Shown in pieces: positions 1-64,000 of a stretch of 64,000 nt of DNA (its first letter is position 1; every line of letters starts with the position of its first letter). Below the pieces are notes generated by a model that worked only from the letters and a program-made list of their open reading frames with translations, ran no database searches and had not been told where the DNA came from. The stretch comes from Photorhabdus khanii NC19 (lineage in GTDB: Bacteria > Pseudomonadota > Gammaproteobacteria > Enterobacterales > Enterobacteriaceae): the NCBI RefSeq assembly GCF_000517265.1, contig NZ_AYSJ01000014.1:484740-548739 (forward strand), written 5' to 3'. The position numbers were made by a program, and so were the translations under genes.

Positions 1-863
1 TTAATCAAGCCGGCACGACCCATGTAGCAATTAGCTATCTGATAACGGACCAGATCGATTGGGTGATCAGTGGTCAAATTGGAGTAAACACGTTTATCTG
101 TATGACCAAAACCAATTGCAGTATAGCCACCATTATTTTCAGCCATTTTCTGTTTAACGATATCGGCACCGATAGTGGCGGCTAAATGGTTAGCCTGACC
201 GGTTAAATCAGCGCTGGCGTGATAATCCACTCCCTCTTTTTTGAAGGCGGAATTACGCAGGTAGGCCCATAATACCGTGACCATGCCCAATGCATGTGCT
301 CGTTCAAAAGCCGCTGAAACTTCCTCGATTTGACGACGTGATTCAGCAGCACCAAAGTAAATAGTTGCACCAACGGCTACCGCGCCCATTTCAAATGCCT
401 GTTCAACGCTGGCATATAAAGTTTGATCATATTGGGCAGGATAACTCAATGTTTCATTGTGGTTCAGTTTAACCAGAAACGGGATCTTATGAGCATAGCG
501 ACGGGAAACCGAGGATAATACGCCATAAGTAGAGGCGACACAGTTACAGCCTGCTTCAATAGCCAGTTCAACGATATTCTTCGGATCAAAATAGAGTGGG
601 TTCGCGGCAAAAGAAGCGGCAGCAGAATGTTCTATACCTTGATCCACCGGCAAAATAGACAAATAGCCAGTACCGGCAAGGCGACCATGATTTAGCAATG
701 TTTGCATGGAGCGCAGAACCATATTTGGCCGGTTATTGTCGATCATGACGCGGTCAACGAAATCGGAGCCTGGCAGATAAAGATTTTCACTCGGAATGGT
801 GCTACAACGATGCTGCAATAAACTGTCTGCATCTTTGCCTAACAACTTAGCAATATCAGTCAT
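1..863 (-). CDS. fbaB: Class I fructose-bisphosphate aldolase FbaB (3' end outside window)
   Basis: Reading leftwards from an ATG at 863 gives [16 protein letters not shown] and an open frame to the window edge, 287 codons of a family usually about 350 residues long. The protein matches archaeal-type class I aldolases (DhnA/FbaB): it has an [10 protein letters not shown] segment, the [13 protein letters not shown] strand, and a DIVKQKM segment near the edge that would carry the Schiff-base lysine region. The enzyme interconverts fructose 1,6-bisphosphate with dihydroxyacetone phosphate and glyceraldehyde 3-phosphate in the cytoplasm and is usually the gluconeogenic isoform. It is truncated only by the window. 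In E. coli fbaB also lies in the yegQ neighbourhood. Confidence 0.93.
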
Positions 864-2631
864 GTCTTACTCCAGTTCACAAAAGAGACTATTGATTGTC
901 ATTTATCCGTTTTGAAATAACAAGTTGTATTAGGAGGGAAGTGGTAGTGGATCGCTTCAGGTAGGCTTTCAAAGTGAAGTTTATTGCCTGAAAAGGAACC
1001 CTTAACGTAAAAGCTATATTACCGTGCTTTCAAGTGATTTACGTATTCAAGGGAATGGTTTTGTTTATAGGAGAAGTTTTGGAAAATGGAATTTAAAATA
1101 TTTCTGCTCTACTGATGTGATTTTCATACTTAAATATCTATTCTAATCTCGTCAGGTTAAATCGGATTTTGATTTTTGATGTTGGTGATTTATCTTCTGT
1201 CCCTCAGTTTTAAGTATTATAAAAGCCCGCACCTTTAAGGTGGAGGGAATTATAGGGCTGTGCGAACGATATGAAGATTTCAGATGGTCGTATTCTTTCA
1301 CTTAAATTGTAAATGCCATCCGTTAAATACTAATGTGATGATTTTTGATTTTAAGAACATTAAAGGTGGTTTCACGATGATACACAAAAAATACAATCCC
1401 TCTTGGGAAGGTTATATGGACTATAGACTGAAAGGTGGTAACTATTTGATATATTAAATAATATTCTGGATGCCTCCGAATGTCTATGTAAGAGATATTA
1501 AACTATGTGATTAATATTATTGTATTGTGCATTTGCACAAATAAGTTCATTGGTTACATGAAATGCGTACAAAAACACAATATATCCTGATGTTATTTTA
1601 ATGAGATTTATAGGGTTATATATTAATATTTTTAAGTTTTTATTTTGGCAGTTTATTTGTTCTAATCATATATAATAAATAAGGCTTTGGGTCATCACAG
1701 TTCTAAAATATATATAATCCTGTAAGCGATAATCAATGTGGTTATTTATCCTATCGTAAAAATGATTATAATGTAAAATAATTATTGTGTTAAATTTTTA
1801 GTTTCAGCCTGTATTTATCGATCAATTAACTGATTGATAAACATATAAATATAATTTAATTCTTTCACAGATAGAAAATTCCTCATGGTTTTTTATTTCA
1901 GATGGTGATACTTAACTTTTTTCTCTTTATAAAAAACATTTTTCCTGTTACGTTTCTTTTTTGGTAAATAGTGTTATATCAAATGGTTAGATTGTTGATG
2001 GAAGATGTTGCGTTTGGTAGATAAGGCAGAATGATTATTGTTGTTCCCCACTGGACTGTCTTTTCCTGAATGTTATTGCCAGATGATATTTTCACTCTGG
2101 ATCCAGTGCAGAAATGTGTTTCTATCGTCCTTTGATTTGCTAGCCGGCACTTGTTGTGAGGTTAAGATGAATATCAATTTCATGCTTGTAAGGTACGGGA
2201 TGTGCTGCATTGTTGTTCACCGGCCTGTGGTCGATGATTGTTATTTTACCCTTGTTAATATTATGGCTATATGAAACAGAAGCTGCTCAGTGTTGATAAC
2301 CAGAATAGTCAGGTAAATGTTGAACTAATAGTTTTAACAATAAGTAAATTGCAATTATCTATTTTCATAATTTTCACCTGATTAATTCTATCGAATTGTA
2401 TAATATTTAGTCTAAACATGATGGATTTCTTGAATTATTGAACAGTGAAAAATTTTAATTACATTTCTTTAGATAGTGTGATATTTCAATAAGTAGAAAT
2501 ATTTTCTTATTAATGCATAGAGTACAAGAAACATATTAATATAAAGGTTTATTAATTTAATAGTTAAGTTTATCTATTTAATTAATCATGTAAATAAATC
2601 CTGTAACTTGTTGATTTTATTTATCGGACAG
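864..2631. other. Long AT-rich intergenic region, no convincing gene
   Basis: About 1.77 kb between fbaB and the CyaR homologue. It must contain the fbaB promoter on its left side. Frames are short and AT-rich. An open frame of 78 codons at 2038-2274 (plus) has no recognisable domain, a Cys/aromatic-rich composition and no good ribosome binding site. A 26-codon frame at 1377-1457 has a GGTGG-like element upstream but nothing else in its favour. I see no tRNA, insertion sequence or array. It may be decayed sequence; in E. coli the cyaR flank also holds a prophage remnant (ogrK). Confidence 0.6.
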
Positions 2632-2724
2632 AAAAAGAAAAGGCCAGCTCAAGGGAGATTGAGCCGGCCAAGGAGGTGGTTCCTAGTCTTACTGTAGAAC
2701 TTTTTTAATTTTTTATTTTTCACC
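2632..2724 (-). ncRNA. cyaR: CyaR small regulatory RNA homologue
   Basis: Read on the minus strand, the segment begins GGTGAAAAA, contains the CyaR signature AGGAACCACCTCCTTGGCC (2684 to 2666), and ends in a hairpin whose arms are GGCCGGCTCAA and TTGAGCTGGCC around an ATCTCCC loop, followed by TTTTCTTTTT. E. coli CyaR (87 nt) has the same order: AGGAACCACCTCCTTAGCC, a terminator hairpin with a conserved CTCCCTT loop, and a U tract. It lies directly downstream of yegQ in E. coli, as here. CyaR is an Hfq-dependent RNA whose exposed CCUCC region pairs with target ribosome binding sites (ompX, luxS, nadE, yqaE in E. coli). The ends are estimated from the -10 box and the U tract. Confidence 0.93.
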
Positions 2725-2728
2725 AACA

Positions 2729-2771
2729 ATACTACGGTAAATAAAATAGTATTGATGTGATCTGTTTCTAA
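2729..2771 (-). promoter_or_regulatory. cyaR promoter: -10 box and CRP-like site
   Basis: On the minus strand a TAGTAT -10 hexamer (2734 to 2729) lies about 7 nt before the inferred RNA start. A TGTGA half-site (2756-2760) followed by 6 nt and TCTAA (2767-2771) is centred at about 2763.5, close to -41.5 from the start. This is the class II position used by CRP at E. coli cyaR. The left half-site is perfect and the right half is weak, so CRP control is likely but not proven. Confidence 0.7.
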
Positions 2772-2810
2772 AAAAAGAAATATATCATCACCAAGATGGT
2801 ATATTGGTGA

Positions 2811-4187
2811 TTATTTGTCTGAGTTTCGGTTAGTTTGAGCATATTGAGAACTAATACCATTTAGATTGCGTATTAATAAGGCGTAATTAATATCAATTTG
2901 TTTAGGGATTGGTAAATAGACAATATACCCATCTCCAGGAGCAACTTCCATTGGTTGGCCTTTTTTATCCTGCATTGCTTCCAGTGTAAACTGGATATTG
3001 CCTGATGGTGTCATTAATTCGAGGCTGTTTCCAACCATGAATTTATTCTTAACTGCAACTTCAGCCAATCCGTTGACCCGTTTCCCCGTAAACTCACCGA
3101 CAAATTGTTGGGTGTCGGATATTGAATGACCGTATTCATAACTCTGATAGGCATCGTGGGTATGGCGGCGCAAAAAACCTTCGGTATATCCACGGTGAGC
3201 AAGTCCTTCCAGCGTTGTCAGCAGGGTTGGATCGAAAGGTTTTCCTGCGACAGCATCATCAATGGCTCTGCGATAAACTTGTGCTGTGCGGGCACAGTAA
3301 TAGAAAGATTTTGTCCGTCCTTCGATTTTCAACGAATGAACACCCATTTTAGTTAATCGCTCAACATGCTCAATCGCGCGTAAGTCTTTGGAGTTCATGA
3401 TATAAGTGCCATGTTCATCTTCAAAAGCCGACATATATTCGCCTGGTCGTTTCGCTTCTTCGAACATAAATACTTTATCTGTTGGTGCACCTTCTCCCAA
3501 TGTCGGCTCGATATTTTTTGCCGGTATAGGTTCATGCATATGCACAATGTTACCGATATCATCCTCTTTGCCTTCTTGAACATGATATTCCCAGCGACAG
3601 GCATTAGTGCATGTTCCTTGATTTGGATCACGTTTATTAATATAACCGGATAACAGGCAGCGACCGGAATAGGCCATGCACAGTGCACCATGTACGAAAA
3701 TTTCCAGCTCCATATCGGGAACATGCTGGCGAATCTCGTTAATTTCATCCAGAGAAAGTTCACGGGAGAGAATGACTCTGGTCAGGCCCATTTGTTGCCA
3801 GAATTTGACTGTCGCCCAGTTAACCGCGTTAGCTTGAACGGAAAGATGAATTTCCATTTCGGGAAAAGCTTCACGAACCAGCATAATCAGTCCGGGATCG
3901 GACATAATTAGCGCATCAGGTCCCATTTCAACGACAGGTTTCAGATCACGGATAAAGGTTTTCAGTTTGGCATTGTGCGGCGCAATATTCACCACAACAT
4001 AAAAACGTTTGCCAAGCTCATGCGCTTCTTTGATACCTAGCGCCAGATTTTCGTGATTGAATTCATTATTGCGAACACGCAGGCTGTAACGTGGTTGACC
4101 GGCATAAACTGCGTCTGCGCCATAGGCAAAAGCATAACGCATATTTTTCAGCGAACCGGCAGGGGAAAGTAATTCTGGAGTAAACAT
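2811..4187 (-). CDS. trhP: tRNA 5-hydroxyuridine modification protein TrhP (peptidase U32 family, YegQ)
   Basis: 458 residues, colinear with E. coli YegQ/TrhP. The N-terminus MFTPELLSPAGSLKNMRYAF and the motif GADAVYAGQPRYSLRVRNNE are diagnostic of the U32 family. A cysteine cluster (CMAYSGRCLLSGY, then GTCTNACRWEY) matches the iron-sulfur ligands of the family. TrhP works in prephenate-dependent hydroxylation of U34 in tRNAs (ho5U, the precursor of cmo5U). The gene stands alone, about 200 bp downstream of yegP, with cyaR downstream as in E. coli. Despite the peptidase family name, no proteolytic role is implied. Confidence 0.95.
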   Translation of the reverse strand: MFTPELLSPAGSLKNMRYAFAYGADAVYAGQPRYSLRVRNNEFNHENLALGIKEAHELGKRFYVVVNIAPHNAKLKTFIRDLKPVVEMGPDALIMSDPGLIMLVREAFPEMEIHLSVQANAVNWATVKFWQQMGLTRVILSRELSLDEINEIRQHVPDMELEIFVHGALCMAYSGRCLLSGYINKRDPNQGTCTNACRWEYHVQEGKEDDIGNIVHMHEPIPAKNIEPTLGEGAPTDKVFMFEEAKRPGEYMSAFEDEHGTYIMNSKDLRAIEHVERLTKMGVHSLKIEGRTKSFYYCARTAQVYRRAIDDAVAGKPFDPTLLTTLEGLAHRGYTEGFLRRHTHDAYQSYEYGHSISDTQQFVGEFTGKRVNGLAEVAVKNKFMVGNSLELMTPSGNIQFTLEAMQDKKGQPMEVAPGDGYIVYLPIPKQIDINYALLIRNLNGISSQYAQTNRNSDK

Positions 4188-4386
4188 GGTTAAAAAGTTC
4201 TCGGTCTGAGTTCAGCGCAATTTTCACTACAAAAAGTGAGGGTAAGGCGGAGGATTCTAACGCTTAATTTGTTGAGGATACAAATTTATTAGATTGAAGT
4301 GCTCAGTTCTGTTGGTCGATGAAGTTGCACCTTATCCGTTGAATATTAATTTCAACTGATAAGGTGCAGTTTATGATGAAAAAATA

Positions 4387-4731
4387 TCACTCTGACTTTG
4401 TCAGATCCCGGACATTTTCGCTTGAACCATTCTTAATGGCAGACTGAATGCCCTTTTTAGCAATGGTTTCATTATCGAAAGATTCGCTGATGCCGATGAC
4501 TTGGTAGTTTCTGGCTTTCAGCACGAAATAATGCTTGCCAGATTTGTGTTCCCTGATTTCGAAGTTTTTTTCTGCCGGTGAGTTTGCCTGGACAGAACGA
4601 ATCCCTTTATTCGCCGCTGCCTTTGTGGTGTACATTTCACTGGTGAGGATAACGTCACCGTTCGATGCTTTTAAATTGAAGTAATACTGCTTGTTTTTTG
4701 TTCTTCTCAGATCATAATAAGCTACAGCCAT
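4387..4731 (-). CDS. yegP: YegP-family DUF1508 protein (two tandem repeats)
   Basis: 114 residues starting MAVAYYDLRRTKNKQYYF. An ATG further upstream would add five residues, but GGAGG lies 8 nt before the ATG at 4731, so I chose that start. The protein has two copies of the roughly 50-residue DUF1508 unit: YYFNLKASNGDVILTSEMY with the KAAANKGIRSVQ helix, then HYFVLKARNYQVIGISESF with the IAKKGIQSAIKN helix. YegP-type proteins are small, cytoplasmic and of unknown function. In E. coli the gene also lies next to baeR and yegQ. Confidence 0.9.
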   Translation of the reverse strand: MAVAYYDLRRTKNKQYYFNLKASNGDVILTSEMYTTKAAANKGIRSVQANSPAEKNFEIREHKSGKHYFVLKARNYQVIGISESFDNETIAKKGIQSAIKNGSSENVRDLTKSE

Positions 4732-4828
4732 AAGAAATTCCTCCAATCAAAGGTAAGTATTTTTAATATAGCTGAATTTCTGACCGGCGAAAGGTTGAGA
4801 GAAATTTAATTCGGTTAAAGTGTGACAG

Positions 4829-5533
4829 TTATAACAAACGGCATATATCCGCTTCCCACCGGTAACCCAGTCCATAAATAGAGCGAATGAACGTTTTACT
4901 GTTGTCCAATTGGTCCAATTTGCGACGCAGATTTTTAATATGGCTATCAATAGTACGGTCTGTCACGATCCGGTGATCGTCATACAAATTATCCAATAAT
5001 TGATCGCGGGAAAACACTTGCCCTGGACGACTGGCCATCGTTTTTAATAACCGGAATTCAACCGGTGTCAAATCCAGTATTTTATCGCAGTAACGTGCCT
5101 GGAAGCAGGCTTCGTCAATGTGTAGATCACTTTGTCTGACAATATCCTGCGGCCGGTAACAGCGGCGAAGAATGGTTTTAACTCGCGCGACAATTTCACG
5201 CGGGCTGTAAGGTTTACAAATGTAATCATCCGCTCCGATTTCCAGCCCCAATAAACGGTCAATTTCTTCCGTTTTGGCGGTAACCATAATAATCGGCACG
5301 TCAGAGAAGCGGCGGATTTCCCGGCAGACAGATATGCCATCACAACCTGGCAGCATCAGATCCAGCAATATAATATCTGGATTATGTTGCTGTACATGGG
5401 GAACAACTTGATCACCACGCAGTAACCATTGAGTTTCGTAATCAGCCGCGCGCAGGTAATCAACCAGCAACTGGCCGAGTTTTGGCTCATCTTCAACAAT
5501 CAGAACAGTATAATGGTCAGATTCTGTACTCAT
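4829..5533 (-). CDS. baeR: Response regulator BaeR
   Basis: 234 residues of the OmpR/PhoB class. The receiver domain starts [13 protein letters not shown], with the phosphoacceptor Asp at about residue 58 ([15 protein letters not shown]) and a conserved [12 protein letters not shown]. The C-terminal winged helix has [17 protein letters not shown] and [13 protein letters not shown]. BaeR activates mdtABC and other envelope-stress genes when phosphorylated by BaeS. Its ATG overlaps the baeS stop codon (ATGA), so it is translationally coupled as the last gene of the mdtABC-baeSR unit. Confidence 0.95.
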
Positions 5534-6918
5534 ATCGTTTCACTGTCAGGGGATTCAGTTAGCGGCAATTCTACGATAATTCTTAAGCCACCTAAAGGTG
5601 AGGGTTCAGCACAGATCGTACCGTTATGTGCTTCAACGATGTTATAGCAAATAGCCAGCCCAAGCCCTGATCCACCACTGGCGCGGTTTCGTGAGGATTC
5701 GCTGCGGTAGAATCGTTCAAAAGCCCGTTGGCATTGCTCGGGTAACAGGCCAGGCTCGCTATCCTGCCAGTTCAATATAAAGTGATTATTAGCAGAATAC
5801 CCCTCAATAGTCAGTTTTCCATTATCAGTGGTATAGCGAAGGCTGTTTTCCAGCAAATTATGAAAAAGCTGGGTCAATCTGCCTGGATCAGCAAACATCA
5901 TGATAGTTTCAGGCAGTTTAACATCCATCTGAATTTGCTTATCAAGGAAGCGTCCACGATAAGACGCGATAGCCGCCTGAATTAACTCACTGATATTGAT
6001 AAATTCTTTCCGGTATGCCAGCGCTCCGCGATCTGATAACGAGAGCTGGTGCAGATCATCAACCAGTTTGGTCAATGTGGTGATCTCTGCCAGTAACGAA
6101 TTCAGTGTTTCGGGTGTTGGTTGGCGAACGCCATCCTGCAAAGCTTCCAGTTCACCGCGCAATATGGAAAGGGGGGTGCGCAATTCATGGGAAATATCTG
6201 CCATATAATCGCGGCGCATCTGCTCATTTTTTTCCAGTGTACTGGCGAGCTGGTTAAAATTGTGGGCAAGCTGACCGATTTCATCTTTACTTGATGGTGT
6301 TACCCGAACACTGAAATCGCCCGACGCCAGTTTATGTGTCCCTTCGACCAGACGCTTAACGGGTTTTAACATGCCGCGGGATAACAATAGTGTGGCGATG
6401 CTGGCCAGCAGAGTAGACAAACTGGCAATTATCCAGCTTGTCAGTTGTTGCTGGCGATCAAAACTGATATCTGCTTGACGGGTAATTTTGTCTGATAAGC
6501 TGACAATGACCCAGCCAACGACCTGATGATTAGAGGTGATCGGTTTGCGATAAGTATCTTCCGGAATTTTACCTTCATGACCGGCCAGCAGTTTCATATC
6601 CTTGTCCACGACCCAGAATTGAGTTCGCCAGCCACGAGGCGGTGGACCTTGGCGGCTTTCACTGGTTTGTTCAATGGAACGAATGATTTGAAAAATGATC
6701 CGGTCATTTTTCTTTAAGAATTTCCAGCTACCATATTGTTGATATTGTTCAGCCAGTGCTTCAGCCAGCATAGATGTACGTAACTGGATATTTTGTTTTA
6801 TGTAACCCATAAAACCATGTTGAAAACTGCTTCTTACGCCCCAGTGCATGGTGATAAGTACCAGCATGCAAGTGGCGAAGATAGCCATAAACAGCTTACC
6901 GCTGATCCCTGGTTTCAT
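5530..6918 (-). CDS. baeS: Envelope-stress sensor histidine kinase BaeS
   Basis: 462 residues from the ATG at 6918, which overlaps the mdtC stop codon (ATGA). A longer in-frame reading exists but lies inside mdt[21 protein letters not shown] matches the E. coli BaeS N-terminus and forms the first membrane helix. A periplasmic region with [12 protein letters not shown] follows, then a second helix ([20 protein letters not shown]), a HAMP linker, the H-box [16 protein letters not shown] with His at about residue 244, an N-box (LLENSLRYT) and a G-box (GGSGLGLAI). It senses envelope damage and toxic compounds and phosphorylates BaeR. Confidence 0.95.
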
Positions 6919-9900
6919 CGTTGCCCCGCAATCTGTTTGGTGGCATGCCGTTGTTGCCATTTCTCCCTCAGCCGATCAAAACAGAGATAGACAACCGGTG
7001 TGGTATATAGCGTCAAAAGCTGGCTCATGACCAAGCCACCAACGATGGTGATTCCCAATGGTTGGCGCAATTCCGCTCCATCACCACTGCTCAAAACCAG
7101 TGGCAGGGCACCAAACAAGGCGGCCAGTGTAGTCATCAGAATTGGGCGGAAACGTAACAGGCTGGCCTGGAATATCGCGTCACGGGCGCAGAGATTACCG
7201 TTACACTGAGTTTCAATGGCAAAATCCACCATAATAATGGCATTTTTTTTCACGATACCAATCAACAACATGATGCCTATTAAAGCGATCAGGCTGAATG
7301 GTGTGTCAAACAGTTCCAGCGCCAGCAGGGCACCAATCCCGGCAGAAGGCAGAGTAGAAAGAATGGTCAGTGGATGGATATAACTTTCATATAATATCCC
7401 CAGTACCAGATAAACAGTCATAATGGCAGCCAGGATCAAGAATAATTGTGATTTCAGGGTTTCCTGAAAAATCTGGGCGGTGCCGGCGAAAGTGCCGCGA
7501 ACCGTTGAGGGCACACTCAGTTCGGTCATGGTTCTTTCAATCGCATTAATAGCGTCGGAGAGGGTATAACCTGTCGGTACATTGAAAGAAATAGTAGACG
7601 CAGCAGAAAGCCCCTGATGATTTACACTTAACGGCGCGTTAGCCGGTTGCCAGTGGGCGAAATAGGAGAGTGGAACCGCGTTTCCTTGATTATTTATCAC
7701 AAACATTTTTTCCAGTGCGCTGACATCCTGCGTATATTCCGGTGCAACTTCCATCACAACTTTGTACTGATTTAGTGGCTGATAAATAGTGGATATTTGT
7801 CGTTGACCAAAAGCGTTATTCAGCAGGCTATTTGCTTCACTGACATTAATTCCCAGTCGTGACATGGTGTCACGATCATAGATTATTGCCATTTCAGCCC
7901 CTTTATCTTCTTTATCGGAATTAACATCGGTCAGTTGGGGCAGTTGCCCTAATGCTTTACGAATAATGGGTTCCCATTTGCGGAGATCATTGAGGTCATC
8001 TGCCAGCAAGGTAAATTGGTAGCTGGCATTAGACTGACGACCTCCAGCCCTGATATCTTGTACTGGAATCAGAAACAGGTTTGCCCCCGGTTCATTGGCA
8101 AGTTTAATTCTCAGGTGTGAAATAACCTGTTCGGTACTGTCTGAGCGCTCTTTCAATGGTTTCAGAGAGATAAAAATAAAGCCATTATTGACCCGTCCAC
8201 CACCAGTGAAACCGGTAACGCTGTCTACCGCAGGGTCGGCATCGATTGCCTGCATAAAATTTTTCATTTTTTCACTCATAGACTGGAAAGAGATACTTTG
8301 ATCTGCCCGGACAAACCCAAACAACCGGCCGGTGTCCTGTTCTGGGAAGAAAGTTTTTGGGATATTGATATAGAGCCAAATATTCAGGGCAATAATGCCA
8401 GACAGGATTAACAATACCCAACGGCTATGATTAAGAGTCCACATTAGAGAGCGCCCATAGCCTTGTTGAATTTTCAACAGAACTTTACCGAATCCACGGA
8501 TTCTTTTCTGTGCTTTGGGTGGTTGGGATTTCAGTAAATGGGCGCACATCATCGGCGTCAGTGTCAAAGAAACCAGCAATGAGATGCCGATTGATGTGGT
8601 TAAGGTGATGGCAAATTCACGGAATAGCCGACCGACCAGTCCATCCATTAGCAGAAGTGGGATAAAAACGGCGACCAGCGAAATACTCATAGCAATAACA
8701 GTAAAGCCCACTTCCCGGACACCGCGCAGTGCGGCTTGCATCGGTTTGATACCGGCTTCAAGGTGGCGGGAAATATTTTCCAGTACCACAATCGCATCAT
8801 CCACCACAAATCCCGTCGCAATCGTCAGAGCCATCAGGGAAAGGTTGTTCAGACTGAAACCGCACAGATACATGGCGGTAAATGTTCCAATGAGTGAAAC
8901 GGGTACCGCCATTGCCGGGATCAACGTTGCCCGGCCAGAACGTAAAAACAGAAATACCACCAGAATCACCAGCCCGATAGCAATCACCAGCGCCCGTTCT
9001 ACCTCAACCAATGAAGCGCGAATCGTCGGTGTGCGATCTTGAGCTACTTTAAGCTGAATAGAGGCAGGAATGGATTCACTCAATGCCGGTAATTGTTCAC
9101 GGATCCGGTTTACTGTGGCGATAATATTTGCACCGGCTTCACGGCGAATGATCAGCAAAATAGCCGGTTTACCATCAGACATGCCGGCTGCTCTGACATT
9201 CTGAACAGAATCTTTTACATTCGCGACATCCTGCAATCGCACCGGTGAGCCGTTATTATAATGAACGATTATCGGGCGATAGCTTTCGGCTGTTTTTAAC
9301 TCATCATTGGTTTGAACTTGCCAGCGTTGTTGCTCGGAATCCACATAGCCCTGTGGACGATGAACATTGGCATTGCTGATCGCTTTGCGCACCGTATCCA
9401 GAGAAACACCCTGATGAAATAGAGCACTGGGATCCAATTCAATTCTTACTGCGGGTAATGAACTGCCGCCAACAGAGACTTCACTGACGCCTTCAACTTG
9501 TGCAATTTTCTGAGCCAGTTGAGTAGACGCAAAATCATAAAGCTGCCCCTGATTATAGGTATCAGAAGTCAGTGTCAGGATCATAATCGGTGCGTCGGAC
9601 AGGTTTGCTTTGTAATAACGCGGTCTGCTGGGCATACCAGAAGGCAACATACTTTGGGCAGCATTCAGAGCTGCCTGTACATCCCGTGCCGCGCTGTTAA
9701 TATCACGACTCAGGTCAAATTCAAGTGTGATATTGGTATTGCCAAGGGAGCTACTGGATGTCATTTCATTGACACCGGCAATTCGGCCTAAGGCACGCTC
9801 CAGCGGAGTCGCAACAGATGAGGCCATTGTCTCCGGTGAGGCGCCCGGTAATGAGGCATAGACGGAGATCACCGGAAAATCTACTTGCGGTAAAGGGGAA

Positions 9901-10001
9901 ACCGGCAACAGGGTAAACCCCAATAGTCCGCACAGGGTTATGGCTAAACTTAATAGCGTGGTGGCAACCGGGCGCTGGATAAATAAAGCAAAGAATTTCA
10001 C
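6915..10001 (-). CDS. mdtC: Multidrug efflux RND transporter subunit MdtC
   Basis: 1028 residues, an RND permease beginning [20 protein letters not shown]. It has the usual two blocks of one plus five membrane helices with large periplasmic loops. The transmembrane helix 4 motif [17 protein letters not shown] carries the acidic pair needed for proton relay, and [16 protein letters not shown] lies in the second half. MdtC works with MdtB as a heterotrimer (MdtB2C) together with MdtA and an outer-membrane TolC, exporting bile salts, novobiocin and other compounds. Its ATG overlaps the mdtB stop by 4 nt. Downstream, baeS follows directly; the major-facilitator gene mdtD found here in E. coli is missing. 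Confidence 0.95.
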
Positions 10002-13000
10002 CGCGGCTCCTGATGATCAATGGATGAAATATCCGGTACTGAGAACGTGCGGTTGCGGCGATAGTACGCCAGCCGGTCAAACAGTAAATAGATCACCGGG
10101 GTGGTAAACAGCGTCAGGATCTGGCTCATAATCAGTCCACCCACCATACAGACACCCAGAGGACGACGTAATTCGGCACCTGCACCGATGCTGAACATCA
10201 AGGGTAGCGCGCCAAGCAATGCTGCCATTGTGGTCATCAGTATCGGACGAAAACGCAATAAACATGCCTGATAAATTGCTTCGTAAGGGGATAATCCTTG
10301 TTCGCGCTCTGCCGCCAGTGCAAAATCGATCATCATGATGGCATTTTTCTTCACAATACCTATCAGCAAGATAATGCCGATGATCGCAATAACATCCAGT
10401 TCGTGACCTGCCATGATCAGTGCCAGCAGTGCACCCACTCCTGCGGTTGGCAAAGTGGAGAGAATTGTCACCGGATGGATAAAGCTTTCGTACAGGATCC
10501 CCAACACGATATACATGGCGATGACGGCAGCTGCGATCAGCCACAAGGTATTACCCAGCGCGCTTTCAAATGCCAACGTTGCTCCCTGGAACTGGGTGGT
10601 CATGTCTTTGGGCATTTTGATTAATTGCGTGGCATCACGAACCGCATTGACTGCCTGTTCAAGAGAAGCGTTTTCGGCAACGTTGAAAGAAAATGTTGCT
10701 GCGGGGAATTGCGCCAGATGGTTAATTGCCAATGGGCCAAATCTTTGTTCAACAGTAGCGATAGCCCTGAGGGGGACGGTATTGCCGTCAGTTCCGTTGA
10801 GACGGATATTATCAAATGCTGCCAGACCTGGAGTTGATGTCACATCATGTTCCAGTACAACCCGGTATTGATTAGCCTGAGTATAAATTGTTGAGATTAG
10901 CCGCTGGCCGAACGCGTTGTAGAGTGCGTTATCTACGGCTGCCATTGAGATGCCTAATCGGCTGGCGGTGTCTCTGTCCACTTTGACATAGGCGATCAGC
11001 CCTTGGTCTTGCCAGTCACTGCTGACATCAACCAATTCTGATCTCTGTTTCAGTCCAGCCAGTAATTTGGGCACCCAAATACCCAGTTCATTCAGGGACG
11101 TCGCCTGTAATGTAAATTGATATTGGGTACGTGTAACCTGAGTATCAATCGTCAGATCCTGCATGGGTTGCAGATAGAGTTTTACGTCGGGTATAGACGC
11201 AATTTTTTCCTGCAAGCGTGGAATAATTTCGGCGATTCTGTCATCACGCTGATTGAGTGGTTTTAGTGTGATTTGCAACCGGCCATTATTCAGTGTTGGG
11301 TTGCTACCATCAATGCCGACAAATGTAGTGATATTTTCCACTGCTGGGTCTTGCAACAATAAAGATGAAACCTGCTGTTGTTTATCCACCATTGCCGCAA
11401 AGGAGATGGATTGCGGCGCTTCCAGTGTTCCCTGAATCAGCCCGTTATCTTGCAATGGAAAAAATCCTTTTGGAATAACGAGATAAAGCAGGGTAGTCAG
11501 TGCAAGGGTGCTCAAGGCGACGCTAAGTGTGATCCACGGATGGTCCAGCGCTTTTTTCAGCCATACGGCATAACCGGCAATTGTCCGTTCAAAAAAGCGT
11601 TCACTGGCCTGCTCAAAACGATTGTGTTTTACCTTTGATTCTGGTTTGAGCATTCTGGCGCACATCATAGGTGTCAATGTCAGTGAGACAACAGCTGAAA
11701 TCAGAATTGCCACGGCCAGAGTAATAGCAAACTCACGGAAAAGGCGGCCGACGATATCGCCCATAAAAAGCAGCGGGATCAGCACTGCGATTAAAGAGAA
11801 AGTCAGGGAGATAATGGTAAAACCGATTTCACCTGCGCCTTTCAATGCGGCTGCCATCGGTTTCTCCCCTTGTTCTATATAGCGGGAGATATTCTCGATG
11901 ACCACAATGGCATCATCCACCACAAAACCGGTGGCAATAGTGAGCGCCATTAGTGTCAGGTTATTAACGGAGAAACCGCAGAAATACATCACTGCGAACG
12001 TACCGATCAGTGAAAGAGGAACAGCAATACTTGGGATAAGTGTGGCGATACCGTTGCGTAAAAACAGGTAAATCACCATAACAACCAGTGCAATCGCCAG
12101 TAATAGCTCAAACTGAACATCTTTCACTGAGGCACGAATCGTTGTGGTGCGGTCGGTCAAAATTTTCATATCGACAGATTTCGGTAAACTGCTGCTGAGT
12201 TCCGGCAACATCTGACGAATATTATCCGTGGTTTTAATCACATTAACACCCGGCTGGCGCTGGATATTAATCACAATTGCCTGTTTGTTATTTGCCCATG
12301 CGCCCAGTTTCGTATTTTCGGCCTCTTGCTCAATGGTTGCTATGTCTTGTAACCGCACCGGCGCACCTTTTTTATAGGCAACGATCAGTTTGCGGTAATC
12401 ATTTACTGACTTCATTTGATCATTGGCCGAAAGCGTGACAGAACGGGTCGGGCCGTCAAGACTGCCTTTAGCGGAGTTAACGTTGGCATTGTTGATAGCG
12501 GTACGGATAGTTTCGCTATCCAATCCCTGTGCGGCGACAGCCTGAGCATTCAACTTCACTCTGACCGCCGGGCGCTGACCGCCGGCTAGTGTCACTAATC
12601 CAACACCATTTACCTGTGAAATTTTCTGTGCGATACGGGTTTCGACCATATCCTGAATTTGCGTCATCGGCATCGCCTCAGAGGTGACGGCCAGCGTTAG
12701 GATAGGGGGATCTGCGGGATTGACCTTGTTGTAAATGGGAGGATAGGGCAGGTCATTGGGCAATAAGTTACTGGCGGCGTTAATGGCCGCTTGTACTTCC
12801 TGCTCGGCAACATCTAATGGCAAAGTCAGCTGAAATTGTAATGTGATAACGGAAGCTCCGCCGGAACTTTGGGATGCCATCTGTTTAAGGCCGGACATCT
12901 GTCCAAGCTGGCGTTCCAGTGGTGCGGTGACTGCGGAGGTCATCACATCAGGGCTTGCGCCGGGGTAGAGTGTGACAACTTGAATTGTGGGATAGTCTAC

Positions 13001-13144
13001 TTCCGGCAGTGCAGACACCGGTAACATGCGATAACCGATAATTCCTGCCAGCAGGATTGCCACCATGAACAGTGTGGTGGCAACGGGTCGCAGGATAAAC
13101 AAGCGTGATGGCCCGCCGCCTGGAATTTGGGAGTTTACCTGCAT
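9998..13144 (-). CDS. mdtB: Multidrug efflux RND transporter subunit MdtB
   Basis: 1048 residues, the RND partner of MdtC. The start [20 protein letters not shown] matches the extended cytoplasmic N-terminus of E. coli MdtB, followed by the first membrane helix ([18 protein letters not shown]). The TM4 motif [17 protein letters not shown] and [17 protein letters not shown] are present, so the proton-relay residues look intact. The start codon shares one base with the mdtA stop codon, indicating translational coupling in the mdtABC operon. It forms the MdtB2C inner-membrane pump. Confidence 0.95.
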
Positions 13145-14358
13145 CAGGAATTCTCCGTTTTGCCGTGTTTTTGCGGCTGAATCTTATTTGCCATCGGTGT
13201 GACAATATCCACCTTAGCGCCATCTGTCAGGCGATCGATACCATCAGTCACCACTTTATCACCCGCCGTCAGGCCGGTATTGATAACAACCCGCTGTGTA
13301 TCCTGCAATTTGACTGAGACCAGATGTTTGCTGACTTTATTATCTTTACCCAATATCCAGACAAAATTCCCTTCATTACCCATTTGCAGAGCCGCATTTG
13401 GGATCACCACTGCGTTTTCCAGCGTATCAACTTTAATACGGATATTAACGAACTGATTCGGGAACAGAATGTCACTTTGATTGGCAAAACGGGCTTTCAT
13501 CTTAATGGTGCCGGTAGTCGCATCGATTTGATTATCAATACTCAGTAATTTTCCTTCGGCAAGTTGTTGCTGGTTGTTGCGATCCCATGCGCTGACAATG
13601 ACATCATGATTCGCTTTCTGAGCTTGCAAAACGGCATTGATATCGTTTTCGGGTAATGAAAACAGCACATCAGCCGGATCTGTTTGTGTGATAACAACAA
13701 TAGGCGAATTATTGCCACTGGCGATAAAATTCCCTACATCGATCTGTTTCAGACCCACCCGACCGGAGATGGGCGCAGTAATACGACTGTAAGTGAGTTG
13801 GAGTTTTGCACTGTCAATTGCGGCTTGATCAACTTTCAGATTGGCTTCATGTTGGCGGACAAGTGCACGCTGATTATCCATTTCTTGTTGGGAAATCAGT
13901 TTAGTGTTTGCCAGTTTCTGGTAGCGGTTTAGATCCTGACGGGCATTCGCCAGTATTGCCTCGTCTTTGGCAAGTTGGCCTTTGGCTTGTGCTAACTGAA
14001 CCTGAAAAGGACGAGGATCAATTTCTGCTAATAAATCACCTTGTTTAATCTGTTGACCTTCCTGAAAGTGCAGAGCCATAAGCTGACCTTCAACCCGGCT
14101 GGTCACGATAGCGGTATTGGCGGCCTGAATGGTGCCGAGTCCAGTCAGAAAGCGGGGTACGGTCTGCTCTTTTACGGTGGCAATTTGAACAGGAGGCAAC
14201 GGAGGGTGCCTTAAACCAGAGGATTGATCCGATGCGCCTGATTGTTGAAGGGCCGAAGGCGTTTTAAATTGGTGCCAGATAAATATAGCGGCAGCGATGG
14301 CAACAGCGGCCAGTACTGCACGGAAAAGGAGGATACGGCGTTTATTATTTTTATTCAT
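13144..14358 (-). CDS. mdtA: Multidrug efflux periplasmic adaptor MdtA
   Basis: 404 residues, a membrane-fusion protein. A short basic N-terminus precedes one signal-anchor helix ([19 protein letters not shown]). Next come the barrel-sandwich halves ([20 protein letters not shown] and [20 protein letters not shown]) around a coiled-coil hairpin (about residues 110-170), then beta-barrel and membrane-proximal domains. It links MdtBC to the outer-membrane channel. First gene of mdtABC-baeSR, transcribed leftwards from the gap at 14359-14741. GAAGAG precedes the ATG. Confidence 0.95.
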
Positions 14359-14744
14359 CTCTTCGACATGCTCTCAAATGCAAGATGTTGCTTAATTATG
14401 TCCGACTGTAATAGCGGTTTAATCGTATTCTATTAGTTTAGCCAGTGAGGATAGGCTAAAAAATGGAGGAAATGTGGAAAATATGTCAAGAAAGCGCTTT
14501 TTAAGTCAAATTAAGGTTTTTTTTGTCAGTTTCTTCGAGACTGCTCCAAGAATTATGTAAATGACTGCAGCTTGTTACTTTCATTTTTTTGCAGTTATTG
14601 GATGACATATTTTAATTTTTCATAAAATTCATGATGATTATAAAACAGAGGGAAAATGGAATAATACTAGAAAAAGGTCATATGACTTTTTTTTCAGGGA
14701 ACTTATAACCTAATGTAAGGAGCATGATATAAGAGAGGTATGTG
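14359..14744. other. Divergent intergenic region mdtA / nucleoside hydrolase
   Basis: 386 bp that must hold the mdtA promoter (minus) and the promoter of the plus-strand nucleoside hydrolase operon. It is AT-rich on the right side, marking the start of the accessory island. Apart from a possible BaeR box (listed separately) I see no further motif I would defend. Confidence 0.5.
14455..14473 (-). promoter_or_regulatory. Possible BaeR box upstream of mdtA
   Basis: On the minus strand this reads ATTTCCTCCATTTTTTAGC. It resembles the E. coli BaeR consensus TTTTTCTCCATNATTGGC: the CTCCAT core is exact and the 3' TTAGC resembles TTGGC with a 1-nt shift. It lies about 100 bp upstream of the mdtA ATG. 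The fit outside the core is imperfect. Confidence 0.4.
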
Positions 14745-15674
14745 ATGAGACACTTTATTATCGATACAGATACGGCTTCCGATGATGTGGTTGCATTGCT
14801 AATGGCGCTTCGTGAGCCATCAGTCTTTATTGAAGCTATCACTATTGTTGCAGGTAATTGTGTTATTGATCAGTGCAGAAAAAATGCATTAATTAGTATC
14901 GAAAAATCGGGGACATATATTCCTCCGGTATATGAGGGAATGAGTAAACCGTTATTTAGAGAACGCTATACTTCACATCATATTCATGGAAAAGATGGCA
15001 TGGGTGATATGAATTTACCGGAATCATCATTAGTATCAGAGGATAAACATGCAGTAGATGCAATTATTGATATTGTAAGAAAATTTCCTGGTGAGATAGA
15101 GATAATTACTTTGGGACCACTGACAAATTTAGCGATGGCGGTGTTAAAAGAACCTGATTTATATAAGTTGGTCAAAATCGTTTATATCATGGGTGGTGCT
15201 GGATTGAAACCAGGTAATATTACCCCATTAGCCGAATTCAATATTTATGCAGATGCTGAGGCAGCACATATTGTGTTGAACTCTGGATTACCTCTTGTTT
15301 TTTGTGGATGGGAGTTAGGTATGGAAGACGCTTTTATTAATGAATTCGATATGGATAAATTAAGTTCTATAAGTGATCTTGGTCAATTTGCTGTGAGATG
15401 TAATAGGACATTGATGGAATTCAATGCAGGAAGGTGTGATAAGAAAGGGTTTGATTTGCCTGACCCCATAACAATGGCGGTTGCTTTATATCCGAATGAA
15501 ATGATAGTCGATAAATTAGCGGTGTATGGCTATGTTGAGTATCAGAGTGAACGTTCATATGGGCATTTAGTGATTGATTCAACTCATCTTCTCAATAAAC
15601 CTCATAATATGACGGTCATTACGAAAATTAAAGGCAATGTATTTAAGCATAAATTGTTTACACTGTTATCGTGA
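14745..15674 (+). CDS. Nucleoside hydrolase, IUNH family
   Basis: 309 residues from the ATG at 14745, which has GAGAGG 6 nt upstream; a GTG one codon earlier is possible. The N-terminal DTDTASDDVVALLMAL is the calcium-binding aspartate cluster of inosine-uridine nucleoside N-ribohydrolases, ITLGPLTNLAMAV is the second family motif, and a catalytic-side FDLPDPITMAVAL segment follows. Such enzymes cleave ribonucleosides to base and ribose. I cannot tell purine from pyrimidine preference. It is followed after 26 bp by an adenosine deaminase-like gene and then a Crp-family regulator, which resembles the E. coli pairing of rihB with yeiL. Codon use is more AT-rich than the core genes. Confidence 0.88.
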   Translation: MRHFIIDTDTASDDVVALLMALREPSVFIEAITIVAGNCVIDQCRKNALISIEKSGTYIPPVYEGMSKPLFRERYTSHHIHGKDGMGDMNLPESSLVSEDKHAVDAIIDIVRKFPGEIEIITLGPLTNLAMAVLKEPDLYKLVKIVYIMGGAGLKPGNITPLAEFNIYADAEAAHIVLNSGLPLVFCGWELGMEDAFINEFDMDKLSSISDLGQFAVRCNRTLMEFNAGRCDKKGFDLPDPITMAVALYPNEMIVDKLAVYGYVEYQSERSYGHLVIDSTHLLNKPHNMTVITKIKGNVFKHKLFTLLS

Positions 15675-15700
15675 ATTCTAATGCTATAGGAGGATAAAAA

Positions 15701-16693
15701 ATGAGTTTTAATCTTGATTTACTGAAGAAAGTCGAATTACATACGCACCTTGATGCGGGGTTGAGTTATCATTTCATCAAAAAACAGGTTCCGGATATTA
15801 CCCAAAAATTATTTCGTGAAAAGTATATCGCGACTGATAAATGTCATAATCTAGGCGATTTCTTAAGTAGAATAGGCCCTTCATTAGATCTGTTGCAAAA
15901 AAAGAATGTGATAGCTGATGCTGTAGAAGATCTTTTTAGACAATTAAAAAACGATAATATAGTCTATGCTGAAATTAGATTCGCCCCTTTACTTCACCTT
16001 CGCCTGGGATTAAGTGATTGCGATATTGTTGAAACTGTTCTGGTGGCAATGGAAAATTCGTCGATTAAATATGGCATAGAGGCAGGTTTAATATTATGTA
16101 CCTTGCGGCATTTTTCAGAAGATCAAAGTTTGAGAACAGCTTATCTTGTAAATAAATATTCTCATTATGGTGTCGTTGCTCTTGATCTTGCTGCTGATGA
16201 GGCAAGATATCCGCTTAATGCTCATTTGAAAGCATTCAGACTGGTATTGGAAAATGGCGGAAATGTTATTGCGCACGCAGGAGAAGCAAAGGGAGCTGAA
16301 AGTGTGCGTGAGACTATGAATAAATTAAATATTTCTCGTATAGGTCATGGAGTAAGAAGCATTGAAAATCAAGGTGTTATTGATTCTCTTATAGAAAGAA
16401 ATATACATTTAGAAATATGTCCGACATGTAATATTGTTTGCGATATTTATGATACTTATGAAAACCACCCGGTTAATATTTTAAAGCAGATGGGGGTAAA
16501 TATTGGTATTAATACAGACACCAGAACAGTGGCAAATATAACTTTATGTGAAGAATATTTAAAGATTAATAGATGTTTTAATTGGCAGGATAGTGATTTT
16601 ATTGAAACGAATTTGAATGCATTACACGCCTCATTTTGTAGTAAAGAACTGAAGAATAAATTGGAAAAAGAAATAGTGATATTGCAATGGTAA
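15701..16693 (+). CDS. Adenosine deaminase-family protein
   Basis: 330 residues of the metal-dependent amidohydrolase fold. It has KVELHTHLDAG near the N-terminus (zinc ligands HxH), HAGEAKGAESV (zinc His and catalytic Glu), RIGHGVRS, CPTCNIV and INTDTRT (zinc Asp). The second position of the usual NTDD motif is Thr, reminiscent of the NTDNR version in some actinobacterial adenosine deaminases. The likely reaction is adenosine or deoxyadenosine to inosine, feeding the nucleoside hydrolase encoded just upstream. GGAGG precedes the ATG. Alternative: deamination of a related purine nucleoside, possibly linked to the neighbouring biosynthetic cluster. Confidence 0.85.
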   Translation: MSFNLDLLKKVELHTHLDAGLSYHFIKKQVPDITQKLFREKYIATDKCHNLGDFLSRIGPSLDLLQKKNVIADAVEDLFRQLKNDNIVYAEIRFAPLLHLRLGLSDCDIVETVLVAMENSSIKYGIEAGLILCTLRHFSEDQSLRTAYLVNKYSHYGVVALDLAADEARYPLNAHLKAFRLVLENGGNVIAHAGEAKGAESVRETMNKLNISRIGHGVRSIENQGVIDSLIERNIHLEICPTCNIVCDIYDTYENHPVNILKQMGVNIGINTDTRTVANITLCEEYLKINRCFNWQDSDFIETNLNALHASFCSKELKNKLEKEIVILQW

Positions 16694-16778
16694 AAAATTG
16701 GCAGAGAGTCAATGGAAATTTCTTAAATGTCATAATATACTTGGTCATGGCGTGATTTAAGAAAAGGGTAGGTTCAAT

Positions 16779-17450
16779 ATGTGCCGGGATAAAGAAAGAA
16801 AATTAACGTATTATGTGGATAAATATCATCTTGATAAGATTATTTCACCAGAGCTTATGGAGAAATCAGATGTGGTAGAAATGAAGAAAAATGTTTATCT
16901 TACACATCAATTATCAAAATTTACTCATCTCTATATTTTGGTTGAGGGTAAATTGAAAGTTGAATATTATAATATTAATGGGAAATTCTTTGTTTTTGCA
17001 TTAGCCACTCCACTTTTTCTTATTGGCGATTTAGAGCTTTTTCATTCCCAGGGAGATAGCATAATGAATACTATCTCTGCTCAGGAGCCGTCAGTACTCC
17101 TATCAATGCCCTTAGAAAGGGTAAAAATATTTGGTTTAACGGATCCTCGATTTCTTGAATTTGTTTGTAAGCAACTCAGTAATAAGCTTTTTGAATCTTC
17201 TTTATTGCAGTCTGGCGCATTCTTGACTGTTGAAGATAAATTAAAGAGATTTCTTTATTATAACGCGAAAAAAAAGGGTTCGATATTTGTATTAGAAAAA
17301 AGAGAGAATTTAGCTGCTATTCTCGGGGTTTCAGTTAGACAATTAAATCGGGCTATTAAAAGCTTGAATGAGAAAGAGATAATTATGTCAAAGAATAAAC
17401 AGGTTAAAATTATTGATTGTAGACTTTTTGGTAATAATATTGAATTTTAA
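16779..17450 (+). CDS. Crp/Fnr-family transcriptional regulator, YeiL-like
   Basis: 223 residues: an N-terminal cyclic-nucleotide-binding-like beta-roll (LYILVEGKLKVEYYNINGKF, then PLFLIGDLELF), a dimerisation helix, and a C-terminal winged helix (ENLAAILGVSVRQLNRAIKS as the recognition region). The ligand-contact residues of CRP are not conserved and there is no Fnr cysteine cluster, so the signal is unknown. Size and layout resemble E. coli YeiL, whose gene neighbours a nucleoside hydrolase. It is 85 bp after the adenosine deaminase gene with some promoter-sized space, and may control that pair and/or the divergent biosynthetic operons to its right. Confidence 0.8.
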   Translation: MCRDKERKLTYYVDKYHLDKIISPELMEKSDVVEMKKNVYLTHQLSKFTHLYILVEGKLKVEYYNINGKFFVFALATPLFLIGDLELFHSQGDSIMNTISAQEPSVLLSMPLERVKIFGLTDPRFLEFVCKQLSNKLFESSLLQSGAFLTVEDKLKRFLYYNAKKKGSIFVLEKRENLAAILGVSVRQLNRAIKSLNEKEIIMSKNKQVKIIDCRLFGNNIEF

Positions 17451-17486
17451 ACAATGAAAATTAAAATCCATATATTCTATCTCAAA

Positions 17487-17523
17487 ATAGCTGCATTGTT
17501 AGCAGGATGAACAATGCAGCTAT
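17487..17523. terminator. Convergent-gene hairpin between regulator and asparagine synthetase
   Basis: Perfect 14-bp inverted repeat, arms ATAGCTGCATTGTT (17487-17500) and AACAATGCAGCTAT (17510-17523) around a 9-nt loop, placed between two converging genes. There is no strong T run on either side, so it may be an imperfect or bidirectional terminator. Confidence 0.6.
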
Positions 17524-17539
17524 AAATGAAGTGATAATA

Positions 17540-19072
17540 TTACGATATGAAATTAAAGTAACCAGATTCTGAGAAATCTTTGCCGGATTCTTTGAAACGT
17601 TGCTTCGGTAATGGATAACCAAAAGAGAGATATTTTTCAGCAAAATACAGTGAGCTTTGATTGGTTAATCCAATAGAATTAAGATTTTTAACAATGTTAT
17701 TTGGCAGATCGCATTTAATATCTTTAACATAATCAATGATAGTATTTTTTACACCGCTACCATCCGGCATTCTTATTTTTGGCCGGTCAATAATATATTC
17801 AGGTATTTTTCCTCTGAATGCTTCCCGTAGAATATGTTTTTCTACTCCGTTACTCAGTTTGTAAGAAAAATCCAGGCTTAAAACATAAGGAACCAGTGCT
17901 GAGTCCATAAATGGCACTCTTGCTTCAACGGTATTTCTCATGCTTGCCCGATCAACTCTTTGTAAATCAGTCCTGTGAAGATTATTTAATCGATAGAGAG
18001 AGAGATTATGGGGTTCTGTATGCGTTTTAAATAAATCATAGCCGGCAAAAATTTCATCGCTACCTTCTCCACATAAAGCGATTTTAAAACCAAGGCGATT
18101 AGCAATATAGTAACCAAAATGAGCAATAGTCGAGTCAATAGCATCAATTTGTTCGAAGAATTCACCGTAATAAACTGAATCTTGGATATTATTTATTAAT
18201 TCTTCCTGGGTAAAAGTATATATAATATGTTTTATATTATTTTCAGAACAATATCTTTGGGCGATCTCAATGTCCTTTGAGCCGGGTAAACCAAATGAGA
18301 TTGCCGTAACATCGTGGTGATATTTTTTGGCGAGATAAAGCACGATGGTACTGTCTATACCTCCGCTAAACATAATTGATACGGGCAGATCTGTATCAAC
18401 TCTCTTTTTGACAGCATTATCTAAAAGTGAGTAGATTTTTTCTTTTGCCTGTTCGAAATTATCGCTGCTTGCTAAGATAGTTGAGTTATAGTGAATATAT
18501 TTCTCACTGGTAAAGCCATCGAAAATTGAACCGGGTTCAATGGGTTTAATTTCTGAGCTAAACCCGATCAATGATTTTATTTCTGACGCCACATACCAAT
18601 TACCTTCTTTATGAGTGTAATATAGCGGCTTTATACCAACATGATCTCTGCCTAGTAAGAATTTATTATTCTTATTGTCAAATAGAATAAAACTAAACAT
18701 TCCGTCCAATTTTTTAATAAATGATTTTCCATAGCAAATATAAGCAATCAGGGCGACTTCAGCATCTCCACCATTTTTAAATTGATAACCTTGTTCAATT
18801 AATTCATTCCGAAGAGACTTATAGTTATAAATCTGACCATTCAGAACAAGATGAAGATCATGTTCTTGATTTGAAATAGGTTGATATGCTGAGTCGCGTT
18901 CGACAATAGCAAGCCTGTTTGTGGCGATTGAAAAGTTATTTCTGACAATTTTCTCATTAAAACGAGATAAATCACCCCGATGAGATATTTTTGACATTAT
19001 AGTCTGTAGCTTATTCTCAATATCATCGATAAGCTTGTTTTCTGTATTAAAAACACCACCAATTCCACACAT
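17540..19072 (-). CDS. Asparagine synthetase B-type amidotransferase in biosynthetic cluster
   Basis: 510 residues starting MCGIGGVF, so Cys2 can act as the glutaminase nucleophile. GATase II motifs are intact: LNGQIYNYKSLR, GGDAEVALIAY, GRDHVGIKPLYY and ASEIKSL. The synthetase half has the PPi loop MFSGGIDSTIVLYLA, CGEGSDEIFAGYD and DRASMRNTVEARVPFMDS. It should adenylate a carboxylate and amidate it with ammonia from glutamine. It might make asparagine, but its place as last gene of an operon with two EPSP-synthase-fold proteins and a RidA protein suggests a pathway-specific acceptor. The beta-lactam-forming members BLS and CarA show that the family can make other bonds. AT-rich compared with core genes. 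Confidence 0.85.
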   Translation of the reverse strand: MCGIGGVFNTENKLIDDIENKLQTIMSKISHRGDLSRFNEKIVRNNFSIATNRLAIVERDSAYQPISNQEHDLHLVLNGQIYNYKSLRNELIEQGYQFKNGGDAEVALIAYICYGKSFIKKLDGMFSFILFDNKNNKFLLGRDHVGIKPLYYTHKEGNWYVASEIKSLIGFSSEIKPIEPGSIFDGFTSEKYIHYNSTILASSDNFEQAKEKIYSLLDNAVKKRVDTDLPVSIMFSGGIDSTIVLYLAKKYHHDVTAISFGLPGSKDIEIAQRYCSENNIKHIIYTFTQEELINNIQDSVYYGEFFEQIDAIDSTIAHFGYYIANRLGFKIALCGEGSDEIFAGYDLFKTHTEPHNLSLYRLNNLHRTDLQRVDRASMRNTVEARVPFMDSALVPYVLSLDFSYKLSNGVEKHILREAFRGKIPEYIIDRPKIRMPDGSGVKNTIIDYVKDIKCDLPNNIVKNLNSIGLTNQSSLYFAEKYLSFGYPLPKQRFKESGKDFSESGYFNFIS

Positions 19073-19107
19073 AGTGAATTCCTTTGGTTAAGAGTTATCA
19101 ATGATAT

Positions 19108-20463
19108 TTAAATGTCTTCTGGTATAGGGCTGGAATATTTTAGTTCATTTACATTGGCACCTAATGTGGAGATCTCGGAGAAATATTCAGGATAGGTTTG
19201 ACCAACATGATATGGTTCACGAATAATGAGCGGTGCATCACAATGCAAACCTACTGTCGTGAGAGCCATGATTAATCCATGATCGTAATGACCATCAACG
19301 ATAACGCCGCCTTTATATCCATATGGATTGCCATAAATAATTAATTGATCCAGTTTCTCTTCTGATCTGACACCTATTTTGTCTAATTCCCGTCGAAAAT
19401 CAGAAATTCTGTCTGATTCTTTATAACGGATATGTTCAATGTTATAAAAAACGCTCTTACCCTCGGCAAACGCCGCTAATGCGGCGAGGGCAGGTACGGC
19501 ATCGGGTGCCAGTGAACCATCGAAATCCTGCGCTTTTATTGCTCCTCCGGAGCGAATATTGAGACAATCTTCCCGGATAAAGTTGATTTTAGCTCCACCG
19601 TTAATTAAATAGTTCACAACGGCCCCATTACCTAATTCCTCCTCAAAGAAACCGTTCAGGGTGACGTCAGAATTAAGTGAGGCACAAAGTGCAAGGATTG
19701 CCGCAGTACTGGCTGGATCGGCACCGACATTAAATTCTGATGCGATAAATCGACTATTTCCTGTGGTAAAGAAATGGCGGAATTCGTCATCATATTCAAT
19801 ATTAATACCGGCCTTACGCAGGTTATTAATTGTAGTATGCACCATTGATGGTGCAGTTATTGTATCGGTCACTTTTATATGGAGATCCTGTTCACTAATG
19901 GCACCTAAATAAAGTAATCCACTCAGGAATTGAGAACTTTTTCGGCATGAAACTTCCGTGTAACTACCGATGTTTCTGTTTGATTTAATACTTATCGGCA
20001 AATGTGAATCGGGTCCAACGGCGGTGCATTGAATGTTGAGTAATTTTAGTGCATTAACCATTTCTGATTGTGAGCGGGTGCCAAGAGAATAGCTGTAATC
20101 TGTAATAAATTCGACATCAGGCAGATAACCGGATACTCCCATTAATAGCCGTAATACCACGCCGGAATTACCTGGATTGAATATGATTTTTTTATTAATT
20201 TTTTTAACGTTTATGCCTGTTACGATGGTCCTTGAAATCTCATTATTAAATGATGCGCCTAAACGGGAACAATTTAATTTCATCGCTGTTGTGTTGTTCC
20301 CTGATGCCATGTTATTTATTTTACTTGTTCCTTCCGTCAATGATGCTATTAGGATGGCACGGGTTGAGGAACTTTTGGATGCCGGTAAAGTTATTGAGCC
20401 GTTTAATGACTTGGTGTTATTTATTTCAATAAATGGCGGATGATTATTTCCATAGTATTTCAT
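19108..20463 (-). CDS. EPSP-synthase-fold protein 1 (AroA-like, divergent)
   Basis: 451 residues, AroA/MurA superfamily throughout its length. Retained E. coli AroA features: the first loop SKSSSTR (K30, S31, R35 for K22, S23, R27), NPGNSGVVLR, SSQFLSG (S169-S170-Q171), APDAVPALAALA (D313) and RYKESDR (K340, E341, R344). Altered by my alignment: R124 is replaced (SLGTR segment), the DHR motif reads DHG (R386 lost), and K411 is Gln (QTYPEYF). These residues bind the PEP phosphate and carboxylate in AroA. It is therefore unlikely to be the housekeeping enzyme. Second-last gene of the minus-strand operon, 27 bp after the other AroA-like gene. Confidence 0.85.
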   Translation of the reverse strand: MKYYGNNHPPFIEINNTKSLNGSITLPASKSSSTRAILIASLTEGTSKINNMASGNNTTAMKLNCSRLGASFNNEISRTIVTGINVKKINKKIIFNPGNSGVVLRLLMGVSGYLPDVEFITDYSYSLGTRSQSEMVNALKLLNIQCTAVGPDSHLPISIKSNRNIGSYTEVSCRKSSQFLSGLLYLGAISEQDLHIKVTDTITAPSMVHTTINNLRKAGINIEYDDEFRHFFTTGNSRFIASEFNVGADPASTAAILALCASLNSDVTLNGFFEEELGNGAVVNYLINGGAKINFIREDCLNIRSGGAIKAQDFDGSLAPDAVPALAALAAFAEGKSVFYNIEHIRYKESDRISDFRRELDKIGVRSEEKLDQLIIYGNPYGYKGGVIVDGHYDHGLIMALTTVGLHCDAPLIIREPYHVGQTYPEYFSEISTLGANVNELKYSSPIPEDI

Positions 20464-20490
20464 ATTTTTATCTCGTTTTTACATTGTTAG

Positions 20491-21795
20491 CTAACTTATT
20501 CTGGCACCAAGAGAACTTAAAGATTGGATAAATCCAGGAAAGCCATCATCTAATTTATTAATATTATTAACCGTTGTTCGCTCTCTTGCCCCTAGTGATG
20601 CAATAATATTGGACGCGCAAATCCGATGATCATAATAGCTGAATACCTCAACGCCTCCATTGAGTGGCCCGTTGCTGTGGATCCTTATTTTGTTGAAAGC
20701 ACCAGTGTCATTAAAAATTAAATAACTTTTTCCTCCCATCATTCGTATATTTTCATTAATAATGAATGCTCGTTGACATTTATGGTTATTTATCGCATTA
20801 AGCCCGGAAAATGTGATATCTCCCTTGCCATTAATCGCTGCGGCGATAATATTAGTGGCAACAGAGGGAAGTTCATTTAAGTAAATTTCACCTGTAATCG
20901 CGTTACGCTCTCTTGCTAAATTAATATTGAGTTCATTCTTCGTTGAGTTATATTCTAAATTTATACCAAATCTTTTATATATGTTAAATAATACGCTTTC
21001 GTTAATGGTATTTCCCTGAGAGTAACGTTTTATAGTTACTTTGCTTGGCCGATTAATACTTAATATTGACGAAGTAATGTAGCTTAGTGATGTGAAATCA
21101 GTAGGAATGTTAATGATAATATCCCTTGCTTGATATGCAGTTGAAATAAATGCATTACCTATGCGGGTGATTTTACTCCCCAGCAATGCCATCATTTTAA
21201 TTGTTATATCAATATATCCATTATTGGTTTCACTGTCGTTGTTAATAATGATACTTTTCCCTTTAATAAATGGCGAGACAAGAAGAGAGAATGAGAGAAA
21301 CTGGGTACTTTTATTGAAGTTCAATGGGGATTGTGAGGGATATATCCTTCTGGAAACAACAACGATATTCTCTTGTTGCTTTTCTGCAAATACATTCAGA
21401 TATGAAAAAAATGCTTCGTCATACAGACTTTCTCTGTTAAACAGGGAGTCATTGCATTTTATATAAACTTCTTTTTCTGTTAGTGAGGCTAAGGCGACAC
21501 TTATTCTGAATAGCATGCCAGAACCATTAGCATGAATAATTCCATGACAATGATATATTGGATGTGCCCCTTTCAATGTGATGTGATTTTGACTTCTATC
21601 CAGAATTTGCAGACCAAATTGTTGTAACGCGGTAAGTAAATCTTCTGTCTCGGTACACCATGATAAATTATTTATTGTTGTTTTCTCTTCATTTAACAGT
21701 GCTAATAGTAGAGCCCTTTGGATATGAGGCTTAGATGAGGGTATGGTTATTTCCCCATTAAGAGTGGAACCAGGGAGCACGTTAATTTTATTCAT
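20491..21795 (-). CDS. EPSP-synthase-fold protein 2 (AroA-like, highly divergent)
   Basis: 434 residues with the same two-domain AroA-like layout but stronger loss of catalytic motifs. The first loop is SKPHIQR (Ser23 position is Pro), NGSGMLFR covers the NAGT region, and KSTQFLS matches SSQ. YYDHRICASN keeps the DHR arginine. The KESDR motif is replaced by NHKCQRA, the D313 position reads LPS, and the K411 region reads DDGFPGF. A normal PEP-transfer mechanism is therefore doubtful. It could be a regulatory or structural partner of the adjacent paralogue, or catalyse a different reaction. It lies between the RidA-like gene (50 bp gap) and AroA-like 1. Confidence 0.8.
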   Translation of the reverse strand: MNKINVLPGSTLNGEITIPSSKPHIQRALLLALLNEEKTTINNLSWCTETEDLLTALQQFGLQILDRSQNHITLKGAHPIYHCHGIIHANGSGMLFRISVALASLTEKEVYIKCNDSLFNRESLYDEAFFSYLNVFAEKQQENIVVVSRRIYPSQSPLNFNKSTQFLSFSLLVSPFIKGKSIIINNDSETNNGYIDITIKMMALLGSKITRIGNAFISTAYQARDIIINIPTDFTSLSYITSSILSINRPSKVTIKRYSQGNTINESVLFNIYKRFGINLEYNSTKNELNINLARERNAITGEIYLNELPSVATNIIAAAINGKGDITFSGLNAINNHKCQRAFIINENIRMMGGKSYLIFNDTGAFNKIRIHSNGPLNGGVEVFSYYDHRICASNIIASLGARERTTVNNINKLDDGFPGFIQSLSSLGARIS

Positions 21796-21845
21796 GCCAA
21801 GCCTCCAGGTAGATCAATTTCCATTGATATTGTTATTTTATTCAA

Positions 21846-22244
21846 CTATTTGCTGTCGATAGCAATAGTGGTAATTTCAACATAATGTTCTGGCTTTACC
21901 ATCGATTTAACCGCAATCGTTGTATTAACAGGACGTATATCGCCAAATTTCTCGTTAAATGCCCGGCAATAATCATCAAAATGTTCGAAATCAGTTAAAT
22001 GCGTTACCGTACTGACAACATCGGTTAGTTCTGTGCCAAGCTCTTTTAAATATTTTTCAATTTTTTCTATAATAAATAGCGTTTGTTCGTAAGCATTTTC
22101 CCCTATAACATTGCCATCGCCGTCTGAGGCGACACATCCTGCAATAAAGATTTGATTACCAACCCTTTTCCCTCTTGAGTATCCCATTTTGTTTTCCCAT
22201 GGAGATGGGCTGAATACTGTTTTTTTAAATTCATGAGACGACAT
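21846..22244 (-). CDS. RidA (YjgF/UK114) family protein lacking the catalytic arginine
   Basis: 132 residues with the trimeric RidA fold signature: YSRGKRVGNQIFIAGCVA near the N-terminus and the conserved HYVEITTIA C-terminal strand. RidA enzymes deaminate reactive enamines and imines such as 2-aminoacrylate. Active members have Arg in the PARTT-type motif; here the corresponding stretch is RPVNTTIAV, so Arg is replaced by Asn, as in several Rid subfamilies that lack this activity. First gene of the four-gene minus-strand operon; its promoter must lie in 22245-22670. A dedicated pathway role is likely but the reaction is unknown. Confidence 0.85.
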   Translation of the reverse strand: MSSHEFKKTVFSPSPWENKMGYSRGKRVGNQIFIAGCVASDGDGNVIGENAYEQTLFIIEKIEKYLKELGTELTDVVSTVTHLTDFEHFDDYCRAFNEKFGDIRPVNTTIAVKSMVKPEHYVEITTIAIDSK

Positions 22245-22670
22245 AAATACTCCTATAGATAAAAAATATCCGGGAACAATAAATTAATTTAAACAATTTA
22301 TTCCATTAACTAAAAAATATCCGTAAATTGATGTTGCATTAATAAAAGTATATAAATGATGATATGTCAAAGTAAATTAAACATTAAAATAGAATAGTTT
22401 TTGATTTTTTTATTTAAAAAAGTAATAAATGTTTTTTCTGACGGTGAAGTTATTTTTTTGTAAAAAAAATTTATTGAAATTTAATTAGTTACGTATTAAA
22501 GACTTTAAGTTGATGGTTTTTATATTTGAAAGTTACCCTTGTTGAGACTATACATGATAATTAGTTTTTTTAATTCTAGTATAAAATTTTATTATTAATA
22601 AATATAGGTTGTTTTCGGAGTGAAAAAGATAAGTATATATTAATAAAAAGCAACTAATGGTGGGGTAGAT
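22245..22670. other. Divergent promoter region of the biosynthetic cluster
   Basis: 426 bp, very AT-rich, between the RidA-like gene (minus) and the ATP-grasp gene (plus). It must drive both halves of the cluster. I see poly-T and poly-A tracts but no clear palindromic operator for the Crp-family regulator. Confidence 0.5.
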
Positions 22671-23894
22671 ATGGGCGTTTTTATTTTTCTTGAAGTAAGA
22701 CCGACTGAATGCTTGGCAATTGATTATATTAGATATTTAGGATTTTCTCCGGTTTTGTTGACTTCAATGGCATCAATGAATAAAGGATTATATGATGATT
22801 TAAAAAAGGAATTATTCGATAATATTTACTATAAAAATACCAGAAGTAGCACAGATAATATTAATTTAATTAAAGACAAAAAAAATACTGCTGCCACGAT
22901 CCTTGGCTGCTATGATGATATGATGATCCCGGCGTCCGAAGTGGCGTTAGAATTCGGTTTACCTCATCCCGATCTAAAGGGTTTGAGGAATGCATTCAGT
23001 AAGAAAAATGTCAGGGATATTCTTGTACAATATGGTTATTATCAACCTGCCTACGAGGTTTTTTCTTATAATAATATTCCAGAAAATCCTAAAGTTCCTT
23101 TTCCATTTGTTATTAAGCCACTCCGTGATGCGGGAGCTTATGGGGTTTCACTTTGCAAATCTAAAGATGATTATCGCAATGTGATTTCAGACATTTCGTC
23201 TAGCGGCACGATGTCAATGCTCGGTAAAGTTAATGAGGAATTCTTGATAGAAGAGTTCCTTCAAGGCAATTTTTATGGGGCTGAATTGATCTATAATCAT
23301 GATAAATGGCATTTAATTGGCATCAATAGAATTTTTGTTTCTCCTGATGATGGCTTGTGTATGATAGGTTTATCTCATCCTGCTGATGATCTGTCTGAAG
23401 TTGAATTTGCTATTGCCTGTGAGCTTGTGAAAGGGTGGGTAACCGCTCTGGGGTTACGGGGTGGTGCAATAAATGTTGAATTTATTTATACATCTCATGG
23501 GCCTGCATTAGTTGAAATAAACTTGCGTATAGCGGGTGCCAGAGCGGCTCAACAGATTTTCATGTCCACCGGGGTGAATATGGTCAAATATTTGGTTGAT
23601 TTCGTTTGTGGTATAGAAAGCACTATATCACCAGAATTAGTAATGACCTATCCATTCGTCGCTGATGCCTTTATTTTCCATCGTGGCGAAGCTATTGTGA
23701 ATGATATTAGCGTAGACTCTGATTCCCCTTATTTTATTTCCGCCGGGTTTAAAAAGACACCTTTCAGTATTTCGTCGAAAAATAAAAACTTTGGTTCTAT
23801 TGTCGGTTATGCCCTGGCTCATGGTGATAGCTGTACAGAAGCTATGGAAAATGCAATGCGCATTGCTAATAGTGTGCAATTAAAAACAAATTAA
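22671..23894 (+). CDS. ATP-grasp ligase (L-amino acid ligase-like)
   Basis: 407 residues with ATP-grasp landmarks: the ATP-binding strand PFPFVIKPLRDAGAYGVSL, IEEFLQGNFYGAEL, and the metal/catalytic region PALVEINLRIAGARAAQQ, close to the EFNLRIGG-type motif of BacD-like dipeptide ligases and carbamoyl-phosphate synthase-like folds. It would form a carboxylate-amine bond through an acylphosphate, for example joining an amino acid to the product of the opposite operon. GGTGGGG precedes the ATG. It is followed after 15 bp by an EamA exporter gene, forming a two-gene operon. Confidence 0.85.
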   Translation: MGVFIFLEVRPTECLAIDYIRYLGFSPVLLTSMASMNKGLYDDLKKELFDNIYYKNTRSSTDNINLIKDKKNTAATILGCYDDMMIPASEVALEFGLPHPDLKGLRNAFSKKNVRDILVQYGYYQPAYEVFSYNNIPENPKVPFPFVIKPLRDAGAYGVSLCKSKDDYRNVISDISSSGTMSMLGKVNEEFLIEEFLQGNFYGAELIYNHDKWHLIGINRIFVSPDDGLCMIGLSHPADDLSEVEFAIACELVKGWVTALGLRGGAINVEFIYTSHGPALVEINLRIAGARAAQQIFMSTGVNMVKYLVDFVCGIESTISPELVMTYPFVADAFIFHRGEAIVNDISVDSDSPYFISAGFKKTPFSISSKNKNFGSIVGYALAHGDSCTEAMENAMRIANSVQLKTN

Positions 23895-23909
23895 TAAGAG
23901 ATCATAATT

Positions 23910-24755
23910 ATGGCTATTTTGATGGGATTGATTTCGGCATTGTGTTGGGGAAGTACTGATTTTTTAGCCGGGCAAGCGGCAAGAAAAATCGGTGTGGCTA
24001 AATCATTATTCTATAGTCAGTTATTTGGTTTTTCTGTTTTATCTTTATTGCTGTTTTTTTATTTTAAGATGTCGTTTGTCAATGCTAGTTTTTTTCAATT
24101 GATCATTTGTATTATTGCTTCTGTTTGCAATTTAATGGCAATGGTATTTCTACTTAAAGCGTTATCGATTGGTAAAGCTTCTATTGTTGCACCGATTGTT
24201 TCGCTTTATGGAGCAGTGACGACTATTTTGTCACTGATAAGTGGGAAACCGATCACCGCTTTGGTTTTATTTAGTCTATTTATGTGTGTTGTGGGTGCAT
24301 GTTTAACCAGTGTGCCGAAATCTAAAGATGGACAGCGAGAATCGTCGGGTTCAATTCTCTTTGCATTTTTATCTTCGCTGATGTTTGGTTTAGGTTTCTG
24401 GTTGCAAGGGGAATTTGCTGTGAGAGATCTTGGTGTTATCAATGCGTTATGGGTTTACTATTTAACCGCTGTAGTGCTTTTATTTCTCACATTGCTGAAA
24501 AATGGGGATTTATCTTTACCGCCAGTTTCAATTATAGCGTTGGTTTTTTTAATTAGTTTCTTTAGCCTGATAGGGTTTTCCTCATTGGCTTACGGTTCTG
24601 CAACTGGGCAAGTTGCGATTGTTACTGTTCTGAGTTCATTAGCAAGTGGAGTCACCGCTTTGTTAGGTTTTTTTATTCGTGGAGAACGATTGAGCCGTAT
24701 TCAGTGGATGGGCATTATTATTATAATCGCAGGGGTCATTTTGTTGAAGTTGTAG
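23910..24755 (+). CDS. EamA/DMT-family transporter, likely product exporter
   Basis: 281 residues, almost entirely hydrophobic, with about ten predicted membrane helices in two EamA repeats. The start ILMGLISALCWGSTDFLAGQ is typical of the drug/metabolite transporter superfamily, and the second repeat has YGSATGQVAIVTVLSSLASG, then GERLSRIQWMGIIIIIAGV. Such proteins often export amino acids, small peptides or metabolites. Being the last gene of the two-gene ATP-grasp operon, it plausibly exports or confers resistance to the cluster product. Confidence 0.85.
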   Translation: MAILMGLISALCWGSTDFLAGQAARKIGVAKSLFYSQLFGFSVLSLLLFFYFKMSFVNASFFQLIICIIASVCNLMAMVFLLKALSIGKASIVAPIVSLYGAVTTILSLISGKPITALVLFSLFMCVVGACLTSVPKSKDGQRESSGSILFAFLSSLMFGLGFWLQGEFAVRDLGVINALWVYYLTAVVLLFLTLLKNGDLSLPPVSIIALVFLISFFSLIGFSSLAYGSATGQVAIVTVLSSLASGVTALLGFFIRGERLSRIQWMGIIIIIAGVILLKL

Positions 24756-24770
24756 TCGTTATAATGGATT

Positions 24771-24795
24771 GTTTCCCCGAAAAATTCGGGGAAAC
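24771..24795. terminator. Hairpin between eamA-like gene and ppx
   Basis: Inverted repeat GTTTCCCCGAA / TTCGGGGAAAC around AAA between converging genes. It is GC-rich and strong but lacks a T run on either strand, so call it a probable bidirectional terminator. Confidence 0.55.
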
Positions 24796-24891
24796 AGTGA
24801 GAAAATTAGACTGATTGACGAGAGTTGTGGCGCCAGATTGATTATTTTGCTGATGATGATCTAATGCCGCTATGGACGAATAAATAAATCG

Positions 24892-26424
24892 CTATGTTGA
24901 TTCCTCTGCTATTTCTAATTGCCAACCTGTAACGTTATGCCAGTATTCCTGCTCTTTTTCCAGATCAAGTTGCATCAGGGTGTTTGCTGATAAGTAATTG
25001 TAAGGCAGATAGAGTGCCCAATGACCATCATCAGTAATCAGTCTGAGTGATTCAGGGGTGGTTGTGGATTGACGTTGATTATTGAGTAAAGTCGCCAGCC
25101 GCAGGATTTGAATTAATGGCAGATATTGTTTTTTCTTAAATAGATTGAATCTTGGCAAATCATCCAGTTTTATTGTTTTGCGGTGACAGCGAACCAATGT
25201 TGCCAGCAGTAATTGTTGTTCCTGATTAAAGCCGGGCAAGTTGGTATTTTGCAGAATATAAGCAGAGTGTCGCTGTAATCCGCTTAAGTTAATACTCAGC
25301 CCAACTTCGTGCAGCATTGCCGCCCAGTGTAAAATCGCTTCGAGTTGGGGCTGCACCAGCTTTGGGTTCTGGATGGCCCACTGTTGGTAAAGCAATTCAG
25401 TGGTATCGAGCACACGCTTTGCCTGTTCTCTGTCGATATTATAGTGTTCAGCCAGGCTTTTTGCCGTTCTCCGGCGGATGTCCTGGTGGCGGAAGCGACC
25501 TTCCATTTCATATAAAACACCTTCACGTAGAGCGCCATCTGATAGCTGTAGCTCTTTTATATGCAGGGCATCGAATACACCGCATAAGATAGCCAGGCCG
25601 GGAACAAAAACGTGTTTACGATCATCGGATAATGCAGGTAAGTCGAGGGTTGTAAATTTTTTGAATTTAAGCACCTCTTTGACCAACATTTCCAGCCGTT
25701 CAGGTGTGATTAATCCATCCTTTTCTCCCATTGCGACCAGTACTTCATAAACGGCTTTAATTGTCCCGGATGCGCCGAGCGCGGAGTTCCAGCCTTTTAT
25801 GCGGTATTGCCATGAGAGGTTCTCTAGTTTTTGAGCGGCTTCAAGCCGTGCTCTGCGGAATTTCTCCGCACTGATTTCACCGTCGGAAAAGAATTGGTGA
25901 GAAAAACTGATGCATCCCATCCGGCGGCTTTCTATTAATAAGGGTTCAAAATTTTCGCCGATCACCAGTTCAGTAGAGCCACCGCCAATATCAATCACCA
26001 GCTTACGATCTTGTTCTGGCTGAGTGTGTTCGACTCCCATGTAGATCAGGCGGGCTTCTTCGTGGCCGGAAATAATTTCAATCGGATAGGGGATGACCTC
26101 TTGTGCCCGCCTGATGAATTCTTTGGCATTGCTGGCTTCACGTAAGCTGTGAGTGCCGACCAGACAGACGTTATCTGCCGGAAAACCTTGTAGCCGTTCA
26201 GCAAACAGCGCAAGGCAAGCCAGGCCGCGCTCCATGGCTTCTTCGCTTAATTCGTTTTTTTGATTCAGGCCGTAAGCAAGGTAGACATGTTGTTTTAATC
26301 GGCCAAGGATCTGCAATGCGCCGTTAACGATTCGTGCAATGATCATATGGAAACTGTTTGAACCCAGATCGATAGCGGCAATTTCCATTGGTCGGGGCGT
26401 AGATTTATCGTGTGTTAGCGGCAT
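24892..26424 (-). CDS. ppx: Exopolyphosphatase Ppx
   Basis: 510 residues (E. coli 513). The actin-like ATPase-fold phosphate motif [19 protein letters not shown] is at the N-terminus and [13 protein letters not shown] marks the second nucleotide-fold loop. A C-terminal HD-like helical region contains [20 protein letters not shown]. It removes terminal phosphates from polyphosphate chains and can act on pppGpp. It lies 3 bp downstream of ppk in the same operon, as in E. coli. The island on the left ends just before it. Confidence 0.96.
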
Positions 26425-26427
26425 GGA

Positions 26428-28497
26428 TTAGGCTCTTGGTCCAGGTTGTTCGAGGGATTTTATATAGTCATAAATCGCCAATTGTGCACGGATTTTCCGT
26501 TTATTGCCCCGTGGCACATAACTGTTGCTCAGTTCTTTATCGACGTAACGGGCCTTTACCGTATCGTTGAATTGTAGTTCGAGAATATCCAGTACACGTT
26601 GTTTCAGTTGTGGATCAAGCAGGCAGACAGCAACTTCAATCCGGTAGTCGATATTACGGGTCATCCAGTCGGCAGAGGAGAGAAAGACTTTTTCATCGCC
26701 GTTATTGGTAAAGGCATAAACCCGATCATGTTCGAGGTAACGGTCAACGATACTGGTGATTTGAATATTTTCGCTGAATCCTGGCTGATTGGGCACCAGT
26801 GAACACATACCACGTATTAGCAGGCGTACTTTTACACCCGCTTCTGAGGCGTCGTACAGGCGGTCCACCAGCTCTTTATCAACAAGGTTATTGATTTTTA
26901 ATGTAATGCCTGCGGGTTTATCTGCTTTGGCGTTTGCTATTTCCTGAGAAATAAGCTGGTTGAGCATCGCGCGGGAATTTTGTGGCGAAACCATCAGGTT
27001 TTCAAAGTTGACCGGGCGATAGGGGTTTTCAATAAAGTTGAATACCCGACGGACTTCGTTGGTAATTTTCGGATTGGCTGTCAGCAGGGAATAGTCGGTA
27101 TAGAGACGCGCTGTTTTTTCATTAAAGTTACCTGTACCAATATGGGCATAGCGAACAATTTCTTCGCCTTCCAGACGGGAAATAAAAAACAGTTTTGCGT
27201 GGATCTTTAGCCCCGGTGCCGAGAAAATAACATGTACACCTGCTTCGGTCAGCCGTTTGGCCCAATGAATATTGGCTTCTTCATCAAATCGTGCCTGCAA
27301 TTCAACAACCACGGTAATTTTTTTACCGTTATGGGCAGCGTGAATCATTGATTCAATAATGCGGGAGTCTTTTGCTACCCGATAAATATTGATCTTGATG
27401 GAAAGCACGCTTGGGTCAAAAGAAGCCTGGCGCAGTAATTCCAGCACGTGTTCAAAGGTGTGATAGGGATAATAGAGCAGAACATCCTGTTCACGAATAG
27501 CATCAAAACCATTGCGAAAATTATCAAACCAAGTGTGCCGTAATCTCGGTAAGGGTCTGTTTAGCAGGTTTTTCTTTCCCTCATTGGGAAATTTAATGAA
27601 ATCTTTAAAGTTGTGATAGCGTCCGCCAGCGATCACCGAGTCGTCATTTGACAGGCCAAGCTTGCTACGCAGTAATTCTACCATTTCATCCGGCATTTCT
27701 CTTTGATAAACGAGTCTTACCGGTTCCGCAGTCAGCCGTTGTTTCAGGGTGGATGACATCAATTCGAGCAGGCTTGATTCCATCTCTGTTGCTAAATCAT
27801 ATTCAGAATCACGGGTCATTTTCATTGAATAGGCATTGAGTGAATCATAGTCAAAGAAGCCTTTGAAAATTTCATCAAGACAGTAGCGCAGAATATTATC
27901 CAGCAGGATCATTGATTTGCGGCGGCGTGGCATTTCAGGCGGCAAATTAACAAAACGTGGTACCTTATCTGACGGAATTTCCAGTAATGCATATTGGATA
28001 TTCTGGCCGTGGACAATTTCAACTGCCAGATAAGTGTAGTCATCTTTCAGAAATTCAACCAGATTCGTTTCCGGGTTAATCAGGATTGGTGTGATATGGG
28101 GTCGCAGATGTTGACGAAAATATTGGCGTAACCAGATTTGCTGATTCGGTGAAATTTGCCGTTCATTGATCAGGAAAATCTGATTGCGGGCCATTTCCAG
28201 CAGTAATTCATTATAGAGCACATCAAATTCATGATCGGTTTTAGCGACTTTGGATTGGATCTTTTTCAGTACATGCCGGGAGCTGGTGGCGGATCCGCGC
28301 TCTTCATTAATCAGTATCCGCCGTTTCACATCAGCAAAACGAACTTTGTAGAATTCGTCCAGATTATTGGAGTAAATACCTAGGAACCGCATCCGTTCTA
28401 TCAATGGGTTGCTCTTATCCGCCGCTTCCTGAAGCACACGTTCGTTGAAGGATAACCAACTAAGTTCTTTCTCGGTATAGAGCCTGTCTTGGGACAT
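26428..28497 (-). CDS. ppk: Polyphosphate kinase Ppk1
   Basis: 689 residues, the usual length. N-terminal [20 protein letters not shown], then two phospholipase-D-like domains: [12 protein letters not shown] carries the first catalytic histidine region and [20 protein letters not shown] the conserved follow-on. The second domain has [10 protein letters not shown]. It reversibly transfers the ATP gamma-phosphate onto polyphosphate via a phosphohistidine. First gene of ppk-ppx, with GGAG about 7 nt before the ATG. Confidence 0.97.
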
Positions 28498-28586
28498 TGT
28501 TACTCCAGGTGTTGAGGTGAATGTGTTGAATTTTTGAGTATTATTAGTCGTGGACTGTTGTTATAACCTCGTCTGTCATGGTGGGT

Positions 28587-29132
28587 TCAGGCCTTTTTAT
28601 CTGCCTTGGACGCGAAATATTGATGTTGGAAAACACACATGCGAATTGCTGTGCGGTAACAGCCATTAATAAAGAATTCATCTATTAATTCGCCCTCAGT
28701 GTAGAAACCCAGCTTATTATAGATATGAATGGCTTTAATGTTCTCCTTATCAACAATCAGGTAGAGTTTATACAGATTGAGCACAGAAAATGCGTATTCC
28801 ATCGCCAGTTTTGCCGCTTTGGTTGCATGCCCCTGGCCCTGATATGCCGGATCAATAATGATCTGAAATTCTGCCCGGCGATGGATGTAGTCGATTTCGA
28901 CTAATTCAACCAGCCCAACTTTGGCGTCAGAACTGGCGATAATAAACCGGCGCTCGTTCTGATCGTGAATATGTTTGTCGTAGAGATCGCTCAGTTCAAC
29001 GAAAGCTTCATAAGGCTCTTCGAACCAGTAACGCATGACGCTGGCGTTGTTATCTAATTGATGGATAAAAGGCAGATCTTCCCGCTCAAGGGGGCGTAAC
29101 CTGACAGGTGGAGAATGAGAACCACCAGACAT
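28587..29132 (-). CDS. speG: Spermidine N1-acetyltransferase SpeG
   Basis: 181 residues, GNAT fold. [20 protein letters not shown] and [20 protein letters not shown] are nearly identical to E. coli SpeG, as are the acetyl-CoA loop region [20 protein letters not shown] and [20 protein letters not shown]. It acetylates spermidine and spermine, protecting against polyamine excess. It lies between ppk and purN, a position different from E. coli, where speG is elsewhere on the chromosome. It appears to be its own transcription unit. Confidence 0.95.
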
Positions 29133-29234
29133 TTGATACCTCGGTGTTTTTAATAAGTAAGAGAGTATTATTAATAATAGTTCGCAGTGCTGGGTATATT
29201 ACCACAGCACTGTAATTAGGGGTGAATAAATAGA

Positions 29235-29873
29235 TTATTCTGTGGCATAGCCTTGTGGAGGAAGAATATTCCCATCCAGATGTGCTTTGCCATTAACCAT
29301 GCTCAGGCGTCCTTCGACAAACCAATTGATAACTAATGGGTAGATATCGTGCTCCTGAGTTTGAACCCGTTTAATAACCTCATTTTCCTGATCATTTGCA
29401 AAAATAGGCACTTTGGCTTGCAGGATAATCGGGCCGCCATCCAGCTCTTCTGTCACAAAATGAACCGAAGTGCCGTGTTCTGTATCGCCATTTTCCATTG
29501 CTTTGCGGTGAGTATGCAGACCGGGATATTTTGGCAATAGAGAAGGGTGAATATTCAGCAGGCGACCAAGATAGTGCTGAACAAAATCCGGCGTCAGGAT
29601 ACGCATGTAACCTGCGAGAACGACCAAATCGGGTTGATACTGATCGATGGCGTGTTTCAGTGCTTGATCATAAGTTTGACGATCCGCATAGTTTTTCGGG
29701 CTAACAACATGGGCGGGAATTTCCGCCTGTTTAGCCCGTAGCAGACCGTAAGCATCGGCGGTATTACTGAATACCGCACAAATTTGCCCACTGATTTTGT
29801 TCTGCTGGCAGGCGTCAATCACCGCCTGGAGATTGCTGCCGTTACCGGAGATCAAGACAACGATGTTTTTCAT
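29235..29873 (-). CDS. purN: Phosphoribosylglycinamide formyltransferase PurN
   Basis: 212 residues. [19 protein letters not shown] is the phosphate-binding start, [20 protein letters not shown] has the catalytic Asn-His pair, and [18 protein letters not shown] carries the catalytic Asp region. It uses 10-formyltetrahydrofolate to make formyl-GAR in de novo purine synthesis. Its ATG overlaps the purM stop codon (4 nt), so the two are coupled in one operon under the PurR box upstream of purM. Confidence 0.97.
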
Positions 29874-30910
29874 TGAATAACAACCTGTTGTTCGTTCTCT
29901 TTCAATGTAGCAATGGCGCCGATTTGCCAGGCTTTTTCACCGGCGGTATTGAGTAATTCAAGCGCTTGTTCAACGGCTGTTTGTGGTAATGCAATGACCA
30001 TCCCGACACCACAGTTGAATGTACGGTACATTTCATGACGGCTGACATTGCCGGTTTGTTGTAGCCAGTTAAATATTGCCGGCCATTGCCAACTGGATTC
30101 ATTAATTTGTGCCTGGGTATTTTCAGGCAGGACTCGTGGAATATTTTCCCAGAAACCGCCACCGGTCAGATGAGCAATCGCGTGAACATCAAGGTGTTCA
30201 ATCAGGGATAAAAGGGATTTCACATAAATTTTTGTCGGGGCGAGCAGGTGATCTGCCAGTGATTTGCCTTCCAGCTTGGTTGTTTCTGGATCTGTGTTGC
30301 TGACAGCCAGAATTTTGCGTATCAGAGAATAGCCGTTTGAATGAGGGCCACTGGCGGCGAGAGCAATCAGGGCATCACCCGCCTGAACTTTACTGCCATC
30401 AATGATTTCTGATTTCTCTACGACACCAACACAGAAACCGGCAACATCATAATCTTCACCGTGATACATCCCCGGCATTTCCGCAGTTTCACCGCCAACC
30501 AGAGCACAGCCGGATAATTTACAACCTTCCGCGATACCGGTGATAACGCTGGCGGCGGTATCAACATCCAGTTTTCCGGTTGCATAATAATCAAGGAAGA
30601 ACAGGGGTTCTGCGCCCTGGACAACCAAGTCGTTGACACACATTGCAACTAAATCAATGCCGATAGTGTCATGGCGTTTGAGATCCATCGCCAGACGCAA
30701 TTTGGTACCCACACCGTCGGTACCGGAAACCAGAATAGGTTCGCGGTATTTTTGCGGTAATGCACATAAAGCGCCAAATCCACCTAAACCGCCCATGACT
30801 TCTGGACGACGAGTCTGTTTTACAACACCTTTGATACGGTCTACCAAGGCATTACCAGCATCGATATCTACACCGGCATCTTTATAGCTGAGAGAGGTTT
30901 TGTTGGTCAC
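29870..30910 (-). CDS. purM: Phosphoribosylformylglycinamidine cyclo-ligase PurM (AIR synthetase)
   Basis: 346 residues. [20 protein letters not shown] is the typical start, [20 protein letters not shown] the phosphate-binding motif, and [21 protein letters not shown] the family signature. It makes aminoimidazole ribotide from FGAM and ATP in purine synthesis. First gene of purM-purN, divergent from upp, with a PurR box 66 bp upstream of the start. Confidence 0.97.
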
Positions 30911-30975
30911 TGAGAGGCCCTCAAGGCGATTGCATTTGATAAATTAAGATAGAATGCTGACAATTCTAGCAGCCT

Positions 30976-30991
30976 AAGCAAACGTTTGCGA
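30976..30991. promoter_or_regulatory. PurR operator between purM and upp
   Basis: AAGCAAACGTTTGCGA is a near-perfect match to the PurR consensus ACGCAAACGTTTGCGT, with the symmetric GCAAACGTTTGC core exact. It lies 66 bp upstream of purM and 146 bp upstream of upp, the position expected for purine repression of purMN. Confidence 0.88.
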
Positions 30992-31136
30992 GACTCTTAT
31001 TCAGGATCTCAGTTATCGGAGAGAAGCCGTGCGCTTGATTAAAATCAACAGATTGGTAGTGGTGTTATGGTTAAAAGGCGGTATAATCTCGCGATTTTTT
31101 GTCTGCCGGCGACTTGACATACAGTAGGAGAAGTCC

Positions 31137-31763
31137 ATGAAGATCGTTGAGGTGAACCACCCACTTGTTAAACATAAACTCGGCCTGATGCGAGCGAATG
31201 ATATCAGCACCAAACGCTTTCGTGAACTGGCCGCAGAAGTCGGAAGTCTTCTGACTTATGAAGCAACCGCTGATTTAGAAACCGAAAAGGTCACGATTGA
31301 TGGCTGGTGTGGCCCGGTAGCTGTTGAGCAGATTAAAGGTAAAAAAATAACCGTTGTGCCTATTTTGCGTGCAGGGTTGGGTATGATGGATGGCGTATTG
31401 GAGAATGTGCCAAGTGCCCGGATCAGTGTCGTAGGCGTGTATCGTGATGAAGAAACGTTAGAACCTGTCCCTTATTTCCAGAAACTTGCTTCCAATATTG
31501 ATGAACGTCTGGCGCTGGTGGTTGATCCCATGCTGGCGACCGGCGGTTCCATGATTGCAACTATTGATTTATTGAAAAAAGCAGGTTGCCAGTCGATTAA
31601 AGTTCTGGTTTTGGTTGCGGCGCCTGAAGGTATTGCTGCGCTGGAAAAAGCCCATCCCGATGTAGAACTGTATACCGCGTCTATTGATGAGAGACTCAAT
31701 GAGCAGGGATACATTGTGCCTGGCCTGGGGGATGCGGGCGATAAAATATTTGGTACAAAATAA
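31137..31763 (+). CDS. upp: Uracil phosphoribosyltransferase Upp
   Basis: 208 residues, start [20 protein letters not shown]. The PRPP-binding loop is [20 protein letters not shown], and the C-terminal uracil-binding region [18 protein letters not shown] is intact. It converts uracil and PRPP to UMP. AGGAG lies before the ATG, and TATAAT at 31082-31087 is a good -10 candidate. Followed by a strong terminator and then uraA, the uracil importer, as in E. coli. Confidence 0.97.
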
Positions 31764-31769
31764 TAAGTT

Positions 31770-31796
31770 AGCCGACTTTTGAGTCGGCTTTTTTTT
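31770..31796 (+). terminator. Rho-independent terminator after upp
   Basis: Stem AGCCGACT / AGTCGGCT around TTTG followed by a run of eight T. Readthrough or attenuation into uraA is possible because uraA starts 35 bp later. Confidence 0.9.
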
Positions 31797-31831
31797 GGTT
31801 CGTGATGCGATAATATGAAGAGGATAAACGA

Positions 31832-33133
31832 ATGACCCGTCGCACTATTGGGGTAGATGAGCGGCCTCCACTTTTACAGACCATTCCACTGAGCTTCCAA
31901 CATCTTTTTGCTATGTTTGGTGCAACGGTATTGGTGCCGATTTTGTTTAAAGTCAACCCGGCGACGATTCTGCTATTTAATGGTATCGGTACATTGTTAT
32001 ATCTGGTTATCTGTAAGGGAAAAATTCCGGCGTATTTGGGATCGAGTTTCGCATTTATTTCGCCGGTTTTATTGTTGTTGCCGCTGGGGTATGAATTAGC
32101 GTTGGGCGGTTTTATCCTGTGTGGTGTGCTGTTCTGTCTGGTTTCATTGATTGTCAAAGTGGCGGGACGAGGCTGGATTAATGTGCTGTTTCCACCTGCG
32201 GCAATGGGGGCAATTGTTGCGGTTATCGGGCTGGAGCTTGCAGGTGTTGCGGCTGATATGGCCGGTTTGCGTCCGGCAGAAGGCGCTGATGTTAATCCAA
32301 CGGCGCTGACAATTTCGCTGGTCACACTGGCGGTTACTGTTCTTGGTTCCGTAATGTTCCGTGGATTTCTGGCTATCATTCCGATTTTGATTGGGGTGTT
32401 GGTGGGTTACGCACTGGCATTCCTGATGGGGGAGGTTGACTTGACACCTGTGCGTGAAGCACCGTGGTTTGCATTGCCAACTTTTTACTCACCCCGTTTT
32501 GAATGGTTCGCCATAATGACGATCCTGCCTGCGGCACTGGTTGTTATCGCGGAACATGTTGGGCATTTAGTTGTTACGGCAAATATTGTGAAGAGGGATT
32601 TGTTGAAAGAACCCGGTTTGCATCGTTCTATGTTCGCGAATGGTTTTTCAACTGTGATTTCCGGTTTCTTTGGTTCAACCCCTAACACGACTTACGGCGA
32701 AAATATTGGTGTGATGGCAGTTACCAAAGTATACAGCACTTGGGTTATTGGTGGCGCTGCGGTATTGGCGATTCTGCTCTCTTGTGTCGGTAAACTGGCG
32801 GCAGCGATTCAGGCCGTGCCTGTTCCGGTCATGGGCGGTGTTTCTCTGTTGCTTTATGGTGTTATCGGAGCATCAGGTATTCGGGTGCTGATTGATTCCA
32901 AAGTAGATTACAATAAAGCACAAAATCTAATTCTGACCTCCGTTATTCTTATTATTGGTGTCAGTGGCGCGAAAATAAATATTGGCGTTACTGAACTGAA
33001 AGGTATGGCGCTGGCAACGATTGTGGGTATTGGTATGAGTCTGATTTTCTGCTTGATGAGTATTATTCGTCCTGAAAAACAATATATTGAGTCTTCAATT
33101 GAATCTGTTAAGCGTGATAAGTCATTGAAGTAA
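31832..33133 (+). CDS. uraA: Uracil:proton symporter UraA
   Basis: 433 residues, NCS2 family, with about fourteen membrane spans. Motifs include SFQHLFAMFGATVLVPILF at helix 1, GSSFAFISPVLLLLPLGYE at helix 3, VVIAEHVGHLVVTANIVKRD with the substrate-binding Glu/His, and the STPNTTYGENIGVMAVTKVY loop characteristic of uracil/xanthine permeases. It imports uracil for Upp. In E. coli hda follows uraA directly; here about 5 kb of other genes lies between them. Confidence 0.96.
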   Translation: MTRRTIGVDERPPLLQTIPLSFQHLFAMFGATVLVPILFKVNPATILLFNGIGTLLYLVICKGKIPAYLGSSFAFISPVLLLLPLGYELALGGFILCGVLFCLVSLIVKVAGRGWINVLFPPAAMGAIVAVIGLELAGVAADMAGLRPAEGADVNPTALTISLVTLAVTVLGSVMFRGFLAIIPILIGVLVGYALAFLMGEVDLTPVREAPWFALPTFYSPRFEWFAIMTILPAALVVIAEHVGHLVVTANIVKRDLLKEPGLHRSMFANGFSTVISGFFGSTPNTTYGENIGVMAVTKVYSTWVIGGAAVLAILLSCVGKLAAAIQAVPVPVMGGVSLLLYGVIGASGIRVLIDSKVDYNKAQNLILTSVILIIGVSGAKINIGVTELKGMALATIVGIGMSLIFCLMSIIRPEKQYIESSIESVKRDKSLK

Positions 33134-33315
33134 TAAGTTCGATTTATTTCCCCGCTTTGAATGGTTTTAATCAGGGAGGGCGGGGATGGGTAGAATAATT
33201 TATTTTATCCGTGGAGGAGATTAGGGAAGCAGATGTTCACCACCAATTGGACGTAAACTTACTGGCGGCATATTTGTTATGGAGAAAAAAGGAGCGACAA
33301 GCTCCCTTCAAATGT

Positions 33316-33489
33316 TTATCGGACTACGTACCAGTTCTGCTTTTCACTGAGATACCGGACAGTACCCTCTTGTTCGGATTTCTTTAGGGCGTTGTAAGCA
33401 GCTCTCATACGTTCAGCCTTTTTAGCTACCGCTTTTTCGAGTTCAAGCTTTTCTTTTTCTTCAGCTTGTTTGTTATGTATGTATGACAT
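33316..33489 (-). CDS. Small charged protein, 57 residues, unknown
   Basis: Reads MSYIHNKQAEEKEKLELEKA from an ATG at 33489 with a GGAGGGG ribosome binding site 3-9 nt upstream, and ends at 33316. The middle is a Lys/Glu/Ala-rich probable helix (KAVAKKAERMRAAYNALKKS) and the end is QNWYVVR. Its start overlaps the 3' end of the upstream unknown gene by 17 nt, so the two form an operon. No family recognised. Size, charge and overlap fit a partner subunit, possibly one half of a toxin-antitoxin-like pair, but nothing proves it. Confidence 0.6.
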   Translation of the reverse strand: MSYIHNKQAEEKEKLELEKAVAKKAERMRAAYNALKKSEQEGTVRYLSEKQNWYVVR

Positions 33490-33916
33490 AACCCCTCCCG
33501 CTTGGATCTAATTTATCTGTCATGGTAAAACCGTTTTGTGTCACAAATCGATTAATATGTCGTTTATAGACCCGGTTCAGTCGCTCATCTGCGGCTAGCA
33601 AAATGTATCCACTAGGACTAACCGCATTATAGTGCTCATTAATCAACCTTTCAACTTCGGACATAATTCCTATCATCTGATGATGGTTATTTGTAGGGTA
33701 CCTCTCAAATAGCGTGTTATTATCTAAATTGTTTTTTGCATCAAATGAAACTTCAAAGCAACTGCCCCGGTCGAGTCTGTAATTTTCAGGCAGAACGACA
33801 GAAGAATCCCCCTTTGAGATAATTTCCATTATAATCAAGGTGTATTCCACGCTAGACACCTCAAAGTCTGAGATATGTGCTTCGCCATATCCGAGGTTTT
33901 CTATTTTAAAAGGCAT
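33473..33916 (-). CDS. Hypothetical protein, 147 residues (165 from TTG)
   Basis: I place the start at the ATG at 33916 (MPFKIENLGYGEAHISDF). A TTG at 33970 would add 18 residues and is the alternative, because a perfect TATAAT -10 box (33996 to 33991) lies only about 20 bp before it. The protein has a beta-rich first half and ends SGYILLAADERLNRVYKRHI and DPSGRGYVIHT. No domain recognised. A 24-bp perfect palindrome sits 11 to 34 bp before the ATG and would be an obvious operator or leader hairpin. Accessory gene in the uraA-hda insertion. Confidence 0.55.
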   Translation of the reverse strand: MPFKIENLGYGEAHISDFEVSSVEYTLIIMEIISKGDSSVVLPENYRLDRGSCFEVSFDAKNNLDNNTLFERYPTNNHHQMIGIMSEVERLINEHYNAVSPSGYILLAADERLNRVYKRHINRFVTQNGFTMTDKLDPSGRGYVIHT

Positions 33917-33926
33917 AGGTTTTCCC

Positions 33927-33950
33927 AAAGTTTCAACATGTTGAAACTTT
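33927..33950. promoter_or_regulatory. 24-bp perfect palindrome upstream of unknown gene pair
   Basis: Half-site AAAGTTTCAACA on each strand, meeting at 33938/33939, with no mismatch over 24 bp. It lies between a TATAAT -10 box (33991-33996, minus) and the ATG at 33916, so it is in the transcribed leader and could be an autoregulatory operator or an mRNA hairpin. Confidence 0.65.
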
Positions 33951-34085
33951 ATATTTTCAGTATTCTTCAATCAATTGATTTCATAGCAGTATTATAATGC
34001 AGACTTTCCTGTTCAAACTTAGCAGGAGAAATAAATGCGTGTTACGCCGCAAAAAAAGAGGTCACAGGGTCAGTTACGATTAAAG

Positions 34086-34125
34086 GATATCAGTATTAGT
34101 CTTTGAGTGACTAATAACTGATATC
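34086..34125. terminator. Strong hairpin between unknown gene pair and PTS operon
   Basis: Long inverted repeat, arms GATATCAGTATTAGTC and GACTAATAACTGATATC with one bulged base, flanked by A-rich sequence on the left and TCTTTAATTTT on the right. It sits downstream of celF (minus) and could terminate that operon, or plus-strand transcription. Confidence 0.6.
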
Positions 34126-34182
34126 TCTTTAATTTTATGCTCGTTCTGGTTTCAGGTTATTCAACCAGGTGCAGATTATTCA

Positions 34183-35487
34183 TTAAAATTGCGGCAGGTA
34201 ATCACGATTTATCGCCAATACGTCATCCAAAAGCGGTGAAGCAATATCGACATCGGCAACCAGTGGGTTGGTGATCAATGCCCGCAGTGCAGCGTTGCGA
34301 TCGCCATGAACCGCTGCTTCAATCGTTAAACGCTCGAAGGTTTTTATCTGTTGGGTCAGAGAGTACATACTGTCAGGCAGGCGGCCAAATGTCAGCGGGT
34401 GGGCACCTTCTGCATTAATGATACAGTTGGTTTCAATGACGGCATCGTCCGGCAGGCCACGAATAGCACCGTGGTTAGGGGTATTAACCACCAGCTGGCT
34501 GCCAAGATTGTTGTGAATAGCGCACATCAGATCCAGTGCAACTTCAGAATAGAATGAACCGCCGCGGAAACTGAGCTGTTCTGGTTTGTGAGCAAGGTCT
34601 GGATCGGCATACAGTTCAAACAGCTCCTGCTCTACTTTCATGACTTGTTCTGCCCGTGTGCCTTGTTTGGCAGCGGCTTCGCGCTCTTCCTGCAACATGC
34701 TGCGGGTCTGATAGAAGTAACGGTGATAAGGGCAGGGGATTGCGCCTAATGCTCTGAGTAATGGCGGGGGCCAGGGGGATTCTTTAATGTTATTCATGGT
34801 TAATGCTACACCGTTGCATAACATATCAAGTACCCGATGCGTTTCATCCCGCCCTGAAACCAGTACCTGGTGTACCCAAACCATATGATTAAGCCCTGCA
34901 AAACGTAATTGCACATCTTGATGAGGATGTTGCAGCATATTGGCAATCATATGGTGCATGGTGACCGGGACATTACACAGGCCGATTATTTTTGCCTTGC
35001 TGTAACGGGAAACCGCTTCGGTGACGATCCCTGCCGGGTTAGTGAAGTTAACAATCCATGCATCTGGCGCAAGTTGTTCAACTTTACGGGCGATATCCAG
35101 CAAAACGGGGATGGTACGTAACGCCTTGGCAAATCCTCCTACGCCCGTTGTTTCCTGACCGATTAAACCGTATTTCAGCCCCAGACGTTCATCCATAGCA
35201 CGCGCTGGAAGCTGGCCGACACGCAATTGAGTCAAAATAAAACTGGCGCCGCGGATTGCATTATCTGGTGTGAAATGTACGCTGACGATAACGTGTTCCA
35301 GGCCATGACGGGCCAACATACGACGGGTAAGTGCAGCGATAATTTCTACTTTCTGTTTTCCACCATCAATGTCAACTAATGCCAATTCAGAGAGTGGAAT
35401 GCTTTTGTTGCGCTGAATGAGTCCTTCTACTAACTCAGGTGTGTAGCTGCTACCGCCGCCGATAACGGCTATTTTTATCTGTTTCAT
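34183..35487 (-). CDS. celF: 6-phospho-beta-glucosidase, glycoside hydrolase family 4
   Basis: 434 residues. NAD-binding [19 protein letters not shown] at the N-terminus, metal ligands Cys171 ([12 protein letters not shown]) and His201 ([11 protein letters not shown]), and [13 protein letters not shown], all typical of GH4 enzymes, which use NAD and Mn2+ in a redox-elimination mechanism. It hydrolyses phosphorylated cellobiose or chitobiose delivered by the PTS genes upstream. Its start overlaps the EIIA stop by 4 nt. It could be named chbF; substrate is not decidable here. Confidence 0.9.
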
Positions 35488-35807
35488 ATTTTTTCCTCCT
35501 GTGATGGCATCCGGCGGTAGAGTTCAATCATATCGCCGGCAAGATCCTGAATAACCATCGCGTTCATTAAATGATCCTGTGCATGTATAGTGATCAGATT
35601 GACAGGCAATTTACCGCCGCCTTCATCCAACCCGATTAGAGTAGTTTGAATGGCATGCGCCTCCTTGATTGCCTGTTGGGATTCCGCCATCAGTGTGTGT
35701 GAAGTTTGAAAGTCACCGTTTCTGGCATGTTGTAATGCCATCAGCGCATGGCTGCGTGCGCTCCCGGCATGAACCAGCAGTTCGACAATAGTTTGTTCCA
35801 AATCCAT
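35484..35807 (-). CDS. PTS lactose/cellobiose-type EIIA component
   Basis: 107 residues, three-helix bundle family. The phosphorylation region LITIHAQDHLMNAMVIQDLA contains the conserved histidine, and the first helix holds LVHAGSARSHALMALQHA. It accepts phosphate from HPr and passes it to EIIB. Third gene of the operon in order EIIB-EIIC-EIIA-GH4. Homologue of ChbA/CelC. AGGAGG-like sequence lies before the ATG. Confidence 0.92.
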   Translation of the reverse strand: MDLEQTIVELLVHAGSARSHALMALQHARNGDFQTSHTLMAESQQAIKEAHAIQTTLIGLDEGGGKLPVNLITIHAQDHLMNAMVIQDLAGDMIELYRRMPSQEEKI

Positions 35808-35831
35808 GTGTAAATCCTCCGAAGATTATGG

Positions 35832-37154
35832 CTAAGATTGAGTTTCTACGCTGGTGGATATCGTCTCTTCTTGCTGTTTATTTTCTTCATTGATTAATTG
35901 CTTTTCATAAACTTTGAAGAAGGGATACCAGATGAATAGATCGATTATCATCAGCACGATAACTAGCACTGCCGCACGGTAATCCCAGGCGGCGGAAAGC
36001 ATTGCACCGAATGGGGCCGGTGTGGTCCAGGGAGAGATAACGACCATTTTATGCACCAGATCAAGATGCAGGGTACTGTAAGACAAGACTACATTGACCA
36101 ATGGCACAACCAATAGTGGAATTAATAGGGTTGGGTTCATAACAATCGGTGAACCAAATAACAGAGGCTCGTTAATGTTGAACATAGCCGGAACTGCGCT
36201 TAGTTTTCCGATAGTACGCAAGTGTATAGAGCGGCTGCGTAGGTAAAGAATAGCCAGAGCCAGGGTGGAACCGGAGCCGCCAAGACAGGCATAAAATGAC
36301 CAGTATGGATCAGTGAGAATTTGGGTTGCCGCAGCTCCTTGAGCTATTAAGGCCGCATTGGTGGCAATATTTGCCATAAATATGGGGCTTAATAGGACAG
36401 TAATAATGTTGGCACCGTGAATACCGGCAAACCACAGTAGATTGGCAATCAGCACTGCCAACATAATGGCTGGCAGTGTGTCACCGACGGAAATGAGGGG
36501 TTGAAAAATCTGCATGACGGCGGCAGGGATGAGCAGATTGAATTCACTCTGTAAGAGCAAACTGATCGGGTAAACCGTCAACAGGATACCGGTGACCGGA
36601 TACAAAAGTTCAAAAGAACGGGCGATCGCCGGTGGTACTTGTGCCGGCATACGGATGGTGATGTTATATTTTTTTAATAAACGCGTCAGTTCAACTGACC
36701 AGATAGCGCAAATCAATGAGGTGAATACGCCTGCTCCTCCGAGAAAATCGAGTGCTATTTTGTTTTCGATTTGTGGTGCTGCCGCTAATAAAAACGCCAT
36801 TAGTGACAGTAAAGCAGAAGTTAACCCATCCAGACCGTAGGATTTAGCCAGGCTGTAGGCCGTGCCGACCGAAACAAATATGCTCATTAATCCCATGGTC
36901 ATAAAGTAAGGCATGGTGATGGTGTCCCAGTGAGTTTTCGCAAAGGACAACCAAGCCTGACCGAATGAGGATGAAGTTTGTGCATCAAATGGTGGGTTTG
37001 CCGCAATTAACATGATACTGCCGATGAGCAAAAATGGCATGGCTGAGATAAAGCCGTCACGTATCGCACTAATATGTCGCTGGTTACCGATTCGTCCTGC
37101 AAGCGGGACAATATGGCTTTCTACGACGCGTATGAACGTAGTATAGAGGCTCAT
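35832..37154 (-). CDS. PTS cellobiose/chitobiose-type EIIC permease
   Basis: 440 residues with about ten hydrophobic segments. RDGFISAMPFLLIGSIMLIA near the N-terminus, FAGIHGANIITVLLSPIF and FNINEPLLFGSPIVMNPTLL are the family signature motifs, the last carrying the conserved NEPLLFG loop. It is the sugar channel of the complex with EIIB and EIIA. It lies 28 bp after EIIB. Confidence 0.93.
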   Translation of the reverse strand: MSLYTTFIRVVESHIVPLAGRIGNQRHISAIRDGFISAMPFLLIGSIMLIAANPPFDAQTSSSFGQAWLSFAKTHWDTITMPYFMTMGLMSIFVSVGTAYSLAKSYGLDGLTSALLSLMAFLLAAAPQIENKIALDFLGGAGVFTSLICAIWSVELTRLLKKYNITIRMPAQVPPAIARSFELLYPVTGILLTVYPISLLLQSEFNLLIPAAVMQIFQPLISVGDTLPAIMLAVLIANLLWFAGIHGANIITVLLSPIFMANIATNAALIAQGAAATQILTDPYWSFYACLGGSGSTLALAILYLRSRSIHLRTIGKLSAVPAMFNINEPLLFGSPIVMNPTLLIPLLVVPLVNVVLSYSTLHLDLVHKMVVISPWTTPAPFGAMLSAAWDYRAAVLVIVLMIIDLFIWYPFFKVYEKQLINEENKQQEETISTSVETQS

Positions 37155-37182
37155 AGGGCACTCCGTATGATGATGAAGTTGA

Positions 37183-37488
37183 TTATTCCAACAGGCTTAA
37201 TGCCTTATCGAGAACTTTGTCACCACGAAGAGCGCCGTAATCCATCATGTCAATAATGTCTATCGGCTTGCCGAGTGGGTTGGCGATAGCGGAAAAATGA
37301 GCCAGCTGATGTCTTACTTGTGGGCCAAGTAAAACAACGTCGGCATCGGTTATCAGATGTTTTAATTCGATGGTAGAGGCGGCCTTGATCTCAATGTCTA
37401 ACGCTCGTTTGGTCACTTCTGCCTGCATACGTTGTACCAGCATGCTGGTGGACATGCCGGCAGAGCAACACAATAGGATTTTTTTCAT
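37183..37488 (-). CDS. PTS cellobiose/chitobiose-type EIIB component
   Basis: 101 residues. The start MKKILLCCSAGMSTSMLVQR carries the phosphorylated Cys8 followed by the CSAGMSTS phosphate loop, and DADVVLLGPQVRHQLAHF is the conserved second strand. It transfers phosphate from EIIA to the incoming disaccharide. First gene of the operon, so the promoter lies in 37489-38204. No dedicated regulator gene (ChbR or BglG type) is present nearby. Confidence 0.92.
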   Translation of the reverse strand: MKKILLCCSAGMSTSMLVQRMQAEVTKRALDIEIKAASTIELKHLITDADVVLLGPQVRHQLAHFSAIANPLGKPIDIIDMMDYGALRGDKVLDKALSLLE

Positions 37489-38204
37489 TACTCAGCTTCC
37501 TGTTTATTATGTCAGTTGATCATGGGGTAGGTGGTAAATGAGAGCACACCCACTTCTTATTAAGATTAGCACTTATGTTAAATTTGTTGCGATTTTGTGG
37601 CATGTTAATCAGAATAGTGTGAGGAATAGCGATAGAATGTGATCTTTGTTTGTATTGAACATAGCGTGAAAATGTCAGGTTGTACGGGGCGTTGCAGAGG
37701 GATTTCTTATTTCATGAAAATAGTGGGTTGCTCGTTTTTACGTCAACCGAACGTTGATTATTTATCATTTTGCTAATACACTGCGTAGCAGATATGGTTA
37801 ATGCCGAAGCTTACATCATGGGATGATTTCTATATAACTTGGGCTGATTATTGTTGGGGCCATGACAAGGATTACCACTATCATCGCCTTTTTGTTATCA
37901 GTAAAGAACTATTACATTGATCCTTCTTAAAACTGACAAATCTCAACATCTGACGACTTTCTCTTAAATAGCATAAAATTAAAAAGTTAGATCTTTCCTG
38001 TTTTCGCATTTAGAATATTTCACCGGTGCTTGCCGGTTGTTCTGTATTATGAAGAAATATTGTGCATTTAAGGGAAGACTGAAATGGGTTTAACTTATTG
38101 AATCCAAAAAATAGTTTTTTTATTATTTATCTATGCAGTTCATTTACAACTATTTTCTGTGATAAACTTGTTTGCGCTTGTTACCTGCTCTGTTTGAGGT
38201 GCTT
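37489..38204. other. Divergent intergenic region PTS operon / hda
   Basis: 716 bp without a gene I can support. It must hold the PTS operon promoter (minus) and the hda promoter (plus). A TGTGATC half-site at 37638-37644 could be half of a CRP site about 150 bp before the PTS start, but the other half is poor. The size suggests leftover sequence from the insertion that split uraA and hda. Confidence 0.5.
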
Positions 38205-38906
38205 CTGAACACACCATCGCAGCTTTCATTACCTTTATATCTTCCCGATGACGAAACTTTTGCCAGTTTCTTTCCGGGGGAAAACGCTACCCTGTTAGCT
38301 GCAATTAAATTGGCCATTAATCAGCCGCATGGCAGCTATATTTATTTTTGGTCCCGTGATAGTGGGGGGCGAAGTCATTTGTTGCATGCCGCATGTGCTG
38401 AATTGTCCCTGAAAGATGAAGCTGTGGGCTATGTTCCGCTGGATAAACGTGCCTATTTTATTCCTGAGGTGCTTGATGGCATGGAACACTTATCACTGGT
38501 TTGTATCGATAATATCGAATGTATTGCTGGTGATGAAGAGTGGGAAATGGCGATGTTTAATCTTTATAATCGCATTCTGGAAATCGGTCGCACTTGTTTG
38601 CTTATCAGTGGCGATCGTCCACCTCGTCAGATTGATCTTAGGTTACCTGATTTGGCTTCCCGTCTGGACTGGGGGCAAATTTATAAATTACAACCACTTT
38701 CCGATGATGAGAAATTACAGGCTTTGCAACTGCGTGCAAAATTACGTGGGTTTGAGTTGCCGGAAGATGTGGGGCGCTTCTTACTGAAAAGATTAGACAG
38801 AGAAATGCGGACGCTGTTTATGACCTTGAATCAGTTAGATCATGCTTCGATAGTTGCCCAGCGCAAGCTGACGATTCCATTTGTGAAGGATATTCTGCAT
38901 CTTTGA
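38205..38906 (+). CDS. hda: DnaA regulatory inactivator Hda, CTG start
   Basis: 233 residues when started at the CTG at 38205 ([19 protein letters not shown]). That is exactly the length and start of E. coli Hda, which is known to initiate at CUG. GAGGT lies 5 nt upstream. A TTG at 38172 would give 11 extra residues not seen in the E. coli protein. It is an AAA+ DnaA-domain III homologue: [14 protein letters not shown] is the Walker B region and [15 protein letters not shown] the sensor/arginine-finger area. QLSLPL is the sliding-clamp-binding motif. With DNA-loaded DnaN it stimulates DnaA-ATP hydrolysis. Confidence 0.93.
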
Positions 38907-38907
38907 C

Positions 38908-38931
38908 GATGATGGTGATTTCACCATCATC
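38908..38931. terminator. Hairpin between hda and arsC-like gene
   Basis: Perfect inverted repeat GATGATGGTG / CACCATCATC around ATTT, immediately after the hda stop and before the converging arsC-like stop. No T run; probable bidirectional terminator. Confidence 0.55.
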
Positions 38932-38943
38932 ATATCTACCCGA

Positions 38944-39300
38944 TTAGCCAAGAATTTCTTTTACTTGTTCTGGTGGGCGCCCAAGCCTGGCTTTATCACC
39001 ACAAACGACAATAGGGCGCTCAATCAGTTTAGGATTGGCAACCATCACTTTCAGTAGATCGTGTTGAGTGAGTTTTTCATCGGCCAGATTCAACTCTTTG
39101 TATAGATCTTCTTTAGTTCGCATCAACTGGCGCGCATCATGAAAACCAAGCTGTTTTAACAGAACAGATAATTGCTCTATCGTGGGAGGGACCTCCAGAT
39201 AGAGAATAATCTGCGGCTTAATGCCTTGCTCTTCAATAAGAGCCAAAGTTTCACGGCTTTTGGAGCAGCGGGGGTTATGATAAATGATCACCTGTTGCAT
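38944..39300 (-). CDS. ArsC/YffB-superfamily glutaredoxin-like reductase (YfgD)
   Basis: 118 residues, thioredoxin-fold arsenate reductase family. IYHNPRCSKSRETLALIEEQ carries the catalytic Cys of the arsenate reductase type, and ERPIVVCGDKARLGRPPEQV is the conserved RPI/RP C-terminal motif. Annotated as arsenate reductase in many genomes; the E. coli homologue YfgD sits next to yfgC/bepA, as here (10 bp gap to bepA upstream). True substrate in this position is uncertain; no arsR or arsB gene is near. Confidence 0.88.
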   Translation of the reverse strand: MQQVIIYHNPRCSKSRETLALIEEQGIKPQIILYLEVPPTIEQLSVLLKQLGFHDARQLMRTKEDLYKELNLADEKLTQHDLLKVMVANPKLIERPIVVCGDKARLGRPPEQVKEILG

Positions 39301-39309
39301 GAAAGTTCC

Positions 39310-40773
39310 TTAACGTTGGTATTGATTGTAACGCTGTTGTAGCTGGCGTAACTGATCGATACGGGCATCATAACGTTCTTGATCGTAACTGCCTAATTTT
39401 ACCAGTGCGCTGGCACTGCTGAGGTATTTAATGGCATTGTCAAACTGACCATGAAGTGCCATTTCTTCAGCATACGCTGATAATTCTTCATGGCGTTTGC
39501 CTTGTTGGGCGGCGGCTTCCCTCATCAGGTGCCAACCGTTTGGATCATCAGGATTATTGAACGTATAACGGTAGAGCAGCTTTGCAGCCTGCGGGTATTG
39601 CTTTGCGCGAATGAGCGCATTTGCCAGATTAATCTGTAAGACCAAATTGTCTTTTTGTTTCTGTAAGGCGTTTTGTAATCGGGTGATAGCCTGAGCCGTT
39701 CGGTTCTGTTCAATATCAATATCGGTCATCGTGTCAATAAACCAGAGGTTATCTGGTTGTTTTGCTAATAATGGTTCCAGAATAGCCCGTGCCTCAGCGT
39801 ATTTTTTATCCTGAGAAAATAAGATTGCTTGTCCATAAGCGGCGGCGAGTTGCTCTTTAGCTGTGCCTTTACGGTAATTTTCTAAAATTTGTTCCAGATA
39901 GCCGCGCTGCTCCGTAGTGTACATTCCCATAATACGGACTCTGGCAAACAGAAAATCTTGAGATTGTGGAACACGCTTGGCGGGATATTGGTTAGCACGG
40001 TTACGGGCATCAGCAAGGCGGCTGTCGGGTAATGGGTGAGTCAGCAACATCTCTGGTGGTTTGGAACTGTAACGGGTCTGATCTGCCAGGATCTGCATAA
40101 AATCCGGCATGCCTTGAGGATCAAAACCCGCTTTGCGTAGCGTCTGCATGCCAATGCGGTCAGCTTCCTGCTCATTGGATTGAGTAAAGCTGATCATACC
40201 TTGTTGTATTCCGGCAAGCGTTCCGCTGAGTGCCGCCATTCCTGCTTGTGGGTTAGCCATTATCAACAGGATAGAACCCAGAGCACTTGCCCAGGCCAGT
40301 GGTGCTGTACGCTGCTGATCTTCCATCATTCGTGCCAGATGGCGCTGAGTGACGTGGGAAATTTCGTGGGCTATAACGGATGCCAGCTCGCTTTCATTAC
40401 GGCTATAACGAAAAAGTGCGGCATGGAGTACGACGTTACCGCCAAAGAAAGCGTAAGCGTTGATATTCGGGTTATTGATCAGATAAAAATGAAAAGGTGT
40501 TTTAACTGAATCTGCATTAGCCACCAACCTTTGTCCAAGGGTATTGATATATTGCGTCAATAATGGGTCATAAATCAGTGGAACGTTGTCACGCATCTGG
40601 CGGACGTAAAAATCGCCCATTGCCAGTTCCTGATTGATGCTTAGGGTTGAACCTGCCGTGGTACCTATATCCGGCAATGAATCTTCAATAGAGGCGCTGA
40701 GAACAGGGGGGCTTACTAGCAATAATGTACTGATTAATATTGCTGCCAGGGATTGATTAGACATTATTTTCAT
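39310..40773 (-). CDS. bepA: Periplasmic metalloprotease/chaperone BepA (YfgC)
   Basis: 487 residues, equal to E. coli BepA. An N-terminal signal peptide ([20 protein letters not shown]) is followed by an M48 peptidase domain with [20 protein letters not shown] (zinc HExxH) and [13 protein letters not shown] (third ligand). The C-terminal half is TPR repeats (about residues 310-480). It degrades or promotes assembly of LptD and other outer-membrane proteins at the BAM complex. Divergent from perM. Confidence 0.95.
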
Positions 40774-40909
40774 AAAACAAAAATGATCTCATTTGGCCAT
40801 CGTTTTAGATAATGCGTGTATGATGAGCAAGGGTACCTTAAAATTAACCAATTAGTACAATTTTTAAGAAAAATAGAAATATGAATATTGCTATCAAGGA
40901 GCCTGGTCA

Positions 40910-41989
40910 ATGCTGGAGATGATTATACAGTGGTATCGCCGTCGGTTTACTGATCCGCAAGTGATTGCGTTGTTTGTCATCCTCTTGGCAGGGTTTTGCA
41001 TTATTTATTTTTTACATGGCATTTTAACGCCATTACTGGTGGCGATTGTTCTCGCTTATTTATTGGAATGGCCAACGGCCCAACTTGAGAAGTTGGGATG
41101 TTCGCGGACAGTGGCTGTTTGTATTGTACTGATTATTTTTTCCGGGATCAGCTTGCTGGTTATTCTGATTGTGGCACCAACGGCATGGCAGCAGGGAATT
41201 AATCTGTTGTCAGATATGCCTAATATGCTTAACCGGTTTAATGAATATGCCCAAACATTACCGACTCGTTATCCGGCTTTGGTTGATGCCGGTATCATTG
41301 ATATGATGGCGGAAAATCTGCGCAGTAAGATTTCAACTGCCGGAGAATCCGTGGTGAAGTTTTCGGTAGCTTCATTGATTGGTTTGCTGACATTGGCTAT
41401 CTACCTGATTCTTGTGCCATTAATGGCCTTTTTTCTGCTAAAAGATAAAAACCAGATGCTGCAAGCGTTACAACGGGTTTTGCCACGTAACCGTATTTTG
41501 GCCGGGCAGGTATGGCGCGAGATGAATCAGCAAATCACTAACTATATCCGTGGTAAAGTTACGGAGATGGTGATTGTTGGTATCTGTACCTACGCTGTAT
41601 TCGTATTTCTTAGGTTAGATTATTCATTACTGCTTTCTGTTCTGGTTGGGCTGTCAGTATTAATTCCTTATGTAGGGGCAGTGATTGTCACTATTCCTGT
41701 TGTACTGGTTGCTTTATTTCAATGGGGTGTCGGGACAGATTTCTGGACCTTGATTATTGCTTATCTGGTTATTCAGGGGCTGGATGGCAATTTACTGGTG
41801 CCGATTTTGTTCTCTGAGGCAGTAAACTTGCATCCGTTGGTGATTATTCTTTCTGTGATTACTTTTGGTGGTTTATGGGGATTTTGGGGCGTATTCTTTG
41901 CTATTCCGCTGGCGACGCTGATTAAAGCCGTTATTCATGCATGGCCGGAAGAGATAGTTATAACAGAAGACGATGAAATAAAAGAATAA
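40910..41989 (+). CDS. perM: AI-2E family inner-membrane transporter PerM
   Basis: 359 residues. Hydrophobic segments at both ends (VIALFVILLAGFCIIYFLHG, then LLVAIVLAYLLEWP) flank a soluble central region. LIPYVGAVIVTIPVVLVALF and IQGLDGNLLVPILFSEAVNL are the family's conserved motifs. The function is not firmly known; the E. coli homologue was named as a putative permease. AAGGAG precedes the ATG. Position next to bepA is conserved. Confidence 0.9.
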   Translation: MLEMIIQWYRRRFTDPQVIALFVILLAGFCIIYFLHGILTPLLVAIVLAYLLEWPTAQLEKLGCSRTVAVCIVLIIFSGISLLVILIVAPTAWQQGINLLSDMPNMLNRFNEYAQTLPTRYPALVDAGIIDMMAENLRSKISTAGESVVKFSVASLIGLLTLAIYLILVPLMAFFLLKDKNQMLQALQRVLPRNRILAGQVWREMNQQITNYIRGKVTEMVIVGICTYAVFVFLRLDYSLLLSVLVGLSVLIPYVGAVIVTIPVVLVALFQWGVGTDFWTLIIAYLVIQGLDGNLLVPILFSEAVNLHPLVIILSVITFGGLWGFWGVFFAIPLATLIKAVIHAWPEEIVITEDDEIKE

Positions 41990-42055
41990 ATCTGTTTTTA
42001 ATATGAAAATGGCCTTTGTATTTATTTCTAGGTTAATGCCGGTTACTTGTTATTA

Positions 42056-42095
42056 GAGTAAGTACAGGATAGGAATTTCTTTCCCGTACTTACTC
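42056..42095. terminator. Hairpin between perM and bcp
   Basis: Perfect 10-bp arms GAGTAAGTAC (42056-42065) and GTACTTACTC (42086-42095), with an inner GGAA/TTCC pairing, between converging genes. Confidence 0.6.
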
Positions 42096-42148
42096 CAGGT
42101 ATCTTGAGTTGCTGAATGAAATACGATTAATTTTTTAGCGGTTTTTTA

Positions 42149-42622
42149 TTAAGGATGCTGCTTCAGATAATCCACCACTATCTGATGGTGATCACTGGTC
42201 TTAAATTTATCAAAAACGTGCTCAATATTACCTTTGGTATCAATCAGGAAACTGATACGGTGAATACCATCATAGGTTTTCCCCATAAACTGTTTCTCGC
42301 CCCAAACACCAAATTGCTCAGCAATTTGATGATCCTCATCGGACAACAATGTGAAGTTCAGCATTTCTTTCTCCACAAAGCGTGACAGTTTACTTGGGTT
42401 ATCGGTACTGATACCCAATACCTCAACACCTGATCCCTTTAATGTATCCATTTCATCGCGCAGACCACAGGCTTGTACAGTACAACCAGGAGTCATTGCT
42501 TTAGGGTAAAAATAAACTAAAACACGCTGACCTTCGAAATCAGACAAGTTGATTGTTTCTCCATCTTGGTCAGGAAGGCTGAATTGAGGGGCCTTATCAC
42601 CGGCTTTCAATGGGCTCATCAC
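42149..42622 (-). CDS. bcp: Thioredoxin-dependent thiol peroxidase Bcp (peroxiredoxin)
   Basis: 157 residues. The peroxiredoxin active site YPKAMTPGCTVQACGLRDEM has the peroxidatic Cys and, five residues on, the second Cys used by this atypical 2-Cys class. APQFSLPDQDGETINLSDF is the usual N-terminus. It reduces peroxides with thioredoxin in the cytoplasm. It is 23 bp downstream of gcvR, as in E. coli. Confidence 0.96.
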   Translation of the reverse strand: MMSPLKAGDKAPQFSLPDQDGETINLSDFEGQRVLVYFYPKAMTPGCTVQACGLRDEMDTLKGSGVEVLGISTDNPSKLSRFVEKEMLNFTLLSDEDHQIAEQFGVWGEKQFMGKTYDGIHRISFLIDTKGNIEHVFDKFKTSDHHQIVVDYLKQHP

Positions 42623-42645
42623 GTATTCTCCGTTTAATCTTTCTG

Positions 42646-43197
42646 CTAAAGTGGTTCAAGAATACTAATACTGCCTTGTGCATTTAGATCTGTACATAGC
42701 TTATTAAACGCCTGCTTAATAATTATGCCGTCATCATCTAATAGACTATGAGCGGTGATCTGGATTTGTAGCCGGGCAGGGATACCATCTTCTGGTGGCT
42801 GTGTTTTTGATACCAGTTCAGCAATATTAAAATACTGCGTGGTAAACAGATTGGTAAACTGTTCAACAATACCCGGTGAATCATCAACATCAACCTTGAC
42901 GGAAACTGTGGAAGGAAATGCTGTATGATCATCACATCTTGTACGTTTCATGACGAGAAGAAGATCCAGTTCGGCTCCTTTCTGCGGCAGTGAAGATTCA
43001 ATCATGGTGATAGCGTTCCAGCTACCGGAAAGTAGCATAATGAAGGTGAATTCCTCACCAAACATCGCTAAACGGCTGTCTTCAATGTTACAACCACATT
43101 CACTCACAAGACGAGTGATCGTATTGACGATACCAGGACGGTCAGCGCCTAAAGCGGTTATAACGAGAAAATGTTGTTCTGATTGTGGCAAAGTCAC
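42646..43197 (-). CDS. gcvR: Glycine cleavage system regulatory protein GcvR
   Basis: 183 residues with two ACT domains: FLVITALGADRPGIVNTITR (first) and VDVDDSPGIVEQFTNLFTTQ (second). GcvR has no DNA-binding domain; it represses gcvTHP by binding GcvA, with glycine as ligand. Operon with bcp and divergent from dapA, the E. coli arrangement. Confidence 0.95.
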   Translation of the reverse strand: MTLPQSEQHFLVITALGADRPGIVNTITRLVSECGCNIEDSRLAMFGEEFTFIMLLSGSWNAITMIESSLPQKGAELDLLLVMKRTRCDDHTAFPSTVSVKVDVDDSPGIVEQFTNLFTTQYFNIAELVSKTQPPEDGIPARLQIQITAHSLLDDDGIIIKQAFNKLCTDLNAQGSISILEPL

Positions 43198-43446
43198 TTT
43201 TCCTTCTCTGCTGTGGTTTATTTAAGGTAAACACAAAAAGGGTATACTGCCAAGGTCAATCGTATCAAAGTTGCTCTATTGTTCTCATTCCCTGCCTTTG
43301 AATTTCAATAAATTACTCCGGTTATTACTTCTTTTTAACAGAGGTTATCCGGTATTAACAAAATTCATTGAAATCCTGTTTAAATAGTTTCCTTCTGTAT
43401 GACTAGAAAGTACCATTGAACTCTTGTTTGTATAGGGGGGTATGTA

Positions 43447-44346
43447 ATGTCTAGCGGGAGCTTTGAATTTACAGGCAGTATTGTTGCGCTGGTAACACCA
43501 ATGGACGCGAATGGTCGCGTTGATAAGACTAGTTTGAAAAAATTAATTGATTACCATGTTGCCAGTGGTACATCAGCGATTGTCTCGGTAGGAACAACCG
43601 GAGAGTCTGCCACATTGAGTCACGATGAGCACGGTGATGTTGTTTTGACCACGGTGGAACTGGCTGACGGACGTATTCCGGTCATCGCCGGAACAGGTGC
43701 AAATGCGACTGCTGAGGCAATATCTCTGACGAAACGTTTTGAAAACAGTGGTGTTGTTGGTTGCCTGACGGTAACGCCTTATTATAATAAGCCATCGCAG
43801 GAAGGTTTATATCAGCATTTTAAAACGATCGCTGAAAATACTGATTTGCCACAAATTCTGTATAATGTGCCCTCCCGTACAGGATGTGATTTGCTGCCGC
43901 CAACTGTAGCTCGTTTGGCGAAGATTAAAAATATTGTCGCAATTAAAGAAGCGACAGGGAACTTAAGTCGTGTCAGCCAAATCCAAGAGTTAGTTAATGA
44001 TGATAGCTTTATCTTGTTGAGTGGTGATGATGCAAGTGGGTTGGATTTTATTCAGCTTGGTGGTAAAGGGGTAATTTCTGTTACTGCAAATATTGCGGCT
44101 GCTGAGGTGGCTAAATTTTGTAAGTTGGCACTGAGTGGCCAGTTTGCGGAAGCGCGTAAACTGAATAACCGCCTGATGGATTTACACCATCAACTATTTG
44201 TTGAACCCAACCCCATTCCAGTCAAATGGGTATGTTACAAATTGGGGCTGATTGCTGATGACACGTTGCGTCTGCCGATGACGCCATTGACAGATGCAGG
44301 AAAAGTCTCAGTCGAAAAAGCCTTGAAAATGGCCGGATTACTGTAA
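43447..44346 (+). CDS. dapA: 4-hydroxy-tetrahydrodipicolinate synthase DapA
   Basis: 299 residues. The core [20 protein letters not shown] matches E. coli DapA, preceded by a seven-residue extension (MSSGSFE). [14 protein letters not shown] holds the pyruvate-site Thr pair, [13 protein letters not shown] the catalytic Tyr and Arg, and [10 protein letters not shown] the Schiff-base Lys. It condenses pyruvate with aspartate semialdehyde for lysine and diaminopimelate. The start at 43447 has a G-rich element upstream; an internal start is not needed. Likely co-transcribed with bamC (16 bp gap). Confidence 0.96.
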
Positions 44347-44362
44347 AATTTAGGGAATTTTA

Positions 44363-45412
44363 ATGGCAATATTGTTGCAAAAATCAAAGGTGATGAAGGC
44401 TGCTGGTATGTCACTGGTAGTGTTATTGGCAGCGTGTTCTGGCGACCAAAGTTATAAGCGCCAGGTCAATGATGATGACACGTATCTTGAAACACCTCCT
44501 CTGAAAGCGCTGAATGTTCCTGCGGGTATGATATTGCCATTACAGAATGGTGAATATGATATTCCACCAACAGCATCTAAAGGATTGGTTGGGAAAGAGC
44601 TTGATATTCGGCCACCATCGCAGGCATTGGCCCTGTTGAGTGGCTCCCGTGCTGAAAATAGTGTGAAGAGCAGCAAATTGCTGCTTGAAAACACGTCTGA
44701 AAATAGCAATTTGTGGTCGCAGATTAATCATGTTCTGCTGAAAAAAGGTTACAACGTTAGCCAGCGTGATGATGCTGGTCAGACATTGACAACCGACTGG
44801 ATTGAATGGCCGCGTGCAGATGAAAACGTTCCGTATCAGATTCGCTATCGTATCAGTGTTGCACGCCAGAGTTATCAGATTGAATTATCCGTTGCCAATG
44901 AAGGTCTGAGACAAGGCGATCAACCCATAATTGATCCTATCGAAGTCCAACGTTATAACGCACTGATGCTCAATGAATTGATCGAAGGTGTGAACCAGCA
45001 GCGTGAACGGATTAGTGATAATACGGCAGCACGCAATTTGGGGCCGTTAGATGTACAGAGTGGTGGTGATACTTCTGGGTTACCTCAGATGATTGTTCGT
45101 GCGCCATATAATATCGTCTGGGATAGGTTACCGGCAGCGCTGGAAAAAGTGGGTATGAAAGTGGGTAGCCGCAGCCGTTCGACGGGTTCTATCGCTGTAA
45201 CGTATAAAGGTCTTAGTGCATCGGGCTGGAAATCAATGGGGGTTAATGAACCTTCTATCAGCGAAGGTGATTACAAATTACAGGTGGGTGATTTGAATAA
45301 CCGCAGTAGCTTGCAGTTTATTAGTGATAAAGGTAAGCCGTTGACTCAGTCACAAAATGATGAACTGGTTGCAGTATTGAAAGCCGCTTTCAGCCAGACG
45401 ACAGGATCGTAG
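44363..45412 (+). CDS. bamC: Outer-membrane assembly lipoprotein BamC
   Basis: 349 residues (E. coli 344). Lipoprotein signal peptide MKAAGMSLVVLLAACSGD with lipobox LAAC; the mature protein starts at that Cys. The unstructured N-terminal segment that binds BamD (SYKRQVNDDDTYLETPPL) is followed by two helix-grip domains; DDAGQTLTTDWIEW and GDYKLQVGDLNNRSSLQFI are conserved. Part of the BAM beta-barrel insertion complex. In E. coli purC follows; here it is 2.5 kb away. Confidence 0.95.
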   Translation: MAILLQKSKVMKAAGMSLVVLLAACSGDQSYKRQVNDDDTYLETPPLKALNVPAGMILPLQNGEYDIPPTASKGLVGKELDIRPPSQALALLSGSRAENSVKSSKLLLENTSENSNLWSQINHVLLKKGYNVSQRDDAGQTLTTDWIEWPRADENVPYQIRYRISVARQSYQIELSVANEGLRQGDQPIIDPIEVQRYNALMLNELIEGVNQQRERISDNTAARNLGPLDVQSGGDTSGLPQMIVRAPYNIVWDRLPAALEKVGMKVGSRSRSTGSIAVTYKGLSASGWKSMGVNEPSISEGDYKLQVGDLNNRSSLQFISDKGKPLTQSQNDELVAVLKAAFSQTTGS

Positions 45413-45431
45413 ATGTAAAGGATGTAAATAA

Positions 45432-45453
45432 AGGGGCAAAATGCATTGCCCCT
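45432..45453 (+). terminator. Hairpin after bamC
   Basis: Inverted repeat AGGGGCAA / TTGCCCCT around AATGCA, 20 bp after the bamC stop. It has no T run but is a plausible end of the dapA-bamC unit. Confidence 0.55.
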
Positions 45454-45465
45454 GAGATTGTTGAC

Positions 45466-45585
45466 AAGGTGCTGATTTTTTAGTCAGTGCTTTGATCTCA
45501 TAAAAGTCTGCACAAAAAATAAGCCTGTTTTCATGCGAAGAAGCGTTCTTCCACCGCAATTCTCCCTGAAGGGTGTCCTTTGAAG
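45466..45585. repeat. Direct repeat copy A flanking effector module
   Basis: About 120 bp that align over their whole length with 47337-47455, roughly 70 percent identical by eye. Shared blocks include TTTTTTAGTCAG/CTTTTTAGTCAG, TTCTCCCTG and a perfect GTCCTTTGAAG at the end. The left end forms an imperfect hairpin. Confidence 0.75.
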
Positions 45586-45727
45586 TTAAACATCATCTGA
45601 TCTGTAAAACTGACTCGACGAGCAATATGGGTTGTTTATATACAAAAGACAGACTAGATCTGACAGTCATCCTATTTCTGAAAGCTTAAAATCCTGTTAT
45701 CAAAATAATTGGGTTTCCTTCTCCACT

Positions 45728-46171
45728 ATGAACGATCATCTAACTGATATATTACTGACTGAGCTGGCAGCAAAGCTGGGTATGAGTAAACTCTCCTTTG
45801 ATAAAGAGGGGAATTGTTTCTTATTGGTCGATAACGCTATACCTATTATCTTGCGTCGCCAGGAGGAACATTTAGCTATTATTGGTCAGATAAATATGGA
45901 ACTTCCAGACTCAGCGGATGTTGATACTCTGCGTTATTTACTCAATACAGCCCTTAATCCATTAAATAGTCAGATGCCGGGTATTGGCTGGTATCAGGAA
46001 CTTGGGGTTGTTGCGTATAGAATATTAACCATACAACACCTAACGGCCAATAAGTTGGAAGATAAATTGTCTGAATTTATTACCTGGATAAATGAATTTC
46101 CAACATCACTATCACAGAAAAATACCCTACAACCATCTTATGACAGGAGAATGATTTATGGTCGAGTTTAA
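45728..46171 (+). CDS. Type III secretion chaperone (CesT/SycT-like class I)
   Basis: 147 residues from the ATG at 45728 (MNDHLTDILLTELAAKLGMS); a TTG 96 bp upstream would only add unrelated sequence. The size, acidic character, N-terminal helix plus beta strands (GNCFLLVDNAIPIILRRQEE, then LAIIGQINMELP) and amphipathic C-terminal helix fit class I T3SS chaperones. It overlaps the start of the effector gene by 14 nt, the usual chaperone-effector arrangement. It would bind the effector N-terminus and keep it secretion-competent. Assignment rests on size, predicted fold and context. Confidence 0.7.
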   Translation: MNDHLTDILLTELAAKLGMSKLSFDKEGNCFLLVDNAIPIILRRQEEHLAIIGQINMELPDSADVDTLRYLLNTALNPLNSQMPGIGWYQELGVVAYRILTIQHLTANKLEDKLSEFITWINEFPTSLSQKNTLQPSYDRRMIYGRV

Positions 46172-47324
46172 GAATCTTGCTGTATTACAGAATGCCCCAT
46201 TGCAAATACAAGAACAGGTTCGTAATGAAGGTAAACTGCAAATTGCTGGCCGTGAATATCATATTAATGCAGATCTGCAACAGGTTTTGCGTACGCACCC
46301 AAAAAGTGATCACTTTGCCCGTTTCTTGGAAGGAATAAGTAAATTTTTCTTAAGTGGCAGTGGTGCTTCCGTAGCTAAAGAGGCGACTAAAACCCTCTTT
46401 TCTACAGAGGGGGCGCAACAACAGCGTCTCCAGAGTACAGACTCGGTCAGCCATGCCCGTATGTTGTTTAAGGATGGTAGTTTACAGACATCGGAACAAG
46501 TGCTGGAGAGATTAAAAACAGCAGATACCCATAAAATGACGGAAGCAATGTTGGCTGAACATTCTCTTTTGCTACAGCGTGCTATGTCAGAGTCACTACT
46601 GAATACAGAAACGGGTAAAAAATTACAGGAGCTAATGGGACACCAGGCAACAGCTCAACTGACCAGTAAACTGGTTGCCCCTGAGCAGTCTTTTGTCAGC
46701 TTTGAACAATTACGTAAGCAACCTTCGGCTTCTGGCGCTGTCGCTAGTCTGGAGCCAATTTTGATGATGGAAGAAAAGAATTTGCTGGCAGCTCAGCAGC
46801 ATCAAGAGGCAATAAAAGGCCAAGATCTTAACCAAGGTATTTACGCGGAAACCCTTTCTGAAGATTTTTATAACCCAGGCAAGTTAACTGATGATGTTGA
46901 CAAGGCGGCCGCTTGGATTCTCAAGGCATCCACTTCAGGTGGTAATGAATGGAGTAACTTCACGGCGCTACTGAAGGAATACACCCATAATGGAAAGGAT
47001 TTAACGGATAGCCAAAATCTTAAGGAGCTTCATCATAGGTTGGTTCCAAACATAGAGCGTGATTATCGTGGTCCAGCAATCAGCGGGGGGAGCCTTCCTT
47101 CCAGTATAGGTGGTGCGGCGTTGCTGGCACGTCATCTGGAAACTTTGGATAAGGAAGATCCTCAGATTGGGAAACAACTCTTTGCGGCTGTCGTTGGTTT
47201 TCACGGTTTCACTGATGGCAATGGCCGGATGGGGCGCCTCCTCTATGCGCTGACAGAATTAAGAGCGGGTCAATTCACTCCTCTTTCTGTCACTACAGAA
47301 AACGCTTTGCATGGCATCCACTAA
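46158..47324 (+). CDS. VopS-like Fic-domain type III effector (Rho GTPase AMPylator)
   Basis: 388 residues with AGGAG before the ATG. The C-terminus carries the Fic motif HGFTDGNGRMGRLLYALTEL, with the catalytic His at residue 349, exactly 39 residues from the end. In Vibrio parahaemolyticus VopS (387 residues) the catalytic His is 348, the same distance from its end, and I recall the same Gly replacing the usual Pro. VopS AMPylates a switch-I threonine of Rho, Rac and Cdc42, collapsing the host actin cytoskeleton. The N-terminal part (residues 1-120) would hold secretion and chaperone-binding signals. Inserted between bamC and purC with its chaperone. Confidence 0.85.
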   Translation: MVEFKNLAVLQNAPLQIQEQVRNEGKLQIAGREYHINADLQQVLRTHPKSDHFARFLEGISKFFLSGSGASVAKEATKTLFSTEGAQQQRLQSTDSVSHARMLFKDGSLQTSEQVLERLKTADTHKMTEAMLAEHSLLLQRAMSESLLNTETGKKLQELMGHQATAQLTSKLVAPEQSFVSFEQLRKQPSASGAVASLEPILMMEEKNLLAAQQHQEAIKGQDLNQGIYAETLSEDFYNPGKLTDDVDKAAAWILKASTSGGNEWSNFTALLKEYTHNGKDLTDSQNLKELHHRLVPNIERDYRGPAISGGSLPSSIGGAALLARHLETLDKEDPQIGKQLFAAVVGFHGFTDGNGRMGRLLYALTELRAGQFTPLSVTTENALHGIH

Positions 47325-47943
47325 AAATGCAGGCTAAAGTGCTGGCTTTTTAGTCAGCACTTTGAACTAACAAAATCAGTTCAAAAAATGAACTCACTTC
47401 CATGTTAAGAGACTTCCTCCACCATAATTTCTCCCTGCAAGTCTGTCCTTTGAAGAACTGGTGTCTAAACATATTTAGGGTTTGCAAGGCCCATAGATAA
47501 TACTTATCTTTCAGACACAGTATTTGTTGTAATGGTTGATGCACAAGGTAATGGTTATGAGAGAATTTTTGGATTCACAAAAAGCAAAATTTTATTTGTA
47601 GGTAATAATTCTGGTTATTTTAATTGGATGATAAATGATATTAGGTATAGAAGAATTCACCTCTATTTATTAATTTGAATAAATGATGGGGAGTTCTTTA
47701 TTTTCGACGGGGACTACTTTTTTTGAGGAGCGTCGCCAATGGTTTAAGGAATGGCTCTTCGAAGGTAATCAACTCAGATTGAGATTGATGAGGAAGAGGT
47801 TTTTAGCCTAAAAATCAGTTCGTTTTATAGACTAACCCGATAACTATAGAAAAAATCGACCTTTTGAACAGGATTTTGTTAGCAATCTGCTTTATTATTT
47901 ATCTCTGACGTTTATTCAGTAGTGATATTTTGGAGTATATAAG
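47325..47943. other. Gap between effector and purC: repeat plus possible gene debris
   Basis: 619 bp. It begins with repeat copy B. Beyond that are two short plus-strand frames that look like remnants rather than genes: 47532-47678 (48 codons, YERIFGFTKSKILFVGNN within a longer start-less open frame reaching back to about 47470) and 47686-47811 (41 codons, TFFEERRQWFKEWLFEGNQ). Neither has a recognised family. The purC promoter must lie near the right end. Confidence 0.5.
47337..47455. repeat. Direct repeat copy B flanking effector module
   Basis: Second copy of the repeat at 45466-45585, starting 12 bp after the effector stop. Its left end is a perfect hairpin, AAAGTGCTG / CAGCACTTT, which could also terminate the effector transcript. 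Together the copies bracket the chaperone-effector pair. Confidence 0.75.
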
Positions 47944-48657
47944 ATGCAGAAAAAAGCTGAGTTGTATCGTGGAAAGGCAAAAACGGTGTACACCACTGAT
48001 GATCCTGATTTACTGGTGTTGGAGTTCCGTAATGATACATCTGCATTGGATGGCGAACGCATTGAACAGTTTGACCGTAAGGGGATGGTGAATAATAAAT
48101 TTAACCATTTCATCATGAGCAAACTGGAAGAAGCGGGTATCCCGACACAAATGGAACGTCTGTTATCAGACACCGAAGTATTGGTTAAAAATCTGGATAT
48201 GGTGCCGGTTGAATGTGTTATTCGCAATCGGGCTGCGGGTTCATTGGTCAGACGCCTTGGTGTTGAGGAAGGTGTGGTATTGAACCCTCCTCTGTTCGAT
48301 CTATTTCTGAAAAATGATGCCATGCATGATCCAATGGTGAATGAGTCTTATTGTGAAACGTTTGACTGGGTTAGCAAAGAACATCTGGCTGAGATGGAAA
48401 GATTAAGCTACAAGGCTAATGAAGTATTGAGCAAATTATTTGATGATGCTGGTTTGATTTTGGTTGATTTCAAACTGGAATTTGGTTTGTTTAAAGGGCA
48501 GGTGGTTCTGGGAGATGAGTTCTCTCCTGATGGCAGCCGTTTGTGGGATAAAGAGACTTTAGACAAAATGGATAAAGATCGTTTCCGCCAAAGTCTTGGT
48601 GGCCTGATTGAAGCGTATGAAGAGGTAGCGCACCGTATCGGTGTTATTTTGGATTAA
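47944..48657 (+). CDS. purC: SAICAR synthase PurC
   Basis: 237 residues, same length as E. coli. The start [20 protein letters not shown], then [20 protein letters not shown] and [16 protein letters not shown] are the family motifs. It joins CAIR and aspartate in purine synthesis. GGAG precedes the ATG. Followed by a terminator. Confidence 0.97.
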
Positions 48658-48659
48658 TT

Positions 48660-48675
48660 ACGCAAACGATTACCT
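48660..48675 (+). promoter_or_regulatory. PurR-like sequence just after purC (uncertain)
   Basis: ACGCAAACGATTACCT matches the PurR consensus ACGCAAACGTTTGCGT at 13 of 16 positions, with the left half perfect. It lies 2 bp after the purC stop, not upstream of a purine gene, so it may be coincidental. Confidence 0.3.
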
Positions 48676-48693
48676 GGGCCGAAAGGCCCTTTT
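48676..48693 (+). terminator. Rho-independent terminator after purC
   Basis: Stem GGGCC / GGCCC around the stable loop GAAA, followed by TTTT, 19 bp after the purC stop. Confidence 0.88.
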
Positions 48694-49236
48694 ACTGGCA
48701 TAAATTCATTTTGGTTATAATTCTTTTATTTGTTTTTTGTGACCAAATATTATCCGATTATATGAGTAATGAATATGGATAATTCAATATAGAGTAGGCT
48801 ACCGCTTTATTAGTCATAACTTGCTGAAATTATGGGCAATTCAAGGTGCGTTAATATTGAATAGGAATTCATTTATATAATCGCTATATATTTGTGGAAA
48901 TCATTATAATTCGTTGGGATTATTATCAGTTTTTCCTCTATTTATGATTCATGGCTTGGAGCCAGTTATTTATTATTCACATTGGTGATATATCTTTCAA
49001 TTAGGATATTAAATAACCTCACAAAGGTATTGACATTATAGAATAAGATATAAATTTTGTTTTCTTGTGATAGTGTTTATAAAGACTTCAATCAGATAGT
49101 GATAAATGCGGATATTTTGCGATAATTGCATTTTGCTAATTGTGAACAAGATCTTGCTGCTGTAATCGATCTGTTATTAATAATCCCGATGTTGTGAATA
49201 ACATCCCTAATTTTACTGAGGTGCCATAACCAAAAG
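48694..49236. other. AT-rich gap upstream of ABC exporter pair
   Basis: 543 bp marking the left edge of the second accessory island; no gene seen. It must hold the promoter of the two ABC genes. A dyad GATGTT-GTGAAT-AACATC at 49188-49205, about 31 bp before the first ATG, is a candidate operator. Confidence 0.5.
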
Positions 49237-50964
49237 ATGGAAAAAATCATGTCAAAGAAGTTAACTGTATGGCGGATACTGCTACATAGCGCCGTACCAT
49301 TTAAGGGAACGGTTGTATGTGCTTTTCTGGCTTTAGCCGTGACATTATCCTGTGATCTGAGTGGTCCTTATATTATCAGGAATTACGTTGATAAGGCGAC
49401 ATCAGGTACGACTGTTGATCAACTTATCATGCTGGCAATCATTTATATTTTTATCGCGTCGATTGGTGTGATCGGTAGTTTGGTGACCAGTTACATGAGC
49501 ACCAAGGCAGGTTGGGGTATTGCCGATACCATTAGATACAAGCTCTTTCATCATGTGATGACAGTTTTACCTGTATTGGAAATAGAACGAAGATCGCAGG
49601 GAGAGTTGCTGGAAAATATCGAAGGTAATGCTGACATTATCGGAAAAACGATTTCTAAAGCGGGTTTCAAAGCCATTGCTAATTTAGCGATGACACTGGG
49701 TACATTGATCATTATATTCAGCGTCATGCCCCAGGCAGGTATTGCTATGGCTATTGTCGTAGTACTGGTGGCGTATGTATTAATTCAATTAACTCGACTT
49801 TCTGTTCGTCGCTGGCTAATTGCGCGCAATGAAAAAGCTCGAATATTTGGTTTTATCGGTGATTCATTACATGCTATGGATGATTTACAGCCATTGTCAC
49901 AGGCACATTGGCCTGCCACTGCATTTCGTAAGATGCTGTCGGTATTGCTCAAATTTGAACGCAGTGCTTATATTGGCGGCAGAGCGTTCTGGCCCATTAC
50001 TCAGCTCTTCTTTGCTCTTTGTTTCGGTATAGGTTTTGGTTTTGGGCTTCAATTACTTGGTGAGAACAGTTTAAGCATTGGTACATTAACCATGATTTAT
50101 CTCTACGTTGATAAACTTCGCGAGCCGGTGGAGGATATGTCGTCAGAGATAGAGCTGATACAGAAATTATTTGCTGCTTTATCGTTGGCGACAAAAACAT
50201 TAAATGAAGGTACGTCAGGTAAATCATCAGATAATTTATTGCCTGATGGTCCTCTTTCTATCCATTTTGATCATGTTGATTTTAGTTATAACGGGGAAGA
50301 AGCACAGGTTTTGCACGGTGTTAATTTTTACGTTGCTCCGGGAAGCAAAATTGGCATTATCGGCAGAACAGGTGCGGGAAAAAGTACCATTCTTAATTTG
50401 ATGTGTGGATTTGCGCGACCCGACTCAGGAAGAGTGACCATTGGAAATATTGATGTCTCAACAATTAAACCGGAAGAGTTTGCAAAAAAGGTTTCCGTGC
50501 TTAGTCAGCGTTCTCATCTGTTTTCTGCAACGCTGCGAGAAAATTTAACGCTATTCAGTGATGAAATATCTGATAAGCAAATTTGGGAGGTTCTCCAGGA
50601 ATTAGATGCGCTTGAATGGGCCAGAGCATTACCTGACGGCCTTGATACGCAGGTTGGCACTAATGGTCGGATGTTGTCGGAAGGTGAAATTCAGATGATA
50701 GCGGGTGCCAGAGTGATGTTGCAGCATTGTTCTCTGGTGATTATTGATGAGGGAACATCTCAACTTGATCCCCGGACTGAAGAGAGTTGGCTGAAATTAC
50801 TTGAAAAATTAAGCCGCAATCGCACCGTAGTGATGGTCGCACACCGTCTTCACACGCTTTCCGCCGTTGATGAAATCATCATTGTTGATGATGGACGGAT
50901 TCAGCAGCGAATTCCAGAAGCTGAAATTGCAACATTAACGAGCAATCATGGACTCATTGTATGA
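49237..50964 (+). CDS. ABC exporter half-transporter 1 (consensus Walker B, degenerate signature)
   Basis: 575 residues: six membrane helices (about residues 15-300), then a nucleotide-binding domain. Walker A GRTGAGKST is near residue 380 and Walker B LVIIDEGTSQLD near 505, with the catalytic Glu present, but the signature is LSEGEIQ instead of LSGGQ. Type IV (exporter-fold) ABC half-transporter, paired with the next gene, whose ATG overlaps its stop. The ATG at 49237 has GAGGTG at long spacing; one four codons downstream is possible. Likely exports a peptide or siderophore-like metabolite, perhaps the product of the NRPS genes nearby; cargo unknown. Confidence 0.85.
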   Translation: MEKIMSKKLTVWRILLHSAVPFKGTVVCAFLALAVTLSCDLSGPYIIRNYVDKATSGTTVDQLIMLAIIYIFIASIGVIGSLVTSYMSTKAGWGIADTIRYKLFHHVMTVLPVLEIERRSQGELLENIEGNADIIGKTISKAGFKAIANLAMTLGTLIIIFSVMPQAGIAMAIVVVLVAYVLIQLTRLSVRRWLIARNEKARIFGFIGDSLHAMDDLQPLSQAHWPATAFRKMLSVLLKFERSAYIGGRAFWPITQLFFALCFGIGFGFGLQLLGENSLSIGTLTMIYLYVDKLREPVEDMSSEIELIQKLFAALSLATKTLNEGTSGKSSDNLLPDGPLSIHFDHVDFSYNGEEAQVLHGVNFYVAPGSKIGIIGRTGAGKSTILNLMCGFARPDSGRVTIGNIDVSTIKPEEFAKKVSVLSQRSHLFSATLRENLTLFSDEISDKQIWEVLQELDALEWARALPDGLDTQVGTNGRMLSEGEIQMIAGARVMLQHCSLVIIDEGTSQLDPRTEESWLKLLEKLSRNRTVVMVAHRLHTLSAVDEIIIVDDGRIQQRIPEAEIATLTSNHGLIV

Positions 50965-52613
50965 CTATATCCAGTGTATCAACTAAACCCAAAATGTTAC
51001 CGGCCTTGATTGACCTCATGAAAAGGTTTGCGCCTCTCTATTTCATCACCATGGTTGTGTGGACACTTATGCACGGTTTTCCGCTATTGGTTGGTTACTT
51101 GATCAGCCAGTTACTGGATAGAGCGATGAATGAACCGACTAACCCTGTGGTCTGGTGGTTGCTTGCCTCTGCGATTGCAACCATGGTCTTGCGATCATTG
51201 ATCCTCTTTTTGGGATTAAGCCTGGACTTTACGCTGATCTTTAAAGTCAGTGCTTACCTGAAAGAACGCGTTTTGTGGGGCGTGAGCCATTGTTCCCACA
51301 ATCAGAGACACACTTTTTCGCAGGGTGATCTTTTGAACCGCATTCGTGATGACAGTGATGAAGTTGCGGAATTTTTGAGCTGGACCTCTGATTTTCTCTA
51401 CCGTGCCTTACTTTTAATTATCGCATTAGTTGTGCTTATCAACACCGACACAATAACCACGCTTGCTCTTATGCCGATGATTGCGGGCCTTTGGATTGGG
51501 GCGATACTTAAACGCAAAGTAGGTAATTTACAAGCGAGTAAACGTCAATCCCAGGGAGATATTGCCGGCAAGATTACTGATGTTTTAACGGGTATACGCG
51601 ATTTACGTCTTGGCAATAAAATTGAGGGGCAGATTGAGAGATTGTCGCAGAAATTTATCAGTCGCAGGGCTATTCAAGCCAGACATCAGGTATTTACTGA
51701 CCTGCTTTCTGGCTTGTTCAAAAATATTGTGATACTTGGAACGTCAGCTGTTTTATTGATAGTCAGTAAACGAATCGTTGATGGCAGTTTTACCGTAGGT
51801 AACCTGGCATTATTTTTGACCTACATAGGCTGGATAAGTGAACAGATATTTTTCTTCGGCCGGGCTGTTGCCTATTACAAAAATGCGGATGTGTGTTATG
51901 GGCGAATCAAACAGCTTTTGCTAGATAAAAAAGAGACCAAAGAAGATGAGCAAGATGAAAAAGGTGAGGCGTTGCATAAGCTGAGTGTTAATCATCTTGT
52001 CTGTTCAAATACTCAGCTCCCGGTTTCGTTTGAGGCAACTGCTAATCAGATGATTGGCATTGTTGGTGATATTGGATCGGGTAAAACGACCTTTGTGCGC
52101 TACTTGATTGGCCTGGAAAAATCCAGCTCCGGCAGTGTGCTGTGGAATAACAGAGAAGTGTTGGGGAATAAAAACTGGTGGCGGAATCCACGTATCGGCT
52201 ATGCCAGAAAGAAAGCGGGTTTTTTTGGTGGAACGGTAAGACAAAACTTAGTATTGGGTGATACGGATATTAACGATGATGTCATGGTGCGGGCTTTGGA
52301 GGCGGTAGGGTTGACTCCTGGATCATATGAATTGCCGGAAGGGCTTAATACTGTCATTAATTCTGGCAATGCCGGGCAATTGTCTGGTGGTCAGCGTCAG
52401 CGTTTGGCACTGGCCCGGATGCTATGCCGTCCTGCTGACGTTTATATCGTTGATAACTGTGATTCGTCATTAGATGCAGATACGGCCCGTCGTTTGTGGT
52501 CTACCTTACCTGAGCGCTGGCCCGGTTTGTGGATTGTTGTTTCACATAATGCCGATCTCCTCGCTAAAGCTGACCATATTGTGACTGTTCAACGGCAGAG
52601 GGAATTAGCATAA
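50961..52613 (+). CDS. ABC exporter half-transporter 2 (consensus signature, degenerate Walker B)
   Basis: 550 residues: six-helix membrane domain, then an NBD with Walker A GDIGSGKTT near residue 370, canonical signature LSGGQRQRLALARML near 473, and Walker B VYIVDNCDSSLD with Asn where the catalytic Glu should be. This complements partner 1. In the heterodimer, Walker A/B of partner 1 with this LSGGQ forms one competent site, and the other site is degenerate, as in TAP and TM287/288. The start overlaps the partner stop by 4 nt, so they are coupled. Confidence 0.85.
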   Translation: MTISSVSTKPKMLPALIDLMKRFAPLYFITMVVWTLMHGFPLLVGYLISQLLDRAMNEPTNPVVWWLLASAIATMVLRSLILFLGLSLDFTLIFKVSAYLKERVLWGVSHCSHNQRHTFSQGDLLNRIRDDSDEVAEFLSWTSDFLYRALLLIIALVVLINTDTITTLALMPMIAGLWIGAILKRKVGNLQASKRQSQGDIAGKITDVLTGIRDLRLGNKIEGQIERLSQKFISRRAIQARHQVFTDLLSGLFKNIVILGTSAVLLIVSKRIVDGSFTVGNLALFLTYIGWISEQIFFFGRAVAYYKNADVCYGRIKQLLLDKKETKEDEQDEKGEALHKLSVNHLVCSNTQLPVSFEATANQMIGIVGDIGSGKTTFVRYLIGLEKSSSGSVLWNNREVLGNKNWWRNPRIGYARKKAGFFGGTVRQNLVLGDTDINDDVMVRALEAVGLTPGSYELPEGLNTVINSGNAGQLSGGQRQRLALARMLCRPADVYIVDNCDSSLDADTARRLWSTLPERWPGLWIVVSHNADLLAKADHIVTVQRQRELA

Positions 52614-52618
52614 TCCAC

Positions 52619-52658
52619 TTGACATCCACTCCTATTTAAGTTGATGAGTGGGTGTCAA
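52619..52658. terminator. Inverted repeat after ABC pair
   Basis: Arms TTGACATCCACTC (52619-52631) and GAGTGGGTGTCAA (52646-52658), pairing nearly perfectly with one G-T, 3 bp after the stop. No T run follows, so termination efficiency is uncertain. Confidence 0.5.
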
Positions 52659-52703
52659 TAATGAAATGGTATATATTTTTTCCATATCTGGTGAGAGGGG
52701 ATT

Positions 52704-52787
52704 ATGAGTAAGTAAGCTATTTCTACTACAAAACTTGAATCAGATCTGAGAGATCACTTCGTGGCGGCTACTGCGGTGAATATGTGA
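52704..52787 (+). pseudogene. Possible remnant of a ribbon-helix-helix antitoxin
   Basis: A good GAGAGGGG precedes ATG AGT AAG, then TAA, and the same frame continues AISTTKLESDLRDHFVAATA to a second stop. This resembles the N-terminus of RelB/DinJ-like antitoxins, with the first stop one base from Gln (CAA). Short and unproven, but it lies just before a toxin-antitoxin-like pair. Confidence 0.35.
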
Positions 52788-52854
52788 GCATTTGCAATAT
52801 GGTTGAGTTGGAAGTTTACTCTGCTATATTGTAAATATGAAAAGAGAGGTTGTT

Positions 52855-53055
52855 ATGGTAAAAATCGCTGATTATCCACAAATGAAAAATTGTGCCTGGT
52901 ATCTGGCTGAGGATACTGAGCTAACTGATCGTGATGCGCTTGCATTTTACGAACGCAATTGGAAATATGTCGAAGAAGATAAGCTTGAACCTCAAGAGCG
53001 TCAGCTGATTGAACGACTCATCCATGAACAGGGGCATGGTTTTTTGAATGTCTAA
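52855..53055 (+). CDS. Small acidic protein, probable antitoxin partner of nucleotidyltransferase
   Basis: 66 residues from ATG 52855 (MVKIADYPQMKNCAWYLAED), chosen because AGAGAGG lies 5 nt upstream; an ATG 18 bp earlier lacks a binding site. Acidic, probably helical (REDALAFYERNW-like stretch, then ERQLIERLIHEQGHGF). It overlaps the following nucleotidyltransferase gene by 8 nt. I do not recognise a named family; role as antitoxin is inferred from size and coupling. Confidence 0.6.
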   Translation: MVKIADYPQMKNCAWYLAEDTELTDRDALAFYERNWKYVEEDKLEPQERQLIERLIHEQGHGFLNV

Positions 53056-53767
53056 TTTTCGTCTTGAGCATCATAACCGTATTGCGAAAGTATTAAGTTC
53101 TTTATCACATGGATTTCTTAATGACGCAGATTGCTATTTTGCAGGCGGTACTGCAATAGTTATGATGCTTTCTGAATATAGGGAATCGGTCGATATTGAT
53201 TTTTTGTGTTCTTCACGTGAAGGTTACAGTAAGCTTCGTTCAGCCCTTTATGGGACAGACTTTTCCCCACTTTTTACATCACCTGTGCCCACCATTGGAG
53301 AGATTAAAAAAGATCAATATGGTGTTAGAGGACGCATCAATGTTGATGGTGTTCCTATTAGACTTGAATTTGTTAGTGAATCCCGCCTGGATCTTTCGTT
53401 TGGCACCCGTATTCTCGGTGTGCCAACGCTGGGTAAAGTAGACTTATTGGCAGCTAAACTCTTGGCTAACGCTGATCGTGGTCTTGATAAAGCTTCGCAG
53501 AGTAAAGATCTCATCGATCTGAGCATGATGCAGTCCGAATGGGGATGCATCCCCGTTGAAGCTTGGAATAAAGCGCGCTCTGCATATGGTATTACAGTGG
53601 ATAAAGCTTACGATTCTGCCATTCACATGCTGAATAATAATCAAGCTTATTTTGATAAATGCATGAAGGATTTGGTTATTTCTGCTGAAAATCAGGAGAA
53701 GATAGTTAATACCTTGAAGTTGGAATTTGTTCCTCCTGAGCTAGATAGTTATTATCACGATTATTAA
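53048..53767 (+). CDS. Nucleotidyltransferase, AbiEii/AbiGii toxin family
   Basis: 239 residues. The DNA polymerase beta-like motif is present: CYFAGGTAIVMMLSEYRESV with GG at 33-34, followed by DID at 49-51 (metal ligands), and VPTLGKVDLLAAKLLANADR typical of AbiEii-type proteins (COG2253). Members such as MenT block translation by modifying tRNA or act in phage abortive infection. With the small upstream gene this is a type IV-like toxin-antitoxin candidate. Start overlaps its partner, so it is coupled. Confidence 0.75.
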   Translation: MSNFRLEHHNRIAKVLSSLSHGFLNDADCYFAGGTAIVMMLSEYRESVDIDFLCSSREGYSKLRSALYGTDFSPLFTSPVPTIGEIKKDQYGVRGRINVDGVPIRLEFVSESRLDLSFGTRILGVPTLGKVDLLAAKLLANADRGLDKASQSKDLIDLSMMQSEWGCIPVEAWNKARSAYGITVDKAYDSAIHMLNNNQAYFDKCMKDLVISAENQEKIVNTLKLEFVPPELDSYYHDY

Positions 53768-53873
53768 TCTAAGATAGCATTAATATGAAGCGGAGCTAAA
53801 TGAATTCTAAGTAAATATGGTCAGGTAAAAATTGGTATAGAAAAGCAAACTGCGCTGTTATTTGAGAAAAGAC

Positions 53874-55097
53874 ATGCTTGTTAAGAACTTAATTGCCACA
53901 TTGGATGGGGAAATACAGGTATTAATAACTGCGTTGTTTGACGAGCAGTGGGAAAGGGCCAGGAAATTGATGAGTGAGCCATTGCGTATGACGGCTGATG
54001 ACCTGACCTTAACTGCGTTGGCAGACAGTTTGTGTCACTCAGATATTGATATTATCTCCCGGCAGGAAGATGCTTGTCATCTGCGACTAAATACCTTGAA
54101 TGGAAAGTTCAACCTTTATATTGGGCTGAAAGATCAGCTAATTAGCTCGCTTATGCTGGCTCCGTGCCCGCTACCTGATGCGTATGAAAAGTCAGGTATC
54201 TTCACCGAAAAAACGCTAAGGGCGTTTGGTCTTGAAGATGTTCCAGACGGTCTGGTGTGCCTGCCATCCTCCCAAAATACTACAGCACTTGTACTATTGG
54301 TTGCGGGTTCTGGTCCGCATTCGATGGATTATGATGTTGGGCCTAATCCACTGTTTCGTATGTTGGCACATGAGTTAAGTCAACATGGTATCGCCAGTGT
54401 GCGTTTTGACAAACGCTACTATCGCGCCTGTCAGGAGAATACCGACTCTGAGGCTATCGATCTCAACACAGAGGTTATTGATGATGCCTGCAATATTTTA
54501 GCTGGTCTGATAGAACATGCTGAATTCTATCATGTGCCCGTATTCCTTGTCGGGCATAGTTTCGGCGGATATGTCAGCCCGCTCATTGCAAAGAATTTGC
54601 GGCAAAGATCAGGCAGAAATATTATGGGCATTGCGATGCTGGCTACGCCTTTTCGTAGTTTACTTCAGGTGATTTTATCCCAGTTACAAAATGTCAATTT
54701 GTCCCCGGAATGTACCATCAGCCCAGATACCAGCGGGAAAAATACCACATCCCTCGCAGATTTCCTTGCAGTGCCAGATCGCTATCTCAAGCAGCTTAAG
54801 GATTACCACGCATTTACCTGCTTAACCCGCTTGCCCGCAATGCCTCTATTCTTCGCTCAAGGCGATCAGGATTTTCAGGTTCCGCATGATATTGACTTCA
54901 CAATGTGGAAAACCGCATTGAAAGGTAATAAACAGGTGGAGTTCAAGCTCTATACGGGATTAAATCATATTTTATTGCCCACGACAGGATGTGCTGGTGG
55001 CGAGGATTATCTGCAACCAGGGCAGATCTCGGCGCAGGTGATTGCAGATCTTGCTGCATGGATCAACCACCATTCATCACTAAACGACAGACTGTGA
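53874..55097 (+). CDS. Alpha/beta hydrolase (DUF3887-like N-terminus)
   Basis: 407 residues from ATG 53874; a TTG four codons upstream is the alternative, and no strong ribosome binding site separates them. The nucleophile elbow is VGHSFGGYVS, the oxyanion region VLLVAGSGPHSMDYDVG, the acid FAQGDQDFQVP and the histidine GLNHILLPT, so the catalytic triad is complete. The helical N-terminal 100 residues resemble the small extension seen in some secreted or esterase-type hydrolases. It could release or tailor the product of the converging NRPS operon, which lacks a thioesterase domain, but is on the opposite strand. Confidence 0.8.
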   Translation: MLVKNLIATLDGEIQVLITALFDEQWERARKLMSEPLRMTADDLTLTALADSLCHSDIDIISRQEDACHLRLNTLNGKFNLYIGLKDQLISSLMLAPCPLPDAYEKSGIFTEKTLRAFGLEDVPDGLVCLPSSQNTTALVLLVAGSGPHSMDYDVGPNPLFRMLAHELSQHGIASVRFDKRYYRACQENTDSEAIDLNTEVIDDACNILAGLIEHAEFYHVPVFLVGHSFGGYVSPLIAKNLRQRSGRNIMGIAMLATPFRSLLQVILSQLQNVNLSPECTISPDTSGKNTTSLADFLAVPDRYLKQLKDYHAFTCLTRLPAMPLFFAQGDQDFQVPHDIDFTMWKTALKGNKQVEFKLYTGLNHILLPTTGCAGGEDYLQPGQISAQVIADLAAWINHHSSLNDRL

Positions 55098-55099
55098 CG

Positions 55100-55327
55100 T
55101 TAATCTTTTGCCATCAGATTGACCCAGTCATTGATTGTCGGCCACCGGACTAAATCCACAAATTTGACTGGATACCCTGCATACTTTAGCCGATCAACCA
55201 GCATCAGCATTTTTATCGAGTCGAAACCGATATCAAAAAGATTTTCATCTGCTGGTATTTCCTCCGCTTCTGGGTGAAGATCCATGATTTCCTGGTGTAG
55301 AATTTCATACAAAAGCTGATTTTTCAT
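55100..55327 (-). CDS. Stand-alone aryl-carrier-like protein
   Basis: 75 residues. The phosphopantetheine site is LFDIGFDSIKML with Ser37. The C-terminal half (FVDLVRWPTINDWVNLM) strongly resembles the aryl carrier domain of EntB and VibB (FVMLAKNPTIDAWWKLL type) rather than fatty acid carriers. It likely carries an aryl or acyl starter or a tailoring intermediate for the NRPS in the same operon. Last gene of the operon, 32 bp after the permease gene. Confidence 0.85.
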   Translation of the reverse strand: MKNQLLYEILHQEIMDLHPEAEEIPADENLFDIGFDSIKMLMLVDRLKYAGYPVKFVDLVRWPTINDWVNLMAKD

Positions 55328-55359
55328 TGTGTCTCCAAAGTTGCATTAAACAAAACAAG

Positions 55360-56592
55360 CTACAATTCCCTGATCCCTTCGATCGGTGCGGATGCGGCTG
55401 CGCGATGTGATGGATAGACACCAAACACTACCGTGATGAAGCATGTCGAGAGGGAAGCCAATAAAAAGGAATAAAAAGAGAAACCAACAGCAATATCAAA
55501 TAACGATAATATTCTGAAACCGATAAATGAGAATAATAATCCCAATAACGCACCCAATAATGAAATCAAAAATGCTTCGGTAAGAAACTGATAAAAAATA
55601 TCGGAATAACTTGCGCCTACGGCAAGCCGTATGCCAATCTCCCGTCTACGTTCTCTGACACTGATCAGAATGGTATTCATGACACTGACACCGGCAACAA
55701 AGAGTGTTACTGATGAGATTGCTAACAGGAAAAGATTAATTTGCGATTGCGTTTCATTCAGTGTTTTTAACAACTCCGTGGTACTACGTATTTCATAACT
55801 TTGTTGACGTTTAAATTGTGACAACCGTTCCTCAACGGCGTGTTTAACCGGTTCCACATGGGTGGCATCTTTGGCTTTCAACACCATGCCACTGGGTGGT
55901 GTATTGCCGAACAGCCGCACCAGATAACTATTTCTTGGTAAAAACGCAGTATCATCGACCCCGGCATCCATGCCTTCGCCTTTCTGTGCCAAGATACCAA
56001 TAACCCGCATAGAGATGTCGTTGATCTTGATACTCTGCTCAGATGCCGATTCTTTTTGCGGAATTTGCAGAAATAGTCGCTCGGCCAAGGAAGCACCCAA
56101 AACAACCACATTTGCCAGGGCAGCATCTTCTTGCGGTGTATAAAAACGCCCCTGTCCGATGACCAAATTACGGATAACCGCGATATCCGCATTGGCACCG
56201 ATTAATTGAGCATCGGCAGTGCCTTGTAGAGAAACTATCGTTGCTGTAGCAGTGGAAAAAAGGGTGCTGTGGCTGATATGTGGATTGCCTGAAAGTGACG
56301 TTATATCTGCTTGTGTCAGATAATCGTGATGGGAATCGAAAGCGCCGTTTTCCTGTCCTTTGTATTTTACGGAAATAATGTTACTCCCCATTGAGGAGAC
56401 CATTTTGACAACATGATCCTGAGTTGCCGATCCGATTGCTTGCATGATCACAATCGAGGTTACCCCGACAGCAATACATAACAACGTCAGGAAGACCCGT
56501 GTTTTATGTGCGGCAAGGGAACGTGCTGCCATCTTGAGATTAAACAGGATAACAGTAGAATAAACGTTAAACTTTAAGGATATTTTACTCAT
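55360..56592 (-). CDS. MacB-type ABC transporter permease (FtsX domain)
   Basis: 410 residues: one N-terminal membrane helix, a large periplasmic domain (about residues 55-270), then three C-terminal helices containing VMNTILISVRERRREIGIRL, the hallmark of FtsX/MacB permeases. The ATPase domain is a separate gene upstream (4-nt overlap), unlike E. coli MacB, where they are fused. With the adaptor gene it forms a tripartite exporter, probably for the NRPS product, needing a TolC-like partner elsewhere. Confidence 0.9.
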   Translation of the reverse strand: MSKISLKFNVYSTVILFNLKMAARSLAAHKTRVFLTLLCIAVGVTSIVIMQAIGSATQDHVVKMVSSMGSNIISVKYKGQENGAFDSHHDYLTQADITSLSGNPHISHSTLFSTATATIVSLQGTADAQLIGANADIAVIRNLVIGQGRFYTPQEDAALANVVVLGASLAERLFLQIPQKESASEQSIKINDISMRVIGILAQKGEGMDAGVDDTAFLPRNSYLVRLFGNTPPSGMVLKAKDATHVEPVKHAVEERLSQFKRQQSYEIRSTTELLKTLNETQSQINLFLLAISSVTLFVAGVSVMNTILISVRERRREIGIRLAVGASYSDIFYQFLTEAFLISLLGALLGLLFSFIGFRILSLFDIAVGFSFYSFLLASLSTCFITVVFGVYPSHRAAASAPIEGIREL

Positions 56593-57260
56593 GCCGATTG
56601 AGTCACCAAAGAACCATTATCCAGATATAGCCTGCGTTTTGCATATCCGGCGACAACGTGATCATGCGTCACCAGGATGATGCCACATCCACTATGATGT
56701 AATTCAGTAAAAAGCTGCATGAGATTGGTTGCATTGGTGGTATCCAATGCACCGGTAGGTTCATCGGCAATAATAAATTTCGGATTATTAATTAATGCGC
56801 GGGCCACAGCAACGCGTTGCTGTTCTCCCCCTGAGAGATGGCGCGGGTATTTAGCTAATAACGGATTAAGATGGAGGCGATCTATTAAGTAATTGAAGCG
56901 TTTTCTGTCATATTCGAAGTTTCTTTTTAAATAGTACATGGGCATCAGGATATTTTCATCAATGCGGTAGTTATCGAGCAGGTTATAGTTTTGAAAGATA
57001 AAACCAAAATATTTCCGCCGTAAAAGTGCTAATGAGTGAATCTTTTGCTGAGTCACCTTGAGGTCGTTAATAAGATATTCTCCTGCACTGGCGATATCTA
57101 AAAGCCCTATGAGATTCAATAAGGTACTTTTCCCTGAGCCGGAGCGCCCAAGAATGGCAACATAGTCATTCTGGCCGATTGTTAAACAAATATTTTTCAG
57201 GACAAGATGTTTTTTACTCTCATTACCGTAGGTCTTGCAGATATTATTTAGCGTTATCAT
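56589..57260 (-). CDS. MacB/LolD-type ABC ATPase
   Basis: 223 residues from ATG 57260 ([20 protein letters not shown]), which has a GGGGG element upstream; a longer frame would run inside the adaptor gene. Walker [10 protein letters not shown] at 38-46, signature [15 protein letters not shown], Walker [13 protein letters not shown] with catalytic Glu. ATPase partner of the FtsX-type permease downstream and the adaptor upstream; starts inside the last codons of the adaptor gene. Confidence 0.92.
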
Positions 57261-58407
57261 TTTTACCCCCGGCATTGTCCTGCTTGGCAAGTACAACGAT
57301 TTGCTCGTTGTTCTGCAATCCGCTGGTAACGACTGAGCGTACACCGTCGTTATGCCCGACAAGTAATTTTCTTACGACGATATTTCCATCTTTCATCTCA
57401 CGTAAAAAGTAAGCGGTTAGATTATCATCCAAAGGTTGATGTCGCTTATTATTCAGCACGTCACTGGGGATGGTCACTACTCCGCTGCTTTCGTGCGTCA
57501 CAATAGTAACATCAGCACTCATGCTGGGTTTTAGCAGGAAATTGTCATTAGGCACATCAAACAGAACGGTATAATAAACTGCATTATTCATTAAGTCTGG
57601 CTTATACATAATCTTCTTAACATTACCGTGCCATATATGCTTATTTGCCCCATAGATCCTGAAGGAAGCCTTTTGTCCCAGCGCGATTTGGTTAATATCT
57701 GCCTCGGAAACTTTTGCATAAACAGTCATATTCTTGAGATCGGCAATCTGCATGAGAACCGGTGTTTGTTGATTAACATTCAGGGTTTGCCCTGGATCAA
57801 CATGGATTGCGGTCACTACGCCGGCAATAGGTGAATAGATTTGGGCATAACTGAGGCTGACTTCTTCATTATGCAAAATATGTTCATTTTGCCTGATATC
57901 CGCTTTGAGGCTTTCAATTCTTGCCTGACTTTTCTTTACGCCAAAAGTGGCTTCATCCAGCAATTGCTGGCTGGTTGCAGAGCGCAGGTTAAGTTGTCTC
58001 TGGCGTTTTTCTGTGATGGACAGAAGTTCATAGGTATATTGTTCTTCCTTCAACATGGCACATAATTTTTCCAGCCGTGCACGGCTTGCTTCAACTTTAG
58101 TGCGATAAAAAGTGTCATCAATACTGGCAACCAGCTTACCTGCTTCGACTACATCTCCGACCTCAACATGCAATTGGATTAACTGGCCTGAGATTTGGCT
58201 ACCCACATTAACCTGGCTGGTCGGTTGTATAACACCGGCAGCGCCTACCATCGTGATAACATTACCCAGTGTTCCGGTGATGATTTGTTCTGTCATCACC
58301 ACAGGCGTTTCTTGCCGATTGAATTTGTTATAAATCACGGCAAGAAAAACGATCATGACAGTAATGATAACTACCCATTTCTTTTTTTTAACCAGCACAG
58401 TCAGCAT
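57244..58407 (-). CDS. MacA-like periplasmic adaptor (membrane fusion protein)
   Basis: 387 residues. An N-terminal anchor helix (KWVVIITVMIVFLAVIY) is followed by the lipoyl halves (VNVGSQISGQLIQLHVEVGD, then AQIYSPIAGVVTAIHVDPGQ) around a long coiled coil (about residues 115-185). Matches MacA-type adaptors that pair with MacB. It would bridge the inner-membrane exporter to the outer-membrane channel. 15 bp after the NRPS gene. Confidence 0.9.
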   Translation of the reverse strand: MLTVLVKKKKWVVIITVMIVFLAVIYNKFNRQETPVVMTEQIITGTLGNVITMVGAAGVIQPTSQVNVGSQISGQLIQLHVEVGDVVEAGKLVASIDDTFYRTKVEASRARLEKLCAMLKEEQYTYELLSITEKRQRQLNLRSATSQQLLDEATFGVKKSQARIESLKADIRQNEHILHNEEVSLSYAQIYSPIAGVVTAIHVDPGQTLNVNQQTPVLMQIADLKNMTVYAKVSEADINQIALGQKASFRIYGANKHIWHGNVKKIMYKPDLMNNAVYYTVLFDVPNDNFLLKPSMSADVTIVTHESSGVVTIPSDVLNNKRHQPLDDNLTAYFLREMKDGNIVVRKLLVGHNDGVRSVVTSGLQNNEQIVVLAKQDNAGGKNDNAK

Positions 58408-58422
58408 CCATCTTAGTCGTTG

Positions 58423-61400
58423 TTATAATTCCGTATTGTCAGGCGTTAAGTTATGCTCAACGCCCATGCAATCCAATAAATCAAGCAAAAACAGCCCCAT
58501 GTCGCTGATGATATTTTCAGAGAAAATATCATCGTCGTAGAGCCATTCCAGGCCTATCCCAGTTGATGAATTGACCAGTTCGAGCGCAATATCCCCTTTA
58601 GGCTTGAGCCCCTTGATTTTCTCTTTTGTGCAATGGGTTTCACCAAGATACAAATCGGTGGAGAATCCTATTTGAGAAGAGAAGTAATAAGTAACTTCTG
58701 GCAACTGCATACCGTGGTGATGGTGAAGGTGTTGTTTCAGATACGCCAGCGAGATATTTGAATGGGCATTTGCATCCATCAGGAAATCACGGACATACTT
58801 GGATACGTTAATTAATGAGGTTTCCGCAGTAACATAGGGCAGTAGTAACGTTGTAGCAAAGCTGCCGACACCCTCGAATGGCACAGGCGGAACACGGTTG
58901 GCACAAGGGATACCCAGAATCAGCTCGTCTTTATTATTGAGTAATGATCTGATAGTCATCAGAAATGCCCCAATCACGATATGTTCCAGAGTCACCATGT
59001 GTTTCTTTTGCACGCAGGACAGTATGACAATTAATTGAGGAGGCAACGGCATCGAGTAGCGTCGGCCACGAACCCGAAGATTAGCCCCTGATGTAATATC
59101 TTGCTGTCCGGCAACAGAAAGTACGTTGAGCAATTTTTCTGTCCAAAAATTTAATGTTTCGTCCGACATGCGCTGATTAATTACGGTAACGCTTGTTTCC
59201 GTCGTTGCTGCAATTTTCACTGCATTATCCGTATAAGCTGAAGATAATTGTTGCAATACATGAGAAATCGACATCCCATCACAAAATGCATGATGGAAAT
59301 TTAACAAAAGGGAATGCTCATGCTCTGCTATTTTCAGCAACTTAAAATATACCGGTGGATTGTCCTGCAATGACATCGGTTTGAATGCCATCTCATTTAA
59401 GATCTTGCGCAATGAAATCTCAATATTGATGCCAGTAGCATGAGTCAGATCGATATATTCGAAGGGTAGGTTTTCTTCGGTTGCCGGTGAGAGGGTTACA
59501 GAGAGTTGCCCATCCGTCATGGTGACTCTTTGGCAGAGAGCAGGGAAATATTGCATGGTATACAGTAAAGCAGAGCGTAATTTCTTTAAATCGATATCAC
59601 CGGCCAGATGATAATATAGCGGGATATTATGGGCACCTGAACGATTAGAAATAGTATCAATGATCCAATAATACTGGTCGTGTTGTTCTGTCAGGCAAGT
59701 GCTATTTTTATGGGTTAGAACCGGCATTTGCCCCTGTTGAATGACAGATTGCAATAAATAACCCAATCTGGGGGATTGGTAGAAATCTTCCAGGCGGATA
59801 GAACAATCAAAGTATTGCTGGATCTTATTAATGAGTAATAATGCTTTAAGCGAAGTACCGCCTGCGTCAAAGAAATTCGTATCTTCATCAATAACTCTAT
59901 CGCTATCGCCAAAGACTTCGCGCCACAATGTAAAAAATATTTCGCGTTTTTCTCCTTTAAGCCGCGAAACATTATCTTCTTTATTCAACTCTGTTACGGG
60001 GACGGAATAATTGGATAATGCTGATTCGACAATAAAAGGCACCTGTAATTTTGGATAACATCCACGCAGGAATGAGACGATTTCGTGACGTGCAATTGAA
60101 TATGAGCTATTAGGGATAAATATATTGATATACTGATACCCGGTTTCATTCTCTTTTATCGTTAAATGAATTTCATCAATATCCATTGCCGCTGTGAGTA
60201 TTTTTTGCATTTCGGCCAGATCGACACGTTTTCCATCAATTTTGTGCTTTTTGTCCAGTCGGCCAATGAAATTTAAATTTCCCTGGGCATCGTAAAACCC
60301 GCGGTCTCCCGTTAAATAATAGATTCTTCCATCGTTCAACGGTAAGAATTTACGCGAGGTTGACTGATTGTCGTTAATATATCCGGCACAGATAGAATCC
60401 CCACGAATACATATTTCTCCACTGCTGCCGATAATGATATTATCAGTTCCATATTCCCGAATGACGATAGAACTATTTGCTAGTGCTTTACCAATAATAT
60501 TACCGGGTTGAAACTCATCATCTATTTTGTGACAGCTTGCCACAACACAACATTCTGTTGGGCCATAAGAATTAATCAGAGAAATTCCGCATCCTACTTT
60601 TTCCAACCAATGGTGGATGGCTTTATCCATTGCCAGATCGCCACCGATAATTGTTATTCTGATGGTCGGTGACAATTCTTTAATGGCCGCGTGCAGGAAA
60701 AAGACAATTTGATGCCAATAATTCGTAGGAAAGTTAACGACGGTTACCGATTGTGCATGGCAAAATGAAAACAGTGAATCAAGCTCAACGATCATCTGAT
60801 CACTGGCAATTGCCAGTGTAGCTCCCCGATAAAAACAGCCAAATACCTCCTCAATATAGGCATCAAAAACCGGGGTACTGAAATTAAGAATAACGTCATC
60901 TTGTTGAATATCATATCGATCTGTCATAGCGGCTAAATAAGCATAAAGCCCCTTGAAAGTTATCGGTACCGCTTTCGGTATTCCGGTGGTGCCTGATGTA
61001 AAAAAGATATAGGCTTCGTCCTCTTTGGTCGCGGGGCATTTTATGTCATTTTCCAGAGATATTCCGGAGGGGGAAGTGTTCATATCTTCAATAAAGAAAA
61101 TATGCGTATTATTAATATCATTCACTTTCTTATGATGGTGACGAGAAGTTATTAATAAAGAGATATCCAGCCCACGCAATATATTGCTAATTTCTTCTCG
61201 TCCGAATGTCATGTTGATTGGAATAAAGCATAATCCCGCCGTATGGATTGCTAATATAGACAATAAGGATTCCATTCCTCTGGGCAATAACACTGCTATC
61301 CTTCGGTTTTTTAGTGGGCAGGATAATAGCCGTTGGCTGAAAGCTAATAATTTACTGTAGAGTTCATGGTAATTAAGGCAATATGCGGAGTTTATTGTGG

Positions 61401-62814
61401 TTTGATTCCCGCAAATTACTGCCTTTTTATCCGGCGATACTGTGGCGATTTGCGCGATTCGGGTAATTATATTCTCTCTGATGGGGTAATTAACGACAAT
61501 ATTCTCTGGAGTTCCGCCAGATATCATATTGTCCATTAGTTCAATGATTTTATATTTTTCCCAATATGTTTCGACAGTTTCATTGATATTTTCTGCAATG
61601 GCGTTATAAATACGTAAATAATCATCAATCAAAGCATCGGCGGTAAAGGTATTGTACAAGCGGCTTCCTGCATCCAATTCAACTAATGCTGATTTTCCGT
61701 CAGAAGAAAACCGGATATTAACGCCATAATCATTTACTGCGCCAGAAGTCATACAGCCGCGAATAGCACGGTTATTTTTCATAAGATCATGTTCAATTTC
61801 ATGCAGTAAATTGACATAAGGAATAGCGGTTAATTGATCTGCCCGATTTATCGCGCCATCATTCAAATCACTGATATCAATACGGCTATGCCTGCTATGT
61901 AGACTCATTTGCGACTGTATTTCCGTGAGGATCTGTTTTATCGTTGTTTCTGGCGATAAAGAAACCATCAGAGGTAAGGTGTTCATCGCCGGGCGATAAT
62001 AACGGTATTCTGCTTTGTCACGTCGGTTAGAGAAAGGTAAATTAATGATACTTGTTGATAAACGGCCTCGTTTAGTCATTTGCAGGCATAAGGCCAGTAT
62101 CATCATTAATTTATCATTAAAGGTAAAACCCTCGTTGTTTGCGATGAGTGGTCGGCTCACTTTAATTGCTTTCGAGGGAAACAGGCGTTTACCGGCATAA
62201 TCCTCTAATTTGGGAAGTTGGTTGAGGTAATTAGCCCAATAGTTTTTGTCGTTGGCATAATGCGCGCTTGCTTTATATTTAATATCGTTGAGATAAGACT
62301 GGTAGGTAAAAACAGGCTCTGATGTTGGGTGGAATAATTGTTGTTCATAGCAGGACAAAACATCGTGAATTAACTGACCTATTCCCCAATAATCTGTAGC
62401 GACATGGTGAGCGATAATTCCCCAAAAGTAGCATCCAACATCATTAAAATAAAGATAATGCCTGATCGTCACACCATTTTCAGGAGCCAGTGGTTCAGTT
62501 ATTCTTTGGTCGAAATCGGCTTTTGTAGCTTGTTCCACTGCCGGATCTAACAGTTTTATTGATATAACTTCGATCGGCGTGGAACACTTCCCCTGAAAAA
62601 TATTTTGCTCAGAAATACGATAACGTAAGGAAAAACCATCATTGAAGCGATGAATGGTCATAATGGCCTGTTCCAATCTTTCCAGGCAAATATTGTCATT
62701 GAAGCTGACGAATTCGCCGACATTAAAGACAGACTTATCGTCAGCAACAGTATTAGCAATGGCTAACCGGAGCTGTGTATAGTTCAACGGCCAATAATTG
62801 TCGCTATATTCCAT
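58423..62814 (-). CDS. Nonribosomal peptide synthetase, C-A-T-C
   Basis: 1463 residues. Condensation 1 has HHVATD at 136-141 (HHxxxD intact). Adenylation: TSGTTGIPKAVP near 605, SYGPTECCV near 748, LTGDRGFYDAQ, GRLDKKHKIDGKRVDLAEMQ. Thiolation FFDAGGTSLKALL with Ser near 985. Condensation 2 HHAFCDGMSI near 1173. There is no thioesterase or reductase, so release must use the last C domain or another protein. By-eye specificity residues are D-A-E-N-I-G-S-V-V-K, which resemble codes for basic residues such as Lys. An N-terminal C domain implies it accepts a starter, perhaps from the aryl-carrier-like protein at the operon end. Confidence 0.92.
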   Translation of the reverse strand: MEYSDNYWPLNYTQLRLAIANTVADDKSVFNVGEFVSFNDNICLERLEQAIMTIHRFNDGFSLRYRISEQNIFQGKCSTPIEVISIKLLDPAVEQATKADFDQRITEPLAPENGVTIRHYLYFNDVGCYFWGIIAHHVATDYWGIGQLIHDVLSCYEQQLFHPTSEPVFTYQSYLNDIKYKASAHYANDKNYWANYLNQLPKLEDYAGKRLFPSKAIKVSRPLIANNEGFTFNDKLMMILALCLQMTKRGRLSTSIINLPFSNRRDKAEYRYYRPAMNTLPLMVSLSPETTIKQILTEIQSQMSLHSRHSRIDISDLNDGAINRADQLTAIPYVNLLHEIEHDLMKNNRAIRGCMTSGAVNDYGVNIRFSSDGKSALVELDAGSRLYNTFTADALIDDYLRIYNAIAENINETVETYWEKYKIIELMDNMISGGTPENIVVNYPIRENIITRIAQIATVSPDKKAVICGNQTTINSAYCLNYHELYSKLLAFSQRLLSCPLKNRRIAVLLPRGMESLLSILAIHTAGLCFIPINMTFGREEISNILRGLDISLLITSRHHHKKVNDINNTHIFFIEDMNTSPSGISLENDIKCPATKEDEAYIFFTSGTTGIPKAVPITFKGLYAYLAAMTDRYDIQQDDVILNFSTPVFDAYIEEVFGCFYRGATLAIASDQMIVELDSLFSFCHAQSVTVVNFPTNYWHQIVFFLHAAIKELSPTIRITIIGGDLAMDKAIHHWLEKVGCGISLINSYGPTECCVVASCHKIDDEFQPGNIIGKALANSSIVIREYGTDNIIIGSSGEICIRGDSICAGYINDNQSTSRKFLPLNDGRIYYLTGDRGFYDAQGNLNFIGRLDKKHKIDGKRVDLAEMQKILTAAMDIDEIHLTIKENETGYQYINIFIPNSSYSIARHEIVSFLRGCYPKLQVPFIVESALSNYSVPVTELNKEDNVSRLKGEKREIFFTLWREVFGDSDRVIDEDTNFFDAGGTSLKALLLINKIQQYFDCSIRLEDFYQSPRLGYLLQSVIQQGQMPVLTHKNSTCLTEQHDQYYWIIDTISNRSGAHNIPLYYHLAGDIDLKKLRSALLYTMQYFPALCQRVTMTDGQLSVTLSPATEENLPFEYIDLTHATGINIEISLRKILNEMAFKPMSLQDNPPVYFKLLKIAEHEHSLLLNFHHAFCDGMSISHVLQQLSSAYTDNAVKIAATTETSVTVINQRMSDETLNFWTEKLLNVLSVAGQQDITSGANLRVRGRRYSMPLPPQLIVILSCVQKKHMVTLEHIVIGAFLMTIRSLLNNKDELILGIPCANRVPPVPFEGVGSFATTLLLPYVTAETSLINVSKYVRDFLMDANAHSNISLAYLKQHLHHHHGMQLPEVTYYFSSQIGFSTDLYLGETHCTKEKIKGLKPKGDIALELVNSSTGIGLEWLYDDDIFSENIISDMGLFLLDLLDCMGVEHNLTPDNTEL

Positions 62815-62831
62815 TATTTTGCTGCTCCCCG

Positions 62832-63326
62832 TTATATTTTATCTCGTAATTCGCCCTTTATTTTTTCGAAAACAGATTCATCTATGCATAATCCAATATT
62901 GCCTTCTGCACTAAAGCATATTAAAGGGCGTTTACTTACTCGTAGAATGAAATATTTGTTTCGTTTCTTTTGGTAATATCCCGACGAATAATGGATGATA
63001 TGTATACCATTACTGCGATGAAAATCTTCCAGGGAAACGCCTTCTTCCCGGTGCAATGAGGAAATAGCCCATTCATGTGAATATACTCCAGACTTCATCA
63101 ATAATTTCCCTTCCTTGATCACCGCTTTATTTGACAACAGTTGATAGCCTATAAATAAGGCAATGACCACGAAGAGAGTCGTCGTAATACTTGCCGCCAG
63201 TTTATTTGGGTTACTGCTATTAAGCCAGTATGGTACAGGCAGAAAAACCAGGGCGATTAGGACGAACATGGCGACGTTCATTAATATGACTTTGAAGTCT
63301 GGATTCAATCCCACGATATTGCTCAT
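62832..63326 (-). CDS. Two-helix membrane protein of unknown function
   Basis: 164 residues. Two hydrophobic helices (VILMNVAMFVLIALVFLPV and SITTTLFVVIALFIGYQLL) are followed by a beta-rich cytoplasmic domain (KAVIKEGKLLMKSGVYSHEW to FEKIKGELRDKI) that resembles small PH-like membrane proteins. Its ATG overlaps the upstream gene by 4 nt and the NRPS gene follows after 17 bp, so it belongs to the operon; role unknown. Confidence 0.7.
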   Translation of the reverse strand: MSNIVGLNPDFKVILMNVAMFVLIALVFLPVPYWLNSSNPNKLAASITTTLFVVIALFIGYQLLSNKAVIKEGKLLMKSGVYSHEWAISSLHREEGVSLEDFHRSNGIHIIHYSSGYYQKKRNKYFILRVSKRPLICFSAEGNIGLCIDESVFEKIKGELRDKI

Positions 63327-63967
63327 GCGGCTGCCATTCCTAAAGATAATTCGGTAAAAAGATGAATCACTTCTTTACGCTCTTCGCGTGTTGCCGGCAG
63401 ATTGATATAACCACATTTTTGCGCGGCAAACAGGCAAGCGGTGATTTCCCTGCGGATAGCTTCTGTGACCAGGGTGTCCACCATCTTTTGGTTGTTATAG
63501 AGCCTGGCAAGATGAAGCGAAGCCGTGCCAGTTGAAAGGTCACTGTGATCGATTTTGGGTAAATAATTTGCCATACATACAGTGACGGCGACTTGCACTG
63601 CCAGGCTCAAATAGGCTGCTACATTTACTGCTGCCGCTGCATTCACTGCCGCGACGACTCTGGTGCCGACAGCCACATTAACCGCAGCAACTACGTTTGC
63701 CCCTACGACAAGACGGGCAATTTCGATACTGGTATCGTCTTCACTGTTCAAAGGTTCCAGAATTTCCTTCAACCTGATAAGGGGAGGGCTGTTTGTATCT
63801 TGAAGTTGGTAGGATTCGATGTGTTCTTTAAAATGTGCAACAAGGCTGGCGTCTTGATTGAGATGATGGTTGATCCGGCTCCTCAGGCTTGAACTTCTTT
63901 CGTTTAAACCATAGGCCTTTAGTCGGGAAAATAATTCTTCATAGTCATTGGTTTTTACTGCATTCAT
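63323..63967 (-). CDS. Ala/Val-rich repeat protein of unknown function (operon continues right)
   Basis: 214 residues from ATG 63967 (AAGGA upstream; a TTG one codon earlier is possible). A helical N-terminal third (SRLKAYGLNERSSSLRSRIN) precedes an unusual low-complexity stretch around residues 88-132 made of Ala, Val and Asn with repeated VVAAVN/AAVNVAA units. A helical C-terminal domain (LHLARLYNNQKMVDTLVTEA) follows. No family recognised. First gene seen of the NRPS operon; more may lie beyond 64000. Confidence 0.7.
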   Translation of the reverse strand: MNAVKTNDYEELFSRLKAYGLNERSSSLRSRINHHLNQDASLVAHFKEHIESYQLQDTNSPPLIRLKEILEPLNSEDDTSIEIARLVVGANVVAAVNVAVGTRVVAAVNAAAAVNVAAYLSLAVQVAVTVCMANYLPKIDHSDLSTGTASLHLARLYNNQKMVDTLVTEAIRREITACLFAAQKCGYINLPATREERKEVIHLFTELSLGMAAA

Positions 63968-64000
63968 CAAATCCTTATCATAAGTGATGAATAACAGTAA

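Follow-up and report, generated by a model that had tools for sequence, protein, structure and literature searches.

The sequence under study (the window) is a 64,000-nt stretch of Photorhabdus khanii NC19 (assembly GCF_000517265.1, contig NZ_AYSJ01000014.1, positions 484,740 to 548,739 of the forward strand), from a genus of insect-killing bacteria. Four adjacent minus-strand genes encode an AsnB-like glutamine-dependent amide synthetase of 510 amino acids (17540 to 19072), the EPSPS-fold enzyme AroA1 (19108 to 20463), a second and more divergent EPSPS-fold enzyme, AroA2 (20491 to 21795), and a RidA-family protein (21846 to 22244). On the plus strand follow an ATP-grasp ligase (22671 to 23894) and an EamA-family transporter, the presumed product exporter (23910 to 24755), both recognized by profile matches. 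The coordinates give gaps of 35 bp (AsnB/AroA1), 27 bp (AroA1/AroA2), 50 bp (AroA2/RidA), 426 bp (RidA/ATP-grasp), and 15 bp (ATP-grasp/EamA). The original prediction had described a RidA-AroA2-AroA1-AsnB operon divergent from ATP-grasp-EamA, and the positions, gaps, and families were all confirmed. The AT-rich divergent region (22245 to 22670), presumed to hold promoters, does measure 426 bp, but its reading as a shared promoter was not borne out by a sigma-70 consensus scan, which found 1 site where shuffled sequences averaged 4.3, and thus no excess over chance. The range first assigned to the cluster, 14745 to 24755, holds the six genes, but three further plus-strand genes there had been left undescribed: a nucleoside hydrolase (14742 to 15674; PF01156), an adenosine deaminase (15701 to 16693; TIGR01430, 243.8 bits, cut-off 216.6), and a Crp-family regulator (16779 to 17450; best NCBIfam match YeiL, at 63 bits where the cut-off is 180). 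These nine genes lie between mdtA and ppx in P. khanii NC19.

EPSPS is among the best-studied enzyme folds and is the target of glyphosate. The family matches bear out the predicted EPSPS fold of both AroA proteins. AroA1 matches PF00275 at 216 bits and passes the EPSPS equivalog TIGR01356 (295.6 against a cut-off of 287.25), and AroA2 falls below the same cut-off at 148.2. Both were placed by alignment and tree beside 23 ordinary EPSPS rows, made up of 20 of the 27 loci L012 to L038 and three of the four host AroA proteins; hostAroA_L071, MurA_L073, and MurA_L074, which had been translated in a wrong frame, were left out of the tree and of all counts. Position 386, which we take to be the PEP-binding Arg of EPSPS, is Gly in AroA1, or Ala in the Streptomyces protein, so that Arg is lost in 14 of 14 AroA1 rows, whereas all 23 ordinary rows have it. 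Lys411 is replaced by Gln in all 14 AroA1 rows, a change that is not diagnostic because 5 of the 23 ordinary rows have Thr there. T97 is replaced by Val or Ile and N336 by His, and Y200 is also altered; K22, S23, R27, R124, S169-S170-Q171, D313, K340, E341, and R344 are retained. In AroA2, position 313 is Ser or Thr and position 341 is Lys in 14 of 14 rows; D313 and E341, presumably the catalytic residues of EPSPS, are present in 23 of 23 ordinary rows. AroA2 also carries K340 to His, S23 to Pro, and K411 to Asp changes and the motifs SKPHxQR and INNHKCQR, and it retains R124, R344, H385, and R386. The two active sites are partly complementary, with AroA1 keeping Asp313 and Glu341 and losing Arg386, and AroA2 keeping Arg124, Arg344, and Arg386 and losing Asp313, Glu341, and Lys340. 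Alignment and tree place AroA1 and AroA2 in two distinct groups of the EPSPS fold, each with its own fixed changes in the active site. Because AroA1 lacks R386 and AroA2 lacks D313 and E341, ordinary EPSPS chemistry is unlikely in either, despite the score of AroA1 above the aroA cut-off. The EPSPS-family genes of the NC19 genome are aroA, murA, AroA1, and AroA2, with no further one. As an aroA of the host's own is present, aromatic amino acid synthesis does not depend on the two extra copies.

A further EPSPS-like family (EX), found in other Burkholderia (L088 to L091), has S23P, K340H, E341K, and N94G in common with AroA2 (three rows), and it joins AroA2 with moderate support (90/97) in a tree from which the Streptomyces proteins were absent and in which Photorhabdus rows were thinned. 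EX proteins are 23 to 28% identical to AroA2 and 24 to 27% identical to AroA1. At L089 the EX gene adjoins ATP-grasp genes, a feature in common with the present cluster, but its neighbors there are PhyH, an aminotransferase, and two ATP-grasp genes, and no AsnB or RidA match was found in the L088 to L091 stretches.

The AsnB protein is full-length, exceeds the TIGR01536 cut-off (343 bits against 267), and has an intact Cys2 glutaminase and an SGGxDS ATP site; C2 and SGG(I/L)DS are present in 6 of 6 aligned orthologs, and the nearest solved chain is E. coli AsnB (1ct9). Its place in this cluster sets it apart from asparagine synthetase B. It might make plain asparagine. The RidA-like protein, assigned by profile match and alignment, has Asn in place of the usual catalytic Arg, presumably R105 in number and role, in 6 of 6 aligned orthologs. 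Arg occupies that site in 2dyy and 6izh, and the best solved match, 3i7t, also lacks it. The nearest solved relatives of the ATP-grasp ligase are the L-amino-acid ligase BL00235 (8e-10) and, weakly, BacD (1e-5), and its scores with the NCBIfam ATP-grasp models all fall short of the cut-offs. The EamA transporter could move something unrelated to the cluster product.

All six genes lie together, in three layouts, in 13 of 13 genomes gathered by an AroA2 search alone (8 Photorhabdus, 1 Rahnella, and 4 Burkholderia), which supports their co-inheritance as a unit; the original prediction, which a lack of such co-occurrence elsewhere would have refuted, withstands this check. Median dN/dS ranges from 0.029 to 0.143 across the six genes (21 pairs per gene), and the genes are under purifying selection. 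The families, co-inheritance, selection, and fixed active-site changes are established. The dS of the cluster against the NC19 copy resembles that of the flanking genes, and so the cluster has probably been retained since the ancestor of Photorhabdus; remnants occur in three cluster-less relatives, and recent horizontal arrival in the NC19 lineage was rejected on both grounds. At the set thresholds, a search of 397 further genomes from across the phylum found neither AroA2 nor AroA1, and no relative was found in viral contigs and phages searched with a single AroA2 protein. Among 369 class-level genomes minus NC19's own, the eleven best AroA2 matches are 23 to 26% identical over nearly the full length, and those checked by alignment have full EPSPS catalytic residues. 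Five plasmid aroA genes (from Caballeronia, Erwinia, Moraxella, Paenibacillus, and Streptomyces NBC_01708) were dismissed, since the plasmid gene tables, which are incomplete, list neither AsnB nor RidA nor ATP-grasp beside them. An EamA transporter lies about 3 kb from the Caballeronia plasmid gene. An anti-phage defense library gave three partial matches (adenosine deaminase with CARF-ADA, the regulator with a TIR effector model, and the RidA-like protein with PD-T4-2_B) and none for AroA1, AroA2, AsnB, ATP-grasp, or EamA; the three were taken as shared domains.

An AroA2-like/AroA1/AsnB triad is carried on a Streptomyces microflavus plasmid, and AroA1 and AroA2 are encoded together in every locus seen. 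Identities to the NC19 proteins are 42% for AroA1, 44% for AsnB, and 25.6% for the AroA2-like protein, which carries the AroA2 signature residues. At 28% identity to the EX family and 22 to 26% to ordinary EPSPSs, the AroA2-like protein stands no nearer to AroA2 than to EX, and scarcely nearer than to ordinary EPSPSs. No recognizable RidA, ATP-grasp, or EamA relatives were found within 45 kb. A third aroA, in which almost all catalytic residues are intact, is also present at the locus.

Single-module NRPSs lie beside the cluster or triad in three loci, in Burkholderia catarinensis, Rahnella laticis, and S. microflavus. The first two are A-T-TE enzymes without an Ox domain; the third has A, T, and TE by Pfam, with a SagB-like stretch as the sole sign of Ox (28 bits, below the 78-bit cut-off), and is 38% identical to S. 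lavendulae plasmid proteins. An indigoidine-synthetase-like protein encoded elsewhere than beside the cluster in NC19 has A and T-TE domains in common with all three, and their motifs, at positions that we take to be the relevant ones, read as a Gln pocket. Around L086 and L087, and in the ORFs flanking the cluster in NC19 and L068, no NRPS was found.

We propose that the six genes at 17540 to 24755 make and export a carboxamide-bearing, Gln- or Asn-like unusual amino acid joined to another amino acid, and we put the chances of this at about even. In favor are the six-gene set in three genera, the Streptomyces triad, the low dN/dS and flank-like dS, the ligase and AsnB matches, the NRPS likeness together with Gln cyclization by IdgS, and the presence of a host aroA. 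Against it weigh the finding of an NRPS at three loci and not at L086, L087, L068, or NC19, the missing RidA, ATP-grasp, and EamA relatives and the loosely related AroA2-like protein at the Streptomyces locus, and the other roles that AsnB and EamA might have. AroA2 and AroA1, having drifted from carboxyvinyl transfer, would build a carbon skeleton from some metabolite; AsnB would amidate a carboxylate with glutamine as the nitrogen donor; the RidA-like protein may handle an unstable intermediate or serve as an accessory; the ATP-grasp ligase would form a peptide or amide bond; and EamA would export the product. In two relatives, and in Streptomyces with its oxidase-like insert, the A-T-TE enzyme may instead or additionally activate, the amide amino acid, and perhaps cyclize it into an imide. 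We infer the substrates, the order of the steps, the product, and its biological role; an antimetabolite role is guessed from the bacilysin analogy. A bolder idea, which we hold only tentatively, is that AroA1 and AroA2 represent two new EPSPS-fold functions, which would together catalyze a reaction other than that of EPSPS and, in concert with AsnB, yield a new class of amide amino acid in use from Streptomyces to Photorhabdus.

The amide or small-peptide product of the original prediction fits AsnB together with an L-amino-acid-ligase-like ATP-grasp enzyme; its suggested nucleoside origin is not supported, and the shikimate origin that it also suggested may still apply. An AroA-like enzyme might enolpyruvylate a nucleotide as NikO or PolA does, with the hydrolase and deaminase protecting the producer or recycling the nucleoside, and PEP and UMP are converted to 3'-enolpyruvyl-UMP by the products of nikO and polA (PMC5365060). 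The adjoining nucleoside hydrolase and adenosine deaminase would suit such a pathway, but 3 of 6 cluster-bearing relatives examined have the hydrolase-deaminase-regulator set absent or fragmentary, two cluster-less relatives keep it wholly or mostly, and it was not found in the stretches examined around the Burkholderia and Rahnella clusters. Because the presence of these three genes does not track that of the six, nothing points to a nucleoside product; the module at 14742 to 17450 is probably separable and outside the pathway, and its genes were rejected as members. In addition, no radical-SAM family match was found among the nine mdtA-to-ppx genes, and since neither AroA keeps the full EPSPS active site, enolpyruvyl transfer of the NikO/PolA type cannot be assumed. 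We regard a nucleoside antimetabolite as quite improbable.

A somewhat less improbable, though still unlikely, alternative is a non-peptide product, in which the ATP-grasp enzyme would couple a shikimate-derived cyclic ketone or acid with an amine or amino acid, as in mycosporines, after AroA1 catalyzes an elimination from shikimate 3-phosphate without PEP addition. With the kept K22, S23, R27, S169-S170-Q171, D313, and K340 presumably on the S3P side and the lost R386 and K411 on the PEP side, a PEP-free reaction would fit AroA1, but Y200 and N336 are altered too, the ATP-grasp enzyme resembles dipeptide ligases, and no kinase, reductase, or dehydratase is among the six genes. A slimmer chance than either goes to a compatible solute, or a dipeptide amide of primary metabolism, rather than an antimetabolite, on the model of the N-acetylglutaminylglutamine amide system with its AsnB-type amidotransferase and ligase. 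AsnB does match the NAGGN amidotransferase model TIGR03104 at 211.4 bits, but this is far under the cut-off of 570.1, two EPSPS-like enzymes are given no role, and a set found in 0 of 397 phylum genomes is unlike housekeeping. Least probable of all, to the point that we reject it, is that AroA1 protects the producer by target duplication, as an additional EPSP synthase resistant to an inhibitor: its TIGR01356 score and the third aroA of the Streptomyces locus speak for this, but R386 is lost throughout AroA1, and the NC19 genome offers no EPSPS-family genes beyond the four named above.

Co-inherited paralogs that have lost different catalytic residues point to unrecognized chemistry on the EPSPS fold, and the gene set is a compact marker with which at least four genera can be mined for small amide metabolites of a possibly new family. 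Since AroA1 passes the curated aroA equivalog, annotation will call such genes ordinary EPSP synthases, and the cluster can be overlooked. EPSPS homologs may occur in cyclohexanecarboxylate pathways. Open-access PMC papers gave no confirmation of such homologs, the relevant passages of PMC8788734 concerning labeling and definitions, and they gave no match to a described system with the six-gene set, in agreement with the claim that none has exactly this set. In the relevant passages of the pantaphos paper (PMC7858074), ATP-grasp genes are present and EPSP synthase figures solely as the glyphosate target.

Among known systems, the cluster shares with the bacilysin pathway an ATP-grasp enzyme of the L-amino-acid-ligase kind and the logic of an exported small peptide, although its match to BacD, the alanine-anticapsin ligase, is weak; to our knowledge, the bacilysin set has no EPSPS-like, AsnB, or RidA genes. 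The likeness of the neighboring NRPSs to indigoidine synthetase (IndC/BpsA/IdgS) rests on architecture, the comparison protein being itself only indigoidine-synthetase-like. Indigoidine synthetase has an Ox domain, but two of the three neighbor NRPSs lack one, and the NC19 cluster has no adjacent NRPS. The TE domain of IdgS cyclizes L-Gln (PMC10989907). The polyoxin and nikkomycin pathways (PolA/NikO) likewise recruited enolpyruvyl transfer to secondary metabolism, and they are described in PMC5365060 as using one enolpyruvyl enzyme followed by the radical-SAM enzyme PolH and the phosphatase PolJ, whereas the present cluster has no radical-SAM neighbor and pairs two EPSPS-fold enzymes whose catalytic residues are changed.

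The cluster at 17540 to 24755 encodes AsnB, two EPSPS-fold proteins (AroA1 and AroA2), and a RidA-like protein on the minus strand and an ATP-grasp protein and EamA on the plus strand, and the gene coordinates bear out the six genes, strands, and gaps of the original prediction in full. Gene families were assigned with Pfam and NCBIfam. The locus is flanked by mdtA (13144 to 14358) and ppx (24892 to 26424), both named from their translations, and the GC content, taken in 2-kb steps, is 0.327 to 0.373 for the five spanning 14001 to 24000 and 0.363 to 0.484 for the remaining 27 of the window. The predicted interval also encloses a nucleoside hydrolase, an adenosine deaminase, and a Crp-family regulator (14742 to 17450, plus strand; here the nucleoside module), and the top NCBIfam match of the regulator is YeiL, at 63 bits, below the cutoff of 180. 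The 5.23-Mb host genome encodes aroA and murA elsewhere, AroA1 and AroA2 being additional EPSPS-family genes. Translations of other parts of the window show a 1463-aa NRPS-like protein adjoining HlyD-, ABC-ATPase-, and MacB-type permease-like genes (55360 to 62814) and, at 45632 to 47324, a protein preceded by a small protein and bearing the motif HxFxDGNGRxGR, which we take to be Fic-like.

AroA1 and AroA2 differ in which part of the EPSPS active site they have lost. Residues were numbered as in Escherichia coli EPSPS, mapped via the host AroA, and the positions compared are those that we take, from established EPSPS work, to have roles in PEP and S3P binding. AroA1 retains K22, S23, R27, R124, D313, K340, E341, R344, and H385 and has Gly at 386 (Ala in Streptomyces), Gln at 411, Val (Ile) at 97, and His at 336. 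AroA2 retains K22, R27, R124, R344, H385, and R386 and has Pro at 23, Gly at 94, Ser at 313 (Thr in Streptomyces), His at 340, Lys at 341, and Asp at 411. These signature residues agree in 14 of 14 rows for each protein (13 Gram-negative rows plus Streptomyces), and every one of the 23 ordinary EPSPS rows has D313, E341, R344, H385, and R386. Five of these 23 carry Thr at position 411, so K411 alone has little meaning. AroA1 (19108 to 20463) scores 295.6 against the TIGR01356 aroA equivalog cutoff of 287.25, and its Streptomyces microflavus relative (L096:13212-14585) scores 288.5, with R386 lost in both; automatic annotation will therefore name AroA1 proteins EPSP synthase. In a maximum-likelihood tree, AroA1 and AroA2 each form a clade with full support (8 rows apiece), and AroA2 groups with moderate support (90/97) with a third EPSPS-like family of other Burkholderia strains, the EX family, with which it shares S23P, K340H, and E341K (three EX rows). 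The EX gene (L089:9529-10911; also at L088, L090, and L091) carries SKPETQR and HK motifs and adjoins a PhyH dioxygenase, an aminotransferase, and two ATP-grasp genes at L089 and a PhyH gene at L088, surroundings that are possibly another undescribed cluster. AroA1 and AroA2 are encoded together at every locus seen, and they may catalyze two successive altered reactions or act jointly.

Among the 11 other Photorhabdus genomes, in all of which the mdtA-ppx region was compared, six contain AroA2 at 86 to 87% identity, and all six of these carry all six cluster genes. Three of the five relatives lacking AroA2 retain pieces in the mdtA-ppx region, namely, EamA and regulator pieces (L054), a nucleoside hydrolase piece (L056), and ATP-grasp and regulator pieces (L057), and the other two (L053 and L055) have nucleoside genes only. 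The six complete loci and these remnants indicate that the cluster locus is probably ancestral in Photorhabdus and was lost repeatedly. Across seven Photorhabdus genomes (21 pairs), the median dN/dS values are 0.067 for AsnB, 0.081 for AroA1, 0.106 for AroA2, 0.029 for RidA, 0.143 for ATP-grasp, and 0.062 for EamA, and the dS between the window and six relatives is 0.49 to 0.80 for the cluster, compared with 0.50 to 0.83 for mdtA and ppx, which indicates working proteins vertically maintained for a long time. The nucleoside module is independent of the cluster in presence and decay. Of the six relatives with the cluster, three (L047, L049, and L052) lack it or have just a regulator fragment of it; the module is whole at L053 and present at L055, both of which lack the cluster, with the L055 deaminase matching as two separate pieces, and is seen as fragments at L049, L052/L063, L054, L056, and L057.

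Outside the genus, a collection of 84,980 species was scanned with a Photorhabdus AroA2 alignment, using two peptide patterns only, and yielded nine loci, six from Photorhabdus, including an additional one from P. akhurstii (L065), and one each from Burkholderia catarinensis, Burkholderia sp. SRS-46, and Rahnella laticis. One pattern, INNHKCQ, occurs in 13 of 13 AroA2 orthologs and is absent from the Streptomyces AroA2-like protein; more distant relatives therefore escape the scan, which also missed the genomes G008, G809, and G820. The three loci outside Photorhabdus each carry all six genes, with identities of 64 to 69% for AroA1, 66 to 67% for AsnB, 74 to 78% for RidA, 47 to 54% for ATP-grasp, 63 to 67% for EamA, and 51 to 53% for AroA2. 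Of 65 Burkholderia genomes, four encode AroA2 orthologs, the two already known and two new ones (L086 and L087, both with all six genes), and four further genomes contain the weaker EX family only; among 14 Rahnella genomes, only the already known R. laticis has one. Neither AroA2 (E up to 1e-40) nor AroA1 (E up to 1e-95) was found in the 397 other genomes of an even draw of 398 from the phylum, with no more than four candidates scored per genome. The six genes thus occur together in 13 of 13 genomes found via AroA2, in three layouts: divergent in Photorhabdus and Rahnella, AroA2-AroA1-AsnB-RidA-ATPgrasp-EamA at L066 and L086, and RidA-AroA2-AroA1-AsnB-ATPgrasp-EamA at L068 and L087. Among the papers listed from open-access PMC text, the literature covered, none appears to describe the set. 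Two Burkholderia genomes (G424:C13:345851-347092 and G426:C8:48460-49701) encode a further EPSP-synthase-domain protein at 176 to 180 bits, and tblastn found no AroA1 or AroA2 matches in the stretches L092 and L093.

A more distant relative lies on the S. microflavus plasmid NZ_CP054927.1, entered through a weak match (27% over 42% of AroA2), where the gene order is AroA2-like, aroA, asnB, a small gene, an NRPS, and a third aroA. The first aroA shares 42 to 46% identity with AroA1 but just 25 to 32% with four ordinary EPSPSs, and the asnB gene shares 44% with AsnB. The AroA2-like gene shows 25.6 to 26.8% identity with AroA2, 28 to 29% with the EX family, and 22 to 26% with ordinary EPSPSs, similar values from which identity alone is insufficient for orthology. 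The signature residues of both proteins agree with those of AroA1 and AroA2, and the predicted AroA2 orthology of the first gene is based on these residues and on position, not on identity. Relatives of RidA, ATP-grasp, and EamA were not found in the 45-kb stretch by tblastn (E up to 1e-3). The third aroA (L096:21195-22517) has nearly complete EPSPS catalytic residues (K340 is His) and could serve self-protection or a further pathway step. On a plasmid of Streptomyces sp. NBC_01708 (L101:8914-11732), an aroA gene overlaps gpmI, which encodes phosphoglycerate mutase, and the two appear to share an operon with genes for small hypothetical proteins.

Among solved proteins, the ATP-grasp profile found L-amino-acid ligases, including BL00235 and BacD, and the closest relative of AsnB is E. 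coli AsnB. The RidA-like protein has Asn at what we take to be the catalytic Arg position of imine-deaminating RidA. An A-T-TE NRPS is encoded in the same direction as the adjoining cluster genes in B. catarinensis and R. laticis. Its A and T-TE domains share 48% and 45% (B. catarinensis) and 39% and 40% (R. laticis) identity with a protein from the window's genome that resembles indigoidine synthetases, compared with 30 to 38% in the A domain and T-TE matches of at most 81 residues for five other NRPSs of that genome. The S. microflavus NRPS has A, T, and TE domains and an insert, part of which resembles SagB at 28 bits (cutoff, 78), and it is 38 to 39% identical over 97% to proteins from other Streptomyces plasmids (eight records), with S. 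lavendulae among the hosts. A protein of the window's own genome (L105, G000:C13:325504-329139) resembles this NRPS at 36% over nearly its full length and might work with the cluster in trans. No match is annotated as an indigoidine synthetase, a label that we presume from the architecture. All three cluster NRPSs and the indigoidine-synthetase-like protein from the window's genome contain the motifs FDAAQWE, LQxVPTLL, and (I/V)NxYGP, which from their positions we take to be a Gln pocket. IdgS, an S. lavendulae indigoidine synthetase, loads L-Gln, and its TE releases it as (S)-3-aminopiperidine-2,6-dione (PMC10989907). The likeness of the NRPSs to the indigoidine-synthetase type, the IdgS chemistry, and the common motifs support, without proving, a pathway in which a Gln-like amide amino acid is central.
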